Shown here piece by piece: positions 1-64,000 of a stretch of 64,000 nt of DNA (positions are counted from its first letter, which is position 1; the number at the start of each line of letters is the position of its first letter). Made by a program: the position numbers and the translations under genes. The notes under the pieces are model-generated. The model did not search any database. It worked only from the letters and a program-made list of their open reading frames with translations, and was not told where the DNA came from. Source of the DNA: Rhodopseudomonas sp. AAP120 (GTDB taxonomy: Bacteria; Pseudomonadota; Alphaproteobacteria; Rhizobiales; Xanthobacteraceae); the NCBI RefSeq assembly GCF_001295845.1, contig NZ_LJIC01000107.1:62001-126000 (forward strand). The letters are read 5' to 3'.

Positions 1-1001
1 GAAGACCCCCTACCCCGATTTGCTGCGCGAGATGATCGGCTTTGCCGCCCAGCGGCTGATGGAGCTGGAGGTCGGCAACCTGACCGGCGCCGGCTATGGC
101 GAGAAGACCCGTGAGCGACTGGCGCAGCGCAACGGCTACCGCGACCGCGACTGGGAGACCCGGGCCGGCACCGTCGAACTGCGGGTCCCGAAGCTGCGCA
201 AGGGCAGCTATTTTCCGGGCTTTCTGGAGCCGCGGCGGATGGCGGAGAAGGCGCTGACCGCGGTGATCCAAGAGGCCTATGTGCACGGCATCTCGACCCG
301 CTCGGTCGACGACCTGGTCAAGGCGATTGCGGTGATTGTCGCGGTCGGCGTCAACAGCGACGGCCGGCGCGAGATTCTCGGCCTCGACATCGGCCCCTCC
401 GAGGCCGAGACGTTCTGGACCGCGTTCCTGCGCAAGCTCGCCCGCCGCGGCCTGCGGGGCGTCAAGCTGGTGATCTCCGATGCCCATGAGGGGCAACAAG
501 GCCGCGGTCGCCAAGGTACTGAATGCCACCTGGCAGCGCTGCCGCGTCCACCTGATGCGCAACGTTCTCGCCCATGCCGGCAAGAGCGGGCGGCGCGTCG
601 TCTCTGCCTTCATCGCCACCGCCTTTGCGCAAGACGATGCCGAAGCGGCGCGTGCGCAATGGCGACGCGTCGCCGATCAGCTACGGCCGAAGCATCCGAA
701 GCTCTCGGCCTTCCTCGACAATGCCGAGACCGACGTGCTGGCCTACATGAGATTCCCGCCGGCGCATCGCACCAAGCTGCACTCCACCAATCCGATCGAG
801 CGTCTCAACGGCGAGATCAAGCGGCGCCCCGAGGCGGTCGGCATCTTCCTCAACGAGGACGCCATCGTCAGCTTGGTCGGCGCCATCCTGCTCGAACAGA
901 ACGACGAATGGACGGTGCAACGCGCCCTCTATATGACGTTGGAAACCATCGCCCCGATCGGCGATGATCCCGCCGTCAGCCTCCCGGCATTCGCCAGCTG
1001 A
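1..1001 (+). pseudogene. IS256-family (mutator-type) transposase, broken
   Basis: The translation from base 2 ([11 protein letters not shown]...) through [32 protein letters not shown] and, in another frame, [16 protein letters not shown] and [10 protein letters not shown] is typical of IS256-family DDE transposases. Two lesions are visible. The sequence jumps from DDLVKA directly to AVIVAVGVN near base 325, losing the segment of about 50 residues that normally carries the first catalytic Asp. At about base 490 one extra base after SDAHEG shifts the reading frame by one; the rest continues in the frame of the 480-1001 stretch. The 5' end is cut by the window edge. The enzyme is surely inactive. 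Confidence 0.92.
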
Positions 1002-1075
1002 CCGACCCGGACCTTACCGAGGCCATCGCGGTGACCTGCCGCCAGATACACCACGCCAAGGGGCACGATCCCTGG

Positions 1076-1355
1076 CGCATTGAGGTTGGCCCTGGCGAGA
1101 ATGTTCGGTTTCTGATCCGACTTGGGTACAGAGGATCATAAGATCTTCCTTGCCACCGAAGGGGACAACCTAAAGCATGCGGAAGAGATGAAAAAGCATC
1201 CTCACATGCAGCACGATGAGCCGAATTGTGCGGTTGGCGCCGAAAAAGACGGCAGAAGTCGTTTGGAAGTTTATCAAGACGGGAACCTTTGAATTCTCTT
1301 GTCTAATTCCCGATCTTCGTGAGTACGGAATGACTGGTCACATCAGGGTGAAAGA
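1076..1355 (+). pseudogene. degenerate copper-type cupredoxin fragment
   Basis: Three frames carry pieces of one cupredoxin: EVGPGENVRFLIR, then EDHKIFLATEGDNLKHAEEMKKHPHMQHDEPN, then KTAEVVWKFIKTGTFEFSCLIP. In order they match the intact cupredoxin encoded at 27103-27600 in this window (VKFVIRNNG, DHEFILATTAENFKHAEAMK, WRFTKTGEFEFACLIPGH). At least two frameshifts separate the pieces, and the region for the signal peptide is missing. It is a relic of a second copy of the copper-resistance cluster. Confidence 0.85.
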
Positions 1356-1442
1356 ATTTCTTAATGCCTGCCGCCCCGCCCAGGCCGGCCGTGAGCGCAA
1401 GATTGCCGATTCCGGGTTGGCCGAGACACGATCCTGCATTCT

Positions 1443-1461
1443 GATACCCCGTAGGGGTATC
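1443..1461. promoter_or_regulatory. palindrome resembling a CsoR/RcnR-type operator
   Basis: GATACCCC-GTA-GGGGTATC is a perfect 8-bp inverted repeat. G-tract palindromes of the ATACCCC...GGGGTAT kind are bound by CsoR/RcnR-family metal sensors. It lies about 160 bp upstream of a small exported Cys-containing protein, next to copper genes. No csoR gene is seen in the window, so the regulator is inferred only. Confidence 0.4.
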
Positions 1462-1624
1462 ATTGCGCTGATTGGCATTGCATAGGCAATGTTCAACGAA
1501 AAGACCACGGGGTGGTGTTGAGCTTGACTAGCATCAAGCTTTTTCTTCAGCTGCGGCCTATCGTATGGATGTTTTGGCCTGCCTCAATCATTGAGTCGGA
1601 CGAGCGGTGGATTTTGCGCTTAGA

Positions 1625-2005
1625 ATGCGGTTGTTCCGGACCATAGTGGCAATTCTGATCGCCGCTTCGCTGGTGGCTCTACCGATTGGAGCCCACGCGT
1701 CAGCGTCGGCGATTTCAAAGAGCGGTTCAGCTTCGAGCGAACACTTCCACATTTCCGTAAGCCACTCCGCGGACATGTCGATGGACGAGTACTGCCCGCA
1801 CGACACAAAGAGAGCTCCTTCGCCGACACATGGGTTTAAGTGTCCGCTGAGTTTCTGTTGCGTGGGCGCTTCGGTGGCTCTCAACCACGTCACTGCCGTC
1901 CGTATCGAATTCAGCATTGGGAAGACCACCCATGTGACGACTTTGATGGACGCATTCGTCCCCGCCCGTGCCGGCAGTCTGCCTTTCCGACCTCCTCGCG
2001 TCTGA
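1625..2005 (+). CDS. small exported Cys/His protein, DUF2946-like
   Basis: The predicted 126-residue product begins with a signal peptide (MRLFRTIVAILIAASLVALPIGAHA). The mature part carries CPHDTKR...KCPLSFCCVG and ends in PFRPPR, a layout seen in short DUF2946-like proteins encoded beside copper and other metal-efflux genes; the role is unknown, perhaps periplasmic metal binding. A GTG six codons upstream (1607) is an alternative start; neither has a strong ribosome binding site. The gene follows the metal-sensor-like palindrome at 1443-1461 and precedes a TolC relic, a setting like the 23400-25711 genes. The family assignment is by pattern only. Confidence 0.55.
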   Translation: MRLFRTIVAILIAASLVALPIGAHASASAISKSGSASSEHFHISVSHSADMSMDEYCPHDTKRAPSPTHGFKCPLSFCCVGASVALNHVTAVRIEFSIGKTTHVTTLMDAFVPARAGSLPFRPPRV

Positions 2006-2106
2006 TCTCATTAAGCACTGAACTCGCGGGCGTTTTCACGCGTCCGTCGATGAACGTCGCGTGCATTCCTGTCCCGGCTTGAGACCAGACACGTTTGGAG
2101 ACCATC

Positions 2107-2414
2107 ATGATCCTGAAGTTCACTGGCGCCGCGGCCTTTGCCGTGGCCATTGGCCTATCCACGTCCGCGGCGCCGCCTGGGTCACCAATGAGGGCTCGAA
2201 GACGGCGCTGACGGCGGCCGAATCCGAGGTTCGTGCCGCCGACGTGGCGTTGCAGGGAGTGCAGCGGGAAGCACAGGCCGGGCAGCGTACCACCGTGGAT
2301 GTTTTGAACGCCCTGCAGTATCTCACCAACGCCCGGGCACGGCTCATCACTTCGCAGCGTGATCGCGTCGTTGCGTCATACACGTTACTCACGCCGTGGG
2401 ACGGCTGGACGTAA
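2107..2414 (+). pseudogene. chimeric relic: signal peptide start joined to TolC C-terminus
   Basis: An ATG at 2107 opens a signal-peptide-like stretch (MILKFTGAAAFAVAIGLSTSAAPP) that soon stops. From about 2188 another frame reads SKTALTAAESEVRAADVALQGVQREAQAGQRTTVDVLNALQYLTNARARLI, the conserved C-terminal coiled-coil of TolC-family outer-membrane factors. The bulk of TolC is gone. The junction suggests deletion between two genes. Confidence 0.75.
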
Positions 2415-2625
2415 AAACGCTTGGTCTGCGGATTCCCGATTATCTTCCAGAGGTCCATTACCACCAAGTCCGTGACGCACGGCATGGATTGTGAACTCTG
2501 TCAGGGAAATGAGCCGCCGGCACTCACGCCGGGGAATGGGCGACACTAACCACCCGTTCCAGATTGTTTTGATGCGACATGTGACCAAATCGCAGTTCCG
2601 AATTGACATTGTAGGGGGCGCTGAG

Positions 2626-3177
2626 ATGGACGAGAATCAGTTGAAGCCGCTCATGCTGGCGAGCCTTCACGGTGAGGCAGCTGCCCACCGCGAACTGTTG
2701 TCACGGCTGAGCGGCGATCTGCGCGCCTATTACAGGGGCAGGCTCGCCAGAATCGGCCGCAGCGCGACCGAGGCTGAGGATCTTGTCCAGGAAGCCTTGA
2801 TGGCGATTCATATGAGGCGCGATACTTACGATCCGGCGGAATTGCTGACGCCCTGGGTGCGCGCGATTGCGCGCTACAAGCTGATCGACCACCTGCGGCA
2901 CACGCGGGGTTCGATGTTGGTTGTTCCGATCGACGACATCGACCCGGCGGCGGAGGACAATGCGGCTGCCGGCATCGAAAGCTCGCTCGACCTGGGCAAA
3001 CTGATGTCGGGGCTTCCGGATAGGATGCGGACGGCGGTGCAGGCGGTTAAGCTCGACGGCCTGAGCGTCGCCGAGGCCGCAGCCCGGCTCAATATCAGCG
3101 AATCCTCGGTCAAGGTCAGCGTGCATCGCGGTTTGAAGGCGCTGGCGGCGATGATTGGACGGGAGAACGCGTCATGA
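2626..3177 (+). CDS. ECF-type RNA polymerase sigma factor (NrsF-associated, SigF-like)
   Basis: A 183-residue sigma factor. Region 2 is seen around ATEAEDLVQEALMAIHMRRDTYD...PWVRAIARYKLIDHLRH (residues about 45-90). Region 4 is LPDRMRTAVQAVKLDGLSVAEAAARLNISESSVKVSVHRGLKAL (about 125-170). The start at 2626 is chosen because GTAGGGGG precedes it; a longer in-frame opening upstream has no domain content. The stop overlaps the start of the NrsF anti-sigma gene by 4 bp (ATGA), the usual arrangement of this ECF group, known from Caulobacter SigF. A promoter of the matching type lies downstream at 3859. It probably answers oxidative or metal stress. Confidence 0.9.
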   Translation: MDENQLKPLMLASLHGEAAAHRELLSRLSGDLRAYYRGRLARIGRSATEAEDLVQEALMAIHMRRDTYDPAELLTPWVRAIARYKLIDHLRHTRGSMLVVPIDDIDPAAEDNAAAGIESSLDLGKLMSGLPDRMRTAVQAVKLDGLSVAEAAARLNISESSVKVSVHRGLKALAAMIGRENAS

Positions 3178-3812
3178 AGACCGACGACCTCATCGCCATG
3201 CTCGGGACCAACGTCGAACCGATCCGCCGGCCGGCCGGCCGGACACTGACGCTGGCGATCGCGGGGGGCGTGCTGCTCGCCGCGTGCGGCGTCATGGCCA
3301 CGATGGGGCTGCGGCCGGACCTGGTGCAATCGGTTTCACTGCTCTATCTGCTGCTCAAAATCGGTTTGATGCTTTTGATCCTTGTCCCGGCCTCGATCTT
3401 CCTGAAACGGCTGGCGCGACCGGGTGGCGAGCGCCGGGTGTCGCTGGCGCTGCTGGCGCTGCCTTTCCTTGTGGTCATGGTGCTGGCCATCGTGGCCCTT
3501 TCGATGACGCCGCGGTCACATTGGACGGCCGAGATCATCGGCGATGAATGGATCGAATGCCTGGTGTCGATCCCGGTGATCGCGATCGTTCCGTTTGCCG
3601 CTATCATCTGGGCGGTGCGCCGGATGGCGCCGACCGATCTCGTACGGGCGGGCGCGGTGTCGGGTCTGGTCGCGGGCTGCATCAGTGCGTTGGGCTATGC
3701 GCTGCATTGCACCGCCGACAGCATTCCATTCATCGCCGTCTGGTACGGCGGGACGGTCGTGCTATGCACGCTGGCCGGCGCGCTGCTCGGTCCCCGGCTG
3801 CTGCGCTGGTGA
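3174..3812 (+). CDS. nrsF: NrsF-family (DUF1109) membrane anti-sigma factor
   Basis: A 212-residue protein with a short cytoplasmic N-terminus (MKTDDLIAMLGTNVEPIRR) and six hydrophobic segments, ending GALLGPRLLRW. This matches the NrsF/DUF1109 family in length and in the N-terminal DLIxxL...N.xP(I/V) pattern. NrsF proteins hold the partner ECF sigma factor at the membrane until stress releases it, in Caulobacter through periplasmic cysteines; here Cys residues occur in TM1, in DEWIECLVS, and in the last two segments. It is translationally coupled to the sigma gene through the ATGA overlap. Confidence 0.88.
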   Translation: MKTDDLIAMLGTNVEPIRRPAGRTLTLAIAGGVLLAACGVMATMGLRPDLVQSVSLLYLLLKIGLMLLILVPASIFLKRLARPGGERRVSLALLALPFLVVMVLAIVALSMTPRSHWTAEIIGDEWIECLVSIPVIAIVPFAAIIWAVRRMAPTDLVRAGAVSGLVAGCISALGYALHCTADSIPFIAVWYGGTVVLCTLAGALLGPRLLRW

Positions 3813-3858
3813 GCACGGCAAGATGGATCGGTCCGCCGGGAATATTCTGCGGACCGCT

Positions 3859-3885
3859 GTAACCAAATTCCTCTCCCTTTCGAAC
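3859..3885 (+). promoter_or_regulatory. ECF-type promoter GTAACC-N16-CGAAC
   Basis: GTAACC (3859-3864) and CGAAC (3881-3885) are separated by exactly 16 bases. This is the promoter form I recall for SigF-type ECF sigma factors with NrsF anti-sigmas in Caulobacter. It sits 70 bp before the small exported-protein gene at 3952, directly downstream of the sigma/anti-sigma pair. A hairpin (CCGCCC-GAAC-GGGCGG, 3922-3937) lies in the leader just before the ribosome binding site. Confidence 0.6.
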
Positions 3886-3951
3886 TCCCCTTTGAGCACC
3901 TGAAAAGGTGCACCGCACGGACCGCCCGAACGGGCGGCGAAGGAGAGTAAG

Positions 3952-4182
3952 ATGTCTGCACTGACCAAGATTTCGCTCGCGATCGCGTTGATGGCGACCG
4001 CTTCGGCGCCCGCGTTCGCAGGTATGAACGGCACCGATTGGCTCAATCGTGAGCGGCCCGCGGCCGCCGCGCAGTCCGGGCTGGATGCACGCGCTGAACT
4101 CGCCAACCGCAATCCGTCGGCCAGAGCCGAACAACGCCCGACGTCGCACGCCTATTTCGGCGGCCCGCGCTCCTTCCATTGA
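3952..4182 (+). CDS. small exported protein of unknown function
   Basis: The 76-residue product has a signal peptide (MSALTKISLAIALMATASAPAFA). The short mature part is hydrophilic and Ala/Arg/Asn-rich, ending SHAYFGGPRSFH, with no cysteine. AAGGAGAG precedes the ATG. It follows the ECF-type promoter at 3859 and precedes another exported peptide gene by 32 bp, so it is probably the first gene of a unit under the adjacent sigma factor. The C-terminal YFGGPR faintly echoes the HHYxGGPK repeats of the next gene. I do not recognise the family. Confidence 0.7.
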   Translation: MSALTKISLAIALMATASAPAFAGMNGTDWLNRERPAAAAQSGLDARAELANRNPSARAEQRPTSHAYFGGPRSFH

Positions 4183-4214
4183 TCCAACACCAACGACACC
4201 GAACGGAGACGACC

Positions 4215-4457
4215 ATGACCAAACGCGCCTTGATCGCCATTGCCGCCGCTCTCGCCTTTTCGGCCGCGCCGGCCCTCGCTCAGACCTCCTCAACGGAATC
4301 CAACGCCCACCACTATCAGGGCGGCCCGAAGACAGAGACACCGCACATGACCAAGCATCCCGAAGTGGACGCGACCAAGAAGACCGGCAAGGACGGCGGC
4401 CATCACTACAGCGGCGGGCCGAAGACCGAGAACCATCACATGGGCGAAAAGAAGTAA
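4215..4457 (+). CDS. small exported His-rich repeat protein (HHYxGGPKT repeats)
   Basis: The 80-residue product has a signal peptide ending AAPALAQ. The mature part holds two repeats, HHYQGGPKTETPHM and HHYSGGPKTENHHMG, joined by a Lys-rich linker. It contains many His and some Met but no Cys. A homologue with two HHYxGGPKT(E/D)VPHHMG repeats is encoded at 13003-13257. His and Met clusters next to copper genes suggest periplasmic metal binding, but the family is not one I can name. The start is the ATG after ACGGAGACGACC. A hairpin terminator follows at 4462-4498. Confidence 0.72.
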   Translation: MTKRALIAIAAALAFSAAPALAQTSSTESNAHHYQGGPKTETPHMTKHPEVDATKKTGKDGGHHYSGGPKTENHHMGEKK

Positions 4458-4461
4458 TCAC

Positions 4462-4498
4462 CGGAGCACGGAGGCCGAACGTCGACTTCCGCGCTCCG
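4462..4498 (+). terminator. hairpin after the small exported-protein unit
   Basis: CGGAGCACGGA and TCCGCGCTCCG form an 11-bp stem with one mismatch and a 15-nt loop, starting 5 bases after the stop codon. Only a short T run follows, so it is a plausible but not classic intrinsic terminator. Confidence 0.5.
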
Positions 4499-4608
4499 TT
4501 TGGCGTTTCAACCTGTTATGGCTTTGAGGATCCCCTGATCTTTTCATCGAAAGTCCCTTTCGATAGCCGGAATGGCAGCGGTACCAGTTTGGTAATGTGG
4601 AGCCACCA

Positions 4609-4710
4609 ATGCTCGGACTGTTGATCGGCATGCTCCTCGTTAGCGTGCTGATAATCGTTTCGTTCGTGCTAGTTTTCTGTCGTTGCGGACAGTCCTGGAA
4701 CCGCGAGTAG
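4609..4710 (+). CDS. 33-residue single-pass membrane peptide
   Basis: A short reading frame, MLGLLIGMLLVSVLIIVSFV then LVFCRCGQSWNRE, forms one transmembrane helix followed by a CRC motif and a charged tail. GGAG lies 6 bases before the ATG. It is in front of the copper ATPase gene, where small membrane peptides are sometimes found. There is no homologue I can name. Confidence 0.4.
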   Translation: MLGLLIGMLLVSVLIIVSFVLVFCRCGQSWNRE

Positions 4711-4808
4711 CCAAACTTGGCTAATGGATATCCTTGGGATCGCAGCGGATAAACCTCGTCATACTAAGTAGTCAGAAAAGATCTATTTGACCGTAGACGG
4801 AGTGAACC

Positions 4809-7214
4809 ATGGCCGGCGATGACACTCACGCTTCGAAAGGGGCTCGTCAAATCACTGACAAGCACGCGAATACAGGCTTCCATTCCCGTCATTCTCAATA
4901 TCGTTTGGATCATGATGTTGGTCTCGCCGTAGCCCATGTCCGTGGCATGTCCATCGATCCTGCGACAACGCAACATAAGATCGAACGGACAGGTGAAACC
5001 GTTTACTTCTGCTCAGATCGTCGTCGAACCGAATTCCTCGATGACCCCGAAAGCTACGCTAGGTTACCGTCGAAGACGGCCAATTCTGTGACGGTGCCAG
5101 AGGGTGAAATCTACACTTGCCCGATGCACCCGCAGATTCGGCAACCAGGGCCTGGCAATTGTCCGATCTGCGGCATGGCCCTGGAGCCGGAGATCGCGAC
5201 GGCAGAGACACGCGCCAATCCCGAATTGGCCGACATGGTGCGGCGCTTCTGGCTCGGCCTAGCGTTATCTGCTCCGGTGGTGGCGCTCGAGATGGGGGGG
5301 CACCTTATCGCTGGTCATGGTTGGATTGATCAGACGCTTTCAAACTGGATTCAACTTCTTCTCGCAACACCAGTTGTACTTTGGGCCGGCTGGCCCTTCT
5401 TCGCCCGCGGTTGGCGATCCATCCTGAGCCGAAACCTCAACATGTTCACCTTGATCGCGATGGGAACAGGCGTCGCTTGGATCTACAGCGTCGTTGCCAC
5501 CCTAGCTCCTACGGTATTCCCTTCGACGTTCCGCGGGCATGACGGCGCTGTTGCTGTATATTTCGAGGCAGCGGCGGTCATTACTGTGCTCGTCCTTCTC
5601 GGACAGGTGCTCGAACTGCGGGCTCGCGAGGCGACCTCCGGCGCGATCAAGGCACTCCTCGATCTTGCTCCCAAGACAGCGCGGCGTGTGCGTTCCGATG
5701 AAGCCGATGAGGAGGTGCAGATTGCGGTGCTTCAGCCGGGTGATCGACTACGCGTACGCCCCGGCGAGAAGGTTCCTGTCGATGGTGAGATTGTGGAGGG
5801 CCGCTCCTCCCTCGATGAATCCATGGTCACTGGCGAATCCATGCCTGTCAGCAAAGACATCGGCGGCAAGGTGATTGCCGGTACACTCAATCAATCCGGC
5901 GGCTTCATCATGCAAGCGGACAAGGTTGGCAACGATACGATGTTGGCGCAGATCGTCCAAATGGTTGCACAGGCGCAGCGATCCCGCGCACCGATCCAAC
6001 GCCTTGCCGACCAAGTCGCAGGCTGGTTCGTGCCTGCCGTCATAGGGGTCGCCTTCGCCGCATTCGCCGCCTGGGCTGCCTACGGCCCCGAACCTCGCTT
6101 TGCGTTCGGCATCGTTGCGGCAGTCAGCGTGCTGATCATCGCATGCCCGTGCGCGCTCGGACTTGCAACGCCGATGTCCATCATGGTGGGCGTTGGGCGC
6201 GGCGCGCAGGTCGGCGTGCTGATCAAGAACGCGGAAGCGCTGGAACGCATGGAGCGCATCGACACCCTAGTGGTGGACAAGACCGGCACTCTGACGGAGG
6301 GCAAGCCTAAGGTTGTCGCTGTGGTGCCTGCCATTGGCACTACCGAACTTGAGTTACTGCGCCTCGCTGCAAGCGTGGAGCGTGCCAGCGAGCATCCCTT
6401 GGCGGCCGCGATCGTTGCCGAAGCAAAGCAACGTGGTATCCAGACGAGCGACGTCCGTAATTTCGATGCGCAGGCCGGGAAGGGCGCGGTTGGTATAGTC
6501 GAAGGGCGGAAAGTGCTCATCGGGAACGTTGCCTTCATGGGGGGCAACGGCGTAGAGACATCCGCGCTTTCGGCTGAAGCTGAACGTCAGCGTGGCGACG
6601 GGGCGACTGTTATTAACGTCGCCATCGATGGCCAGTTGGCCGGCATCTTGGCCATCGCCGATCCCGTCAAACAAACCACCCCCGAGGCGCTGCGAGACCT
6701 CGCCGACGAAGGCGTCAGGGTGATCATGCTGACCGGAGACAACCGAACGACCGCGGAGGCGGTTGCCGGGCGGCTGGGCATTGCCGAAGTCGAGGCGGAA
6801 GTATTGCCCGATCAGAAGAGCGCCGTCGTCGCTAGGCTGAAGGGGGAGGGCCGGGTGGTTGCGATGGCAGGCGACGGCGTGAACGATGCGCCTGCGCTCG
6901 CTCTAGCGGAGGTCGGAATTGCCATGGGGACGGGTACCGACGTTGCGATGGAGAGCGCCGGGATAACTTTGCTCAAGGGAGATTTGACCGGCATCGTGCG
7001 CGCGCGGCGCCTGTCGCGCGCGACGATGAGCAACATCCGCCAGAACCTCTTCTTCGCCTTCGCCTACAATGCCGCGGGTATCCCGATCGCAGCTGGCGTC
7101 CTCTATCCCACTTTCGGCCTGCTGCTGTCGCCCATCATCGCTGCCGCGGCCATGGCGCTTTCTTCGGTCAGCGTTGTAGGGAACGCGCTTCGGTTGCGGG
7201 TGGCGAGAATTTGA
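4809..7214 (+). CDS. copA: copper-translocating P1B-type ATPase
   Basis: An 801-residue metal pump that uses ATP to move Cu(I) out of the cytoplasm. In order it shows a YHS-like domain ([27 protein letters not shown], about 50-90), a heavy-metal-binding motif [22 protein letters not shown] (about 102-124), and the CPC metal-channel motif ([13 protein letters not shown]). Then come the phosphorylation site [11 protein letters not shown], the SEHPLAAA nucleotide-binding motif, TGDN and the hinge [10 protein letters not shown]. The last two helices carry YNAAG and the final [16 protein letters not shown] block of Cu(I) pumps. There is no classical N-terminal CxxC domain. Met47 is an alternative start just before the YHS domain. 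It probably forms a unit with the DUF2933 gene downstream. Confidence 0.96.
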
Positions 7215-7235
7215 ATTCAAACATTGGAGGTAACG

Positions 7236-7481
7236 TTGGTCAACCATGATGGACAGGTCGCGGGACAGAGCAAGAAGAGCTTCTGGATTTCCGCCCCGTT
7301 TCTAATCGCGCTTGCGATTGGTGGGATCGCCCTTATCGCGCTTTGGCCAAAGCACCAAGGGCACATCGCCATTGTGCTACCGTACCTCATTCTGCTGGCG
7401 TGTCCGCTGATGCACCTCTTTCACCATCACGGTCACGGAAAACACGGTGAGCCTCGCGCGCCGGAGAAGCGCTCGCCGTGA
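7236..7481 (+). CDS. DUF2933 small membrane protein
   Basis: About 81 residues with two hydrophobic segments (FWISAPFLIALAIGGIALIALW and IAIVLPYLILLACPLMHLF) and a His-rich tail, CPLMHLFHHHGHGKHG. This is the standard build of DUF2933 proteins, which accompany copper ATPase genes. The start is taken as the TTG at 7236 because TTGGAGGTAACG gives a strong GGAGG 5 bases before it. It lies 22 bp after copA. The function is unproven; metal binding by the His/Met/Cys tail is likely. Confidence 0.8.
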   Translation: MVNHDGQVAGQSKKSFWISAPFLIALAIGGIALIALWPKHQGHIAIVLPYLILLACPLMHLFHHHGHGKHGEPRAPEKRSP

Positions 7482-7492
7482 TGCCGGCGAGC
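7471..7492 (+). terminator. hairpin at the end of the copA unit
   Basis: GCTCGCCG-TGATGC-CGGCGAGC is a perfect 8-bp stem with a 6-nt loop that includes the stop codon of the DUF2933 gene. The following GAAGTTGTTG is only weakly T-rich. Confidence 0.5.
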
Positions 7493-7728
7493 GAAGTTGT
7501 TGATCATCGCTCCATAAGCCGGAGTCATTGGCAATGATCACGACTGCGGCGATAACCCGTTCTTGTTGTCAGCACAGCCTGGTAGCAGAAGAACCGCCCA
7601 AGGCGGACTAAAGTCGGGAATGCCCTACGAAGGTCGTCAATCGATCCTGAGCGTTTCACGCAGCCGCGTTGAGTGACGCCTTCTTCAAGGAGAGTTTCAC
7701 CGGCGTGGAATGCTCGGTCGCATCCTCA

Positions 7729-8661
7729 GAGTCTGACTCAGAACTCGGTGCTGTGTCATGTGGGTTTTGCGAGGCGTCTGAGAAGCAGTCGAAGATGGGC
7801 GACGTGCAGCCAGGCGCATTCGGTTGCGGCGGAAGCTTCGAAGTCCTTGGCGAGGCGGCGACATCGGCCGAGCCAGGCGAAGCTGCGTTCGACTACCCAG
7901 CGCCGCGGCAACAGCTGAAAGCCTTTGACGCCGGCGGGCCGCTCGACGATTTCGATGGTCCACGGCCCGCAGGGCGCCAGCGCGGTGAGAAGCTGATTGC
8001 CGTGATAAATACGATCGGCAAAGACATGGCGCAATCGCGGGAAACAACGGCGCATGGCCGTGAGCAGCGCCACGGCACCATGACCGTCCTGCACGTTGGC
8101 AGGGTGAACGTGCACAGCGAGCAACAGGCCGTTGGTGTCGACGACGATGTGGCGTTTGCGCCCGCAGACGCGCTTGCCGGCGTCGTATCCGCGCGGACCG
8201 CCGGCTTGGGTGGTCGGCACGCTCTGGCTGTCGATCACCGCCGCAGTCGGCGTCGGCTTGTGGCCGAGTTGTCGTCGCGCGCGGCGAACCAGCGCGGCGA
8301 AGATCCTTTGCCAACGCCCGCTATCGCGCCAGCTATAGAAATAGCCTTGTACCGTCGAATAGGGCGGGAACTCCTTCGGCAGCGCGCGCCACTGACAGCC
8401 GGTGGAAGCGATGAACAGGATCGCTTCAACCACGCGCCGCAGATCGACCCTGCGAGGCCGTCCCAAACGTTGTCGCGGCGGCATTCGCCGGGCGATCAAC
8501 GCCCACTCCGCATCCGTCAGGTCGCTTGCGTAGCGCAGCCCGTCGCGCCGATACTGCGCTCGAGTGATCTTGGTCCATGGCATTGTGACCTCCCTCAAAT
8601 CTTTGCAAATCCGATGGAATCACAACCAACTAAGGTCACTCACCTATTTTCGGTCAGGCTC
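7729..8661. mobile_element. IS5-family (IS1031-type) insertion sequence with 3-bp target duplication
   Basis: The termini GAGTCTGAC... (7729) and ...GTCAGGCTC (8661) are imperfect inverted repeats. TCA flanks both sides (7726-7728 and 8662-8664), matching the TNA target duplication of IS1031-type elements. The length is 933 bp with one transposase gene on the minus strand. It is inserted beside the FtsX-permease relic. Confidence 0.85.
7756..8583 (-). CDS. IS5/IS1031-type DDE transposase
   Basis: A 275-residue transposase. The N-terminal DNA-binding half shows YASDLTDAEWALIARRMPP and STGCQWRALPKEFPPYSTVQGYFYSWRDSGRWQRI. The DDE core residues are in AAVIDSQSVPTT (D), VFADRIYHGNQ (D) and RRWVVERSFAWLGRCRRL (E). 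The start MPWTKITRAQY is preferred over the codons upstream. The frame is intact and full length for the family, so the copy may be active. Confidence 0.93.
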   Translation of the reverse strand: MPWTKITRAQYRRDGLRYASDLTDAEWALIARRMPPRQRLGRPRRVDLRRVVEAILFIASTGCQWRALPKEFPPYSTVQGYFYSWRDSGRWQRIFAALVRRARRQLGHKPTPTAAVIDSQSVPTTQAGGPRGYDAGKRVCGRKRHIVVDTNGLLLAVHVHPANVQDGHGAVALLTAMRRCFPRLRHVFADRIYHGNQLLTALAPCGPWTIEIVERPAGVKGFQLLPRRWVVERSFAWLGRCRRLAKDFEASAATECAWLHVAHLRLLLRRLAKPT

Positions 8662-8664
8662 TCA

Positions 8665-9330
8665 GGGTTGGGGCCACCGTTGAGCTCGATCTGCTCGAGG
8701 GTGCCCGTCGCACCGTGACGATGCCGATCGTGGCGACCGTCGAGGACTATTTCGGCATTCGGGGAATGGTGGACATCGAGGCGCTTCAGAGCTGATGCGC
8801 GAGGCGCCCGTTGTGAACAGCGTGAACCTCAGCCTCGACGAGAACCGGAAGGAGCGGCAGTGAAGTCCATGCCGACGGTCGGCGGCGTGGCGCTGCAGCG
8901 CGTGCCCCTGGTCAACTTCCGCAAGGCCGTCGCTCCTCATCACCACGATGGCGAGCATCTACACCGGGCTCGCCGCCGTGATCGCGTTCGGAGTGGTTTA
9001 CAACAACGCCCGGATTTCGCTGTCCGAACGCGACCGTGATGGCGAGCCTGCGGGTGCCCGGCTTCACGCGCGGCGAGGTTCTGCGCATCCTGCTGCTTAA
9101 GCTCGCCATCCTGACCCTGATCGCTCAGCCGCCAGGGTGGCTGATGGACTACGGCCTGGCATGGGTCATGAAGACGAACCTGGCCGGAGAACTGATGCGC
9201 GTCCGGCTGGTGGTGGAGCATTCGACCTACGTGATCACGACGTCCGTCGTCGTGCTGGCTGCCGTCGCCTCCGCAGCGGTGATCCGCGAACGTATCGACA
9301 AAATGGACCTCGTCGCGGTACTGATGCAGC
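8665..9330 (+). pseudogene. decayed FtsX-type ABC exporter permease
   Basis: Pieces in several frames fit the end of a MacB/FtsX permease: VELDLLEGARRTVTMPIVATVEDYFGIRGMVDIEAL, then MREAPVVNSVNLSLDENRK, SIYTGLAAVIAFGVVYNNARISLSERDR, and VPGFTRGEVLRILLLK through VIRERIDKMDLVAVL. The order is right, but the reading frame changes at least three times and the N-terminal half is missing; the IS at 7729-8661 lies at its left edge. At about 9330 it runs in frame into an HlyD remnant. Confidence 0.85.
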
Positions 9331-10248
9331 CGACGCTGCCGGGCTTCATCGACGTGCGCTCCCGCGACCAGATTCAGGCCGAAGTATTGGCGGCCGACGC
9401 CGCCATCCAGCAGCAGGAGGCTGAGGTGCAGCGGATCGAAGCCGCGCTGGACTTCGCCCGGACCGAATTCCAACGGGCGCAGACGCTCTTGCGCACGCAG
9501 TCCACCTCCGCCCAGGCTTTCGACAAGGCGAAGTTCGAGGTGGCCACCAGCGAGGCCGCCCTGTTGAGCGCCAAGGCTCGGGTCGACATGCGTCGCGCGG
9601 TGCGGGCCAGCCTGGCGGCCCGGTTGATGGACCCGGCCAACGCCGCGCCGTCCGCGGAGCCGGCCTGCTGCGTCCGGGTGCTCGCGCCGGCGAGCGGACG
9701 CGTGCTGAAGATCATCCAGGACAGCGAGGCGACGGAGCTGCCCGGGACGCCGCTGGTCGACATCGGCAGCCCGCTCGATCTGGAGGTCGTCGCGGACCTG
9801 CTCTCGACGGATGCCGTCCAAATCAAGGTGGGCGCGGCCGTCCGGATCGACGGCTGGGGCGGGCAGCCCATCAAGGGGAGGGTGGTGCGAGTAGATCCCG
9901 CCGGCTTCCTAAAGGTCTCGGCCCTGGGCATCGAAGAGCAGCGGGTCCGGGTGACCATCGACTTCGTGGATCCGCCGGAAACGTGGTCACAACTAGGACA
10001 CGACTACCGCGTCGTCGTCCGCGTGACCACTTGGAGCGCCACCGACGCATTGACCATCCCGGTAAGCGCCTTGTTCCGGAAAGGTGATCGGTGGGTTGTT
10101 TTTGCCGACGACAACGGGCATGCCCGGCTCAGGCCGGTCCCGGAATAACCGATCGGCCGAGGTGATCTCGGGGCTGACGGTTGGAGACCGCATTGTAGTT
10201 CATCCCAGCGACAGGATCGTCGATGGGACCAGAGTTGCGGACCGGTAG
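9331..10248 (+). pseudogene. HlyD-type membrane-fusion protein, N-terminally lost
   Basis: From QPTLPGFIDVRSRDQIQAEV the sequence has the adaptor alpha-hairpin (AADAAIQQQEAEVQRIEAALDFARTEFQRAQTLL), the lipoyl half-motif VLAPASGRVLKI, and the beta-barrel LEVVADLLSTDAVQIKVGAAVRI. After a frameshift at about 10140 the C-terminal RSAEVISGLTVGDRIVVHPSDRIVDG follows. The N-terminal membrane anchor has been replaced by the permease C-terminus, so one deletion fused the two genes of an efflux operon. The gene is almost certainly not functional. Confidence 0.85.
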
Positions 10249-10521
10249 GTACCGTGGTTCCTTCTTACCGAAACAGTATTGCGGCTCGACCTCCAGCGAC
10301 GTCCTCCTGTCGTTCCGCGCTTAGGGATTCCGGTTAACCGCCGCCAGGTGATCGTTCTCGGACACGGCGTCAGCGCCCAATCGGAAGACTTCCGGGGAGG
10401 GCCTGCAAATCGAGCCGGACTACCGCCGCAATGCGGGACGAAACCGCTCGTGAGGGCGGCAGCTCTACCTCCAGCTCCCAGAGTGGTCGGCGACATGAAG
10501 TCTCACCCGTGAGATGAATCG

Positions 10522-11364
10522 TCAGGCGTGCGAAGATTTGGCTCGACCGAATTTCGAGGCCTGACAGGAAAGACCGGGTACGCCCAGGCCGCATGAAATT
10601 AGTTCCGACCAAACGCCTTCAGCAGTTTCCGCGAACCGAAAGATATCGCAGTCGGATCTGTCGATAGTGCCACTGTCGATGAGCGCTTCGAAATTGACGA
10701 CAGACCGCCAATACTGTTCGTCAAATAGCACAATCGGAATGGCCGGCGATTTCTTCGTCTGCCTCAAGGTCAAGATCTCGAACAACTCGTCCAGCGTGCC
10801 GAAGCCGCCGGGAAACGCGACGAGAGCGTTGGCGCGCATGGCCAAGTGCATCTTGCGCATGGCAAAGTAGTGGAATCGGAACGTCAGTTCGGGCGTCGAG
10901 TAACGGTTCGGTTGCTGTTCATGCGGCAGGGTGATGTTGAAACCAATGGAAGGCGCGCTCGCGTCGTTTGCTCCTCGATTCGCGGCTTCCATAATCCCCG
11001 GACCTCCACCAGTTGCTATAACGTTGTCGCGGATGCCGCCATTCGAGGTGAGTGCACCCCCGCGCTTGGAAGCTAGATGAGCGAACGAGCGTGCCTCCCG
11101 GTACCATCGTAAATGCCTGGGCGGTCCATCTTCCCGAACGCGTGCCGATCCAAAGACCACTATAGTCGATCGCACTCCCCACGCTCTCAGGAACTCCTCT
11201 GCCTTCTCAAATTCTAGCATGAACCGCACACCACGCATGGAATCGCCAAGCAGGAAATCCTGATCGAGTGCTGCCAACTCGTAGGAAGGCGAGCGCATTT
11301 GCTCGAGATTTGAAGGGTGGGTTTCCGTCGACGTTCGCGGGGTGTCGTTCATTACAACATCCAT
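10522..11364 (-). CDS. LOG-family protein (cytokinin riboside 5'-monophosphate phosphoribohydrolase-like)
   Basis: A 280-residue protein with the signature motifs of the LOG / 'lysine decarboxylase-like' family: VVFGSARV, the phosphate-binding GGGPGIMEAANRGA, and PGGFGTLDELFEILTLRQT. Family members hydrolyse nucleoside 5'-monophosphates to base and ribose 5-phosphate. It is about 80 residues longer than minimal LOG proteins because of N-terminal sequence that is common in proteobacterial homologues. ATGs at 11364 and 11352 are both possible starts. It is transcribed away from the MBL RNase gene, with 214 bp between them. Confidence 0.88.
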   Translation of the reverse strand: MDVVMNDTPRTSTETHPSNLEQMRSPSYELAALDQDFLLGDSMRGVRFMLEFEKAEEFLRAWGVRSTIVVFGSARVREDGPPRHLRWYREARSFAHLASKRGGALTSNGGIRDNVIATGGGPGIMEAANRGANDASAPSIGFNITLPHEQQPNRYSTPELTFRFHYFAMRKMHLAMRANALVAFPGGFGTLDELFEILTLRQTKKSPAIPIVLFDEQYWRSVVNFEALIDSGTIDRSDCDIFRFAETAEGVWSELISCGLGVPGLSCQASKFGRAKSSHA

Positions 11365-11578
11365 TTCAAAATATGCTGCTTTTACTATTCTATCGGCCGA
11401 CTACACTGTTGCGCTGGATCAATAAAGCCGCACGAGAACCGTCACTTTTTGGCTCATTGCCGAAGCGGTACAGTCTTCCGAATCGCTGCGAGCGTTGGCC
11501 TCGTCATTCCGGCGCGAAGCGAAGCCGGCGAGCGTGCCGGAGCGGCGCGAGCGCAGAACAACTAATTGTGGGGATGGG

Positions 11579-12943
11579 ATGAGCCTGAAATTGTCTTTTC
11601 TCGGAGGTGCGGGGACGGTTACGGGCTCGAAATACCTCCTGCAATCGGCGTCGCATCGGCTGCTGGTTGACTGTGGCCTGTTTCAGGGAGCCCGAGCCCT
11701 TCGAGAGATGAACTGGGAAAGATTCCCGGTGGAGCCGGCCGGCATCTCGGCCGTTATCTTGACCCACGCTCACCTTGATCACTCCGGCGCGCTCCCTCTA
11801 CTGGTCAGGCAGGGCTTCAACGGGACCATCCTCTGCTCCGAGGCGACGGCCGCGCTCTGCGAGGTGCTGCTGCGCGACTCTGGGCATCTGCAGGAGCAGG
11901 ATGCCCGATTCGCCAACAAGCGCGGCTTCTCCAAGCACAAGCCCGCTCTTCCGCTCTACACCGTGAAGGACGCCGAGGCGGCCTTGCGTTTACTAAGGCC
12001 GGTATCGTTCCACGGCGGACACAGCTTACCAGGAGGCGGAAACCTAATGCTCCGGCGCGCCGGTCACATCCTCGGAGCGGCCTCGATCGAGATCGAGTGG
12101 GAGCAAATTTCGGTCGCGTTCTCTGGTGACTTGGGTCGGCACGACGACCCGATCATGCTCCAACCCGAGCCGCTGACGAAAGCGGATTACCTTGTTGTCG
12201 AATCGACCTATGGCGACCGTTCGCACCCGAAAATCGATCCTCAACGCACGATCGAGGAAGTCGTCGGAACGACGGCGAGACGTGGAGGTACGGTCGTCAT
12301 TCCGGCGTTTGCCGTTGGCCGTGTCCAGGCGCTACTTTACTACTTCGCACGCATCAAATCGGCCGGCGGTCTCAGCAACGTACCGATCTACCTCGACAGC
12401 CCGATGGCAGTCGATGCGAGCGAGATCTTTTGTAGATTCAAGGCCGACCACAAGTTGTCGGACGATGAATGCAAGACAACTTGCTCGGTCGCGACCTATA
12501 CACGCTCGGTCGAGGACTCAAAGCGTTTGAGCGATAGCCCTATACCCAAGGTCATTATTTCGGCGAGCGGAATGGCAACGGGCGGTCGGGTACTCCATCA
12601 TCTGAGGCGCTTCGCGCCGGATCAGAAGAACACGATCCTGTTTGCCGGATATCAGGCCGAAGGTACGCGAGGGGCAGCCATGACATCAGGCGCCAAAACA
12701 ATCCGGATCCATGGCAAGGATATACCAATTGCTGCCGAGGTTCGTAATATCGACGCCCTGTCAGCTCACGCGGACGCTGACGAAATAGTCGCCTGGCTCA
12801 AGAGCGGAAGAATAGCGCCGAGACGAACCTTCGTCACTCATGGTGAGCAGCGAGCCGCGCATGCGCTGCGGAGCCACATCGCGGATGAATTAGGTTGGAC
12901 AAGTCTCGTGCCCGAACGAGGTCAACAAACAGCGCTGAGCTGA
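11579..12943 (+). CDS. metallo-beta-lactamase / beta-CASP RNA-processing exonuclease
   Basis: A 454-residue protein. The N-terminal MBL fold carries LSFLGGAGTVTGSKYLL, HAHLDHSG (residues about 65-72, the HxHxDH metal motif), AGHILGAASIEI and FSGDLG. The beta-CASP insert has VIPAFAVGRVQALLY and YLDSPMA. The later metal ligands lie in SASGMATGGRVLHHL, FAGYQAEGTRG, LSAHADADEI and FVTHGE. This is the layout of YsxB/TTHA0252-type RNases. The start is the ATG after TGTGGGGATGGG. A strong hairpin follows. A family seen in metal and stress islands, probably acting on RNA in the cytoplasm. Confidence 0.92.
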   Translation: MSLKLSFLGGAGTVTGSKYLLQSASHRLLVDCGLFQGARALREMNWERFPVEPAGISAVILTHAHLDHSGALPLLVRQGFNGTILCSEATAALCEVLLRDSGHLQEQDARFANKRGFSKHKPALPLYTVKDAEAALRLLRPVSFHGGHSLPGGGNLMLRRAGHILGAASIEIEWEQISVAFSGDLGRHDDPIMLQPEPLTKADYLVVESTYGDRSHPKIDPQRTIEEVVGTTARRGGTVVIPAFAVGRVQALLYYFARIKSAGGLSNVPIYLDSPMAVDASEIFCRFKADHKLSDDECKTTCSVATYTRSVEDSKRLSDSPIPKVIISASGMATGGRVLHHLRRFAPDQKNTILFAGYQAEGTRGAAMTSGAKTIRIHGKDIPIAAEVRNIDALSAHADADEIVAWLKSGRIAPRRTFVTHGEQRAAHALRSHIADELGWTSLVPERGQQTALS

Positions 12944-12960
12944 GTCCCGCCGAAGGAGGA

Positions 12961-12993
12961 AGTGATCCGACGATGTTAGTTCGTCGGATCACT
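12961..12993. terminator. perfect 13-bp hairpin between convergent genes
   Basis: AGTGATCCGACGA-TGTTAGT-TCGTCGGATCACT is a perfect 13-bp stem with a 7-nt loop, in the 59-bp gap between the MBL RNase gene and the convergent small-protein gene. It should stop transcription from both sides. Confidence 0.8.
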
Positions 12994-13002
12994 GCTTCAC
13001 AA

Positions 13003-13257
13003 TCATTGTTCTTTCCTGGGCCCCATGTGGTGCGGTACGTCCGTCTTGGGTCCGCCGCCGTAGTGATGGCTGCCGCCGGACTTGCTCGTCGAACCGGTGC
13101 CCTCCTTCTTGCCCATGTGGTGGGGGACTTCCGTCTTCGGTCCACCCGAATAGTGATGGCCGTTCTTCTCGTCTCCAGAAGTGGTGGTCTGTGCCACGGC
13201 AGGCAGCGTAACGAAGGATATTACGGCAGCGGCCGCAAGCAACTTGCAGGCGTTCAT
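13003..13257 (-). CDS. small exported His-rich repeat protein (HHYxGGPKT repeats), second copy
   Basis: The 84-residue product starts MNACKLLAAAAVISFVTLPAVAQ (signal peptide), followed by two repeats, GHHYSGGPKTEVPHHMGKKEG and, after TGSTSKSGG, SHHYGGGPKTDVPHHMGPRKE. It is clearly related to the protein at 4215-4457. GGGAGAAGAGAG lies just before the ATG. The His, Met and Tyr clusters suggest metal binding in the periplasm; there is no Cys. The family is not recognised. It ends at the shared hairpin 12961-12993. Confidence 0.75.
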   Translation of the reverse strand: MNACKLLAAAAVISFVTLPAVAQTTTSGDEKNGHHYSGGPKTEVPHHMGKKEGTGSTSKSGGSHHYGGGPKTDVPHHMGPRKEQ

Positions 13258-13583
13258 TTCTCTCTTCTCCCTTTTGACCGAGCTGGTATCGAAAGCAATC
13301 AAATCAGATGTTCGATCCGGAAACAATCGAACCAGAATCGGAGATGTAGCGCTTGAGCTGGATCAACCGTCGCCCGGCGCGAGTCGGAGTCGATGCACAA
13401 GACTTCATCCGAGATATAGACGCCTGATGTGGGGATTTCTTACAGAGCTGATCGAGATATTTTTGCAAGCGATCGTAGCCACGAACGGCGAGCGGCAGAG
13501 TAGGGTTGTTCTCCAGCCTACTGGGTCGCGAACAACTGCATGGCCAGTCATTCGGAACTGGCGGTTGAAACGATTTGGAGACG
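13258..13583. other. intergenic region between divergent small-protein genes
   Basis: This 326-bp gap holds the divergent promoters of the His-rich peptide (left) and the Met-rich peptide (right). I looked for a GTAACC-N16-CGAA box like that at 3859 and found only CGAAC (minus strand) without a good upstream half. No gene is supported. Confidence 0.5.
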
Positions 13584-13916
13584 ATGATGAAGACGATCGG
13601 TCAAAGAAGCCTCATGACGGCCCTCTCGCTTATGTTGGCCTTCGGCGTGTCCGGAGCTGCTTCAGCGCAACAGCAAGCGCCAGTTACTCAGGCTCAACAG
13701 AACGCACCCCCTCAGCAGGCCGCGCCAGCTCAGCCGGGCCCGGGCATGGGTCAGAAAATGATGAAGGACGGAATGGAGCACGAGCAAATGGGCCGAAAGG
13801 GAATGGAAGGCGAGCATGGCCGGATGGGGTCGGGAATGCAGCAGGGTCAGTCGAAGGACTCAGCCCCGACGACTGGCGCAAATCCCTCGACCGCACCGTC
13901 CACCGGTTCCAAGTAG
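13584..13916 (+). CDS. small exported Gln/Met-rich protein
   Basis: About 110 residues. The signal peptide is MMKTIGQRSLMTALSLMLAFGV...ASA, followed by a QQ-rich and Pro/Ala-rich stretch. The tail has many Met and His residues (GMGQKMMKDGMEHEQMGRKGMEGEHGRMGSGMQ). TTTGGAG precedes the tandem ATGs. Met-rich periplasmic peptides often bind Cu(I). The composition is like the start of the Spy-like protein at 17789. I know no family name for it. Confidence 0.65.
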   Translation: MMKTIGQRSLMTALSLMLAFGVSGAASAQQQAPVTQAQQNAPPQQAAPAQPGPGMGQKMMKDGMEHEQMGRKGMEGEHGRMGSGMQQGQSKDSAPTTGANPSTAPSTGSK

Positions 13917-14133
13917 CTGCGCGAAGGAGCCGTGGTTACAGGTTCGTTCGACAGATGGGAATAAGTCTGAGCCATCGGACAAACACGCTACGCGGTCGCA
14001 CGAGGAGAGATATCCTCTCCGTCCTGCGGCAACAGATTCAGATGAACCTCAAAGGCAAAACTACCGAGGGGACGTTTCCGGCTATTGTTTCGTTACATCG
14101 GCGAGCGACCCATCGAGAATGAGAGGAGCAACG

Positions 14134-15378
14134 TTGGCTGACGCAACGACTGGCCGCGCGCCCGGTTGGACGCTGCAGATTGCGATCTTAGTGCGGCAGC
14201 GGATCTGGGAAACGATCACCATCAGATCCGTTCTGCCGCAGCCGGAGCGCGATCTGCGCCTGGATTTGTTTCGCGGTCTTGCGAATTGGCTCATCTTCCT
14301 GGGGCATATCCCTGACTCCGTGCTCACCTGGTTCACGACGCGAAACTACGGCTTCAGCGATGGAGCAGATCTGTACGTATTGATTTCCGGCTACACGGCG
14401 ACGTTTGTGTTCGGAAAAATCATGATCGACCGCGGCTTTGTGATTGGGGCCACGAGGTTGTTACGTCGGGTGTGGCAGCTCTATGCCGCGCATCTGCTGC
14501 TGTTCATTCTATCTTACGTCGGTGCACTATCTCTCGCACAGATTCGAAGATCCTCATCTCATGGATCAGTTCAACGTCGCCTACCTCATGAACTCTCCTG
14601 TCGAGACGCTTTCGCAAGGCCTGCTGCTCAAGTTCAAGCCTCTCAATCTTGACGTTCTGCCGCTCAACATTGTGCTGATGGCGGCGTTTCCGATCGGGCT
14701 TTGGTGCATGTTGCGGTGGCGAAACGCGGTCCTGATTGGATCGATCGGTTTGTATCTGGCAGGTCGTCACTATGGCTTGAATTTTCCGTCCTATCCCGCA
14801 GGAGTCTGGTACTTCAATCCGTTTGCCTGGCAGTTGCTCTTCGTCTTTGGAGCATGGCTCGCGCTTGGCGGGGCCGAGCCTGCCGATGGCTGCTTCGCTT
14901 TCAGATGCTCTACATCCTGAGTGTCGTTTTTCTGCTGTTCGCGCTGGTGCTGACGCTCGCAGAGCGGATTCCGCCCCTGCGGCAGTTCATTCCATTCGCC
15001 ATTCACGAGATGTTCATTCCCAACGACAAGACTAATCTCGCGCCCTACCGTGTGATCCATTTGGCGAGCTTGGTCTTCATCGTCGTATCGGTCATTCCGA
15101 TGGACTGGTCGGGATTGCGGTGGCCAATCCTCAAGCCGCTCATCAGATGCGGGCAACAGTCGCTACCGGTGTTTTGTGTAGGTCTGTTCCTTTCATTCGT
15201 GGCCCATTTTGTGCTGGAGTTCGGTTTAGAGGGGATTCTGGCCCAGATCCTGGTGGGCGCGGCAGGTCTATGGATGATGACGATCGTCGCCTACTACCGG
15301 ACGTGGTCGAAGCAAGTCGACAAGAGTCTGTCCTCCAGCCGGAAATCGACGGCCGCGGAGGTCGGTGGCGATCCGTGA
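14134..15378 (+). pseudogene. OpgC-type membrane acyltransferase with two frameshifts
   Basis: Three consecutive frame segments together give one OpgC protein, a multi-pass enzyme that modifies periplasmic glucans: PERDLRLDLFRGLANWLIFLGHIPDSVLTWFTTRNYGFSDGADLYVLISGYTATF; then HYLSHRFEDPHLMDQFNVAYLMNSPVETLSQGLLLKFKPLNLDVLPLNIVLM; then LYILSVVFLLFALVLTLAERIPPLRQFIPFAIH to the end. The shifts are at about 14530-14560 and 14870-14905, each a single base, so either recent decay or sequencing error is possible. The likely start is TTG 14134 after GAGAGGAG; ATG 14119 is also in frame. A second frameshifted OpgC is at 38303-39455. Confidence 0.82.
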
Positions 15379-15433
15379 ACCGCCCGGATGAGGTATTGCT
15401 GCTTTGAACTGTGGACATATGGGCGGAGTGGGA

Positions 15434-15847
15434 ATGATAACTTCCGAAAATCTCTTCACCGAACAAACTCAAGGTGCCATTCTGCACGGGCTTCACTGGA
15501 CCGCGTCGGCTATCGAATTGCTCGGAGTCGTTGTAATCGTCTGCGGCGTCATCGCTGCAACAATCTGGTCCTTGGGCGAAATGCGGCAAGGGTCATTTGA
15601 CGACGCCTTTTGTTCCTACTGTGCCAATCTAGGCCGCGGAATCTTGCTAGGCTTGGAGTTTCTGATTGCCGCGGATATCATCGGAATGGTCGCGATAGTG
15701 CCGTCGTTTGACCGCCTCGGCATTCTCGCCCTTATTATCGTGATCCGGACGTTCTTGAGCTTCTGCCTGCAGATCGAGATCGAAGGTCGATTGCCTTGGC
15801 AGCGGTACAAGTCGGCTGCCGAAACGGCGGATCACGTCGTCCTCTGA
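15434..15847 (+). CDS. DUF1622 membrane protein
   Basis: A 137-residue protein with three hydrophobic segments: IELLGVVVIVCGVIAATIW, LGLEFLIAADIIGMVAIV and LGILALIIVIRTFLSFCLQIEIEG. The block R(G)ILLGLEFLIAADII and the ending LSFCLQIEIEGRLPW are typical of DUF1622 proteins, whose role is unknown. The ATG at 15434 follows GGGCGGAGTGGGA. It overlaps the convergent DUF3141 gene by 16 bp. Confidence 0.82.
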   Translation: MITSENLFTEQTQGAILHGLHWTASAIELLGVVVIVCGVIAATIWSLGEMRQGSFDDAFCSYCANLGRGILLGLEFLIAADIIGMVAIVPSFDRLGILALIIVIRTFLSFCLQIEIEGRLPWQRYKSAAETADHVVL

Positions 15848-17616
15848 TACGTGTCGGATTTCTTGGGAGGAGCAGAGCCGTACATTATCGCGAACATGCG
15901 CTCCAGAGTCGCGTCGCGGTTGAGCCGGGCCGTTTCGATGGACGAGGTAACCAGGCTGATCCATTTTCGTTCGCCGCCAAGGTAGGGATTGTCTTCGGCC
16001 AAAGGCTGACGATTGTCGCGGATCGATTTCGCAAGGGGCGGGAGCCCGCGGAGCCACGGCAAGAATGCTGGGGAGAAGAGATAGCGGCGGGCCCGCATCG
16101 GGTGAAGCCATTTGGCCATTTCTGCCGTCAACGGATTGGAAGTAGCCTGGACGAAGGGGCTGAAGAACGTCTTGTAGATTGCTTCTGCCGTTTCGGAGAA
16201 GTCTCTTATGCGCTCGAAGGCGGGGTCCGGCTTCGGGAAGTTGAGATCTTCGACCTGCCGTGGCTCGAACCGCACTGCAAAGGGGAGATTTGACGAGTTG
16301 TCCGAAGCGCCTCCTTCTTCAATCTTCATCTCGTATAAGCCGGGCGCGAGCCGTTCGATCTCGGGCATGCTGGCGAGGATGGCCCGGTGCTCGCGTTGAG
16401 CAACCGCACCTGACACGAAGATTCCCAAATGTCCCACGTGGGGATTGGTCAAATATGCTATCCGCTGTCCGGCCTGGATCAGTTCGGAGGTGGTCCTATA
16501 CACGATCGGAATCCAGCCTAGGGCCTGGTGCGGCGGCGTAATGTTGTCGCCGTAGGAGGCAAAGATCACGAGCGGATTGCGGATGCGACGAAGGTCGGCG
16601 AAGCAGTGTTCGCAGATTCGGAAACGACCGTCTTCGAGCTGATTGCCGATGAAGAGGTTTTCGACGATCGCCAAGATTTCCTCACGGCTAAGGAAGAAGA
16701 AGCTTCCCCACCAGCGCTCGAAGTCGAGGAACCGCTCCCGTTCTCGGTCGATGTGGGTGAATAGGTTGGCGTATTTTTCCCATTGAGCTTCAGGTTTCAG
16801 ATTCTCGAAGTTCTGCGCCAGCCAGGCGCCGTCGAATCGTCCATCGCCGAGATCGGCAACGAGATGTGCCAGCCAAACGCCCCCGTTGAAGCCGGCTGCG
16901 AGACGCATTGGATTGACACCCGCTTCCCCCGACCAATAGGAGAGCGGCGATCCGTTCAGCACCGCGGGTCCCACAAGTCCGCTGCAGTCTGCCGAGAGCA
17001 GCGTCACTGCCCAGCCGGCCTGACAATTGCCGTACAGAATGGGCGCGCGGCCAGCGTGACGGATGGCCACGGCTTGAACGAAGTGACGGAGCGCATGCAA
17101 GACGTCGGCGAGGGTCTGTCCACGGCAGGGCTCAGGGAAAAACGAGACAAAGTATACCGGGTATCCCTCCGCAAGGGCGATACCAACCTCCGAATCCTTC
17201 TTGAAGCCGCCGATTCCCGGCCCGTGTCCGGCGCGTGGATCGATCACGAGGACGGGAGATTTCTGCTCGTCGCTTGGCGTGATGGTCGGTGCGTCTTCGG
17301 CGAAAATGCGCAAGAGGACGTAGTTGACGGGATGCGCAAACTGCCGCGCATCCAGAATGGTCTCGGACCGAAAATCAAGGAGAGGCGGCAGCCCGCGTCT
17401 TTCGTGCTCTATCAGATCGTCGGCGCGTTGCCGGAGCGTATCCCAGAAGAGAATGGAGCGTTCGAGGAGGTCGCGGCTGTACGTCCACAGGTCCGGCGCG
17501 GCATCGGATGCCTCTGCACGAGTGGGCTGGGAGTTTGCCCCGCATGCATCGCCATTGGGTGTAGGTGCTTCGGGAGCGGCCTGAGAACCAACGGGACTTG
17601 AGTGTAAGAACTGCAT
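15832..17616 (-). CDS. DUF3141 protein (PHA-synthase-like alpha/beta hydrolase), apparently short at the C-terminus
   Basis: A 594-residue product. Recognisable parts are YSRDLLERSILFWDTLRQRADDLIEHERRGLPPLLDF, SPVLVIDPRAGHGPGIGGFKKDSEVG, the nucleophile-type elbow YGNCQAGWAV (a Cys where hydrolases have Ser, as in PHA synthases), and YGDNITPPHQALGWI. Then comes a Phe-rich second half. DUF3141 proteins I recall are longer by well over 100 residues, so this one probably lost its C-terminus; the last residues MYGSAPPKKSDTYQRTT look like run-on sequence into the DUF1622 gene. The start at 17616 follows GAGAG; ATGs further upstream add nothing conserved. The function is unknown. Confidence 0.8.
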   Translation of the reverse strand: MQFLHSSPVGSQAAPEAPTPNGDACGANSQPTRAEASDAAPDLWTYSRDLLERSILFWDTLRQRADDLIEHERRGLPPLLDFRSETILDARQFAHPVNYVLLRIFAEDAPTITPSDEQKSPVLVIDPRAGHGPGIGGFKKDSEVGIALAEGYPVYFVSFFPEPCRGQTLADVLHALRHFVQAVAIRHAGRAPILYGNCQAGWAVTLLSADCSGLVGPAVLNGSPLSYWSGEAGVNPMRLAAGFNGGVWLAHLVADLGDGRFDGAWLAQNFENLKPEAQWEKYANLFTHIDRERERFLDFERWWGSFFFLSREEILAIVENLFIGNQLEDGRFRICEHCFADLRRIRNPLVIFASYGDNITPPHQALGWIPIVYRTTSELIQAGQRIAYLTNPHVGHLGIFVSGAVAQREHRAILASMPEIERLAPGLYEMKIEEGGASDNSSNLPFAVRFEPRQVEDLNFPKPDPAFERIRDFSETAEAIYKTFFSPFVQATSNPLTAEMAKWLHPMRARRYLFSPAFLPWLRGLPPLAKSIRDNRQPLAEDNPYLGGERKWISLVTSSIETARLNRDATLERMFAIMYGSAPPKKSDTYQRTT

Positions 17617-17788
17617 TTTTGCTCTCTGGCGCTCATGTGAACTCGGATTCGACCGTACCATCCCTCCCACGCTCGCGGGCTGCACTTATTCGCGTAATAT
17701 TTGGTGCCGTTCTGCGTCTATAACTTGAATACGTATCAACTCGTCCGGTCCTTGAGTGAGTGGGCGAGCATCAACGCGGAGATTGTAC

Positions 17789-18484
17789 ATGAAAACCGTA
17801 AAACGCGCCGGGACGGCCATCCTTCTTGCACTGAGTCTGGTTCCGGCGGGCCTGTCATTAAACTACGCTGCAGCGACCGAGCGTTCTCGACTTGCGATGA
17901 TGGATGACGACAAAATGTCCAAGAAGCCGGATTCGCCCGCCGGGGGCGGCATGGGTCAGCCCGGCGGCCAAGGCAATCCGAATAGCATGGGCGGCGGCAG
18001 GGACGACAGGATGATGAAGATGCAGCCGCCTGGCCAAATGCAGGACTGTCAAGGTCCAAACTGCCAGGGCTCCGGCATGATGATGCAAATGATGAAGATG
18101 ATGGAGCAGATGCATGGCAAGATGGGTCCGTCTTCGGGCGCTGCCGCCAGCGGCCCTGCCGATGTAACCGAGCGCCTCGAGGGACGGATCGCCTTCCTCA
18201 AGGCCGAGTTGCAGATCTCCGACAAGCAAGCGGCAGACTGGAATCAATTGGCAGATGCCTTGCGCTCCAGCCGCCAGCATCTCCTGGAAGCTCGCAAACT
18301 GCTCGTGATGGACGACAAGGTGACGGGAAGCGAACGGCTCGACCACTACGAGCATCATCTGTCGGAGCGTCTGGAAGCGATCAAGTCGGCTCGCGCCGCC
18401 TTCAATCGACTGTATGGATCGTTGAACGACGGGCAAAAGCAGACGGCAGATGCCATTTTGCTGCCGCTGATCGCGACGTTCTGA
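17789..18484 (+). CDS. Spy/CpxP-like (LTxxQ) periplasmic protein
   Basis: A 231-residue exported protein. The signal peptide is MKTVKRAGTAILLALSLVPAGLSLNYAAA. A Gly/Met-rich stretch with MDDDKMSKK, GSGMMMQMMKMMEQMHGKMG and CQGPNCQG follows (about 30-120). The helical part ADVTERLEGRIAFLKAELQISDKQAADWNQLADALRSSRQHL resembles the LTxxQ repeat of Spy/CpxP-type chaperones and ZraP-type metal sensors. The C-terminal LSERLEAIKSARAAFNRLYGSLNDGQKQTAD repeats this pattern. Met and Cys clusters suggest copper binding. GGAG lies 9 bases before the ATG. It is the first gene of the redox operon that follows. Confidence 0.82.
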   Translation: MKTVKRAGTAILLALSLVPAGLSLNYAAATERSRLAMMDDDKMSKKPDSPAGGGMGQPGGQGNPNSMGGGRDDRMMKMQPPGQMQDCQGPNCQGSGMMMQMMKMMEQMHGKMGPSSGAAASGPADVTERLEGRIAFLKAELQISDKQAADWNQLADALRSSRQHLLEARKLLVMDDKVTGSERLDHYEHHLSERLEAIKSARAAFNRLYGSLNDGQKQTADAILLPLIATF

Positions 18485-18510
18485 CGGCGTCTTCTCGGAA
18501 GCAGGGGTTC

Positions 18511-20619
18511 ATGTCGAGATCCGCTACGCCCTTCCGGTGCCGACACGATCTGCTCTCCCGGCTCTTCTGTGGGTCGTTGGTCGCGAGCATCACAGTCGCG
18601 GTCACTGTGGCGTTTGCCAATGACGGTCGCGTACAGCAAGGTCAAGATGAGTTCGCGGCGTTGCCGACACGCGTGAGGGTGCCCGATGTTGCTTCAGGTC
18701 GGTCGAGCGGCCGGCCGGGCGCCGAGCAGCCGAATCGAATCTGGCGTCTGGCGCAGGACGATAGTCATTCGGCTCACCATCCCGCCGCCCCTAGCAGCGA
18801 TACGGTGCCGCAATCGAATGGCCCGACAATGTCGGGTGGCAACACCGCGGCTCCATCGTCAAGTCGTCCCAATTCGGGGATGATGGGCGAGATGGAGATG
18901 ATGGGGCGGCCCCGCAAGGAGTTCTTTCCGTCGCTGATGGAGATGCCGGCCCTCTCGGCGGAGCAGCGCCGCAATTTGGAATCTCAAGCTCGCAGCCGAA
19001 TCAACTCCAAAATTGACGGAATCTCAACGGCCGAGATGGACTTGCGGCATGCCATTGCTGCCGGCGATGTGGCGGCGGCGGATGGGGCTGCCGCTCGAAT
19101 TCGCGACTCGCTCAACCAGGTCCAGAGTGGTGTGACCGTGTTGCGGTCGCTGGACGAGGGGGCGTCCCCGCAGCAGATAGCGCGGACCTGGTTCAAGGCG
19201 CAGATGAATCTTCCGGTGCAAACCGCGGCGGTGAGTGCTGATGGTGTACTTGGAGTTTCCTGGTTTCACGTCATCACGATGGGACTGCTTGCGATCTTCT
19301 CGGCCGGACTGCTGGCCGTCCATGTGGCGCGAATGCGACGGGCCAACGCGCTGGTTGACCGATTATCACATGTCCCGGGCAATTCCCCGGCATTGTCTAC
19401 CGCAGGCGTCGATATTCGATCGACAACCAGGATGGTCGATGTCCCGGCCGTGCCCGCGACGAGAAATGCGTCTCGAGGGCAGGAAAAGGAGGCGCCAGCC
19501 GCGTCGCAGGCGAGTGCTCCGAGCGCTCGTCCAGCAAAGCCGGAGGGACTCTGGAAAGGTAAGCTTCGCGTCGGAGCAATCTTCGACGAAACGCCGAGCG
19601 TCAAGACGTTTCGTCTGCAAGCGCCGCAGGGCGGCCCTATTCCCTTCGCGTTTCTCCCGGGTCAGTTCTTGACCTACTCGGCCGAGATTGATGGAAAGGT
19701 CGTCAGACGATCTTACACTATCGCTTCGTCCGCCGCCCAGACCGCCTACGTGGAGACCACGATCAAGAAAGAAGACGGGGGCATTTTCTCCGCGTACCTG
19801 CACGCCAGCATTAAGGAAGGCGATCTCCTTGATGTCATGGCTCCTTCCGGCGCCTTCACTTTCACCGGCAAGGAGGCCGAGAGCGTGGTCTTGATCGGTG
19901 GGGGCGTAGGTATCACGCCCTTGATGGCGGCGATACGATATCTGTTCGATACCGCGTGGCCCGGACAGATCTACCTCGTCTACGGCTCCCAGACGACTGA
20001 ACAGTTCATTTTCAGAGACGAACTGGAACACCTTCAGCGTAGAATGAACAACCTGCATGTAGCCGCCACTATGGCGCGCGCAGCGGGTACGGCCTGGATG
20101 GGAAGCGAAGGCCAAATCACGGCCGAATTCTTGCAACGCTCGGTACCCGAACTTGCAAAGCGTCGCGTGCACTTGTGTGGGCCTCCGGGGATGATGGAAG
20201 CGCTCAAGAGGACGCTCCGCGAAATTGGCGTCCCCCCCGAACAGGTCAAAACCGAGGCATTCGGACCCGCCTTCGGAGCCGTTCCGCCTCCAGGCAGGAC
20301 CATTATCGAAAGTCCCGTGCCGAAAAACGCCGAAGGGGGTGCAGTGATCGGTCCGGCAACGGCATCGATCCGCTTCGCGAAGTCGGGCAAGCTCGCTCCG
20401 CTGCCCCCCGACAGAAGCGTTCTCGAGGTCGCCGAGTCGATCGGCGTGGCGATCGACTATTCGTGCCGTGCCGGAACATGCGGCATCTGCAAGACGCGGC
20501 TTCTCGAAGGCAAGGTCACGATGGAAGTCCAGGATGCGCTAACGGAGGAGGAAAAAGCCGACGGACTGATCCTCGCGTGCCAGGCGAAGTCGATCGGAAA
20601 TTTGATCGTCGAGGCTTGA
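18511..20619 (+). CDS. membrane-anchored flavin / 2Fe-2S oxidoreductase
   Basis: A 702-residue fusion. An N-terminal membrane segment (SRLFCGSLVASITVAVTVAFA) leads into a Met/Pro/Ser-rich periplasmic-type part with an LTxxQ-like helical domain (FPSLMEMPALSAEQRRNLESQ, about 140-220), and a second TM (VITMGLLAIFSAGLLAVHV). The ferredoxin-NAD(P)H reductase module has FLPGQFLTYSAEIDGKVVRRSYTIAS (FAD), LIGGGVGITPLMAAIRYL and HLCGPPGMMEAL (NAD(P)H). The plant-type ferredoxin end has DYSCRAGTCGICKTRLLEGKV and LACQAK, the four Cys ligands of a 2Fe-2S cluster. It should take electrons from NAD(P)H and hand them to the haem proteins encoded directly downstream. Confidence 0.9.
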   Translation: MSRSATPFRCRHDLLSRLFCGSLVASITVAVTVAFANDGRVQQGQDEFAALPTRVRVPDVASGRSSGRPGAEQPNRIWRLAQDDSHSAHHPAAPSSDTVPQSNGPTMSGGNTAAPSSSRPNSGMMGEMEMMGRPRKEFFPSLMEMPALSAEQRRNLESQARSRINSKIDGISTAEMDLRHAIAAGDVAAADGAAARIRDSLNQVQSGVTVLRSLDEGASPQQIARTWFKAQMNLPVQTAAVSADGVLGVSWFHVITMGLLAIFSAGLLAVHVARMRRANALVDRLSHVPGNSPALSTAGVDIRSTTRMVDVPAVPATRNASRGQEKEAPAASQASAPSARPAKPEGLWKGKLRVGAIFDETPSVKTFRLQAPQGGPIPFAFLPGQFLTYSAEIDGKVVRRSYTIASSAAQTAYVETTIKKEDGGIFSAYLHASIKEGDLLDVMAPSGAFTFTGKEAESVVLIGGGVGITPLMAAIRYLFDTAWPGQIYLVYGSQTTEQFIFRDELEHLQRRMNNLHVAATMARAAGTAWMGSEGQITAEFLQRSVPELAKRRVHLCGPPGMMEALKRTLREIGVPPEQVKTEAFGPAFGAVPPPGRTIIESPVPKNAEGGAVIGPATASIRFAKSGKLAPLPPDRSVLEVAESIGVAIDYSCRAGTCGICKTRLLEGKVTMEVQDALTEEEKADGLILACQAKSIGNLIVEA

Positions 20620-20620
20620 C

Positions 20621-21316
20621 ATGGACGGCAGAGGGCGCCTGATCGCTGACATCGTTCTCGCAAGCCTCTTGCTGTTGGTGCCCGCATATCTGCTCCACTC
20701 GGATTCGAGATTTGCAGGCAGTCTGGCAGGATTTGCACTCGGCGCGTCGGCCACGATGCTGATGGTGCTTCTCCTCATCTATCCTCTCGTGAAGTACAGC
20801 AGAAGCTTCAAGGTCGTGGCAAACCGTCTTGTGTCGACGCGGACTCTCCTGGGATTTCACGTCTACGCCGGGATCGTCGCCGCCTTCCTTGCGCTCCTGC
20901 ACACGGGACACAAATATCACAGCCCGCTCGGGGTTGCGCTGATTGTCACAATGTTGGTCGTCGTCGTCACCGGCTTCGTGGGAAGATACTACCTGCCTCA
21001 GACCGCCAACGAGATCCGGGAGCAGCAATCGCGTCTTTCGATATTGCGGTCGGCCTACGACCGTACGGCGATCGTTCTGTCCATCGAAACTGCGGATCCG
21101 GAGGCGGTGAGTGCGTCAGCGCTGCAGGAAGTGCCGCTCTCACAACTGGTCGACGGAATTTCCGATCTTGAGCATGCGATAGGGTCGCAGGAAGCCATCA
21201 AGAAGATCTTCATGCAGTGGATCGGCGTACACGTGGTTTCGGCAATCGTCATGTATGCGCTGTTGGCGCTGCATATCGCCGGAGAAATCTACTACGGGCT
21301 TCGGTGGCTCTCGTGA
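20621..21316 (+). CDS. b-type cytochrome-like membrane protein
   Basis: A 231-residue protein with about five membrane segments and paired His residues suited to haem b: FHVYAGIVAAFLALLHTGHKYHSPLG (about 85-110) and WIGVHVVSAIVMYALLALHIAGEIYYGLRWL at the end. A soluble loop (about 120-190) lies between them. The gene starts one base after the stop of the reductase gene and overlaps the cytochrome c gene by 4 bp, so the three are translated together. It probably moves electrons across the membrane from the reductase to the periplasmic multihaem protein. It is not a standard cytochrome b561 by sequence. Confidence 0.78.
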   Translation: MDGRGRLIADIVLASLLLLVPAYLLHSDSRFAGSLAGFALGASATMLMVLLLIYPLVKYSRSFKVVANRLVSTRTLLGFHVYAGIVAAFLALLHTGHKYHSPLGVALIVTMLVVVVTGFVGRYYLPQTANEIREQQSRLSILRSAYDRTAIVLSIETADPEAVSASALQEVPLSQLVDGISDLEHAIGSQEAIKKIFMQWIGVHVVSAIVMYALLALHIAGEIYYGLRWLS

Positions 21317-22089
21317 GCGTTCGGACGTTCATCTATATGGTGGTCGTGACACTCGCAGTCGCGGGCGTCGCCGCGTTGTCGCTGGGCCTGTATCGTAACG
21401 GGTCTCTGGCTGTTTCGGGATGGACCGACGCGGTCCTCCCTGGCCATCTTTCCAGTCGGCACGGGTTTCTGTCCGAGAGGTGCGAAACCTGTCATACGCC
21501 GACCAAGGGTGTAGAGGCAGCGGCTTGCATCGCCTGTCATACGACAGCGGCTACCGATCTTGGCAAGCAGTCGACGGCGTTTCATGCGACGAGCAAGGAA
21601 TGTCGTGGGTGTCATCTTGAGCATGCGGGCGGCGTGCGTCCGACCAAGATGGACCACTCTGTACTTATCCAGATCGGAGCGTTTTCCCGAAACGCCGACA
21701 CCTCGGCTCGGGCGATTACCGAGAAGATGGTGCTCGATCTGAAGAACGTCCTTGGATTTTCCAGGTCCGATGAACGCGAAAAGGCAAGTCTTGGTTGCTT
21801 TGAATGTCACAGCAATCGAGAACCGCATCGGGGGCTCTTCGGGCGTGAGTGCGCTGACTGCCACGGAGTGGACTCCTGGAAGCTCGCGCAGTTCATGCAC
21901 CCCTCCCCGAGCTCCAAGGAATGCGCACAGTGTCACCAGGCGCCGCCGAGTCACTACATGGAGCATTTTGTGATGATGGATCAGATGATCACCGGAAAGG
22001 AGAAGGCGGCCGTGAACCAATGCTACCTCTGCCATCGGACGGACTCCTTCAACGACATCAAGGATGTCGGTTGGTACAAACATCATTGA
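21313..22089 (+). CDS. membrane-anchored heptahaem cytochrome c
   Basis: A 258-residue protein with one N-terminal membrane helix (FIYMVVVTLAVAGVAALSLGLY) and seven CxxCH haem sites: CETCH, CIACH, CRGCH, CFECH, CADCH, CAQCH and CYLCH. Extra His residues can serve as distal ligands. The start is the GTG at 21313, overlapping the previous stop (GTGA). It is likely the periplasmic electron outlet of the reductase / cyt b / cyt c chain. What it reduces (metal, nitrogen oxide, periplasmic protein) cannot be told from sequence. Best fit is the loosely defined multihaem class III / cytochrome c3-like group. Confidence 0.9.
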   Translation: MSVRTFIYMVVVTLAVAGVAALSLGLYRNGSLAVSGWTDAVLPGHLSSRHGFLSERCETCHTPTKGVEAAACIACHTTAATDLGKQSTAFHATSKECRGCHLEHAGGVRPTKMDHSVLIQIGAFSRNADTSARAITEKMVLDLKNVLGFSRSDEREKASLGCFECHSNREPHRGLFGRECADCHGVDSWKLAQFMHPSPSSKECAQCHQAPPSHYMEHFVMMDQMITGKEKAAVNQCYLCHRTDSFNDIKDVGWYKHH

Positions 22090-22101
22090 GGCTGGTGCAA
22101 G

Positions 22102-22392
22102 ATGACGATATCAGCCGCGCGTCAACTTTCGCGCAGGGCGGTCTGCGGCGTCATCCCCGGAATCACCTGGCCATTTCGGCTTCGCGCGACTGCCGCTTCG
22201 CGTGCGGCGCTGGTGTACAGGGATCCTAACTGCGGTTGCTGCGGAGCTTCGGCAAAGCATCTCGCTTCTGCGGGCTTCTCAATCGAGGTTGCAGAAACCT
22301 CCGATCTGGACGAGATCCGGCGCCGTCTCGGGGGACCCGCTGAACTGGCGGCCTGCCATACCGCCAAAGTTGAGGCTATTTCGGTCCAATGA
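22102..22392 (+). CDS. DUF411 metal-binding protein, C-terminally truncated
   Basis: The 96-residue product contains LVYRDPNCGCCGASAKHLASAGFSIEVAETSDLDEIRRRLGGPAELAACHTAKV, the core of DUF411 proteins, whose CGCC and CHT motifs suit copper binding. Normal members continue with a conserved (Y)xxEGHVP region and a further 50 or so residues. Here the sequence ends in EAISVQ right after CHTAKV, so the gene was cut, probably by the same rearrangement that left the copA relic next to it. It lies 12 bp after the cytochrome gene. Confidence 0.78.
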   Translation: MTISAARQLSRRAVCGVIPGITWPFRLRATAASRAALVYRDPNCGCCGASAKHLASAGFSIEVAETSDLDEIRRRLGGPAELAACHTAKVEAISVQ

Positions 22393-22711
22393 GGACTCCT
22401 GAATGGCGGCGCACGCGGAGCAAAGACGATCAGGTGCAAACCGTAGTCGACGTGCATCGCCGGCAGCCCATCTGATCTTTGCCAGCACATTCGCCCGCGA
22501 TTTTTTCGCGGTCGTCCCAACAAGCAGCGTGATTCCAGACCTGCTTGTCGCCCCGGGTTGGAGGTTTGTTCGTATACTGAAGGGCGGTGGCGCACTTCTG
22601 CCCTTTCTACGCCGACAGTCCGCCATTGATGCCATCAAGCAGGATGGGTACCACCTATTCGCGGATCCGGAATTGAACTCCAAGATCGGCAACTGGAACT
22701 CGAAGCGGTGA
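22393..22711. other. no supported gene
   Basis: One open frame on the plus strand (22403-22711) contains DFFAVVPTSSVIPDLLVAPGWRFVRIL, but it has no family I know, no clear start signal, and lies in rearranged DNA between two gene fragments. I do not call it. Confidence 0.4.
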
Positions 22712-23100
22712 CCAGAGAAACATTCCGGTTACGAGCGACCCGGGGGCGCAGCCTTAGGGCGTTGCCCACCACGCCGACCGACGAGAGCGCCTGGTCGTGG
22801 CTGCGATTTGCGAGAGCAACATTCCGAAGGTTGGGTAAAGGGCATCGGCAGCAATCGGAATTCAGGCGACGGAAGTGGACAAACAATAGATATTGTCCGA
22901 CGCTGCCATGGCCGCTTCCGACAGGCGCCTTGGCCGAACGTGGTCGTGCAGATCGACCCTGCAAGCTTGCGCCGCCACTCGCCATGGCAACATCCGTTCC
23001 GGTCCCTACGGCGATGCCGACTTCGGTTATAGCCGATGAAAGCGTGGACGCCGTCACCTGCCTTCGCCACGATCCGGCTCTGCAGGCCGGATACAATCAC
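22712..23100 (-). pseudogene. relic of a copper ATPase C-terminus
   Basis: Minus-strand pieces read [24 protein letters not shown] and, in the same or a neighbouring frame, [18 protein letters not shown]. They correspond to [24 protein letters not shown] and [19 protein letters not shown] at the end of the intact copA (4809-7214). The helices between are scrambled by several frameshifts. It is transcribed opposite to the surrounding copper genes. Confidence 0.8.
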
Positions 23101-23399
23101 AGATTGGTGTGACCGGGAAAGCTTCCGCCAACTGGCGAGGAGCGAGCTGACCAAGCCCGGAAATGGAACCGGCTCGGCGGCCCACCCACATTGATCTCGG
23201 TCAAGTGTCGGCGGTGCGTACCGTATAATTCTTTCGGACCAGCAAGTGGGCGCTCCTACGGGCGCAACCATCTCCAAGCCGGATTTCGGGGTTGTCCTGC
23301 GATGCGATACAGTTCAACCGCAGGCCTCGTTACCGTCGTTTTCTATTGGCGTTGGGTCGAAACGGAGCTATATTTCAGTATTAGGGGACTAATCATAGC

Positions 23400-23885
23400 A
23401 TGAGTGGCCTGCGGCGACGAGCGGCGCGGAGATGGTTGGGGTGGCTGGTAGCCATCGCATATCTCTTTGGCTCGTTCGCCCCCGCAATGGCCTTCCCAAT
23501 TCCGGAGGATCTTGCTGAGCTTCTTGCTCAACGTGCTCATGAGCTTACTCATAAGCACGTGCATCAACATGACCACCAACACCAGCACCAACACCAGCAC
23601 CAGCACCAGCACCAGCACCAGCACCAGCATAGCCACGCCGATGCTAAAGCGGCCGTTCACTCGCACGAAGCGACGACGTCCGCAATCGGAGACACCGACC
23701 GCGATCGCCCTAATGGTCACCAGCATGGAAATTGTTGTGGTTCCGTAGTGTGCCTCAGCGCCATTTCTCCTCAAATGGTGTCACTCCCGCAAATCGCACC
23801 TCCACAATCCCGGTGCGAACTGGAGCCTGACTCGACCGGTGTCGGGCAAGCGCTCGGCCGGCTTTATCGTCCCCCCATTACCTAA
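23400..23885 (+). CDS. His-rich exported protein with (HQ)n tract
   Basis: A 161-residue protein. The signal peptide is MSGLRRRAARRWLGWLVAIAYLFGSFAPAMA. An acidic helix (PEDLAELLAQRAHELTH) precedes a tract of about 11 His-Gln pairs (about 53-78). A second His-containing part is followed by HGNCCGSVVCLSAISP. The His tract and the CC...C motif point to periplasmic metal binding. The C-terminal pattern recalls the short DUF2946-like protein at 1625-2005. The start ATG follows AGGGGA. It stands in front of the lipoprotein / TolC / multicopper oxidase genes, separated by a hairpin leader. Confidence 0.75.
   Translation: MSGLRRRAARRWLGWLVAIAYLFGSFAPAMAFPIPEDLAELLAQRAHELTHKHVHQHDHQHQHQHQHQHQHQHQHQHSHADAKAAVHSHEATTSAIGDTDRDRPNGHQHGNCCGSVVCLSAISPQMVSLPQIAPPQSRCELEPDSTGVGQALGRLYRPPIT
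23572..23631. repeat. CAC-CAR hexanucleotide microsatellite
   Basis: The His-Gln tract is written as tandem CACCAG/CACCAA units, about nine to ten in a row. Such a 6-bp repeat can gain or lose units by slippage without changing frame, so the length of the metal-binding tract may vary among isolates. Confidence 0.8.
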
Positions 23886-23957
23886 GAAGCACATGAATCA
23901 ATGAGTTGCCGCGCCCCCAATCGGGGCAGGAGTGCTCATGCGTGGTTGCTTCTTAGG
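23881..23957 (+). promoter_or_regulatory. long structured leader that could hide the downstream ribosome binding site
   Basis: CCTAAGAAGCA (23881-23891) pairs perfectly with TGCTTCTTAGG (23947-23957). Nested inside are ATGAG/CTCAT and GCCCC-CAATC-GGGGC. The 3' arm contains the start of TTAGGAG, the Shine-Dalgarno of the lipoprotein gene whose ATG is at 23966, and the 5' arm includes the stop codon of the His-rich gene. It may be a terminator/attenuator or a translational switch for the copper operon. Confidence 0.55.
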
Positions 23958-23965
23958 AGATCGAT

Positions 23966-24256
23966 ATGCTTGCGCAAATGGTGGCGACTTATGCCGCCAC
24001 GTTGAACGCGTCCGCGAGACGTAAATTCTATCCGATATGGAGCGCTGCTCCGAGCCTTTTGCTGGGCTTGTTGCTCACCGGTTGCGTAACGACCGTTCCG
24101 CCGGCGGAGCTGGATTCTGCGGATCCAGGGGTGAAGGTCGCAGGCGTCGGATACAGGTCGACGATTGCTCCTTACGTGAGCCTGCGGCCGGTATCGCCAA
24201 ATAGCTGGAGGGATCAGAATCAGCGCGCGGCCCCCACGCCGAAGAACGAGCAGTAG
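23966..24256 (+). CDS. small lipoprotein of the copper operon
   Basis: The 96-residue product has an N-terminal hydrophobic stretch ending in a lipobox, LLLTGC (Cys near residue 40), followed by VTTVPPAELDSADPGVKVAGVGYRSTIAPYVSLRPVSPNSW. The unusually long sequence before the lipobox suggests the true start may be internal, but no better start codon with a binding site is seen. It ends 3 bp before the TolC-type gene. Similar short lipoproteins precede copper-linked TolC genes; the role is unknown. Confidence 0.7.
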   Translation: MLAQMVATYAATLNASARRKFYPIWSAAPSLLLGLLLTGCVTTVPPAELDSADPGVKVAGVGYRSTIAPYVSLRPVSPNSWRDQNQRAAPTPKNEQ

Positions 24257-24259
24257 GGG

Positions 24260-25711
24260 ATGAAGATGCCGCTAACCGCTCGATCCGGCCTTTCTCATCA
24301 CCGAGCCCGCACGACGCTCGGCGTATTGTCGATGTCGATGTTGCTCGCCGGGTGCGCAGCCTTTTCCCCCGATGCCGGCATGTCAGGCGTCGCCGACATT
24401 GCCGCGAGGACCATCACGAAGGATGTAGTTGCGATCCGCTCGATCGAGGACGTCGAGCGGGTTAACGTGGCGGTCTCGGCACTGCTGCGGCGAAGCCTGA
24501 CCGTCGACGCTGCGGTTCAGGTAGCATTGTTGAACAATCGTGGCCTGCAGGCTGCCTACAATGAGCTCGCACTGGCGGAAGCGGACTCCATCAGCCAAAG
24601 CCTGCCTCCGAACCCGACGTTTTCTCTCTCCAGAATCGCCGGAAATGGGGGGAGTGAGATCGAGGGCCAGATCGTTGGCGATATCCTCGCGCTCGCGACG
24701 TTGCCGTTTCGTACGGAGATCGCGCGTGAACGTTTCCACCAAGCTCAATTGCGCGCGGCTCTGGAAACACTACGGCTCGCCGCTGACGTCAGACGAGCAT
24801 ATTACCAGGTGGTGGGTACGAACGAACTGGTCGGACTTCTGGCCGAGACTAAGACCACTGCCGAGACGATCGCTCAGCTCGCGGAAAAGCTTGGACAGAC
24901 CGGCTCGCTCAATAAGCTCGATCAAGCGCGCGAACAGGTATTTTACGCCGAGATCACTACCGACCTCGCTACCGCGCGGCAACGCGCTGCATCCGAGCGC
25001 GAGCGGATCGCAAGACTGCTCGGTGTTTGGGACGGTCAACTCGATTTCAAGCTGCCCAAGGTTCTTCCGGCCCTGCCGCGCAGCCCGAGGCCGTTACCCA
25101 ACATCGAAGTCGAGGCCGTCAGCCGTCGCGTCGATCTTCAGATGGCCCGCATCGAACTCGGAACGTTGGCCAAGGCTCTCAATCTCACCGAGGCGACCCG
25201 CTTCGTTACGTTGCTCGACGTCGCCGGCATCTCCCGGAAGACCAAGGACCCCGAAAGCCCCGCCTTCCGCGAGCGAGGATTCGACGTCCAATTTCAGATA
25301 CCGATCTTCGATGGGGGCGAGGTTCGCGTCCGCCAGGCCGCTGAAATCTACAACAATGCATTTAATCGCCTGACCGAGAAGGCGGTCAACGTGCGTTCCG
25401 AGGCACGTGATGCGTACCGCGTCTATCGCTCCACTTACGATATCGCCGGCCACTACCAGCGGGAAGTGGTGCCGCTCCGGAACATCATCTCCGATGAAGC
25501 TCAACTGCGCTACGGCAGCATGCAGATCGACGTGTTCGCGCTTCTCGCGGAAGCGAAGCTGAGAATCTCGGCCCAACGAGCATCGATCGAAGCCAAACGC
25601 GATTTCTGGTTGGCGCAGTCGGAACTGCAGACCGCAGTCAACGGCGGAGGCCGCTCCGACAGTCAACAGGAGAGCCGTTCACCAACCAATTCGCTGGCAA
25701 ACGGCGGATAA
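24260..25711 (+). CDS. TolC/CusC-type outer-membrane efflux lipoprotein
   Basis: A 483-residue channel protein. The signal peptide ends in the lipobox MLLAGC. Two outer-membrane-factor repeats follow (about 85-260 and 270-460), with LTVDAAVQVALLNNRGLQAAYNELALAEADSISQSLPPNPTFSLSRI and, in the second half, REVVPLRNIISDEAQLRYGSMQIDVFALLAEAKLRI. These proteins form a trimeric tunnel across the outer membrane. No RND pump or membrane-fusion gene is beside it, so its pump partner is elsewhere or it works with the copper oxidase genes downstream, as CopB-like channels do. Confidence 0.9.
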   Translation: MKMPLTARSGLSHHRARTTLGVLSMSMLLAGCAAFSPDAGMSGVADIAARTITKDVVAIRSIEDVERVNVAVSALLRRSLTVDAAVQVALLNNRGLQAAYNELALAEADSISQSLPPNPTFSLSRIAGNGGSEIEGQIVGDILALATLPFRTEIARERFHQAQLRAALETLRLAADVRRAYYQVVGTNELVGLLAETKTTAETIAQLAEKLGQTGSLNKLDQAREQVFYAEITTDLATARQRAASERERIARLLGVWDGQLDFKLPKVLPALPRSPRPLPNIEVEAVSRRVDLQMARIELGTLAKALNLTEATRFVTLLDVAGISRKTKDPESPAFRERGFDVQFQIPIFDGGEVRVRQAAEIYNNAFNRLTEKAVNVRSEARDAYRVYRSTYDIAGHYQREVVPLRNIISDEAQLRYGSMQIDVFALLAEAKLRISAQRASIEAKRDFWLAQSELQTAVNGGGRSDSQQESRSPTNSLANGG

Positions 25712-25723
25712 GGAGAGGCGATC

Positions 25724-27106
25724 ATGTTATCTCGAAGAAGCTTTCTTGGTAGCGCAACTGCACTAGCGAGCGCGAGCGTCGTTGCTGGACGCGTTCAGGC
25801 AGCGAGCATTCCCGAAGCGCCAACGATGGACAAGGTGACGAGTCAGCCGCCGCTCTATCCCACGAGCGGACCGGAATATCGCCCCGTCGTCACCCTGAAC
25901 GGTTGGTCGCTGCCGTGGCGAATGAACGGAGACTGGAAGGAATTCCATCTGGTCGCGGAACCAGTCGTCCGCGAATTTGCGCAAGGCATGAACGCCCATC
26001 TGTGGGGTTACAACGGCCAGACTCCGGGACCCACGATCGAGGCCGTCGAGGGCGACAAGGTACGCATCTTCGTTACGAACAAGCTCCCGGAATACACCAC
26101 CGTTCACTGGCACGGCATGATCCTGCCGTGCGGCATGGATGGGGTCGGAGGTTTGACTCAGCCGCACATCAATCCAGGCAAGACATTCGTCTACGAATTC
26201 GAGCTCAAGCACAGCGGCACCTTCATGTACCACCCTCACGCGGACGAAATGGTCCAAATGGCGATGGGGATGATGGGAATGTTCGTGGTCCATCCGAAGG
26301 ACCCGAGCTTCCGACCGGTCGACCGCGACTTCGTCTTCGTCATGAGCAGTTATGACATGGATCCGGGGACCTACGTGCCGAAGGTCACCGAGATGACCAA
26401 CTTCAATATGTGGTCGTGGAACGCCCGCGTCTTTCCCGGCATCGATCCGCTGCCGGTGAGACTCGGAGATCGGGTGCGCGTGCGCATCGGCAATCTTACG
26501 ATGACCAATCACCCAATTCATCTTCACGGCCATAGCATTTCGGTGAGCGGCACGGATGGAGGGTGGGTGGCGGAAAGCGCGCGTTGGCCGGAGACCACGA
26601 TAGATGTCCCGGTCGGATCCATTCGCGCTTTCGAGGTCGTCGCTGACAATCCCGGCGATTGGGCTTTTCACTGCCATAAGTCGCACCACACGATGAACTC
26701 GATGGGACACGACCTCAGAACTCTGATCGGCGTGTCGAAGAAGGACATCGCAAAGGCGGTGAAGAGGCTGGCGCCGGATTCGATGGCGATGGGCTCCACT
26801 GGAATGGCCATGGGCGAGATGGAGATGCCGCTTCCTGACAACACGCTGCCCATGATGACCGGATCAGGTCAGTTCGGCCCGATCGAAATGGGCGGAATGT
26901 TCACGGTCATGAAGATTCGGGAGGGGATGGCGCGCGACGACTACAGCGATCCGGGACCGTACAAGTTCCCGAAGGGTACCGTTGCGTATCAGGTCGAAAC
27001 TCCGGCCGAAGAGCCGGCGCGTCAAGATGGTCCATCGAAGAGCGAGGGCACCAGGGAAAAGAAAAGTACGAAAGGGATGAAGAGCACGAAGAGCAAGGGG
27101 GCATGA
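25724..27106 (+). CDS. Tat-exported multicopper oxidase
   Basis: A 460-residue periplasmic oxidase that probably oxidises Cu(I) to Cu(II). A Tat signal (SRRSFLGSATALASASVVAGRVQA) is followed by two cupredoxin domains with all four copper motifs: HWHG, HPHADE, HPIHLHGH and HCHKSHHTMNSMGH. The Met/His-rich segment DSMAMGSTGMAMGEMEMPLP and the C-terminal Lys/Ser tail are extra. It is shorter than three-domain CopA/PcoA oxidases and fits the two-domain copper oxidases of copper operons. It overlaps the cupredoxin gene by 4 bp. Confidence 0.93.
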   Translation: MLSRRSFLGSATALASASVVAGRVQAASIPEAPTMDKVTSQPPLYPTSGPEYRPVVTLNGWSLPWRMNGDWKEFHLVAEPVVREFAQGMNAHLWGYNGQTPGPTIEAVEGDKVRIFVTNKLPEYTTVHWHGMILPCGMDGVGGLTQPHINPGKTFVYEFELKHSGTFMYHPHADEMVQMAMGMMGMFVVHPKDPSFRPVDRDFVFVMSSYDMDPGTYVPKVTEMTNFNMWSWNARVFPGIDPLPVRLGDRVRVRIGNLTMTNHPIHLHGHSISVSGTDGGWVAESARWPETTIDVPVGSIRAFEVVADNPGDWAFHCHKSHHTMNSMGHDLRTLIGVSKKDIAKAVKRLAPDSMAMGSTGMAMGEMEMPLPDNTLPMMTGSGQFGPIEMGGMFTVMKIREGMARDDYSDPGPYKFPKGTVAYQVETPAEEPARQDGPSKSEGTREKKSTKGMKSTKSKGA

Positions 27107-27600
27107 TCGTGAAACTGCTTTGGAGAATGACCGCTACCTTGATGGCTTTGTCGATGTCGACGGCGGCGTGGGCCAGTCATGGTCATCAACACGACGGTCA
27201 TCATCACGATGATGAGGCATTTTCCGCGGGCGAGCCGGGAGATCCGAAGAGGCCGGCCCGGATCGTTCCGATCACGATGCGTGAGGCCGACGGCAAGATG
27301 CTGTTCGTGCCGCAAGAGGTCGACGTGAAGAAGGACGAGCAAGTCAAGTTCGTTATTCGAAACAACGGCGAACTTGACCACGAATTCATCCTCGCGACGA
27401 CGGCCGAAAATTTCAAGCACGCAGAAGCGATGAAGACAAATCCCGACATGGAGCACGACGACCCAAACGGGAAGCGGCTCGCACCGAGGACGTCGGGAGA
27501 AATTCTCTGGAGATTTACAAAGACCGGAGAATTTGAATTCGCCTGCCTTATCCCGGGTCACCGCGAGGGCGGCATGGTGGGCAAGGTCGTCGTGAAGTGA
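27103..27600 (+). CDS. cupredoxin-family copper protein (CopI-like)
   Basis: A 165-residue protein: a signal peptide (MIVKLLWRMTATLMALSMSTAAWA), a His-rich linker SHGHQHDGHHHDDEAF, then one cupredoxin domain. Its metal site is formed by His in ELDHEFIL, and CLIPGHREGGMVG (Cys, His, Met). It is very close to CopI-type periplasmic copper-tolerance proteins. It is translationally coupled to the oxidase. A broken second copy is at 1076-1355. Confidence 0.9.
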   Translation: MIVKLLWRMTATLMALSMSTAAWASHGHQHDGHHHDDEAFSAGEPGDPKRPARIVPITMREADGKMLFVPQEVDVKKDEQVKFVIRNNGELDHEFILATTAENFKHAEAMKTNPDMEHDDPNGKRLAPRTSGEILWRFTKTGEFEFACLIPGHREGGMVGKVVVK

Positions 27601-27629
27601 GCCATTTTCCAAGAAGAAGGAACCCCAAG

Positions 27630-27935
27630 ATGATGAAGTCCAACGTGCGCGCTGCGCTACTAGCCGCGATCATCGCAGTCGCCCCGGTTATAGCCCTCGC
27701 GCAGGCAAATCTCGTCGCCGGCGAGGTGAAGAGGATCGACGAAGCGGCCGGCAAGATCACGCTGAAGCATGGGCCAATCAAGAACCTGAACATGGATGAC
27801 GAGGAAATGACCATGGTGTTTCGGGTCGCCGACCCCGCCATGCTGAAGCAGGTAAAGGCCGGCGACAAGGTTCAGTTCGAGGTCGAACGCCAGACAGGCG
27901 GCCTCACACTCACGAAACTTCAGAAGGCCAAGTAA
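27630..27935 (+). CDS. CusF-like periplasmic copper-binding protein
   Basis: A 101-residue protein with a signal peptide (MMKSNVRAALLAAIIAVAPVIALAQA). The small barrel has VAGEVKRIDEAAGKITLKHGPIKNLNMDDEEMTMVFRVADPAMLKQVKAGDKVQFEVER. The His in LKHGPI and the two Met of NMDDEEMTM match the CusF copper site (the usual Trp is replaced by Thr-Met-Val-Phe). It probably hands Cu(I)/Ag(I) to an efflux pump or to the multicopper oxidase. GAAGAAGGAACC precedes the ATG. Confidence 0.88.
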   Translation: MMKSNVRAALLAAIIAVAPVIALAQANLVAGEVKRIDEAAGKITLKHGPIKNLNMDDEEMTMVFRVADPAMLKQVKAGDKVQFEVERQTGGLTLTKLQKAK

Positions 27936-28009
27936 GCAGGCGGGCGTGGCGATGCCGCTCAGGTATCGCCAGGCACGGTCTTGCTGGACATCGAACCGGA
28001 GCGATTGCC

Positions 28010-28675
28010 ATGTCATCAACACGGGACAGAGGAGTGATTTCGGCGAACGCTTCCCCACTCGCGACCGCCTCGGATCGCGCGGTGCGGGCGGCCCTGGTGG
28101 AGGGCTACGATCGGCTCCGGAACTATCTGCAGAAGCACTTTCGTACGCCGAACGAGGCGGAAGAGGTCCTGCAAACGTTCGTTTTGCGGGCCTTGGAACG
28201 CTCGGCCGCCATTCGCGATGCGGATTCGGTGCGTGGGTGGCTTAGTCGAGTTCTGGCGACTACCATAGCCGACTTCCATCGGCAGACCTCGAAGAGAAGG
28301 GCGAGGGAAGTCGAGTTTGCCGTTGAATTGTACGATCGCCTCGTCGCCGATCAACGTGGCGAACTGGACTGGGCGGCGTGCGAATGTGTTCATGCTTATC
28401 TACCCTTGCTGAAGACGGAACACTCCGAGGCGATCAAGAGAATCGACCTAGGTGGGGAGCAGAGGGAGGCGGTCGCAGCCGAGCTCGGCGTGACCGTGAA
28501 TAACCTCACCGTGCGCCTTCACCGCGCGCGCCAGGCTTTGAAGGAGCGGCTCGAAGGCTCGTGTGCGGGCTGTGGGGAGGAAAGCTTCTTCGAATGCCGA
28601 TGCGGCGACCACGAACGGAATATCCACTCTGGATTCGAGCTCCAGCCGAATGGCCGCAACGAAAAACGATCATGA
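28010..28675 (+). CDS. ECF sigma factor with Cys-rich C-terminal tail (CorE-like metal sensor)
   Basis: A 221-residue protein. Sigma region 2 is EGYDRLRNYLQKHFRTPNEAEEVLQTFVLRALERS...VRGWLSRVLATTIADFHRQ (about 30-95), and region 4 is IKRIDLGGEQREAVAAELGVTVNNLTVRLHRARQALKERL (about 140-180). A tail then carries CAGCGEESFFECRCGDHE, a C-x2-C-x7-C-x-C pattern. Cys-rich tails of this kind make CorE-type ECF factors respond directly to copper or cadmium without an anti-sigma factor, and no anti-sigma gene is adjacent here. Its place at the end of the copper operon supports that it drives this operon. Confidence 0.85.
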   Translation: MSSTRDRGVISANASPLATASDRAVRAALVEGYDRLRNYLQKHFRTPNEAEEVLQTFVLRALERSAAIRDADSVRGWLSRVLATTIADFHRQTSKRRAREVEFAVELYDRLVADQRGELDWAACECVHAYLPLLKTEHSEAIKRIDLGGEQREAVAAELGVTVNNLTVRLHRARQALKERLEGSCAGCGEESFFECRCGDHERNIHSGFELQPNGRNEKRS

Positions 28676-28904
28676 CGACATCTCAGGTCGCCGCATCGGA
28701 TTGCCAGTCAAAACAATGGAAAGACGGCAACGTGCGGGATGCGCCCGGCGCGCCGGAATTTCCCCGATGTCATTCGGCGTGCAAAAATTGGACGCCGATA
28801 CGGGGTCAAATTTGCGCACGATGACGTAATTGCGGTCAGCGCTTGCGGCACGGAAAGACCGTTAGCATCGAGCTCTCGCAATCAACCGATTCGGAGTGGC
28901 GATC

Positions 28905-29933
28905 ATGAAGCATTACGTCGGTTTGGATGTCTCGCAAAGAGAAACTGCGGTGTGTGTGGTCAGCGAGATCGGGCAATTAGTCTTCGAGGGAAAGGCCAAG
29001 TCAGATCCCGGCGCTCTGACCAACCTGCTTCACAAACATGCTCCGCTTGCGGAGCGCATTGGCTTTGAGACTGGCGCGATGGCAAGCTGGCTTTGGCACG
29101 AGCTTCGTAGAGTCGAACTCCCTGTCGTTTGCATCGATGCGCGACATGCAAACGCGGCCCTGTCGGTCCGTATGAACAAGAGCGATCAAAATGACGCTCG
29201 AGGCCTAGCCGAACTAGTGCGGGTCGGTTGGTATCGAGAAGTCAAAGTTAAGAGCGAGAAAAGTCAGAAGATCCGCGCGATGCTTGTAGCACGATCCCGA
29301 CTCGTATCGATGCGCCGGGACATTGAGAACCAGGTCCGTAGTCTGATCAAAGAATGTGGATTACTATTCCCTCGCGCCATCGGCCAACAGTTCCGCAATC
29401 GGGTCAGCGAGCTATTGGGCGAGGACCATCAGCTTGTCAGCGTGGTCGCGCCGCTGCTGTCGATTCATGAGCACATCTGTCTGCAGCAAGGCAAGTTCGA
29501 CGACGAGGTTCGCCGATTGGCGAAGTCGGACGAAACGACGCGACGCCTGATGACGGTTCCTGGCGTCGGAGTAGTGACCGCCCTGACTTTCCGCCATACG
29601 ATCGATGACCCATCCCGCTTCCGGTCGGCCTCGACAGTCGGCGCCTATCTCGGTCTTACACCTCGGCGCAACCAATCTGGGGAAACCGACACCAGTGGCA
29701 AGATATCTCGATGGGGCGATCGGCTGCTCCGAACGTACCTGTTCGAGGCGGCGACCGTGCTGCTCTATCGGACTAAGAAATGGTCCTCCCTCAAGGCCTG
29801 GGGAGTGAAGCTCGCGAAACGGATAGGTATGAAGAAGGCGAAAGTCGCCATCGCCCGCAAGATCGCCGTGATTCTTCACTGCATCTGGGTCGATGGCACA
29901 TCGTTCGAGTGGGGTCAGGCAACGCCGGCCTGA
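28905..29933 (+). CDS. IS110-family transposase
   Basis: A 342-residue DEDD transposase. The N-terminal RuvC-like domain begins [19 protein letters not shown], with further acidic residues in [15 protein letters not shown] and [16 protein letters not shown]. The C-terminal Tnp_20 domain is [69 protein letters not shown], with the essential Ser. The frame is intact. IS110 elements lack inverted repeats, so ends cannot be placed. The 229 bp upstream (28676-28904) has no gene and is where an IS110 bridge RNA would be encoded. Confidence 0.94.
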
Positions 29934-30554
29934 ACGCTTCCTGACGCTTCCTGGTCCGGTCCGCCGGGCTGGCGATGTCCCGCTGGGACGGTGGTCGTGG
30001 TGACCTCGGTCAATCGGCTGGTGGCGGCTCGTTCGTACCCCGCTGCACACGTTGAGGCACCCGACCCGGACATCATCATGAGGCGCTTCGCGACCTCGGA
30101 AAGGACCATGACCCCAGCGATGCATCAATCAAATGCCCGAAAGACCATGCTATCTCAGCCGCGCGCTCGCGCCGTCTCCGCTACCCAACCAGCTCCAACG
30201 GCGCGAGCGCTACCGTCGTGCAGTTGGAGAGTGAAAAAGATGGATTGACAACAAACCGCAATTAAAGGGCCGATTGACAGGCAAAGTCGTGGAATGGATG
30301 GACAAGGTCACCGACGAACAATATCGACCATGACGACTTCATGAATTCGCACATCATCTGCCTCGGGATGACCAGCGTGCTTCGTTGGAGCGAAAAGTCT
30401 TATGATCCGGAGCAAGACGGCCGAGCTTCGGCGGCGGGCGATCCGCAACCTATCCCGCTCCCGGGCGAAATCGTCCACCGTGACCAAAAGCTTGGCTGAG
30501 ACGGTCGCGGCCCGCGCAACGGTGGCAGGTCACGGCGAAGGGCCAGGCGGGCTC
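29934..30554. other. no supported gene
   Basis: The first 100 bp probably belong to the right end of the IS110 element. The rest has scattered short coding-like bits (WIDNKPQLKGRLTGKVVEWMDKVTDEQYRP at about 30238-30335) without an intact gene. Confidence 0.4.
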
Positions 30555-30737
30555 TTAATCCTCTCGTGGCGAGCCCTTCGCGAATGCGCGCTCGACTTCT
30601 GCGGCGAGGGCGGCGAAATGGTCCGCTAGTCTGGTGAACAACTCCCGCTTATGGATATCGGTAGCCAGGTTGCGTATTAGTGCCGCTTCCGCGGCATCGG
30701 CGCGCAGCTTCTCAAGGCTTGCTAGGATGTCTTTCAT
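30555..30737 (-). CDS. short conserved helical protein
   Basis: A 60-residue Ala/Leu-rich protein with no signal: MKDILASLEKLRADAAEAAL...ATDIHKRELFTRLADHFAALAAEVERAFA, probably all alpha-helix. Short proteins of this pattern (DLATDxxKRELFxRLAxHxxxLAxEVE) are common as uncharacterised products in Bradyrhizobium relatives. This supports the host assignment; the function is unknown. Confidence 0.7.
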   Translation of the reverse strand: MKDILASLEKLRADAAEAALIRNLATDIHKRELFTRLADHFAALAAEVERAFAKGSPRED

Positions 30738-31034
30738 AGCGGCTGCCCGTTTGCCCCGGACGGTGCGGCGATTGGAGGATTTTTGGTACTAGTAGCTCGT
30801 AGCGCAATACAATTTACATAAAGACGCCGTACCTAGCTGAATATTACGGCACATTTGAGCATAGCAGTATTCATCCCAGGGTGCGGTGGGGGCGTAATGC
30901 CATGGCCGTGTCGCCCCGTAAGCTGCTACAGATCCAAATGGGGATGGCGTGAGGGTGGAAGTTTTTTGGATGCGAAGGTACCGGCCGGCGGTGCGGCTAG
31001 TTGCAGCACTCTTTTACAGCCTCTGAATGTCCAA

Positions 31035-31340
31035 CGTAGATGGAGGCTGTTCTTTTGGTCCGTACCCTGAAGCGGCGGTCGAGGGGAAACTTGAGTTCGA
31101 CGGGCAAATGATCGGCGCGACCCGCGCGGAGCGCGAGTAAACCAAAATAGCCCCCGCACACCTTCGCCCGCGTCCGATAAGCCTCAGTAAGACAAGCGCT
31201 GCAGGCGGGGGGCGGCGACGAAGAGTTCTTTGAACTTCGACAAGCAGATGTCCTCGCAGCGAATAGGCCATTACCACAATTTGCGCGTAAGCGAGAAGGT
31301 GCTGAAGACCGGGCGGAAGATTTGGGAAGATGCCAAGCAG
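31035..31340 (+). pseudogene. relic A of an unrecognised repeated sequence
   Basis: Three blocks match, in order, the stretch at 39828-40169: GATGGAGGCT...GGTCCGTACCC; GCGGCGGTCGAGGG followed by an ACTTGAxTTCxACGG-type block; and GGTGCTGAAGA...TTGGGAAGATG. Translated pieces also correspond (RWRLFF; AAVEGKLEFDGQMI with AAVEGELDFYGQLI; VLKTGRKIWEDAKQ with VLKITQKSWEDAQE), so an old protein gene is likely. The last block makes a false N-terminal extension of the porin gene that follows. Confidence 0.6.
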
Positions 31341-31403
31341 TGGGATGTGGCGCCGATTCCGGCGTCGAAAGTTTTGCCGCGAGTTAGCGAAGGGAATCGA
31401 CAA

Positions 31404-32481
31404 GTGGGGAATCTCCCCTGGTTAATCGTCCCTTTGGTCGCATCCACGATCGGGCTGAATTCCGCATGGGCGCACAACCCGGGAATCGGCGCCGGTGAGG
31501 GCGGCGGAGGAATTCTTACGATAGGAGCCGCCACGCTGGAGCGCGGACAATTCGCTTTCTCCGTATTCTCGGACTATCTTAGGCTGAAACAACTCGGCGA
31601 AGCGACCTTACTCGCAAATGTGGGAAATGACGTCCACGGGATCAAGGCAGTCGAAAGTCGCGCATTCGCGCTTGCCTACGGGGTCACTGACGACTTCACG
31701 ATTTCGGTCCGGGCGCCCTGGGTCGAGCGGACCGGCATTTTGGAAGCCTTCACCGAAGGTAGCGCCCTTACGTCCGTGGTGCGGGATCGTGGCGACGCCG
31801 CCGGCTTCGGCGACGTCACGCTTCTCGGTCAGTACCGGTTCATGAACGAAAAGTCGACCGGGACACAAGGCGCGGTGCTTTTCGGGGTGAAGCTGCCGAC
31901 CGGCAGGACCGACGTTGTCGACAGGTTCGGAAGCCTTTTCGATGCCGAGTTCCAACCTGGGTCGGGCTCATGGGACGCGCTTTTCGGCGCGGCCTTGAGC
32001 CAGCGACTGACTTCCTCGCTAGGCTTTCATGCAAATATACTGGCGATTGCCAGGCACGGGAGCGCAAGACGCGAATCTCGGAAATCGCATGCTCTACAAT
32101 GCGGCGCTTTCTTATCGTGTGTTCGGCGACGCTGCTAACGAAGCGCACGCGCACGATCCATATCGCGCCTATGCCCACGTCGGCGAGCATGTGCCGGCGG
32201 CCACCGACAGTCCGATGCTCGCCCGGTCGCAGGATCGCGGCGCGCTCGATGCCTTGCTGGAGATCAATGGCGAGTGGCACGACAAGGAGCGTATTGCCGG
32301 CCTGATGGACCCGAATTCCGGAGGCAGCTCAATCTTTATTTCTCCGGGTCTGCGGTTCAGCCTGAAGAACTGGACGAGCTACGTGTCCCTGGGCATTCCC
32401 ATCGCGAACCACTACAACGGGATTCAGGCCACGCCTGCGTGGCGAACCCTTTTCGGGATTTCCGTGGTTTTCGGTCCGTGA
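31404..32481 (+). pseudogene. outer-membrane transporter-like protein, one frameshift
   Basis: The product begins with a signal peptide (VGNLPWLIVPLVASTIGLNSAWA, GTG start after GAAGGGA). It continues HNPGIGAGEGGGGILTIGAATLERGQFAFSVFSDYLRL, then beta-strand-rich sequence (DDFTISVRAPWVERTGI, FGDVTLLGQYRF, GAVLFGVKLPTGRTD). At about 32035-32060 the frame changes, and the rest (LPGTGAQDANLGNRMLYNAALSYRVFG ... SLGIPIANHYNGIQATPAWRTLFGISVVFGP) is read in the next frame. It looks like the beta-barrel 'transporter' proteins that accompany heavy-metal clusters. A single-base sequencing error would also explain the break. Confidence 0.72.
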
Positions 32482-33029
32482 TCCGATCGGCATCCAAAGA
32501 TCGCGTTGTCGCAGCGCGACGGTCCTCCACTCGCGCGGCGGGGCCTCCAAAGCGGTCGGGCATGCGCTATCGCATGGCACCGTTCCCTTCGCTGTTCGCG
32601 CAAATCCGACGGATTTGAGAGCGAGCGTAGGGCAGTTGCGTGTCACTTCGTGGCTCGCGAAGTGTAAGGTTCTTCGACCCTGTACGTCTTTCACTACAAT
32701 CGAGAAAGACTTGTGGTCTGCGCATTCGTTTGTGTCGGCGGTTGTTTGTGCGTGCGAGAGCCAGCAATAGCAGCGAGCCCATGGACGCGCTCGATCTATA
32801 CCAGAGACTTGCCATGGATGCCAATGTTGTGCGCCGCTGATTACCGTCCTCGAAGCGTTTCAGCTCGATCGAGGTTTCGGTCCTCCACGGACTACGGTCC
32901 ACGAGACCCTCAGGCCCCCTTATCGGTTGGAAGCGGCCGCCCAGAAATGGCGTTCGGCTGGTGCCATCCGTCGCTTGGCCGGATATTCGCCAACAACTTT
33001 TCGCAAAGAGACGCGGAGCTCAGCGCTAC
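32482..33029. other. no supported gene
   Basis: The 548 bp between the porin relic and the acyltransferase gene hold no frame with recognisable content. It must contain the acyltransferase promoter; I cannot point to it. Confidence 0.4.
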
Positions 33030-34214
33030 ATGAGGATGACATCGCATGCGGCTACTCCAACGGACGCCGAGGCCATACCAAACCTCAATACGCGCAACGT
33101 GGCGTTGGATCGCGTTCGTACATTTCTGACACTCGTAGTTCTGCTGCATCACGCAGTAATTCCGTACACATACTTCGGCCAAACTGACGCAAAATCGTGG
33201 ATCGGCTTCGATGCGATTATTCTCGCCACGGATAGCTTCTTCATGGCGATGTTCTTCTTCCTCTCTGGGCTGTTCGTATGGCCGAGTCTCGCGGACAAGG
33301 AGGCCGAGAAGTTCTTACGCGATCGTCTGCTTCGGCTCGCCCTGCCCTTTGCGCTTGCGGCGCTAACTGTCATCCCGATCGCCTATTTTGCGATCGCGCT
33401 GCGCCGATCCCCAGGTACAACTTTTGCTGTGTTCTGGTGGAAAACCATCACGGTCGGACCGTGGCCAAGTGGACCAGTGTGGTTCGCTTGGGTGCTGCTG
33501 GCATTTGATCTTACGGCCAGCGTGCTGTATCGCGTCTCGCCCAATCTGGTCGATCCGATCAATAGGTTGTCGCTCCGTGGCTGCGGTCGGCCGACCGACT
33601 TCTTCATCTTCCTGCTTGTCATGACGGCTATGCTTTACATTCCGATGCGGATCTATTTCGGACCGGGCCGATGGTTCGAGTTCGGGCCGTTCTCGGTTCA
33701 GGCCAGCCGCGTGCTGCTCTATCCGGCCTACTTCATGATCGGAGTAGGCGTGGGAGCTGCGAATCTTCATCGTGGCCTACTGAGCATGGACGGACGGCTC
33801 GCCAAGAATAGTTGGGTTTGGGCCGTTGCGGCCCTCGCTCCTTACTGCCTGTTGTGGGCGCTGATCTTCGTCAAACGCGGGATGCTGGAGAATCCGGTGT
33901 GGCTGCCTGCTTGGTACGAGGCGAGCTACGGCTTCTTCTTCTCTGCCTTCAGCGCAGCCACCCTGTTTGCGATTCTCGGCTACTTCTTGAGGTTCAAGCG
34001 ATCAGGTCGAAGCATGCTCGATCGGATGCAAGCGGAAGCCTACGGCATGTTTCTGGTACACTACCCGATCGTCCTTTGGCTCCAGTACTGGCTATTCGAC
34101 TTCGAGATGCCTGCAATCGCCAAGGCGACGGTGGTGTTCGTACTCACGGTGGTATCTAGCTGGGCTGTAACAGGTATTTTGCGTAAGATTCCGGGAGCGG
34201 CGCGGGTGCTCTGA
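33030..34214 (+). CDS. acyltransferase family 3 membrane protein
   Basis: A 394-residue protein with about ten transmembrane segments. The N-terminal LDRVRTFLTLVVLLHHAVIPYTYFG carries the active-site-type His of acyltransferase-3 enzymes, and FFFLSGLFVWPSLADKEAEKFLRDRLLRLALPF is the usual second block. Such enzymes O-acylate sugars or peptidoglycan at the inner membrane. ATG 33030 is chosen; 33036 is equally possible. No sugar genes are nearby. Confidence 0.87.
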   Translation: MRMTSHAATPTDAEAIPNLNTRNVALDRVRTFLTLVVLLHHAVIPYTYFGQTDAKSWIGFDAIILATDSFFMAMFFFLSGLFVWPSLADKEAEKFLRDRLLRLALPFALAALTVIPIAYFAIALRRSPGTTFAVFWWKTITVGPWPSGPVWFAWVLLAFDLTASVLYRVSPNLVDPINRLSLRGCGRPTDFFIFLLVMTAMLYIPMRIYFGPGRWFEFGPFSVQASRVLLYPAYFMIGVGVGAANLHRGLLSMDGRLAKNSWVWAVAALAPYCLLWALIFVKRGMLENPVWLPAWYEASYGFFFSAFSAATLFAILGYFLRFKRSGRSMLDRMQAEAYGMFLVHYPIVLWLQYWLFDFEMPAIAKATVVFVLTVVSSWAVTGILRKIPGAARVL

Positions 34215-34366
34215 GCCTTTGCTGAAGAGCGGCCCAATCCTGCAATGCGATGTTGTTCGCGCGGCACCCCACTTTTGGTCTTGCTTCAGGAGCGGAGCCT
34301 TCCGTATGACAAGCGCGCCTCCGCGACGTGCGGGAGCCGTTCAAATCCGGACGGCTTTGGCTCGCG

Positions 34367-34831
34367 TCAGCAGGCCTTGTCCAGAGCTTCCTGAAGCGAT
34401 CGGCGCGCCATGCCGTTCACGTCGAAAGCACGCAGCAGCCCGCTTCCGAGATCGCCGGCGGCGTTTATGTCGATATGCTCGATCTTGCAGTTGCTGCCGG
34501 TCACCGTCGCTTTCGCGGTGAGACGATCGGACACGCTCGCCCGTATCAAAGCAGCGTCGCTGGTCCGGCATGTGAGATCAGCGACGATCTCGATCGTGGA
34601 CTGCGGTCCCGTCGAAGAATAGCAAATGCTTCTTAGATGATGGTCGGGTCTATCCAACCCCGCTCGGGTAAGCGCACTACAATCCAGAGCCTCGATGGGC
34701 GGCCGCACTGCCTTTGTTATCAATCGAGAGGCCAGTTCGTCGCATGTCTGAGCCTTACCGGCCGATGGCGATGCTGCGACGGCCAGCAAGGCGAGGCCCA
34801 AGACGGATAGTAGAATCTTGATCTGCTTCAT
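34367..34831 (-). CDS. exported small protein of unknown function
   Basis: A 154-residue protein with a signal peptide (MKQIKILLSVLGLALLAVAASPSAGKA). Four or more Cys residues lie in the mature part (QTCDELAS, ALDCSALT, RSICYSS, DLTCRTS, GSNCKIE), probably forming disulfides. The ending reads DVNGMARRSLQEALDKAC. Its start overlaps the stop of the membrane-protein gene by 4 bp (ATGA), so the two are co-translated and may act together. I do not recognise the family. Confidence 0.72.
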   Translation of the reverse strand: MKQIKILLSVLGLALLAVAASPSAGKAQTCDELASRLITKAVRPPIEALDCSALTRAGLDRPDHHLRSICYSSTGPQSTIEIVADLTCRTSDAALIRASVSDRLTAKATVTGSNCKIEHIDINAAGDLGSGLLRAFDVNGMARRSLQEALDKAC

Positions 34832-36042
34832 GCTGATTTCCCTCTGACTCCGGCTCGAAGAGCAAAGGGGCCTTCGACATCGGGGAGCAGTTTCGACATC
34901 CGGCGCATCGCGACGAGTCCGAAGATGTAGGTGATGGCGAAACCTCCGGCATGCATCCAGATCAGATGGAGATTGGAGGTAGAGCTGTCTCCGAGTCGAT
35001 TGCGAATAAGCACGAGCATGGCGCCCAATGCGGCGCCCGCAAACGCGAAGCAGGCAAGACCCGCGATCGAAGCGGCCGCGGGCGGCGCCACGCGCCAGAG
35101 CTGACGCGCAGCGAGAAACCCAAGCAGAAACGCCCCGGTCATGAAGACGGCCAGCCAAGCTTTGAGAGAAACCAGCGTGATGGTCCGCAGCCCGTTTACG
35201 GACGCAACGCTCGTGTCTCCGATCATGGTGACGCCGATCAGGATGTTGATTGTCAGAGCACCTGCAAGCACCAGAAGGCGATCATGTCGATCCGGACCAA
35301 ATCTTCCCATCCCGACCCGCGACACGGTGGTGCTCAGAAAGATTGAAACAAGCCATCCCAAGCCAAAGCTTCCCGGACTTATGCCCCAGAACTCCGCTCT
35401 GCCGTGACGCGAAATTCTTTCGACAAACGCAGGGATCAACTCGTGGCCAAGAAGGCGCCCACCGTCGTTCAGAAGGACGAAATAGAGCGAGTCGAAGACC
35501 AGACAGACGGTGCCTGTGATGAGTGCGTATACGACCAGTTCATATGCCGCCAACGCATGAACGGCGCTCGTGTTGCCCTCGGAGGCCGGCTGCGCGCCGG
35601 CTCTGTCTAGAGGTCGGATGAGGAAGAACGGAACCATAAAGACGAAGAACAGGACCGCAAGCGTGTAGACGAGCCGCTCCGGTTCGCCAGACTTCAGGGC
35701 GTAGCTATAAAATTCAAGGCTGGTAATGAATGCGCTTCCCAATCCGACGAGCTTCGCGTTGAGACTTATCTCGTCGCGCTTCGCGACCGCTTCGTTGAGC
35801 GTGACATAGCCGAACCAAAGGATGACTACGAAATTAAGCACGATGAAGATGGCGTTGACGTCGCTGACCGCTTGCTGGTTCGGTTGCTGATCCCACGGCA
35901 CTCCGTCCCGCAGACGTACGAGAAGGGCAGCAGTGAGCGCGCCGGATTGTGCCAGGAATCCGGTGGTCAGGATCGGAACGAGTTCGCGCTTGGTTGACCG
36001 CGGAATGCGGGCCCAAAGCGTTTCGTTGCCCGGTTCTTCCAT
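34828..36042 (-). CDS. integral membrane protein of unknown function
   Basis: A 404-residue protein with about ten hydrophobic segments (VNAIFIVLNFVVILWFGYVTL, LVYTLAVLFFVFMVPFFLI, YELVVYALITGTVCLVF, LLVLAGALTINILIGVTMIG, AWLAVFMTGAFLLGFLAA and others). The loops are charged and there is no transporter signature I can name. The N-terminus MEEPGNETLWARIPRSTKRELVPILTTGF is cytoplasmic by charge. It is the first gene of a pair with the exported Cys-rich protein. Confidence 0.72.
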   Translation of the reverse strand: MEEPGNETLWARIPRSTKRELVPILTTGFLAQSGALTAALLVRLRDGVPWDQQPNQQAVSDVNAIFIVLNFVVILWFGYVTLNEAVAKRDEISLNAKLVGLGSAFITSLEFYSYALKSGEPERLVYTLAVLFFVFMVPFFLIRPLDRAGAQPASEGNTSAVHALAAYELVVYALITGTVCLVFDSLYFVLLNDGGRLLGHELIPAFVERISRHGRAEFWGISPGSFGLGWLVSIFLSTTVSRVGMGRFGPDRHDRLLVLAGALTINILIGVTMIGDTSVASVNGLRTITLVSLKAWLAVFMTGAFLLGFLAARQLWRVAPPAAASIAGLACFAFAGAALGAMLVLIRNRLGDSSTSNLHLIWMHAGGFAITYIFGLVAMRRMSKLLPDVEGPFALRAGVRGKSA

Positions 36043-36138
36043 ATGCAGCGCCTCTCTCCCGGGCCTAGTCCGAGGTACACGGTTGATGCCTTTACAAACC
36101 CCAGCGCCCTTGCACGCAAGTCGATCGTCGGCGGGAGC

Positions 36139-37107
36139 TCAAGTCATGGCTCGAATTTGCCGCTCTCTGCCATCGCATCGAGACCGAGACTCGGCCACGA
36201 ACTTCGAATCGCGGCGGTAGACCGGCTCAAGCTCCTCTTCTTTGTAGGCTCGGATCTTGGCCTTGGCGACCTTGGCGCCGCCCCGACCTGCCAAGCGGAA
36301 GTCCAGAGCGCGGCGAGAGCTCCAACGCCGTCCGCCAAGGACCGTATCGTCGCCTTGCTGATCTGGTCGTCGTCCCAAAGCGCCTTGGCTCTGGCCGTCT
36401 GGCTCTGCGACGGGTCGTCGGCATCTATGATCGTATTCGGGGCGAGGCGCGTCTGCGCATCGTTCATGAGCGCGATCACCGCCTTCGCCGCACGGTGGCC
36501 GCTTCGATCAATGCTCACGGCGCGCCGCTTCTTGAGTTCATCGTCCACCGCGGCAAGAGCGCCGGCGGGGTCGACCTCGAGCATGGTCTCCTCGTAGATG
36601 CCGTGGATCTTCGCCTCTCGGCTCTTCTTGGATTCCTTGAATTCGTCGCTGTCGCGCGGCACGGGATAGCTTCGTCCGCTCACTTTCCGCATCGGCGGCA
36701 CGCCGTGATGCATGTAGGAGCAGTGCAGCGGTTGCGAGGCGTCGCCGACATAGTGGGCCATAACGCCCGCGCCAGCGACGAATCGAAGCACGTCCCCTTT
36801 CTTCAGGCAAGTCACCATCGCATCCCAGATCTGCCAGACGTGGAATGGGAGTGCTCCAATGGCCATCACGCCGCAGGAAGGCCGGGGCGTCCTGGACGTC
36901 GGTCTCGCATTCATTGAAATAGGCTCCGATCTTCATCGAGGCGGCGAATCGCGAACCTTCAGGCGCGCGGATCGTTTTCGCTCCGACGATCACGCTGCCA
37001 CAAGCAAACGCTGCGGCCAGTCGCGCTCGATCGACCATGGAGAGGCCGATAACGCCGCCGTAGGTGCAGTGGCCGAAAGGGTTCGTGTCGGCGCGTAAAC
37101 GGAGCAT
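36139..37107 (-). pseudogene. S1/P1 nuclease / phospholipase C-like protein, frameshifted
   Basis: Three minus-strand frames join into one protein: GAYFNECETDVQDAPAFL, then GALPFHVWQIWDAMVTCLKKGDVLRFVAGAGVMAHYVGDASQPLHCSYMHHGVPP (the His/Asp zinc-binding core HYVGDASQPLH), and finally VAKAKIRAYKEEELEPVYRRDSKFVAE. Frames change near 36880 and 36260. The usual exported N-terminus (Trp-Gly...His) is absent. It is a decayed zinc-dependent nuclease/phospholipase gene. Confidence 0.7.
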
Positions 37108-37501
37108 GAAGAGTTTTTCGTCGGTGCAGTCGAACGAGCGCTTCAGAGCAATCTGCTTCTACCGTCGCGCTTTGCTAACTCCTGGCACGCGCCGGCGATG
37201 CTGCCAGCCGTCATCGATCTCCAGCCTTCCAGTGCATCACACAAAGCTCCTGCGGCCGGACACCGTCGCCGCCAAGGCTGCAGCGTGACTATGGGGCACG
37301 TCTTACAAAGTCCGTTGCGGTAGGACTCTCGGCTCGATGGACGAGTAGCCAGTCAAAATATTACGCGGGTTACACTCTATAATTTCCAAGGCGATCTTGG
37401 AACGTAGCGATGGCGTTGAGATCCGTCGCAGGATGGCGTTGCTTCGGAAATCGGCTCGTCGATAATCGGCGTCCGACCGCCATCGGAACGGTTTGCAGAT
37501 C
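37108..37501. other. no supported gene
   Basis: The 394 bp contain only short shadow frames. Nothing recognisable on either strand. Confidence 0.4.
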
Positions 37502-38047
37502 CTACTGATGCTCGTGCCCCCCGTGGCTGTGGGGTTTGGCGACGTCTGTGGTATCCGATTGAAGTGCTTCGTATTGTTCTGCGGTCAAAGTAGGGAGGCT
37601 CCTCACAAACGCCACGACCGCCCAAATTCGCTCGTCGTCATGCGTCGGACCGAATGCGGGCATGCCGGTCATATGGACGCCGTTCTTCACAATCCAAAAG
37701 ATCTCTGGGGCGCTCCATCGTTTCGCGGCGTCCTTGAGCGGGGGAGGTTTAGGAGAAAGACCGTTTCCGATCTCGCCTGCTTCCTTCCCGGGCGCCCCGT
37801 GGCATTGTGCGCACATTTCGTCGAAATCTTGAAAGCCCTGAGTAGCCAGAGCAGGCAGATCCGGTGGCGAGGCGATCGCGGCGGCTCTCGCGCGAACGGA
37901 GTTCTCCATTGTCGTATGCAGGGCCCAGGCGAACAGAGGATGCATGCCGCTCCCTGCTGCGACGTCGTACCGGCCGGTGTAAATGACGCCCAACATGCCG
38001 AGAATGCCGAGCAGCGTGGCGGTGGCGAATCCCATTGCGAACTTCAT
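37502..38047 (-). CDS. membrane-anchored class I cytochrome c
   Basis: A 181-residue protein with an uncleaved-type N-terminal anchor (MKFAMGFATATLLGILGMLGVIYTG). One haem c site, CAQCHGAPG (about residue 84), is followed by the distal Met region WIVKNGVHMTGMPAFGPTHDDERIWAVVAFVRSLP. The His-rich tail is KPHSHGGHEHQ. It carries electrons in the periplasm; the tail may bind metal. GGAG lies 6 bases before the ATG. It stands alone between two decayed genes. Confidence 0.9.
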   Translation of the reverse strand: MKFAMGFATATLLGILGMLGVIYTGRYDVAAGSGMHPLFAWALHTTMENSVRARAAAIASPPDLPALATQGFQDFDEMCAQCHGAPGKEAGEIGNGLSPKPPPLKDAAKRWSAPEIFWIVKNGVHMTGMPAFGPTHDDERIWAVVAFVRSLPTLTAEQYEALQSDTTDVAKPHSHGGHEHQ

Positions 38048-38302
38048 GATAGTCTCCGCGGTGCGGGCACTGTTGGGGCTACAACGCGAGTTCCGCGAGC
38101 GGGGTCAAGTGGACCTGTTAACCGGCGATGCATAGCGTGGATTGAGCGCGAACCGCGGCTGTTGCCGTACTCCGATCGTCGACGCGCAACAAGCCCTCGT
38201 TTCGATCGCTGCACAGTCCCTGACGGTTCGCGATTGATTGGCTTGCTTCGGCACCCCCGGAGAGCAAAAAAGTACGTCACGCGAATTGCCTCTCTTGTGC
38301 GC

Positions 38303-39455
38303 TCATAGCGGACGCGGATGACCAGCCGCAGCTCGTTCGGTTGCGGCAAGCAACGACGCGATAGCGCTCATCGCGCCGAGCCCTGCCAAACTGACCAAAG
38401 TCTGCGCCCCAAGGCTGTTCCAACCCAGGTTCAGAACGGCGTGCGCAGCAAAGGAAAGCCGGACGCCGGCGCAATAGATTACGAGCGAATGTTTGCCGCA
38501 TCGCACCAGAGGGTCGTATCTCCCGCGTTCTCACGATGGCGGAACTGCTCGGAAGAAAGCGCCAACAGAGCAGCGCGAGGGAAGCAAAGTGCAGTAAGCG
38601 CAGCACATCGAGGTTGCTCTTATCCACCGGATAGTTGAGGCGGGAGAGCCATGCCGGCACGTAGGCCTCGATCGAATGAATTGGCCACCCCAAGGTAGTC
38701 ACGAGTGAGAATGCCAAGTGGAGCGTCGCCAGAGCTGCGAGAGCGTTTGACCTGAGAACGACAAGCTGCCACGTGCCCCGGCTTGCTCCCCACCAGACGC
38801 CGATTACGAAGAGCAACTGCCAGTTCAGCGGATTGAAATAGAGCTGGCCGGTTGGATAGGCAGAAAGGTACCAATCGAACAGGTGAGCGCAGACGTAAAG
38901 TGCCGCTGACCCATGCAGCGCCAGCTGCCAGGCATGCATCACCAAGGGAAGGATCAGCAGCAGCCCAAAGTGGAGAACGATCATCAGCAGTAATGGGTCG
39001 CGATTCACGGGCGAATACCGCAGCAAGATTGCCTGGAACGTGGTCTCTGCCGACCTATCAAGCAAGACGTCCAAGTTGGCATGATCCAGCATACTGGCCT
39101 GCCGGGCACCAAAGTAAGACACTTCGGCCAACAAGAAGGCCAACGTGACGATTTGAGCGATATAGATCTGAGCGGCTCGCCGGAATACACGCATGCAAGC
39201 GAGGGCCAGGCCCGAGTATCGTGCAACGCCGTCATAGACCACGCCGGATGCGAGTCCCGAGAGTAAGTATCTCTGCGGCGTCGCTGACCCGAAGTTCTCG
39301 GGTGTGAAATGATTGAGATAGCTTTCGGGAACGTGATCAACCAAGATCCACCACAACGAAAGCCCGCAAAAGAGATCAATCCGAAGATCGCGCTCACTTG
39401 ACGACGTGGACATGGGAGAGTTGTACTTCACGTCTGAGTCTTTGCCCGTTGCCAC
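38303..39455 (-). pseudogene. second OpgC-type membrane protein, frameshifted near the end
   Basis: The frame starting at GTG 39455 (AAGGA six bases before it) gives SERDLRIDLFCGLSLWWILVDHVPESYLNHFTPENFGSATPQRYLLSGLASG, several membrane segments, YFNPLNWQLLFVIGVWWG and YPVDKSNLDVLRLLHF. This matches OpgC proteins and parallels the copy at 14134-15378. At about 38500 the frame breaks; the C-terminus (CGKHSLVIYCAGVRLSFAAHAVLNLGWNSLGAQTLVSLAGLGAMSAIASLLAA) continues in another frame to 38303. It modifies periplasmic glucans if functional. Confidence 0.8.
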
Positions 39456-40738
39456 CAGCGAGTCCTTGACGCTGCATCAGTAAACGTAGGCGATCTCCAT
39501 GCCGAGACACCAGCCAGGCAAAGTGTTGAACGAGTACGGTTGCCCGAACTCTTTATGGACGCTGAGCTTCGCGAGATATTACAGCCGTTTGAGCATGCCA
39601 GTGCTTGCGTCGTGGACAGGCAGAGTCCGCGGCGCGGCGCCATAATGGTTCTCCTACGTCGCGCTGGTGCTTTGGAGATTTAGTTTCCGTTGGTCGTTGG
39701 CGCTTGCCTTATCGAAACTGCCGCGGGATGCGTATTTATAGACGCGAACGTACCGCATATCTTTGAACGCCCGGCGATTTGGAAGCTGTGGAATCTCGCA
39801 GGCGACGTTCTGCGCCTGCATGTTAAGCCTCCGATGGAGGCTATTCTTCGGTCCGTACCCGCTGTTGATGATGTGCACATGGGCGGGCAAGATTGGATTG
39901 ATCGAGGATAGCAGGAAAGCGGTTAGTTGTCTCGATAGGCTCCGTAGGGCGGCGGTCGAGGGAGAGCTTGACTTCTACGGACAATTGATCACGACGAGCG
40001 GGGTAGAGTACGCCGCGCGCGTACGCGCAGGGTGGAAACGAAAATGTATTTACTTATGATCCAAAGCAGAGGGGTTTGAAGACCTCGCAGATTGGTCAAT
40101 ATCGCAATCTACACTTGAGCAGGAGAGTGCTGAAGATAACGCAGAAGAGTTGGGAAGATGCGCAAGAGTAGCTGCTTTCCAGCCAGCGCATAGCCACAAG
40201 TTAACGCGATCCTCAGAACCGACAGCTCATGAGCGACGTGCTGCGCGAAGATGTGCTGATCCCGTAGGCACGTCGCCTTGATGCGGCGTCGGGCATGACA
40301 GGCCTTGGCGTATCTCCAACCCGTCGAGCTAGTCTAGCAGTCTCCCCCTTCCCCGAGTCTTGTGGAGCCGTACGGGACGGCGAGTTTGAGATCTTCGCGA
40401 CGTTGTTATGCCGTCCGCATTGGGCCTCGAGCGCTAGGGGGCCGGCTTCCGATCGTCGTCGACCTCCGCCGTTTCGGCGATCTCATCGCGGTCGATGCGA
40501 AGTCCCCATGGGAGGCGCGCCCGGCCGATCATGGGAGGGTCGACAACCTCGCCGTCTCCGCGCTCGTCGAAATGGTCGGTGTCGGCGCGCGAACCGAGCA
40601 GGAACAGGTTGTCCGTCGGTCCGGCCTGACATCGCGATCTCGTCGCGAGCGAACGAACGTCTGAGCTCAGTCTGCATCTTTCGTCGATCGCTTACGAGAG
40701 GTCGGCCGCGGAAAAGCGTTGCATCACAGGCGGCGCGA
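39456..40738. other. long gene-poor stretch
   Basis: Nearly 1.3 kb without a supported gene. It contains relic B (39828-40169). The rest shows only shadow frames and looks like decayed DNA. Confidence 0.5.
39828..40169 (+). pseudogene. relic B of the unrecognised repeated sequence
   Basis: Matches relic A (31035-31340) in three ordered blocks. Here the coding pieces are clearer: LDRLRRAAVEGELDFYGQLITTSGVEYAARVRAGWKR, then, after a break, DPKQRGLKTSQIGQYRNLHLSRRVLKITQKSWEDAQE. No family is recognised. The two relics differ at many positions, so they are old, not a recent duplication. Confidence 0.6.
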
Positions 40739-42340
40739 TCAGGGGCGGCGGCCGACGGTCGCCTCCGCCAACTCCGCCTGAACCTCGCCGGCCCGCAGTC
40801 TCCTCGGCGGTGGGGGTTCCAAACGAACGCAAGCCGCGACGAAAGCCGCGAAGGGGGTGATGTCGCCCTTTACGCTCGCAAGTTCCAGAGCCTGCATGTA
40901 CTCATTCCGACGGTCGACCGGAATGATCGTCCACGGGTATCCCCCTTCGGCGAGCATGACGTTCATCAGGAAACGGCCCGAGCGACCGTTGCCGTCCGGC
41001 AGGGGGTGGATGAAAGTGAATACAAAGTGGCCGAGGACCGCACGCACGCGGGGATCCTTCTCCGCATGCAAGCATTCGAAGAACGTCTCCATGGCGTCGG
41101 GCAGTGATTCCCACGCCGTCGGAGAGTGTCCGGAGTTCTTGATGAAAATGAAATGCTGCCGATAGCCGGCCAAGCGCTCCGGCTTCAGCAGACCCGCGGC
41201 GACCGACGGTTCGAACATGGAGCGGAACCACTTGAGATGGTCTTCCTCCGCAACCGTCGCCGCGTCCGTCCTCTCCAGCACGCGCTTCACCGATTTGACG
41301 ACTTCTGCAAAGGCCAACTGGTAGCCCTTCGCGGCCATCGCGTCGGTTTGCTTCCTGTCGTCTTCATCCGTTTCCGGATTCCACTTTCCCGATTTCACCC
41401 GCTCAATGAGATCTTCGCTTACCGAGTACCCCTCGATCGACAGCGAGTGGTAGGCGTCCGAAGTGTATCGCTCGTTGACGGCGGCGATGTAGGCGTCGAC
41501 GTCCTCGACCTGGCTCGCTTCGTCGGGAAACGCGGCGATCACCGCCTCGCGCATCTGCGCCCACATGAGACGGATGCGGGTGACGACGGGGGCGACGGCC
41601 CGGCCGGCGCCCAGACTGATCTGCACCGGTCCCTGGAAGGGATCCTGCTCCTCGCGCACCTGGTGGTCCGCTCGTCTCATCGTTTCGACGATTTCGTCGG
41701 CGATCGCGGGCTTTCCCAGCGCCCGGTACGCGCCGGCGATCCTGCCCGCCGCCACCGTTCTTCCGCCTTCCAGCAGCACCTTGAGGATGGCGCTTCGATC
41801 CCGAAGAGATCCGAGAAGGGCGATCATGTCGGTGCGGTTCGTGCTCCAGAAATTTGGAGCCACGTCGCAGATCGCTTCGATCGTCGGGTAGACGCGCAGG
41901 TTCGCGATCTCGCCCGCAGCGCTCTTCGGCAAATTAGTCTTGTAGGCAAAGATGGAGGTATCGTGCGGAAGAGTGACGGCCTTGTTGTTGGCATGCGGCG
42001 CCTGGACGACGATCTGCGGCGGGACGTTCATGTTGCCGGCGAGCAGCGGAATCGAATTTTCGGGAGACAGAACCCAGTTCGCTCCGAACCGCTCGTCCAG
42101 GTAACGCCGGCAGAATTCCCAGTAGGAGGTGTACCAGGAGGTGCTGTCGCCGGAACGTGCGTCGGGACGCGACAGCATCAGCCAGCCGTTCATGATCTCT
42201 TTGAGGAAACCATTCTTGATGAGCCTCTCCCGGTCGGTCCGACCTACCTCCGAGGTCTTGAAGACACGACGTTGCCCGTTGTCGCTGAGGGCTTTGAGAG
42301 CGGAGAGCGATTTTGCCAGTTTCTCATTCGTCGCGGCCAT
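40739..42340 (-). CDS. AbiEi-like winged-helix / Fic domain fusion protein
   Basis: A 533-residue protein. The N-terminal part (about 1-150) resembles AbiEi-type antitoxin/regulator proteins: LSDNGQRRVFKTSEVGRTDRERLIKNGFLKEIMNGWLMLSRP, then FGANWVLSPENSIPLLAG and IFAYKTNLP. The C-terminal Fic core has HPLPDGNGRSGR (His445), the catalytic motif of AMP-transferases. S299-L-S-I-E303-G is the (S/T)xxxE(G/N) inhibitory helix motif, placed before the core as in self-inhibited class II Fic proteins. The start at 42340 is preferred; an in-frame extension upstream (MYIQQKMIESQQRKMIG) is encoded by promoter repeats and is likely artificial. It may bind its own repeats. Confidence 0.88.
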   Translation of the reverse strand: MAATNEKLAKSLSALKALSDNGQRRVFKTSEVGRTDRERLIKNGFLKEIMNGWLMLSRPDARSGDSTSWYTSYWEFCRRYLDERFGANWVLSPENSIPLLAGNMNVPPQIVVQAPHANNKAVTLPHDTSIFAYKTNLPKSAAGEIANLRVYPTIEAICDVAPNFWSTNRTDMIALLGSLRDRSAILKVLLEGGRTVAAGRIAGAYRALGKPAIADEIVETMRRADHQVREEQDPFQGPVQISLGAGRAVAPVVTRIRLMWAQMREAVIAAFPDEASQVEDVDAYIAAVNERYTSDAYHSLSIEGYSVSEDLIERVKSGKWNPETDEDDRKQTDAMAAKGYQLAFAEVVKSVKRVLERTDAATVAEEDHLKWFRSMFEPSVAAGLLKPERLAGYRQHFIFIKNSGHSPTAWESLPDAMETFFECLHAEKDPRVRAVLGHFVFTFIHPLPDGNGRSGRFLMNVMLAEGGYPWTIIPVDRRNEYMQALELASVKGDITPFAAFVAACVRLEPPPPRRLRAGEVQAELAEATVGRRP

Positions 42341-42373
42341 GGCCTTGTTCCGAGGTTGGTTCCGTACGTTTCC

Positions 42374-42514
42374 AATCATTTTCCGTTGTTGAGATTCAAT
42401 CATTTTTTGTTGTATATACAAGTATTTTTTTCTGCTTATATCAATCCCTTTTAGCTGTTCTATCTCAATCCCTTTTCGTTGTTCAAATACAATTCTTTTA
42501 TGCTAACCTTAGCG
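42374..42514. repeat. six direct repeats of about 24 bp upstream of the Fic gene
   Basis: On the plus strand, units begin at 42374, 42398, 42420, 42443, 42467 and 42491, with a consensus near CAATCnTTTTnnGTTGTT plus an AT-rich spacer; the third and sixth are the weakest. The spacing (22-24 bp, about two helical turns) puts all units on the same face of the DNA. They lie directly in front of the minus-strand Fic gene, so they are probably operator or iteron-like sites. Confidence 0.75.
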
Positions 42515-42868
42515 AAGCACCACCACCCCTGAATGCCGCTCAGTCCCATCGGAGGCCTTCGACAAAAGTCCGGCAAATCGAGCTAAGATGGTGGAAAGCG
42601 TTTACCATCCCTCGGAATTCGCTTGAACCGAACTGCCGATTCCGGTACATACCACCGGTACACACAACCTGCCTAGGTTGTCCGGAAAACGTTGATTTAG
42701 CTTCCGTTTTCGCGGCTCTCGGGAGAGGGGCTGAGAGTCCCTCCCTCTCCGCCATTTGTGATCTTTCATGGAATAGGGACCCCGCTACGGGGCTGATTTT
42801 CATCCAATCGGGACCCCGTTGCGACGGGTCCACACTGGCCTTCAGGACAACTGGAGGCCGCGATTGGG

Positions 42869-44367
42869 ATGCTGGTTGTGGAGACGATCGCCAAGATTCG
42901 CCGGGCGTATTTCAGCCAAGGCAAATCGATCAAGGAGATCTGCCGAGAGCTGCGGGTCTCGCGCAAGGTAGTTCGGAAGGTCGTCCGATCGGATGCGACC
43001 GAGTTCCGGTACGAGCGTTCACGGCAGCCGTTGCCGCGGATCGGGCCGTGGCGGGAGCAGCTCGAGGCGTTGCTGGAGGCGAACGAGAAGCGGTCGGCGC
43101 GTGAGCGGCTGACCATCATCCGGCTGCACGAAGAGCTTCGCGCGCTCGGCTACCCGGGCAGCTATGCCGCGGTCCGGCGCTACTTGATCGCCTGGCAGAC
43201 CAAGCGGGCCAGCGCGGCGGCAGCGGCGTTCGTGCCGTTGAGTTTCGCGCCGGGCGAGGCCTACCAGTTCGTTTGGAGCCACGAGATCGTGGTGATGAAC
43301 GGCGTGACGACGACTGTGAAGGTCGCGCACATGCGCCTGTGCCACAGCCGGATGTTCTTGGTGCGCGCCTATCCGCGGGAGAGCCAGGAGATGGTGTTCG
43401 ACGCGCACGAACGCGCCTTCGCGTTCTTCAGGGGCGTCTGCACGCGCGGCATCTACGACAACATGAAGACGGCGGTGGATGCGATCTTCGTCGGCAAGGA
43501 CCGGCAATACAATCGCCGCTTCTTGCAGATGTGCTCGCATCATCTCTGGTCGATCCGGTCGCCTTCACGCCGGCGTCGGGCTGGGAGAAGGGCCAGGTCG
43601 AGAACCAGGTCGGGCTGGTGCGCGAACGCTTCTTTGCGCCGCGTTTGAAGGTGAGGAGCTACGACGAGCTGAACGCCTGGCTGGTCGACAAATGCGTCGC
43701 CTACGCCAAGAGCCACGCCCATCCCGAGCGGCCGGAGACCACGATCTGGGCGGCGTTCGAGGACGAGCGGCCGCATCTGATCCCGTATCGCGGCCGGTTC
43801 GACGGCTTCCACGCGCTGCCGGCGTCGGTGTCGAAGACCTGCCTGGTGCGGTTCGACAACAACAAATACTCGGTCAGTGCGGGCGCCGTCGGCCGGCCGG
43901 TCGAGGTCCATGCCTATGCCGACCGGATCGTGATCCGCCAGGACGGCCGTGTCGCGGCCGAGCACGCCCGCTGCTATGGACGCGGCGAGACCGTCTATGA
44001 TCCCTGGCATTACGTGTCGGTTCTGGCGCGCAAACCGGGCGCCTTGCGCAATGGCGCGCCGTTCCGGGACTGGGTTCTGCCGACGGCCTTGGAGCGCGTC
44101 AAACGCAAGCTGGCGGGGTCCAACGACGGCGACCGGCAAATGGTCGCGATCCTGGCGGCGGTCCTGACCGACGGATTGTCCGCGGTCGAAGCCGCCTGCG
44201 GCGAGGCGCTGGCCGATGGCGTCCATTCCGCCGACGTCATCATCAACATCCTGGCGCGCCGGCGCGATCCGCTGCCGATCGCGCCCATCGCGACGCCGGC
44301 GTCGTTGACGCTGCATCACGCGCCGATCGCCGATTGCGCCAGATATGATCAATTCAGGAGGACATGA
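42869..44367 (+). pseudogene. istA: IS21 transposase IstA, frameshifted and with catalytic Asp lost
   Basis: The HTH end is MLVVETIAKIRRAYFSQGKSIKEICRELRVSRKVVRKVVRS. The DDE core shows two changes. The first catalytic Asp (expected FDWSHEIVV) is Val here (YQFVWSHEIVV, codon GTT). After FLQMCSHHL a duplicated CT dinucleotide (about 43541) shifts the frame; the rest (VDPVAFTPASGWEKGQVENQVGLVRERFF...) follows in another frame to 44367. The second Asp (IYDNMKTAVD) and the Glu (GQVENQ) remain. It is inactive on both counts. Confidence 0.9.
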
Positions 44368-45098
44368 GCATGGAGCGCACCGACGTTCTCGACATGATGG
44401 GGTCTCTGAAGCTCTACGGAATGCGCGCCGCCTATGACGAAACGCTCAACCTCGCGGTCAAGCGCAAGCCCGAACCGCAACGCTTCGTCGGCGACCTGCT
44501 CAAGGCCGAGATCGCCGAGAAGCAGGCCCGCTCGATCAAGTACCAGCTCACCACCGCCAAATTGCCGCTCGCGAAGGACATCGACGACTTCGCCTTCAAG
44601 GACACGCCGATCAACGAGGCTCTGATCCGTGACCTCGCCGGCGGCGGGTTCATCGCCCAGCAGCGTAACGTCGTGCTGATCGGCGGCACCGGGACCGGCA
44701 AGACCCATCTGGCGATCGCGATCGCCCGCAATTGCATCCGCGCCGGCGCCCGCGGGCGCTTCTTCACCACCGTCGATCTCGTCAACCGGCTGGAAGCCGA
44801 GGCCCGCTCCGGCCGCCAGGCGAGGCTCGCCGACTATCTCACCCGCCTCGACTTCATCATCCTGGACGAACTCGGCTATCTGCCGTTCGCCCAGGCCGGT
44901 GGCCAGCTCCTGTTCCACCTGATCAGCCGGCTCTACGAACGCACCTCGATCATCGTCACCACCAATCTGGCCTTCGGCGAATGGCCGACCGTGTTCGGCG
45001 ATCCGAAAATGACCACGGCGCTGCTCGACCGCCTGACCCACCACTGCGACATCGTCGAAACCGGCAACGACAGCTGGCGCTTCAAAAACCGCGCCTGA
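44364..45098 (+). CDS. istB: IS21 ATP-binding transposition helper IstB
   Basis: A 244-residue AAA+ ATPase related to DnaC: Walker [16 protein letters not shown] (about 94-108), Walker [15 protein letters not shown] and sensor region [18 protein letters not shown]. It normally chooses target DNA for IstA. The ATG overlaps the istA stop by 4 bp. It is intact, although its partner is not. Confidence 0.94.
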
Positions 45099-45233
45099 CA
45101 TCCCCCGTTGATCCGCGCGCGCCGGCTCCGCAACCCCGGCCAGCTACGCCGGCGCGCGCACTACAATCACGCGATCAGCAAAGGGGGCCCTTTTGGATGC
45201 AAGAACGGGGTCCGTTTGGGTGATAAGTGACAC

Positions 45234-45391
45234 TGCGGATTGCGCCAGTCGATCGCAGCAAATAGCCGCCCATCTGGGCCGCGGTCAGCGCCACCACGCC
45301 ATCCGCAGCCGAAGGCCAGATGAAGCGGTCGCGGTCCAGCCGCTTGGCGTAGAGCGACAGCCCGATCCCGTCGTGCCACAACGCCTTGATC
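45234..45391 (-). pseudogene. IS66 TnpB, C-terminal fragment of an interrupted copy
   Basis: Minus-strand LWHDGIGLSLYAKRLDRDRFIWPSAADGVVALTAAQMGGYLL, then after a frame change AIDWRNPQ, is the end of an IS66 TnpB. It is cut on one side by the IS21 end (45233) and on the other by the inner IS66; the N-terminal half lies at 47884-48050. Confidence 0.85.
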
Positions 45392-45404
45392 GTAAGCGCT
45401 GTTT

Positions 45405-46933
45405 TCAGGCCACGCGCCTGAGGTCTTGCGTGGCGGGATAGGCCCAGGGCAGCAGTTCGTCGATCTGGCTGTTCGGGTGTCCGTTGACGATCCTGGTGAT
45501 GACGTCGGCGAGATAGGCGTGGGGCTCGATGCAGATGAGCTTGCAGGTCTCGATCAGCGAAGCAATGACGGCCCAGTGTTCGCCGCCGCCGTCGGAGCCG
45601 GCGAACAGGGCGTTCTTGCGGTTCAGCGCGATCGGGCGGATGGCGCGCTCGACGACGTTGGAATCGATCTCGATGCGGCCGTCGGCGATGAAGCGTGTCA
45701 GGCCTTCCCAGCGCGACAGCGCATATCGAATGGCCTCTGCGAGCTTGGTCTTCTGGCTGATCAAGGCGAGTTTGGCGCGCAGCCAGGGTTCGAGGTCGTC
45801 GACGATCGGCCGGCTCTTCACCTCGCGGTCGGCGCGGCGTTCGTCGGCGGTGCGGCCGCGGATCTCGGCTTCAACGGCATAGAGCCCGGCGATGCGTTCG
45901 AGCGCTTCGCTGGCGATCGGCGCCGGACCGGCCGCGGCAGTTCGTAGAAGCGCCGGCGGACGTGGGACCAGCAGAAGGCAAGCTGCACGTCGCCGCGCTC
46001 GGCGAGCACCCGATAGCCGGCATAGCCGTCGACCTGGAGGATGCCGGCAAAACCCGCAAGATGGGCGATCGGCCGTTCGGCTTTGCGGTCGGGGGCGTAA
46101 ACGTAGGCGACAGCGGGCGGGTCGGTGCCACCCCAGGGCCGGTCATCGCGGGCATAGGCCCAGAGCTGGCCGGTCTTGGTGCGGCCACGGCCGGGATCGA
46201 GCACCGGTGCGGTGGTCTCGTCGGCAAACAGCTTTGGCGATTGCTTCAGGGAGGCGAGCAGCCGCTCGTGCACCGGCCGCAGCAGGAAGGCGGCGCGTCC
46301 GACCCAGTCTGCCAGGGTCGAGCGATCCAGATCGAGACCCTGGCGGGCGTAGATCTGAGCCTGCCGATACAGCGGCAGATGGTCGGCGTATTTGGCGACG
46401 AGTACCTGCGCCACGGTGGCGTCGGTCGGCAGCCCGCCCTCGATCAGCCGCGCCGGCGCCTCGGCCTGCACCATGGTCTCGCAGGCCCGGCAGGCATACT
46501 TCGGGCGGCGCACGACCAGCACCCGGAACTGAGCCGGGACGATGTCCAGTCGCTCGCTCACATCCTCGCCGATCCGGTGCAGCGCCTGGTGGCAGCACGG
46601 GCAGGCATGATCGTCGATGTCGACCAGCATCTCGACCCGCGGCAGATGCGGCGGCAACAATCCTCTGTTCCTGCGGCGTCGGGCGGCCCGACTGGATCGC
46701 TCGGCTGCATTGGCCGCCTCGGTCGCGGCATCACCACTCGCCTCGATCTGTTCAGCCTCTTCCAGGCCGAGCAGCAATTGGTCCTCCGGCAACGTCTCGG
46801 CGCGGCGGCCGAAGCGATGACGCTGCAACTCCTTGATGATCTGCTCCAGCCGCGCGGCGCGCGCCCGTTCAGCCAGCAGCATCGCCTTGAGCGTACCGGG
46901 ATCGTCTGGAAGCGTATCCGCCGTCGTCGTCAT
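45405..46933 (-). pseudogene. tnpC: IS66 transposase TnpC, frameshifted
   Basis: From MTTTADTLPDDPGTLKAMLLAERARAARLEQIIKELQRHRFGRRAE (leucine-zipper/HTH), through the zinc ribbon CPCCHQALHRIGEDVSERLD...CRACE, to the DDE core (SPKLFADETTAPVLDPG, LQVDGYAGY, and in the second part DGRIEIDSNVVERAIRP). At about 45925, after RRRFYELPR, one base is lost and the last 138 residues continue in another frame. All three catalytic residues are present, so one base change has inactivated it. Confidence 0.9.
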
Positions 46934-47002
46934 GAGGCGATTACACCATGCGTCGCGGCGTCCCGCGAGCGCGACATGCATGCTGATTCACTGTGCCGCA
47001 GC

Positions 47003-47359
47003 TCAGTTCGCCTGGATCGGCGACGGTGTCTCGCGCGCAGCGTGGACGCGCTTCCAGTCCAGCCCTTCGAGCAGCGCTGACAACTGCGCCGCGGTCAGGC
47101 GAATGACGCCGTCCTGCACGTTCGGCCAGCAGAACGAACCGGTCTCCAGCCGCTTGGCGAACAGGCACACGCCGGTGCCGTCCCAGTAGATCAGCTTCAC
47201 CCGGTCGGCTCGCTTGGCGCGGAACACATACACCGCGCCGGAGAACGGATCGGCCTGCATGCTCTCGCGCACCAGGGCGGCGAGCCCTTCGGCACCCTTG
47301 CGGAAGTCGACGGGCCTGGTCGCCACCATCACCCGCACCGCGCCCGTCGGACCGATCAC
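47003..47359 (-). CDS. tnpB: IS66 accessory protein TnpB
   Basis: A 118-residue protein with the IS66 Orf2 signature: VATRPVDFRKGAEGLAALV, AVYVFRAKRADRVKLIYWDGTGVCLFAKRLE and LTAAQLSALLEGLDW. The GTG start overlaps the tnpA stop (GTGA). It is intact and distinct in sequence from the fragmentary TnpB at 45234-45391 / 47884-48050. Confidence 0.92.
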   Translation of the reverse strand: MIGPTGAVRVMVATRPVDFRKGAEGLAALVRESMQADPFSGAVYVFRAKRADRVKLIYWDGTGVCLFAKRLETGSFCWPNVQDGVIRLTAAQLSALLEGLDWKRVHAARETPSPIQAN

Positions 47360-47805
47360 GTGCAGGTTTTCAGCGCACGGATCACGGCCGCAACCGTCGC
47401 AGCATCCGCGCCGCGGCCGACCCGGACCGCGACGCCGTTGATCTCCAGTTCGATGTTGCCGGTGTTCTCGCCGCCCTGGGGCGTCTTGCGAACGTATCGA
47501 CGCCGTTGCGGTGAGCCCGCCGGCGGAGATGATGGCGTAACGACAGCGGGCACGAACATCTGCGGCTCGGGAGCCGCAGGGATCGCAGCCGGCTGTCGCA
47601 TTTGCCGGCGCCACGTAAACAGTTGTTGCGGTGACAATCCGTGCCGCCGCGCGACCTCCGACACCACAGCTCCCGGGGCCAGCGTCTCTTCGACGAACCG
47701 CGCCTTGTCGTCTGCCGAAAATTGCCGGCGTCGACCGGTCTCGGTGATGACCTCGACCCGGCGCACCGAGGTCTTAGGCTCAAGCATATGGTCAAGCTTA
47801 GACAC
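47356..47805 (-). CDS. tnpA: IS66 accessory protein TnpA
   Basis: A 149-residue protein with an HTH of the IS66 Orf1 type: RRRQFSADDKARFVEETLAPGAVVSEVARRHGLSPQQLFTWRRQM. The C-terminal NIELEINGVAVRVGRGADAATVAAVIRAL is also typical. The start may be GTG 47805 or ATG 47787. It lies 78 bp inside the IS end. Confidence 0.9.
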   Translation of the reverse strand: MSKLDHMLEPKTSVRRVEVITETGRRRQFSADDKARFVEETLAPGAVVSEVARRHGLSPQQLFTWRRQMRQPAAIPAAPEPQMFVPAVVTPSSPPAGSPQRRRYVRKTPQGGENTGNIELEINGVAVRVGRGADAATVAAVIRALKTCT

Positions 47806-47883
47806 AAGCCGATCTCCGGTTCAGAGATCGATCATTCCTCAGTCCGCGCATTCAATGGAAGGTGGGGCCGAAACAGCGCTTAC

Positions 47884-48050
47884 CCTTGATCAGCGTGCCG
47901 GCGCGGCCACGGAACACGAAGACATCACCGGCGAATGGATCGCGCCCGAAGCCTTCCTGGACCAGAAGCGCAAGCCCCTGCATGCCTTTGCGCATGTCGG
48001 TGTGCCCGGTTGCGATAAAGATCCGCGCGCCCGCCGCGAGTGCGCGTGAT
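47884..48050 (-). pseudogene. IS66 TnpB, N-terminal fragment of the interrupted copy
   Basis: Minus strand reads AAGARIFIATGHTDMRKGMQGLALLVQEGFGRDPFAGDVFVFRGRAGTLIK and then enters the inner IS66. Joined with the 45234-45391 fragment it rebuilds most of one TnpB. Beyond 48050 the sequence is not IS66, so the outer element is itself truncated. Confidence 0.88.
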
Positions 48051-48114
48051 TTGGGAAATGTTCGTTTGAACTGAACAGGCTACGCCATACCAGTTAAATT
48101 GCTTCGTGGCGGAA

Positions 48115-51100
48115 CTACTTCAATATTTCGACTTCCGGGACAATGCCCGCGCGGGCACATGAATCTATATAGTTCATCCGAAGAAACTGAAGCAGATTCT
48201 TTTCGCTAAGAGAAAGGGGCGTTGCAATACGACCGAAAACGACCAACGCCTCGCGACTTGCTTCCGCGGCTTCCGCGAATTGCCCCATGCGAACCAACAC
48301 GGCGTCAAGTGACGCAAGGCAAGCTGCGAGCGTCGGTAATACCGTCGGATTCTCCGTAGCCAGTCTCCAGTAGATCTCAACGACATCTTTGCTCACAGGC
48401 AGAGCCTTTCGGTATCGGTTCATTCTAAAGAGCGCGGATCCCTCTGCATTGAGGACCTCTGCAAGCTCTTTTAAGAAAAGGCCGCCGTTTTCGCTGTTCA
48501 ACTGTCGATAGATCCGCGCAGAATCGCGAAGCGCAGCCAATCCATCCTTCGTTCGATCGCAACTGATGAGCTCTTCACCCAGCGCTCGCGCGGCTTTTGC
48601 CTGCTCCGGTAAGGGTCGATGCGAGAACTGTTTCTCTAATCTCCCGTATAGGTCGACCAGACGTCGGAGCAGGACCAGTCTTTTTTGACCTTCTCCAATG
48701 GACAATATAATGCGGCTCGCCTCCTGTAAGAAATGCATGCACCTCTGGAGAACCTGGTCAGATTGGCTCTGATTCAAATGCCTCCAGTACCCTATCGACT
48801 CGCTCGCCGAAGCAAGCGATCCAGCAACGTCGTTGAGTTTTAAGAGGGTTCTCCCGATCTGTAAGAGACTGAGGGAAAGCATGAATGTCTTGAGGATACT
48901 CTTGCTGGATTTCCGATAGAGAGCAGCAGCTTCCCTAAGTGCCGCCAAGGCCTCGCCGTCAAGGCCGGATCCAGAAAGACGTGCGGCTAGGTTGAAAGTA
49001 CTTCCGGCAAGGTCAAACTCATATTCAGTCGGATGGTCAACTGTCAGTTGTTTGAAGATGAATACAGATTCACGATGAGCATTCAAAGCGTCTTTATGAC
49101 GGCCAGCAGCTCCAAAGCAGACACCCATATTATCGAGGCTGCCCGCCAGATCAGGAAGGAAAGTCGAATCGTGTTCCGCAATTTCTCTAAATATAGCGAC
49201 GGATTCACTTATCGCGGCTTCTGCTTCCTCAAACCTTCCGCATGACCAAAGAAGCTCGCTCAGTTTCCGCAAACAACGGGCCAGCTCCGAGGGGTGCCCC
49301 TTCTCTCCATCTAATGCCAAGGAGTGATAGAGATCAACCGACTCGCTTTTCGCGCTTATTGCGCCGTCTAGATTTCCCGAATCATATAGATCCTCTGAAA
49401 GGGCTGACAGGCTCCGCGCTAGATCGAGAGTCGAGAGCTTTTTGTTGCTAACATCGCGATCGACGCTCGCGATTCTTCTATACAGGGCGACAATGCTTAG
49501 GCTAACCGCTGCTGTTTCTTCAGAACGACCTACAGCTAGTAATCGCGATCTGCTCTTCACGAGGGCATGCGCGAGTCTATAACTGAAGGCATCTGGATGA
49601 ACTCTGCATAATTTGCTCAGAATCGCGCATGACTCCTGTACTGCAGCAAGCGCCTCGTGATGCCGCGCTTCGGAAGCTAGGCAGTCTGAGTAAACTGCAA
49701 GCGAATAGGCAAGGGCTGGCAAAAGCTCTTCCACGCCCAACTCGATCGCTTGCCGTCGTAGTTTGATCGCCTCGCTACAGTCAGCGAGCGCCTCTGAATG
49801 ACGCTTTAGCTGCTGCAAAATCAATGCGCGATTGTGCAGAGTATTAGATAGATCCGCATTAAAGATAGATGGATATTTGCCAGCAAGCGAGGACCGAATT
49901 GAAATTGATTCATCGCACGCCTTGAGTGCTTCGCTGGCTTGATCCAGTAACATGAGGGCGGCTGCTTTATTGTTCAGAGCACCAGCCAACGAAGGCAAAA
50001 ACGCCTCTCCCGTCTCGTCGCTCAAGCCTTGAAGAATATTAATGGCTTCTGTTGCTAATTCGAGCGATTCCTCGGGTAGGTTGCAAATCAATGATCGTTG
50101 GCATTGCGACATCAGAGCTGAGAATAATTGGAGAGACTCGTCTTCTCGAGGATCTTGAGACGATATCGCGCGTTGGATTTCCGATGAAATCCGACGTGCG
50201 AGATTCAACCCAATTTCTTTCAATCCCAGGGTCTCGGAGGGCAGGCGCGAAGATATTCGTTTCATGAGCGCCAGATCCAACGGCTCGAACTCTAGAAGAT
50301 GCCGAAGCCAGTGTTCAGCCTCCTCATGCCCGTCGGAAAAGAAATCCTGAACGGTCCGAATTAGGAAGTTGGCGACTTCCTCTGGTTTTCTTCTCCAAAC
50401 GCGCTCGATCGAGGATCTCCCGTCAATTCCGATTGATGCAAGTGTCCCGTAGCGCCCAAGCCAATCAAGAACGACCGCCTCCCCGATTATGTCGGGAACA
50501 AGCGGTAGCACCTCAGCCATCTGCGGATACACATCGAGTCCATTCATCAACGCGTCGATCGAAGCATTTAAGTCAGCGGTTGGATCTATTGTTGATCGCT
50601 CCTCACTCGCCAAATCTCGCAATTGGTTCAGAGGCATCCCCTGACCCAAAGTAGATAACACCGCCAAATGACGTGGCATCAGTTTTCCGGGTGCGCCGCC
50701 ACCCGCTCTCGCTATCTCATCTATGCGATTTAGCTCCCGTCTTGCGATGGTGATCGCTATCTCGTCTCGATTTAGACGAAGCGAATTCTCAATTCCCATG
50801 CTCCCAGCATTGAGGCCGGCAATAATTAAGTATAGGGGGGTGCCGGCCCACTTCTCGTCCAAAAGAGACTTTTCGAGAGTCGAATCATTGTCAATGGCGG
50901 ACAATTCTAGGTCCGGCCGCTTTCTTGCCAGGATGGTCTTGAAGATGGTCCGACGAATAGAAACGTCGTCTATACTCGAGAGCGTAACGGGTTCGGGTGG
51001 GTCCATCAGCCGTAGCGCAGCGAGAGATGCGTCACTATCGCCGCGGCCGAATATCGTTGGAAACCAGCCATACTCGGGGTTCGCGTGTCGCTCTAGCAAC

Positions 51101-51636
51101 AATAATCTTAGTGGAGGAGAGTTTTGATCCTTATCAATCAGAACAGCTAGAATCTCATTGATTTGTTGTGCCACGCGTGCTGCGTAATCGACGACAATCA
51201 GCGTCCGCTTATCCCATTTCCATTTTGAAATATCAGGCTGTCTAACAAAACGACTTAGCTCGCGTATTTCAACAAAGCCGGCGAGCCATCCAGCGCGGAT
51301 TGCGCGACTTACAATTTCGGAAGCAAGGCGAGTCTTGCCTTCCCCGCCCCTCGCAACGATTGTTCGTATCGATACTTGGCTCTCGGATTCCATCCACTGT
51401 TCGATATTGGCTATGACTAATTCGCGTCCCAATAATGGAATTACGTCTGACCGATGCGGGCTTAGAAGTGCGAGGTCCGACTTGCTCTCACGAACTTGTG
51501 CGGTGCGATTCGAAAAATCAGTCAGACATAGGTGTGGCGTGGAGGAGCAAACCTCCACATTGATGCCGCTCCCGACTGCTTGAATAACGATATTGTTCAG
51601 ACCAGATACCGCACTCCAAACATGGCTTTGATTCAT
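48115..51636 (-). CDS. STAND ATPase with TPR repeats (NLR-like), N-terminal amyloid-type motif
   Basis: A 1173-residue protein. Residues 12-29, GLNNIVIQAVGSGINVEV, form a short motif that recurs at the C-terminus of the neighbouring small protein. A STAND-type NTPase follows: LLGRELVIANIEQW (about 68-81), Walker A RGGEGKTRLA (about 96-105), Walker B RTLIVVDYAA (about 144-153), then RLLLLERHA and a winged-helix-like region. From about 500 to the end run many TPR-like repeats (for example LNNKAAALMLLDQASEALKACDESISIR and LHNRALILQQLKRHSEALADCSEAIKLRRQA). Such proteins sense invaders through the TPRs and then trigger a partner effector. Its DNA is more AT-rich than its surroundings, a sign of transfer. 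Confidence 0.88.
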   Translation of the reverse strand: MNQSHVWSAVSGLNNIVIQAVGSGINVEVCSSTPHLCLTDFSNRTAQVRESKSDLALLSPHRSDVIPLLGRELVIANIEQWMESESQVSIRTIVARGGEGKTRLASEIVSRAIRAGWLAGFVEIRELSRFVRQPDISKWKWDKRTLIVVDYAARVAQQINEILAVLIDKDQNSPPLRLLLLERHANPEYGWFPTIFGRGDSDASLAALRLMDPPEPVTLSSIDDVSIRRTIFKTILARKRPDLELSAIDNDSTLEKSLLDEKWAGTPLYLIIAGLNAGSMGIENSLRLNRDEIAITIARRELNRIDEIARAGGGAPGKLMPRHLAVLSTLGQGMPLNQLRDLASEERSTIDPTADLNASIDALMNGLDVYPQMAEVLPLVPDIIGEAVVLDWLGRYGTLASIGIDGRSSIERVWRRKPEEVANFLIRTVQDFFSDGHEEAEHWLRHLLEFEPLDLALMKRISSRLPSETLGLKEIGLNLARRISSEIQRAISSQDPREDESLQLFSALMSQCQRSLICNLPEESLELATEAINILQGLSDETGEAFLPSLAGALNNKAAALMLLDQASEALKACDESISIRSSLAGKYPSIFNADLSNTLHNRALILQQLKRHSEALADCSEAIKLRRQAIELGVEELLPALAYSLAVYSDCLASEARHHEALAAVQESCAILSKLCRVHPDAFSYRLAHALVKSRSRLLAVGRSEETAAVSLSIVALYRRIASVDRDVSNKKLSTLDLARSLSALSEDLYDSGNLDGAISAKSESVDLYHSLALDGEKGHPSELARCLRKLSELLWSCGRFEEAEAAISESVAIFREIAEHDSTFLPDLAGSLDNMGVCFGAAGRHKDALNAHRESVFIFKQLTVDHPTEYEFDLAGSTFNLAARLSGSGLDGEALAALREAAALYRKSSKSILKTFMLSLSLLQIGRTLLKLNDVAGSLASASESIGYWRHLNQSQSDQVLQRCMHFLQEASRIILSIGEGQKRLVLLRRLVDLYGRLEKQFSHRPLPEQAKAARALGEELISCDRTKDGLAALRDSARIYRQLNSENGGLFLKELAEVLNAEGSALFRMNRYRKALPVSKDVVEIYWRLATENPTVLPTLAACLASLDAVLVRMGQFAEAAEASREALVVFGRIATPLSLSEKNLLQFLRMNYIDSCARAGIVPEVEILK

Positions 51637-51653
51637 TAGCGGAGTGCTTTGTA

Positions 51654-52025
51654 CTAGGAAGTCTTGCTAACGGATATTGTGATCCCAGCACCTATTGCTT
51701 GATTGACGACGTTTTTGTCTCCGATGAGATGGGTTGATTGCTTGGAATCTCCATCCGACATATTCAAGAGCCGTTCTAGCTCCGTGCGAGCCAAAGGACT
51801 GAGTGCTAGCTCGGCAACTATTGCATTCCGTAATGCAGTAGTATCGGCAGGCGCCGGTTGAGTGTGAATTTCTTGAAGAAGCGCTTTTTGATCGTCCCTC
51901 GTTAGGTTGGCTTTAAGCCACTGCCAAGTGTCCTTTCCAACTGCGCTTGCTACTCCTTTACCGGTTGCCGCCACGAATGAAAGCGCTGCCGAGATAGCCG
52001 CTTCTGCCAGAACTTCAAGAGTCAT
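51654..52025 (-). CDS. small effector-type partner with C-terminal amyloid-type motif
   Basis: A 123-residue protein. The start ATG at 52025 follows GGGGAGG. The N-terminal part is helical (LEVLAEAAISAALSFVAATGKGVASAVGKDTWQWLKANL), followed by a second helical part (QKALLQEI...ALRNAIVAELALSPLARTELERLL). Residues 102-119, GDKNVVNQAIGAGITISV, match GLNNIVIQAVGSGINVEV of the STAND protein at 9 of 18 positions, with further Ile/Val and Ala/Ser matches. The gene ends 17 bp before the STAND gene. By analogy with known bacterial NLR/amyloid pairs it is the likely effector, perhaps acting on membranes. No enzyme motif is seen. Confidence 0.75.
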   Translation of the reverse strand: MTLEVLAEAAISAALSFVAATGKGVASAVGKDTWQWLKANLTRDDQKALLQEIHTQPAPADTTALRNAIVAELALSPLARTELERLLNMSDGDSKQSTHLIGDKNVVNQAIGAGITISVSKTS

Positions 52026-53019
52026 CCACGTCCTCCCCACCGAAGAGATTAAAAACTAGGGTGCAAGCCGTCAGATTGTCATGCCATTGTGGTTGAAGCC
52101 GAAGCTCACAAGCTTTCAAATCAGAAGTCGTTTGTCCTCATCGGCCGCAATGGGCAGCTAATATGATCGGCCTGTTTCGATCTATCCAATCGCCGTTGGT
52201 ATTGTGAGTGAGGTGTCTACCAATTGCAATATTTCGGCGAGCAGATAGGACACTACCTAAGAGTCGTATCGACCCACTTAGGGCGACCTGCCAAGTGGGC
52301 AATCCTCTATAATAGCTGCGGCATGGTGGACGAAGCCGGGCCGATACAACGCTTTTGGCGATGGGACGAGTGCGGGTATGGATTTACAGGGATCACACGG
52401 ATATGCGCCGCGGAATGCAAGGGCTGGCTCTGACCGCTCAGGACCCTGAAGCGTAATCCTCACGCAGGAGGTTTGTACAACTTCCGTGGTCGTCGCGGCG
52501 AATTGTTGAAAATGCTGTGGCATGATGGCGTCGGCCTATCGCTGTATGCGAAGCGATTGAACCGAGGAACTTCGTCTGGCCATCGGCCACGTCTGGCGCG
52601 GCGTCGATCTCGACGGCAAGGTCTGGTCCATCCCAAAAGCCTGCAGCACGATGAGGTCGCGGCCGGGTTTTCTTTCGTTCCTCGATGGACCGGGATCACC
52701 TAGACCGAGAAGCCTCGCGACTTGCCCGATGGCGGACTGTGCGGAATCATGCATTCGCGTCTATCGGCGTTTCGATGCGGAATCGGTGCGATTGACGGAC
52801 GGCTTCGGCCCCTACCGCCCGGTAGCCCTGCGGAGGCACGCGGATTTTGCCCGCTTTTGGGCAGCTGGCGCCTCTTCTCCCGCGAATTCGTATGACGGTC
52901 AGATAAGTCTGGCTGGCGAGCCGCCGAAATTTCCAGACCAGAGTTCAGGGCCGGGAAGGTTTAAAGGAGTTAGTTGAAGGTAAGAGAATTTGACCCGGTT
53001 GGCAGGCTTGCGGCCAGCC
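52026..53019. other. decayed DNA without an intact gene
   Basis: The stretch separates the STAND pair from the BREX side. Apart from the mobile-element scraps at 52470-52640 I see nothing supported; the promoter of the STAND pair should lie in 52026-52200. Confidence 0.5.
52470..52640 (+). pseudogene. IS66 TnpB scrap joined to an integrase-like scrap
   Basis: The plus strand reads VYNFRGRRGELLKMLWHDGVGLSLYAKRLNRG, a middle piece of an IS66 TnpB. It runs, in another frame, into EELRLAIGHVWRGVDLDGKVWSIPKA, which resembles the active-site region of tyrosine recombinases (R...VDLD....IP). Both are fragments. The recombinase reading is tentative. Confidence 0.55.
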
Positions 53020-53112
53020 CTCGGCGGACAGCGGGTCCCGGCGCGGGTGGAAGAGGTCGGCGTAGGATTCGACGAGCTCCAACCGCCAGTCCTGATTCGA
53101 ACGGGCCGCCAT
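53020..53112 (-). pseudogene. truncated start of a second small conserved protein
   Basis: Minus strand from ATG 53112: MAARSNQDWRLELVESYADLFHPRRDP then LSAEGWPQACQPG. This resembles the start of small proteins with a LFHPxxGxPxxAxGWPxCGxGW pattern, but it loses the pattern after about 30 residues. It begins one base after the stop of the gene at 53114-53633. Confidence 0.45.
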
Positions 53113-53113
53113 G

Positions 53114-53633
53114 TCAGGCCTCCCTGCGAAGGTCGGCGACGTCGTCGATCTCGACGAAGGCGTCGGTGTCGAAGTCGTAGCGGGCGCCGACCACGACGCG
53201 GAGGCGGCCCTTCACCGTCACCTGGATCAGATGGACGTTCTCCATCGCCGCGCTGAATGCCGGCGCGCCCTCGGCGTGGTCCCGGCAGCGGGTCGCGACG
53301 GTGTCCTCAGCCCGATAGCGCCGGCCGCGGGCGCCGCAGAGTTCGCAGACGCACATGCTGCGCGCCTCGGCGAGATCGATCGCGGCGCGGACCGCCGCCT
53401 CGCTCGCCGACGAGCAGGGCGCCCCGGAAGCTCCGGATGCGCTCGAAGCGGAAGCTTTCGCGGTCCGCGAGCGTCGCGGCGATCCGGACGCAGAGCCGGT
53501 CGAGGACCATGGCCCAGCCCGGACCGCATTCGATCGGGCAGTCCGGCCGGCCGGGCCCGGCAAAGAAAGCCGGCAGGACTGACGTCAGCTGGTCCCGCCG
53601 GTCGTCACGCTGCAGCACGTTCACGCCACTCAT
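53114..53633 (-). pseudogene. small Cys-motif protein, frameshifted
   Basis: The first frame gives MSGVNVLQRDDRRDQLTSVLPAFFAGPGRPDCPIECGPGWAMVLDRLCVRIAATLADRESFRFERIRS. After a shift near 53400-53430 another frame gives SEAAVRAAIDLAEARSMCVCELCGARGRRYRAEDTVATRCRDHAEG and the end VTVKGRLRVVVGARYDFDTDAFVEIDDVADL. The C-x-C-x2-C ... C-x2-H pattern suits zinc. Related uncharacterised proteins (LAEARSxCxCExCGxxGRLY) occur widely in rhizobia. AGGT precedes the ATG. Confidence 0.6.
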
Positions 53634-53934
53634 ACCGACCTCACTCACGCAACAGGACAATCAATGTTCTTGTTTTATTCTTATTTGCGAAAATGGATCG
53701 GGCATTAATCAGAGTAAATATGCTCATTAGGCAAGGTTGAGTTATTTCATATAGGTTTATTATGTTCATGCGATTTCAAGGAAATTGGCGTCATTTCAAG
53801 GAGATCTGCAAACTTGCCCACGAAAAGCCGACGCCGAGTTGCGGGAAAACCGGTCTCGAAGGCGTCCGGAAAGCTTGCCGCGCCTCGCAACCAGTGCGAC
53901 GATTCAAACCGTCGCACAACGCGCGGGCAGGGTA

Positions 53935-54129
53935 ATGGCGGATCGAAAACCGGCCACCAGGGGCAGAAAGCCTCCGGAGGGCGAAAAGAAGCAATTTCTG
54001 ACCTCTATGGACCCGGACGTCATCCGCCGGATCAAGGCCGCGGCCGCATTGCGCGACATGACCGCGTCGTTGGTGCTGGAGGAGGCCGCCAAGGAGTGGC
54101 TCGACCGGCATCCGGACGGCAAAAGGTAG
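53935..54129 (+). CDS. ribbon-helix-helix type protein at the head of the BREX operon
   Basis: A 64-residue protein: a basic N-terminus (MADRKPATRGRKPPEGEKK) followed by QFLTSMDPDVIRRIKAAAALRDMTASLVLEEAAKEWLDRH. This is the beta-strand plus two helices of a CopG/ParD-like DNA-binding fold. It ends 8 bp before brxE. Its place suggests it regulates the BREX operon, in place of the WYL-type BrxR regulator found in many BREX loci; this is inferred. A longer frame upstream has no conserved content. Confidence 0.75.
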   Translation: MADRKPATRGRKPPEGEKKQFLTSMDPDVIRRIKAAAALRDMTASLVLEEAAKEWLDRHPDGKR

Positions 54130-54137
54130 CGGACGCC

Positions 54138-54716
54138 ATGGCCGCCGCCGACACTTACAACGATATCGATCTCGCTTGGCTGATGCGATTGCGGACGGTC
54201 GTGGCTCGCCTAGGCGAGATGGACTGCGCCCGTTGGTGGAACTCCCAGGGACAGCTCGGTCGCCATGGTGCGACGGTGCTGCGCCGCGGTTTCCCGCGGA
54301 CCTTCCAGTTCGTGCAGGCGAAGTCCGTGCAGGCGATCGCGGCCGCGCGCTGTTCCGAGATCTTCGACCCGCCGGGCTCGGTCAACCTCTGGCGTTTGAC
54401 CGACGACCTCGAAGATCGCCTGGATTCTATCTGGGAGGGCTGGCTTGACGATGCCGAAACTTGGCAGCCCTTCTTTGAGCGGGTCGCTGCCCTCAAGCTC
54501 ACCGACGTCGCCGCTGCGCTTAAGGAATTCGGGCTGGTCACGGACGCGGAAACTGAAGCGCTGGGAAAGATCAAGAAGTCTCCAGATGCACGGTCGATCG
54601 AAATCCCGGAAAAGTTCGACGGCCGCCGCCGGCCCGTCGTCCAACTGGCGCTTTCGTTCGCGGCAAGCACTCCGGGCAACCTGATCGTCCCGTACGCGCG
54701 CACGGTGGGCAGATGA
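54138..54716 (+). CDS. brxE: BrxE, BREX type 6 protein
   Basis: A 192-residue protein: MAAADTYNDIDLAWLMRLRTVVARLGEMDCARWWNSQGQLGRHGATVLRRGFPRTFQFVQAKSV, then ARCSEIFDPPGSVNLWRLTDDLEDRL. The family has no known activity; it occurs as the first gene of type 6 BREX clusters. Assignment rests on its size, the RLGEMDxARWWNxxGxLGxxGxxVLRRGFPRT pattern, and its position directly before brxA, whose start overlaps its stop by 4 bp. Confidence 0.8.
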   Translation: MAAADTYNDIDLAWLMRLRTVVARLGEMDCARWWNSQGQLGRHGATVLRRGFPRTFQFVQAKSVQAIAAARCSEIFDPPGSVNLWRLTDDLEDRLDSIWEGWLDDAETWQPFFERVAALKLTDVAAALKEFGLVTDAETEALGKIKKSPDARSIEIPEKFDGRRRPVVQLALSFAASTPGNLIVPYARTVGR

Positions 54717-55483
54717 AAGTCCATCCGGAATGGTCGCAACGGCTCCTGCGAAAAGGAGTGCTCGTACAGGAAACTTACGAGCTCTTCGCCGCATGGGACG
54801 ATGGCCTGTCCGTCGCCGATAACCTGAAGTCGACGCTGTCCGGTCGGCACAGGACCGCCGGCTGGGAACGCGAGGTGACCTCGACCCTCAAGCGTCGCCT
54901 GCGCGGCGTCGAGCCGGCGCGGCCGCTCATCGCCCTCGCCAAAGGCGGCATGCCGCTCGCCGACTGGCGCGACTGCCTGCGCCTCTGGGTGGGTGCCAGC
55001 GAGGAGCCGTTCCACGATTTCGCGACGGGATGGTTGTTCGACGAGCACGAAAAGGGTCGCTACCAGATCCGCTCGGAGGATGTCCGTCCCGTGCTGGCGA
55101 AAGCGATCGCCTCCCGCGGTCCGGAAGCGAAGCCGCTTTCGGAGTACGGCCTGCTGCGCGGCGCCCGCGACCTCCTGCGGATGGCGGTCGATCTTGCGAT
55201 GCTATCGGGCGACGGCCCGACTAAGACCTTCGCGTCCATCGCCATGAGCGACGACGTCACAATGTTCTACGTCCACATGATCAGCGATCTCGAGAGCAAC
55301 ACCAAGAAGATGCTGACCAGCCGTCTGTGGCGCCTTGCCTACATGGCGCCGAAGGACGTCCACGTCGCGCTGCTGCGCCTCCACCAGTACAAGCGACTCA
55401 ACTACGAGGTCGCCGGCAATATCGCGCAGGTAGGCCTGCCGTTCGGAAGCGCGCTCGAATGCGCCGAGAGGATCGCGGCATGA
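54713..55483 (+). CDS. brxA: BrxA (DUF1819), BREX protein
   Basis: A 256-residue protein beginning MKVHPEWSQRLLRKGVLVQETYELFAAWDDGLSVADNLKSTLSGR, with REVTSTLKRRL and WRDCLRLWVGASEEPFHDFATGWLFDEHEKGRYQIRSEDV. It fits the DUF1819/BrxA family, small helical proteins with a NusB-like fold that can bind DNA. The start overlaps the stop of brxE and the stop overlaps the start of brxB, so the unit is tightly coupled. Confidence 0.88.
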   Translation: MKVHPEWSQRLLRKGVLVQETYELFAAWDDGLSVADNLKSTLSGRHRTAGWEREVTSTLKRRLRGVEPARPLIALAKGGMPLADWRDCLRLWVGASEEPFHDFATGWLFDEHEKGRYQIRSEDVRPVLAKAIASRGPEAKPLSEYGLLRGARDLLRMAVDLAMLSGDGPTKTFASIAMSDDVTMFYVHMISDLESNTKKMLTSRLWRLAYMAPKDVHVALLRLHQYKRLNYEVAGNIAQVGLPFGSALECAERIAA

Positions 55484-56055
55484 CCGACTTCGAGAGGCGA
55501 CTACGCAGCGACCTCGAGCCGCACCTGGCGGCGGAGGATCCGCGCGCCAAGATCAGCGCGTACCACGACATGCCGTACGCACTGTTCCGCTACGATCCGG
55601 AGCAGGAGTTCGCGCTGCGCCGGGAACTGACGATGCTCGCGACCCGCCTGACCCAGAAGGGCAAACGGATCACGCGCATCTCGCTGGCGGAATGCCTTTC
55701 GGAGGCCATGACCTCGCAAAGGCCGCTCGAGGATTGGTACGTTGCCGAGCGGTCCGGCACGGTCGAGGAGACCGTGCAGACCATCACCAACATCCTCGAG
55801 GAGTACGCGCCGCTGGTCGATCTCGTCGCCGCGCGCATGCCGGAGGATCCGGACCCGAAAAAGGACATCGTGCTGATCTCCCGCACCGGGGCTCTGTTTC
55901 CCGTCTACCGCACCTTCTCGCTGCTGGAGCAGCTGAAGGGCCGGGTACACGTGCCGACCATCCTTTTCTACCCGGGAGACCTCGACGGCGCTGCGGGGCT
56001 GCGTTTCATGGGCGAGCTCGACGCCGAACACAATTATCGACCGAAGATCTTCTGA
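55480..56055 (+). CDS. brxB: BrxB (DUF1788), BREX protein
   Basis: A 191-residue protein with the DUF1788 pattern: RISLAECLSEAMTSQRPLEDWYVAE and, at the end, DIVLISRTGALFPVYRTFSLLEQLKGRVHVPTILFYPGDLDGAAGLRFMGELDAEHNYRPKIF (GALFP-x-YR and YPG...LxFMG...NYRPKIF are the best-conserved blocks). It is a core BREX component of unknown activity. 10 bp separate it from brxC. Confidence 0.92.
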   Translation: MTDFERRLRSDLEPHLAAEDPRAKISAYHDMPYALFRYDPEQEFALRRELTMLATRLTQKGKRITRISLAECLSEAMTSQRPLEDWYVAERSGTVEETVQTITNILEEYAPLVDLVAARMPEDPDPKKDIVLISRTGALFPVYRTFSLLEQLKGRVHVPTILFYPGDLDGAAGLRFMGELDAEHNYRPKIF

Positions 56056-56065
56056 GGAATTGAGT

Positions 56066-59000
56066 ATGGCTGGCGAGATCGCATCGCTGTTCGCAAGCGA
56101 CATCACTCGGCAGATCGAGGAGGTCATCAAGGTCGACCAGACCTCGGCCGACATCATCGCATCCGAAATCGACGAATACGTCGTCACCGACGCGATCAAG
56201 AAGCACTATGTGCACGTCCTGGAGCGATACCAGGAGACCCGTCTCAAGCCTCACGAAGGCGGGGCGATCTGGATCTCCGGCTTCTTCGGTTCCGGTAAAT
56301 CGAGCTTCGCCAAGGTGCTGGGCCTCGCGATCGAAGATCGCGACATCCTCGGAACGTCCGCTGCGAACAGGTTCGCCGCGCGCGCCGGCGACCCGAAGCT
56401 CGCCGTGGTCCTCAAGACCATCAACGAGCAGATCCCGACGCACACCGTCATCTTCGACGTCTCGACCGACAGAGGCATCCGGTCCGGCAATCAGATGCTG
56501 ACCGAGATCATGTATCGCCTGTTCCTGAGTAGCCTCGGCTACGCCAAGGAGATCGATCCGGCGGAACTGGAGATCGCGCTCGAAGGAGAGGGGCGCCTCG
56601 ATAAGTTCAAGGAGGTGTTCCAGGAGCTTAACGGGAAATCCTGGGATACCCAGAAGAACCTGCCGATCTTCGCCCTCAACCAGGCGAGCGCCGTGCTGCA
56701 CAAGCTCGAGCCGGCCACCTATCCGATGGCGGATTCGTGGTCGAAAGGCCGACCGAAGATCGACATTACCCCGGGGCGTCTGGCCGACCGTATCGTGGAG
56801 TTGATGAACCGCCGCAAGCCTGGGCAGGCGCTCATCTTCGTCGTCGACGAAGTCGGTCAGTTCGTGGCCAGAGATACCCAGAAGATGCTCGACCTGCAGG
56901 CCATCGTGCAGCAGCTCGGCGTCAAGGGCCGCGGCAAGTATTGGATCGCGGTCACCTCGCAGGAACGCCTGAGCGAAGTCGTCAGCGGTCTCGACAACCA
57001 CCGGATCGAGCTTCCGAAACTGATGGACCGCTTTCCCCTCCAGGTGCACCTGGAGCCGTCGGACATCTCGGAAGTCACCAGCCGGCGCGTGCTCGCGAAG
57101 AACGCGGTGGCCGAGACGGTGCTCGGCAAGCTCTACGACGACAACCGCGCCCGCCTGGATCTCAATTCCAAGATCACCGCCGACGTCTCGCTGCCGACCC
57201 TGTCGCGCGAGCGGTTCGTCGATCTCTATCCGCTTCTGCCCTATCAGATCGACCTGATCATCGACGTCGTCTCCGGCCTGCGCATGCAGGGCGGCGCGAG
57301 CAAGCACGTCGGCGGCGCCAACCGGACCATCATCAAGCTCGCGCAGCAGCTTCTGATCAATCCCGCGACCAAGATCGCCGAGGCCCCGATCGGAGCGCTG
57401 GTGCGCCTCGATCAGGTCTACGATCTGGTCGAAGGCAACATCAATTCCGACATCCGCGCCAAGATCATCTCCATTCCCGGCAAGGTCGAGCACCCGCTGG
57501 CTCAGGCCGTGGCGAAGGTCGTCTGCCTGCTGCAGTTCGTCCGGACCGTCCATCGAACGCCGGAAAACATCGCGGCCGCGCTGGTCGACCGCGTCGACGC
57601 CGATTCCAGGTTGACCGAAGTCCACGAGGCCTTGGCCAAGCTAGAAAGCGCCCACATGGTCCGCCAGGGCGACGGCGGATACCGGATCCCGACCCCGGCC
57701 GAAGACGACTGGGATCAGGCGCGGGCCTCGATCGACCCCAAGCGCGCCGATGAACGCCGCCTCTACGCGTCGGTGCTGACCGGCTTCTGGGCGCCGCAGC
57801 CCGGCTTCACGCTGGGCGACGCCAAGACCTTCAAGGCCGGCCTCATGGTCGGCGGCAACGAGGAGATGAGCGGCGACGTCTCCTTCCATCTCGATCTCGC
57901 GGAAAACGCGGAGCAGGCGGCCGTAGAGGCGGAGAACCTGCGGCGACGCAGCCAGATGGACCAGAAGGACGTGTTCTGGAGCGTGGCGCTCGATCAGGAC
58001 ATCAGGCGCGAGATGCGCGAAGCCTTCCGTTCCGACGAGATGATCAAGCGCAAGGGGCGGGGGGCCCCGACTGCAGACGAGACCGCGCTCATCGCCGAGG
58101 AGAAGGTCCGGCAGCGCAATCACATGCAGGAGCTCGGCCGTCGTCTAAAGGCTGCGTGCCTGTCCGGCAAGGTGTTCTTCCGCGGCAACGACCGCAGCCC
58201 CGCCGGCACGGCAACCGAAGTCGGGAAGGCCGTGACGGGCGTGCTCGAACAGGTGCTCCCCGACGTCTACAACCGCTTCGCGGAGGCCTCGGCCAAGAAG
58301 GCCGAGGTCACGAAGGGCGTCGACGCCCTTCTCACCGCCGAGAACCTCGCGGGTCTGCCGGCGGTATTCTCGCATCTGGAGCTGATGCGCGACGAACAGA
58401 ACAAGCGCGTCTTCCGGACCGACGTCGTGCCGTTGTCCGAGATTCTCACCAAGATCGAAGAGCGGGCGGCCTACGGCGAGCAGGTCACCGGCAAATACCT
58501 GGAGGACGAATTCCTGAAGCCGCCCTTCGGCTGGGATTTCGACGTCATGCGGCTTTTGACGCTGTCGCTGCTGCGTGCGGGCAAGATCGAGGCGACGTCC
58601 AAGGGGCAAGTGATCGACCAGGCGACGACCACGGCCGCCAAGGATTGCTTCTCCGGCAACAACACGTTCCGGGCGGCGAGCTTCCGGCCGAAGAAGGGCA
58701 TCGATTTCGCCGTGCTGGCCCAAGCTTCCGAGAACTACCGGGACACGTTCGGCGACGAGGTGAAGGAGCTCGCCGCCGGCCCCATCGCAGCCGAAATCCG
58801 GGCGGCGGTGGAACGGCAAGAAGAAGGACTGGACGCCGTGCTCGGTACGATGCGGTCGGCCCAGCTTCCGGGCATCGACGTGCTCGACGGTGCCGTGAAC
58901 CAGATGCGGGCCATCCGCCGCAGCAACGAAGAGAACGCCATCCTGACTTTCAACGCCTCCCACAAGAGCCTGAAGGATGCGATCAAGCGCGGTTCGGACC

Positions 59001-59599
59001 TGGCCGGCGCCCTCAACGAGTCCGCATTGAAGGCGATCGCCGACGCCCGAGAGGCTGCGAAGCTCGTTCCGGTCCTTGAAGAGGAGCCGGACCTCGATGC
59101 CGCCTTTCCCGAGCAAGCCAAGGTCCTGAGCGACCTGTTGAGCAAGGAAACCTTCTATCGCGAGATCGGACCCATTTCGAAAGCGGCGACCTCGATCAAG
59201 ACCGAGTACAAACGGCGCTACGAGGAGGCACTCGACGCCCGCGTGAAGGCCTATCTCGACGCCCTCGAAGTGCTGACCAAGACGCCGGGTTGGGAACGTC
59301 TCGACGAGGCGCAGCGCGACGAACTCTCTGGTCACCTCCGGAAGTGCGCCGACAAGAACTGGAACAACCAGACCATCCGCCACCTCAGATCGGAAGCGGA
59401 ATTGGCGGAGAGCCGCCTGGCCGCCGCAATCGCCAAGATGCATCAGATTCTTGACGGCGAACGCCTCGCGACCGTGTCGGTCGGTCAGTTCTTCTCCGGC
59501 GGCATCGAGACCGAGGAGCAGCTGGACCAGGCACTGGGCGGCATCAGGGACGAGTTTGCGCGCCTCATCGGCGAAGGCAAGAAGGTGATCGTCAGGTGA
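56066..59599 (+). CDS. brxC: BrxC, BREX P-loop ATPase
   Basis: An 1177-residue AAA-type protein of the BrxC/PglY family. Walker A is SGFFGSGKSSFAK (about residues 71-83), and Walker B-like ALIFVVDEVGQFVARD lies at about 255. The long C-terminal half has helical segments (ASLRPKKGIDF-type region near 870, then ETFYREIGPISKAATSIKTEYKRRYEEAL). It is needed for BREX defence and may drive DNA handling by the PglX/PglZ complex. The ATG is chosen over an in-frame TTG six bases upstream; GAGG precedes it. Confidence 0.95.
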   Translation: MAGEIASLFASDITRQIEEVIKVDQTSADIIASEIDEYVVTDAIKKHYVHVLERYQETRLKPHEGGAIWISGFFGSGKSSFAKVLGLAIEDRDILGTSAANRFAARAGDPKLAVVLKTINEQIPTHTVIFDVSTDRGIRSGNQMLTEIMYRLFLSSLGYAKEIDPAELEIALEGEGRLDKFKEVFQELNGKSWDTQKNLPIFALNQASAVLHKLEPATYPMADSWSKGRPKIDITPGRLADRIVELMNRRKPGQALIFVVDEVGQFVARDTQKMLDLQAIVQQLGVKGRGKYWIAVTSQERLSEVVSGLDNHRIELPKLMDRFPLQVHLEPSDISEVTSRRVLAKNAVAETVLGKLYDDNRARLDLNSKITADVSLPTLSRERFVDLYPLLPYQIDLIIDVVSGLRMQGGASKHVGGANRTIIKLAQQLLINPATKIAEAPIGALVRLDQVYDLVEGNINSDIRAKIISIPGKVEHPLAQAVAKVVCLLQFVRTVHRTPENIAAALVDRVDADSRLTEVHEALAKLESAHMVRQGDGGYRIPTPAEDDWDQARASIDPKRADERRLYASVLTGFWAPQPGFTLGDAKTFKAGLMVGGNEEMSGDVSFHLDLAENAEQAAVEAENLRRRSQMDQKDVFWSVALDQDIRREMREAFRSDEMIKRKGRGAPTADETALIAEEKVRQRNHMQELGRRLKAACLSGKVFFRGNDRSPAGTATEVGKAVTGVLEQVLPDVYNRFAEASAKKAEVTKGVDALLTAENLAGLPAVFSHLELMRDEQNKRVFRTDVVPLSEILTKIEERAAYGEQVTGKYLEDEFLKPPFGWDFDVMRLLTLSLLRAGKIEATSKGQVIDQATTTAAKDCFSGNNTFRAASFRPKKGIDFAVLAQASENYRDTFGDEVKELAAGPIAAEIRAAVERQEEGLDAVLGTMRSAQLPGIDVLDGAVNQMRAIRRSNEENAILTFNASHKSLKDAIKRGSDLAGALNESALKAIADAREAAKLVPVLEEEPDLDAAFPEQAKVLSDLLSKETFYREIGPISKAATSIKTEYKRRYEEALDARVKAYLDALEVLTKTPGWERLDEAQRDELSGHLRKCADKNWNNQTIRHLRSEAELAESRLAAAIAKMHQILDGERLATVSVGQFFSGGIETEEQLDQALGGIRDEFARLIGEGKKVIVR

Positions 59600-59609
59600 G
59601 TATCGGCTG

Positions 59610-62600
59610 ATGGACAAGGACACCCGAAACGCCATCGAACGTGCGACCCAGAAGATCCGGCGGATCCTCCAGGAGGATTTCGCCGAACAGTTGGACGGCG
59701 TGTTCGACGTGCGCTCCGACGGTCGGGTCGCCGAAGAGGGCGGCCGTCACCTCTCTGGACGTCAACTCCTGCTGCGCGATCGGATCGTGGCGGCCGTCGA
59801 ACACAAGCGCCGAGCCGGTATGCAGCCGACCGACGCCGTGCGGGACTACATCCGTGACGCCGCCTTCACCACTCTGAACCGCTTCGCCGCGCTCAAGATG
59901 CTCGAGCCGCGCGGGCTTGTGCAGGAGTGCATTAGCCGCGGCGAAAATTCGATCGGATTTACGGAGTTCTGCGGCCTGGCGCCGGGGCTGAAGACCGTCG
60001 ACGGAGCCGGCTATCGGCTCTACATCGAGAGCATTTTCGACGAACTGTCTACGGAGGTGAAGGTTCTGTTCGACAGACGGGATCCGGCGTCCGCGCTTTG
60101 GCCGAGAAAGGCCGCTTTCGATGAAATTCTCGAAATCCTGAACGGCTCCGGCCTAGTTGGAGTGTGGAACGAGGATGAGACGATCGGCTGGATCTATCAG
60201 TTCTTCAATTCGGGCGAAGAGCGTCGGCAGATGCGTGAGGAAAGTCAGACGCCACGCGACGGTCGAGAACTCGCGATCCGGAACCAGTTCTTTACGCCCA
60301 ACTATGTCGTCCGCTTTCTTGCTGAAAACAGCCTGGCGCGCATCTGGTGGGAGATGCGCCGTGGCGACACACGGATTCTCCTAGAAAGCGAATATCTAGT
60401 ATGCGAATCATTCGACCTCGATCAAGCGGCCGGAATGTCTGCCGATCAACCTCGTACGAAGAAGGATCCTCGATCGCTCGGCGCGATTGATCCCGCATGC
60501 GGTTCGGGTCACTTCCTGCTCTATCTTTTCGGCCTTTTCTTGATGATCTACGAAGAGGCCTGGCACGATCTTGATGCTCCAACGTTCCAGGGAAGTGGCC
60601 GCACGTTGCGAGAAGATTTCCCCGAACTCGAAGAATTCCGGAAGGCGATGCCAGGCCTTATCCTGCGATACAATCTTTTCGGGATAGATATCGACTTTCG
60701 CTGCGCTCAAATCGCTCAACTCGCGCTTTGGATGCGAGCCCAACGGGCGTTCAAGGAGATGAATGTCTCGAGGGCGGCACGTCCGCGTATACGCCGCGCG
60801 AATATCGTGATCGCAGAGCCAATTCCGGGCGATGCACCTCTGATCGAAAACTTTGCCTCGACCCTCAAGCCGGCCGCCCTCGGGACGCTCTTCAAGGGGA
60901 TCGTCGCCGAGCTGAATCACGCCGATGAGATGGGAGCGCTTCTTCCTCTCGATCGTACACTCGCGTCACTCATTGACGAAGCGAACAAATCTATTTCGCA
61001 GGCTCGGGAGAAGGGAAAGCAGGCGACGCTTCCCGGTTTCGACGAACAACGTGCTGAATCCGTTCGTTACGTGGATTTGCGGGGATTCTCTTCATTTCAA
61101 GAAGCGGAAGCCCTACTGAAGGAGTCGCTCGAAGAGTTCTTGATCAATGCGGTGAACGGCATCGGAGTGCGGCGTCGCCTTTTTGTAGACGACGCAGAGC
61201 AGGGGCTCGCGTTAGTGGATCTTATGAATCGTCATTACGACGTAATCGTTATGAATCCCCCCTTCGGCACTCCTTCGGACGGGGCTCGAGAGCGCATAGC
61301 GGCTGAGTACCCGCAAACTAAGTATGATTTGGGGGCAGCGTTCGTAGACGAGTGGAGAAATCGCCTCACCCCCCGTGGACGCCTTGGCGTCATATTCAAC
61401 CGGACAAATTGGTTCTTAAGCCGGCTGCAGCACTTTCGCTCTCGCCTGTTGGAAAGATCATGGTTGGCCTGCAACGCGGATCTTGGCTTGGGTGTGCTGG
61501 ACGCGTTTGTCGAGACGGCCATGACAGTCATCGAAAATGGGCCGCAAGAAAAAAGGCAGTCTATCTGGTTTCGGCTTACAGAAGGGGGAGATCGCGAAGG
61601 GAATCTCCGCCGCTTCGTCCGTGACGTAAACTCACGTTCAGTGACATCGAACACATTTATCCACCCGCAGAGCGCGTTCGAGAACATCGCCGGCAAGGCG
61701 TTCTCATATTGGCTGTCGCCGGCTCTGCTGCACATTAAAGAGCTCACGCCGCTCACCGCTTCTGGAATCGAAGCTAAACAAGGATTGGCCACCAAAGATA
61801 ACTTTCGCTTTTTGCGGCTACACTGGGAACTCAAGCAGAATGGCGAGCGATGGAAGTTATACTCGAAAGGAGGAGCTTATGCTCCTTTGGTCGGCCTCTA
61901 TCATCTAGTTATTGATTGGGGTGCGGCGGCTTCTGCCGCATACGCAAATCGAGACGGGCAGTTCTGTTGCCTTCTGACCGGACAGGCCCATAAGTATGCT
62001 TTCCGGCCATGCATAACTTATTCTCAGCGGACTTCTCGTTTTTCAGCGAGAGTGTTTCCGGCTAAAGGGCTGTTTGACACGAAAGGATCCGCGGTCTTTT
62101 CGCCAAATGTGACGACAGAGAGCGACGACGCAGAACAACTCGTCGCGCTTTGCCTGTTGCTAAACACGTCCCTGGGTCAATTTCTTTTCGACTCGTCTGG
62201 AGGGGCGTCTGACGAAGGAAAAGCGCGAGACTACTCGCAAGGTATGGTTGGAGCTCTTCCTGGCCTAGCGGACATCAAGCGTGCAATGAATCCTGTCTTG
62301 CAGGAAGCTAAGGATGTGATCGGTGAGCTTGTACGACTTCAGGGTAGTGATCCAACGTCGATTTATTACACGGGCTTGCCATCCGCGTCGTGGATGAATA
62401 GCTCGCGCCCTGAAGATATTGTCGAGCAAGCTACAAATCTGCAGAAGCGTTTGAGTGGGCTCCTTCGAGAGGCCGGCACTCGATATTGTGACGCTCTTGG
62501 CTTGGATGCCGGATCCCAAGCGTTCGTCGATGAAACAGTTCGGGGGATGCATCGCGAAGCCGTGCACGAAGCGCTGGCTATCGACCCCGCGGATATCTCA

Positions 62601-63590
62601 TCTCAGATTCGGCAATCGATTCTTCTGAGCGTCTTTGCTCCGCGGAAGGTCGGAGGTGGAATCGTGCAGCAGGTCAAGGATAATCCATTGCTGGCCGTCG
62701 CCTGGAGCCCTCATTCTCTCAGCGAGTCACCTGTTCGAGTGCTCGTCACTGACTCCGGCCATGAACTCGATCTTGCTCGAAGGATGTCCAAGTTCTGTCA
62801 AGAACATAAACTCAGCGACGATTGCGTTCGAACTTGGTGCGGTTTCGATGATTTTGAAGAGTGGACGAAACTTGATGCCTTCGCAGAGCACGTTTCGATG
62901 TTCTCGAAAAGCCAGCGGATCGCCCCCGTCCTTTGGCAAATCGGAACGGCCGACGGCCGCTACTCCATTTGGCTGCTTAGCTACATGGTGAATCGCAATA
63001 CCCTTCTAGATGTCGAAAATGATCTGGTCGTACCGAAGATCGCCAGCGTCAAGCGAGAACTGGAAGCATTCCGGGTGGAGACCGGCGCCGCTCCAACTGC
63101 GGATCAACGCAAGAGGCTGGAAAGCTTGGAGAGTTTCTCTGAAAATCTCGCCCGGTTTCGGGACGAGATTGTGAAGGTGGCACTTCTTTTCGATCCTCAT
63201 GAAGAGGATGGAGCTACGATCTGCGCGGCTCCTTTGTATCGGCTCTTCCCGCAAAACAAGCCTTGGCAGGCTGAACTCCGGAAGACTTGGAAGGATCTTT
63301 GCGATGGCAAGCTCGATTGGTCCAACGTGGCCATGAGGCTGTGGCCTGAACGGGTGATTCCAAAGTGCGCAGAGGACCTCAGCTTTGCCATCGCCCACGA
63401 TGTCGTTGATGTGTTCTGGTTGAAAAACTCGGAAGGGAAGTGGCAAGTCCGGAAGGTGCCGGTCCAGTCAATTGAGAGTTTGGTGGATGAACGGACTTCG
63501 TTGAATGTAAAGACTGCGCTCAAGAATTTCATCGAGTCGTCGGATGCTGCCGGCTCCGTGAAGCGCGCCCGAAAATCAAAGGCGGCATAG
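59610..63590 (+). CDS. pglX: PglX, BREX adenine-specific DNA methyltransferase
   Basis: A 1326-residue methyltransferase that marks the host DNA at a BREX site and is also needed for defence. The SAM-binding motif I is DPACGSGHFLLYLF (about residue 293), and the catalytic motif IV is NPPF (549-552) in VMNPPFGTPSDGARERIAAEYPQTKYDLGAAF. A long target-recognition half follows, then SKRAKRSKAA-type basic tail (VKRARKSKAA). From about 60100 the codons become clearly more AT-rich than in brxC and the first 500 bp of pglX, so the specificity part looks exchanged. It starts 10 bp after brxC. Confidence 0.95.
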   Translation: MDKDTRNAIERATQKIRRILQEDFAEQLDGVFDVRSDGRVAEEGGRHLSGRQLLLRDRIVAAVEHKRRAGMQPTDAVRDYIRDAAFTTLNRFAALKMLEPRGLVQECISRGENSIGFTEFCGLAPGLKTVDGAGYRLYIESIFDELSTEVKVLFDRRDPASALWPRKAAFDEILEILNGSGLVGVWNEDETIGWIYQFFNSGEERRQMREESQTPRDGRELAIRNQFFTPNYVVRFLAENSLARIWWEMRRGDTRILLESEYLVCESFDLDQAAGMSADQPRTKKDPRSLGAIDPACGSGHFLLYLFGLFLMIYEEAWHDLDAPTFQGSGRTLREDFPELEEFRKAMPGLILRYNLFGIDIDFRCAQIAQLALWMRAQRAFKEMNVSRAARPRIRRANIVIAEPIPGDAPLIENFASTLKPAALGTLFKGIVAELNHADEMGALLPLDRTLASLIDEANKSISQAREKGKQATLPGFDEQRAESVRYVDLRGFSSFQEAEALLKESLEEFLINAVNGIGVRRRLFVDDAEQGLALVDLMNRHYDVIVMNPPFGTPSDGARERIAAEYPQTKYDLGAAFVDEWRNRLTPRGRLGVIFNRTNWFLSRLQHFRSRLLERSWLACNADLGLGVLDAFVETAMTVIENGPQEKRQSIWFRLTEGGDREGNLRRFVRDVNSRSVTSNTFIHPQSAFENIAGKAFSYWLSPALLHIKELTPLTASGIEAKQGLATKDNFRFLRLHWELKQNGERWKLYSKGGAYAPLVGLYHLVIDWGAAASAAYANRDGQFCCLLTGQAHKYAFRPCITYSQRTSRFSARVFPAKGLFDTKGSAVFSPNVTTESDDAEQLVALCLLLNTSLGQFLFDSSGGASDEGKARDYSQGMVGALPGLADIKRAMNPVLQEAKDVIGELVRLQGSDPTSIYYTGLPSASWMNSSRPEDIVEQATNLQKRLSGLLREAGTRYCDALGLDAGSQAFVDETVRGMHREAVHEALAIDPADISSQIRQSILLSVFAPRKVGGGIVQQVKDNPLLAVAWSPHSLSESPVRVLVTDSGHELDLARRMSKFCQEHKLSDDCVRTWCGFDDFEEWTKLDAFAEHVSMFSKSQRIAPVLWQIGTADGRYSIWLLSYMVNRNTLLDVENDLVVPKIASVKRELEAFRVETGAAPTADQRKRLESLESFSENLARFRDEIVKVALLFDPHEEDGATICAAPLYRLFPQNKPWQAELRKTWKDLCDGKLDWSNVAMRLWPERVIPKCAEDLSFAIAHDVVDVFWLKNSEGKWQVRKVPVQSIESLVDERTSLNVKTALKNFIESSDAAGSVKRARKSKAA

Positions 63591-63595
63591 TAACG

Positions 63596-64000
63596 ATGCA
63601 CCCGCTTCACGATTATATCGCCGGCCAGATCGGCGACCGCATCAAGGATCGGCGTGTTGTCGTCATGTACGACAAGCGCGAGGAACTGCGCCCGTTCTTT
63701 GCAGAGGTCGCCGGCGGGCACGTGGTGGGCGACGGTACCGCTACGGTTAGCTTCGGCCGGCGCAAGGCTCGTCTTTGCGTTTTCGACGGCTCCTTCCTGA
63801 AGGCGCGATTTGCCGTCGAAGACCTTACGAAAGGTGATCAGCCGGACGACGTTGTCATCTACATTCCCGGACTCGACCGCGATTCCAGAGGTTCTCTGCT
63901 GATGGAGTTGGAGAAGGCGGGCATTTTCTATCAGCAGCCAGCCCTGAAGCAGTTCGCCAGGCTGGTGCTGCGCAAGCGATTCACGGACGTCGCGATCGAC
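63596..64000 (+). CDS. pglZ: PglZ, BREX alkaline-phosphatase-like protein, N-terminal part only
   Basis: The first 135 codons of a protein starting MHPLHDYIAGQIGDRIKDRRVVVMYDKREELRPFFAEV, then VVIYIPGLDRDSRGSLLMELEKAGIFYQQPALKQFARLVLRKRF. It fits the N-terminal domain of PglZ proteins, where a phosphatase-like domain follows. It is cut by the window end. The gene order brxE-brxA-brxB-brxC-pglX-pglZ predicts brxD and brxHI next. The DNA is GC-rich again, like brxC. Confidence 0.9.
   Translation, partial: MHPLHDYIAGQIGDRIKDRRVVVMYDKREELRPFFAEVAGGHVVGDGTATVSFGRRKARLCVFDGSFLKARFAVEDLTKGDQPDDVVIYIPGLDRDSRGSLLMELEKAGIFYQQPALKQFARLVLRKRFTDVAID

Follow-up and report, generated by a model that had tools for sequence, protein, structure and literature searches.

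Two pairs of haem-ligand histidines, about 13 residues apart on two transmembrane helices, mark the membrane proteins of the NADPH-oxidase (NOX)/ferric reductase superfamily. The membrane cupric reductase CcoG/FixG is encoded in the ccoGHIS cluster beside the cbb3 oxidase genes (PMC7558416). In the HynSL hydrogenase operon of AltDE, two genes, orf1 and cyt, are given no function in the passages of PMC3102683 at hand. The window analysed here (the whole stretch of 64,000 nucleotides from Rhodopseudomonas sp. AAP120) holds a gene set that is compared below with each of these. A first-pass annotation had described four genes running head to tail, encoding a Spy-like protein, a reductase, a b-type membrane protein and a heptahaem cytochrome, and had placed an LTxxQ domain inside the reductase. 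The block and its copper setting stand (Table 1), and the domain inside the reductase is not supported.

A recurrent three-gene unit

Pfam matches and coordinates agree that the four-gene block is real. As first described, the last three genes are joined by a 1-bp gap (reductase to b) and a 4-bp overlap (b to cytochrome), and the cytochrome has seven CxxCH sites. The match of the first gene to PF07813 lies above the cut-off and places its product in the Spy/LTXXQ family.

Table 1. Features of the window, with positions counted from its first letter
Feature	Position	Strand	Evidence
Heavy-metal P-type ATPase with YHS and HMBD domains	4809..7214	+	scan of window proteins
DUF1622-like small membrane protein	15404..15847	+	tblastn vs DUF1622 reference, E 9e-19
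TTGAATACGTATCAA, FNR/FixK-like palindrome, 7-base spacer (candidate site)	17725..17739	.	ends 49 bp before Spy start codon
Met-rich LTXXQ/Spy-family protein	17789..18484	+	PF07813, 67.6 bits vs cut-off 24.3
Membrane-anchored NAD(P)H reductase, 702 aa	18511..20619	+	Pfam; cofactor motifs kept in 70 aligned sequences
Candidate metal site H-x2-HHP (residues 86-91)	18766..18783	+	kept in 93% or more of 70 sequences
Met-rich stretch GMMGEMEMMG, residues 123-132 (about)	18877..18906	+	sequence/alignment
Transmembrane helix with His253 and Met257 (SWFHxxTM)	19264..19335	+	both residues invariant in 59 sequences
FAD_binding_6 and NAD_binding_1 domains	19591..20208	+	Pfam
[2Fe-2S] ferredoxin domain (Fer2)	20398..20589	+	Cys652, 657, 660 and 690 conserved
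Di-haem-b-like membrane protein, 231 aa	20621..21316	+	invariant His pairs, model
Heptahaem c-type cytochrome, 258 aa, GTG start	21313..22089	+	7 CxxCH, PF14522
PPSHxMxHFxM motif (residues 211-221), lying between the sixth and seventh haem sites	21943..21975	+	alignment
Short DUF411-like reading frame with CGCC, apparently truncated	22102..22392	+	tblastn vs DUF411 reference, E 1e-7
Outer-membrane efflux (OEP/TolC) protein	24260..25711	+	scan of window proteins
CopA-like multicopper oxidase, below TIGR01480 cut-off	25724..27106	+	profile match
Cupredoxin-like copper-binding protein	27103..27600	+	scan of window proteins

We surveyed the best 80 of 425 cytochrome loci, which are the closest and are related to one another, so that counts over them are not independent. 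The b gene is present in 78 and the reductase gene in 77. The reductase-b-cytochrome unit (hereafter the triad) thus recurs far beyond the source genome, which makes its arrangement more than chance. A Spy gene is the immediate upstream neighbour of the reductase gene in 41 of 77 loci. The 1-bp gap is found in 53 of 77 loci and the 4-bp overlap in 76 of 77, counts biased towards short gaps because the start codon nearest the neighbouring gene was picked. Distances between the triad proteins correlate (Mantel r 0.82-0.93; 71 of the 77 loci, leaving out reductases cut by a contig end or of odd length). The b protein and the cytochrome match the identical 52 plasmid records, ranging from Proteobacteria to Bacteroidota, and occur in the same 7 of 198 family genomes. 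Only 2 of 385 genomes were positive in a class-wide sample, the source genome included, which is too rare for a genome-level copper test. The phylum sample gave matches in 31 of 398 genomes at E<=1e-10; most were partial, and seven genomes, again including the source, had near-full-length or split full-length matches. Two loci (L051 and L052) hold the cytochrome without b or reductase gene in the stretch covered, with CusB/RND matches upstream.

Conserved motifs of the three proteins

Along the reductase, an N-terminal part and one transmembrane helix precede the FAD, NAD(P) and [2Fe-2S] domains. PF00970, PF00175 and PF00111 all score above cut-off, making it a FAD/[2Fe-2S] ferredoxin reductase; against the named equivalogs (GbcB, PaaE, BenC, MmoC and NqrF) the best score is 225.9 bits for an NCBIfam cut-off of 500, among the 25 of 30 families listed. 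The N-terminal part is presumably periplasmic and the cofactor domains cytoplasmic. In the structure model, two long helices ahead of the transmembrane helix form a hairpin. Motif conservation was taken from 69 of the 77 loci plus the window, and the N-terminal alignment holds 59 of these 70 available sequences; H86, H89, H90 and P91 make up the H-x2-HHP motif in the window. These conserved His and Met motifs could bind metal.

The proposal of a Spy-like domain within the reductase found no support in Pfam, hhalign or the structure model. PF07813 does not match the window reductase, nor is it among the 25 families matching any of the 59 N-terminal regions at E<=1; the metal-resistance family PF13801 (Metal_resist) matches two of the 59, at best with E 0.25. 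Aligned with the Spy profile, the N-terminal profile reached an hhalign probability of 0.9%, and none of the 50 fold matches listed for the N-terminal model is a Spy-family entry. With both the family and the profile comparison negative, we rejected a Spy/LTXXQ identity for this region. What is left of the idea that metal binding gates electron flow is the set of His/Met motifs that could bind metal, not their Spy-like nature.

In the b protein, His26, 80, 94, 97, 204 and 218 are invariant, and the pairs H80-x13-H94 and H204-x13-H218 are kept in all 78 b sequences, the window's included. Each pair lies on one helix of the model (residues 73-95 and 173-230; pLDDT 85.4), giving the two His pairs on two helices of the superfamily; haem binding is predicted, and the protein appears similar to NADPH-oxidase/ferric-reductase membrane domains. 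Fold matches among those listed include SpNOX (Z 9.9; rmsd 3.2 over 119 aligned residues), FdnI (9.3), STEAP1 (8.7), b561 (8.6) and NOX5 (7.9); as the model is helical and unrelated helical bundles score alike, with a talin bundle at Z 10.1, this is weak evidence. Foldseek returned nothing at E<=0.001 for the model. Pfam Ferric_reduct (PF01794) matches three of the 56 aligned b proteins (from 73 available) weakly, with a best E of 0.0049, and does not match that of the window.

MsrPQ is the model for the repair of Met-rich periplasmic proteins, and the triad might likewise keep proteins such as Spy reduced. The frequent position of the Spy gene directly upstream and the haem-b-like membrane partner would suit this role. 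However, methionine sulfoxide reductase is absent among the operon genes scanned, no MsrP-type match was found among the window proteins scanned, and NCBIfam holds no family matching the b protein at E<=0.01. We consider such a repair role most improbable.

All seven CxxCH sites of the cytochrome are present in 77 of 77 loci. Its match to PF14522 (30.3 bits, cut-off 24.8) assigns it to the cytochrome c7/class III group, and it has one weak PDB relative (2a3m, E 7e-5). A hydrophobic N-terminal stretch is a probable anchor. Nine histidines outside the CxxCH sites are retained in 76-78 of 78 cytochromes, two beyond the need of seven bis-His haems, and M216 and M221 of the PPSHxMxHFxM motif in 73 and 76 of 78; a Roseomonas plasmid locus (L013), with its cytochrome in two frames, was left out of this alignment. 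Weak NCBIfam matches to ExtN and ExtO (17.1 and 16.8 bits) are far from the cut-off of 200, and we rejected membership of a selenite-tellurite operon.

Several b proteins are publicly annotated as 'iron reductase', and together with these ExtN/ExtO matches of about 17 bits this could point to a reductase of ferric iron or another metal (Ag, chromate, tellurite), with copper incidental. We think this very unlikely, given the 200-bit cut-off and a neighbour survey in which the 25 most frequent families of 15 loci include copper families and no iron-uptake family.

Copper genes, upstream boxes and hydrogenases

The copper island first noted around the block was found, with a multicopper oxidase, a cupredoxin, an OEP/TolC-type protein and a heavy-metal P-type ATPase in the window. 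Strict copper genes lie near the triad in 44 of 80 loci. They were also found at 11 of the 15 plasmid loci whose neighbours were examined (13 distinct records and Spirosoma's pair, out of 52 records) and in 5 of the 11 sampled regions; of 20 control regions, taken from the same contigs as triads, 2 have them. The copper reference proteins were drawn partly from plasmid loci and the window. Two controls (L155 and L156) that share one 155-kb contig account for two of the three loose matches among the controls and for nine of their 14 FNR-type sites. No strict copper gene was found in the stretch covered in 36 of 80 loci, among them at least 13 Bradyrhizobium copies, nor in 25 of 47 loci longer than 18 kb. 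The association with copper is common but falls short of being general, a limit that the first-pass annotation had missed. Common neighbours are the CopA-type oxidase (matched in 32 of 80 loci), CopB, P-type ATPase, CusB/RND and DUF411. For 15 of the 80 loci, the neighbour survey covered the ten nearest genes, called by codon composition; it was restricted to proteins of up to 900 aa and so does not include large RND pumps. A DUF1622-like gene is a common upstream neighbour (27 of 80 loci). The DUF411-like frame of the window has no Pfam match; a DUF411 match lies downstream of the cytochrome in four other loci (L027-L029 and L033). Three CueR-type operator patterns matched only 0, 2 and 1 times within 2.5 kb upstream, which leaves CueR control without evidence.

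The sequence TTGAN6TCAA is present in 161 copies across the 80 loci, whereas permuted half-sites give 0-13 copies and other spacers 5-21. Of 77 loci, 43 carry such an FNR/FixK-type box upstream of the reductase at a distance of up to 3.2 kb; the count is a lower bound where a locus has less upstream sequence than that. In many alphaproteobacteria, a regulator of the FNR/FixK type probably switches the unit on when oxygen is low. The 7-base spacer of TTGAATACGTATCAA departs from the FNR/FixK consensus; a 6-base form lies upstream of the Spy gene in L027-L030 and L032. That the window's own site has this spacer is a counterpoint to low-oxygen control. FNR-type sites and copper genes are unassociated across the loci (22/21/21/13). 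Both these boxes and the hydrogenase linkage described below are new relative to the first interpretation.

These boxes also suit a general low-oxygen outlet or donor line, in which the same conduit would serve another periplasmic acceptor: a multicopper oxidase that reduces O2, a hydrogenase that evolves H2 or a cytochrome. The copper genes would then be no more than frequent companions in the island. Copies without copper genes in reach, the CopA-type oxidase matches, the hydrogenase-linked copies, and neighbours such as DUF3141 (9 of 80 loci) and, on some plasmids, phosphoketolase with AdhP all fit such a role. The enrichment of copper genes over controls and the conserved His/Met motifs of the reductase N-terminus and cytochrome argue against it, as do the lack of AdhP matches in all 80 loci and an upstream site in only 3 of 11 sampled regions (within about 2.5 kb). 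Overall, we find this outlet rather doubtful.

Low-potential multihaem cytochromes serve hydrogenases in Desulfovibrio, and the triad could similarly run in reverse, from a periplasmic donor such as H2 via HynSL through the heptahaem cytochrome to cytoplasmic NAD(P)+. The Alteromonas copies sit in a [NiFe]-hydrogenase operon: in Alteromonas and Glaciecola plasmid loci, the triad and one further gene are followed by hydrogenase maturation, hynS and hyp genes. A [NiFe] hydrogenase is near the triad in L018, L025, L050 and L070, with its subunits close by in L050 and L070. However, the large subunit is matched in only 3 of 80 loci and nowhere in the window, whose triad does not belong to an AltDE-type operon. 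The E. coli assay of PMC3102683, in the part of that source at hand, also counts against reverse flow, although such an assay need not test electron transfer in vivo. We judge the reverse direction quite unlikely.

A proposed copper-linked electron path and its relatives

The sequences themselves show which domains, conserved cofactor and haem motifs and His pairs the proteins have, and that their genes are joined in an operon and inherited together. The domains and the conserved unit fit the NAD(P)H-to-periplasm chain that was first proposed; that the proteins form a complex, with its topology, direction and acceptor, is what we infer from them. The three coupled genes very probably encode a transmembrane electron conduit, and electron flow is likely outward. 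On the cytoplasmic side, NAD(P)H would reduce the FAD of the reductase, and electrons would pass through its [2Fe-2S] domain to a stacked pair of b haems within the membrane protein and on to the anchored periplasmic cytochrome. There, Cu(II), whether free or bound to partners rich in Met and His, for example Spy, would be reduced to Cu(I), the form carried by Cus-type pumps and P-type ATPases. Copper bound to the reductase N-terminus and to the extra His/Met motif of the cytochrome may tune this flow, and in many alphaproteobacteria the path would be used at low oxygen, when multicopper oxidases cannot work.

As a whole, an NAD(P)H-driven conduit feeding copper-linked periplasmic reduction is our best explanation, held at a little below an even chance. 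Copper as the main acceptor is its most likely physiological target, a choice we make tentatively. Reducing Cu(II) beside a cuprous oxidase could be futile. A more elaborate version seems unlikely: a plasmid-spread bacterial cupric reductase with an NAD(P)H-driven, NOX/STEAP-like haem-b conduit, copper-switched at a periplasmic His/Met site, with a copper site built into its heptahaem cytochrome and used at low oxygen. If true, this would be a previously undescribed bacterial counterpart, on the periplasmic side, of the eukaryotic Fre/STEAP metal reductases. Being conserved, mobile and accompanied by copper genes in several phyla, the proposed NAD(P)H-to-periplasm chain adds one more direct candidate for copper-linked reduction, and it may connect the handling of copper with regulation at low oxygen in alphaproteobacteria.

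No named system with this gene set was recognised in the open-licence literature, among the matches listed, as first stated. Judged by the order of the genes, the b and heptahaem genes of Alteromonas nevertheless correspond to orf1 and cyt of the AltDE HynSL operon, as far as the passages of PMC3102683 at hand show, and our reading supplies a testable function for these two genes; the window and 77 of 80 loci have no hydrogenase match. CcoG/FixG uses two iron-sulfur clusters, and neither a haem b protein nor a multihaem cytochrome is described for it in the part of PMC7558416 at hand. Cop/Pco/Cus copper resistance genes are frequent neighbours of the triad, but none of its own three proteins matches a family of copper resistance. 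With the cytochromes c7/class III the triad cytochrome shares its CxxCH sites and PF14522, but it has seven haem sites, a hydrophobic N-terminal stretch, the PPSHxMxHFxM motif and operon partners. The two H-x13-H pairs on two helices and the NAD(P)H/FAD domains are common to the triad and to SpNOX, NOX5, FRE and STEAP. Unlike these, the triad has its FAD/NAD part on a separate protein rather than on a single polypeptide, and adds a [2Fe-2S] domain and a downstream heptahaem cytochrome.

The four genes and their recurrence

All four genes that the first-pass annotation had described as one block are present in the window, surrounded by P-type ATPase, OEP protein, multicopper oxidase and cupredoxin genes. 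Beyond the window, the contig carries another cluster (L149), with matches of the CopA, P-type ATPase, RND and CusB types.

Positions of the four genes in the window
Gene product	Position
LTXXQ/Spy protein	17789-18484
Reductase	18511-20619
Membrane b protein	20621-21316
Heptahaem cytochrome	21313-22089

The last three genes (the triad) recur as a unit in plasmids and genomes elsewhere. Among 72,556 plasmids (tblastn, E<=1e-5), the b protein was found in 52 records and the cytochrome in 52, with identical accessions in both lists; these include Sphingobium, Alteromonas, Legionella, Variovorax, Methylophaga, Acetobacter, Spirosoma and Pontibacter. Both genes were also found in the same 7/198 genomes of the window's family. 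In one of these (G021, locus L009, G021:C215), the two genes are distant relatives: the b protein is longer (341-aa frame), and the cytochrome frame after it, with 12 CxxCH, runs off the end of the stretch. A class-wide sample contained the unit in 2/385 genomes, counting the source genome itself, and none of the 10 same-genus genomes listed had a match. The distribution is sporadic and plasmid copies exist, which suggests that the triad travels.

Cytochrome relatives occurred in 425 stretches of species genomes (E<=1e-3), of which we analysed the best 80; these are mostly from alphaproteobacteria, with two records labelled as Phycisphaerales-type and one as a Nitrospirae MAG. Within the stretch around the cytochrome, these best 80 of 425 loci contain the b gene in 78, the reductase in 77 and a Spy-type match in 53. 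The Spy gene lies directly 5' of the reductase in 41/77 loci. The 1-bp gap between reductase and b genes occurs in 53/77 loci, the 4-bp overlap between b and cytochrome genes in 76/77, and all 77 cytochromes have seven CxxCH. Distances between the triad proteins correlate across 71 loci (Mantel r 0.93, 0.82 and 0.85).

An OpgC-like coding sequence in the window (13816-15378, +) is apparently split over reading frames, with PF10129 matching the C-terminal piece only; in L028, by contrast, the OpgC that precedes the triad is full-length (418 aa). Neither a reductase nor a b protein accompanies the heptahaem paralogue at L051 and L052; both loci have CusB/RND matches 5' of it, separated from it in L051 by an OpgC-like gene. 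The window also encodes a DUF3141 protein (15832-17685, -); DUF3141 matches occur in 9/80 loci, and also beside the triads of BTAi1 and Legionella fallonii. Elsewhere in the window, an ECF-type sigma factor and then an NrsF-type gene (2491-3812) lie upstream of a heavy-metal P-type ATPase, and GC falls to about 0.51 in 48001-52000, around a 1173-aa minus-strand reading frame (48115-51636); this segment is possibly a separate insert.

Predicted anatomy of the triad

At its N-terminus the reductase has a signal-like stretch (identified by eye) and then a conserved region, which a single TM helix separates from the FAD_binding_6, NAD_binding_1 and Fer2 domains; the flavin and [2Fe-2S] parts are presumably cytoplasmic. 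An alignment of 70 reductases shows conservation of the flavin and nucleotide motifs and of the four-cysteine [2Fe-2S] motif. In 59 N-terminal sequences, the signal-like stretch is followed by an H-x2-HHP motif (H90 invariant, other positions at least 90%), a Met-rich stretch (Cys-containing in some copies) and two long helices. The first-pass annotation had read this region as a fused Spy-like domain, but it is not recognisable as LTXXQ; PF13801 (Metal_resist) matched only 2/59 N-termini, with a best E of 0.25. The accompanying proposal that metal binding gates electron flow draws some support from these His/Met motifs, though not by way of a Spy fusion.

The invariant histidines of the b protein include H80/H94 and H204/H218, 14 apart within each pair, a spacing known from NADPH oxidases and ferric reductases. 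In the structural model (pLDDT 85.4), each pair sits on a single helix, and two long helices (102-158 and 173-230) probably reach beyond the membrane. The VIA-align matches listed include SpNOX, cytochrome b6, FdnI, STEAP1, b561, HyaC and NOX5, although unrelated helical bundles score similarly. Pfam finds DUF4405 in 27/56 b proteins and Ferric_reduct, weakly, in 3/56. A di-haem b protein is likely, but not proven.

In addition to its seven CxxCH, the cytochrome has nine histidines that are conserved in 76 to 78 of 78 sequences. Seven bis-His haems would require seven distal ligands, so that two of the nine may not be needed for this. Two of the nine, together with two methionines (conserved in 73/78 and 76/78), fall in the motif PPSHxMxHFxM (211-221), a plausible candidate copper site.

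Copper, oxygen and hydrogenase associations

Genes of the strict copper set (CopA/MCO, CopB, P-type ATPase, four-helix copper protein, CopC, CopD) were found near the cytochrome in 44 of the best 80 of 425 loci, and in 22/47 loci longer than 18 kb; adding CusB, RND and DUF411 (the loose set) gives 51/80. Plasmid copies have strict copper genes in 11/15 loci examined. The reference proteins for tblastn were taken from plasmid loci and the window, a choice that may favour those sets. Among 11 triad regions (10 genomes, from taxonomic samples), 5 have strict and 8 loose copper genes, compared with 2 and 3 of 20 control regions elsewhere on the triad-bearing contigs (one-sided Fisher p 0.037 and 0.002). 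His/Met motifs of the GHHYSGGPKTEVPHHMG type recur in small secreted-looking proteins of the islands (window 13003-13326, -; L050 7665-8027; L051 14312-14572).

The 80 loci contain 161 copies of the pattern TTGAN6TCAA, which we take to be of the FNR/FixK type, against 0 to 13 for permuted bases and 5 to 21 for other spacers. In 43/77 loci the pattern is found no more than 3.2 kb 5' of the reductase, in many immediately before the Spy gene and in L034 and L035 ahead of OpgC; such sites are present in, among other genera, Bradyrhizobium, Afipia, Microvirga, Reyranella, Roseomonas and Dankookia. The source genome (6.16 Mb) has 80 sites, compared with 27 for the reversed pattern. Four are in the window, where the site before the Spy gene instead has a 7-base spacer; an FNR-type site at 13353 lies between the 13003-13326 gene and a divergent Met-rich gene (13575-13916). 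The 11 sampled triad regions contain 22 sites in 204 kb, and control regions 14 in 400 kb, 8 of them from one region; boxes lie within about 2.5 kb upstream in 3/11 triad regions (L139, L140 and L141). Upstream boxes were not found in copies from Novosphingobium, Chakrabartia and Sphingobium SYK-6, but two occur at a distance of about 2 kb on the Sphingomonas sanxanigenens plasmid. This copy and that of SYK-6, also plasmid-borne, each have a MerR-type gene a short way 5'. We therefore consider low-oxygen control likely in a large share of the copies, but not in every one. Box and copper-gene presence were unrelated across loci (22/21/21/13).

In Alteromonas and Glaciecola plasmid loci, the triad is followed by one further gene and then a [NiFe] hydrogenase operon, and the triads of L050 and L070 have similar neighbours; in Alteromonas, CopC and CopD genes are also present, several kb away. 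Judged by gene order, the Alteromonas b and cytochrome genes correspond to orf1 and cyt in the AltDE operon; in E. coli, maximal hydrogenase activity was not found to depend on these two genes (PMC3102683).

Proposed function and relation to known systems

The anatomy predicted from sequence supports well an electron conduit. Given the flavin/ferredoxin design and the many loci without a recognised periplasmic donor gene, we infer that electrons flow outward. Copper is the best-supported acceptor or target, because, among the neighbours identified, only Spy is more frequent than copper genes, and because His/Met motifs are present. Triad copies without copper genes in reach, and those linked to hydrogenases, leave room for a general low-oxygen role. 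We found no report of this gene set in the open-licence literature searched. The triad resembles NOX/FRE-like transmembrane electron transfer but differs in its joined multihaem cytochrome, and would represent a new form of such transfer.
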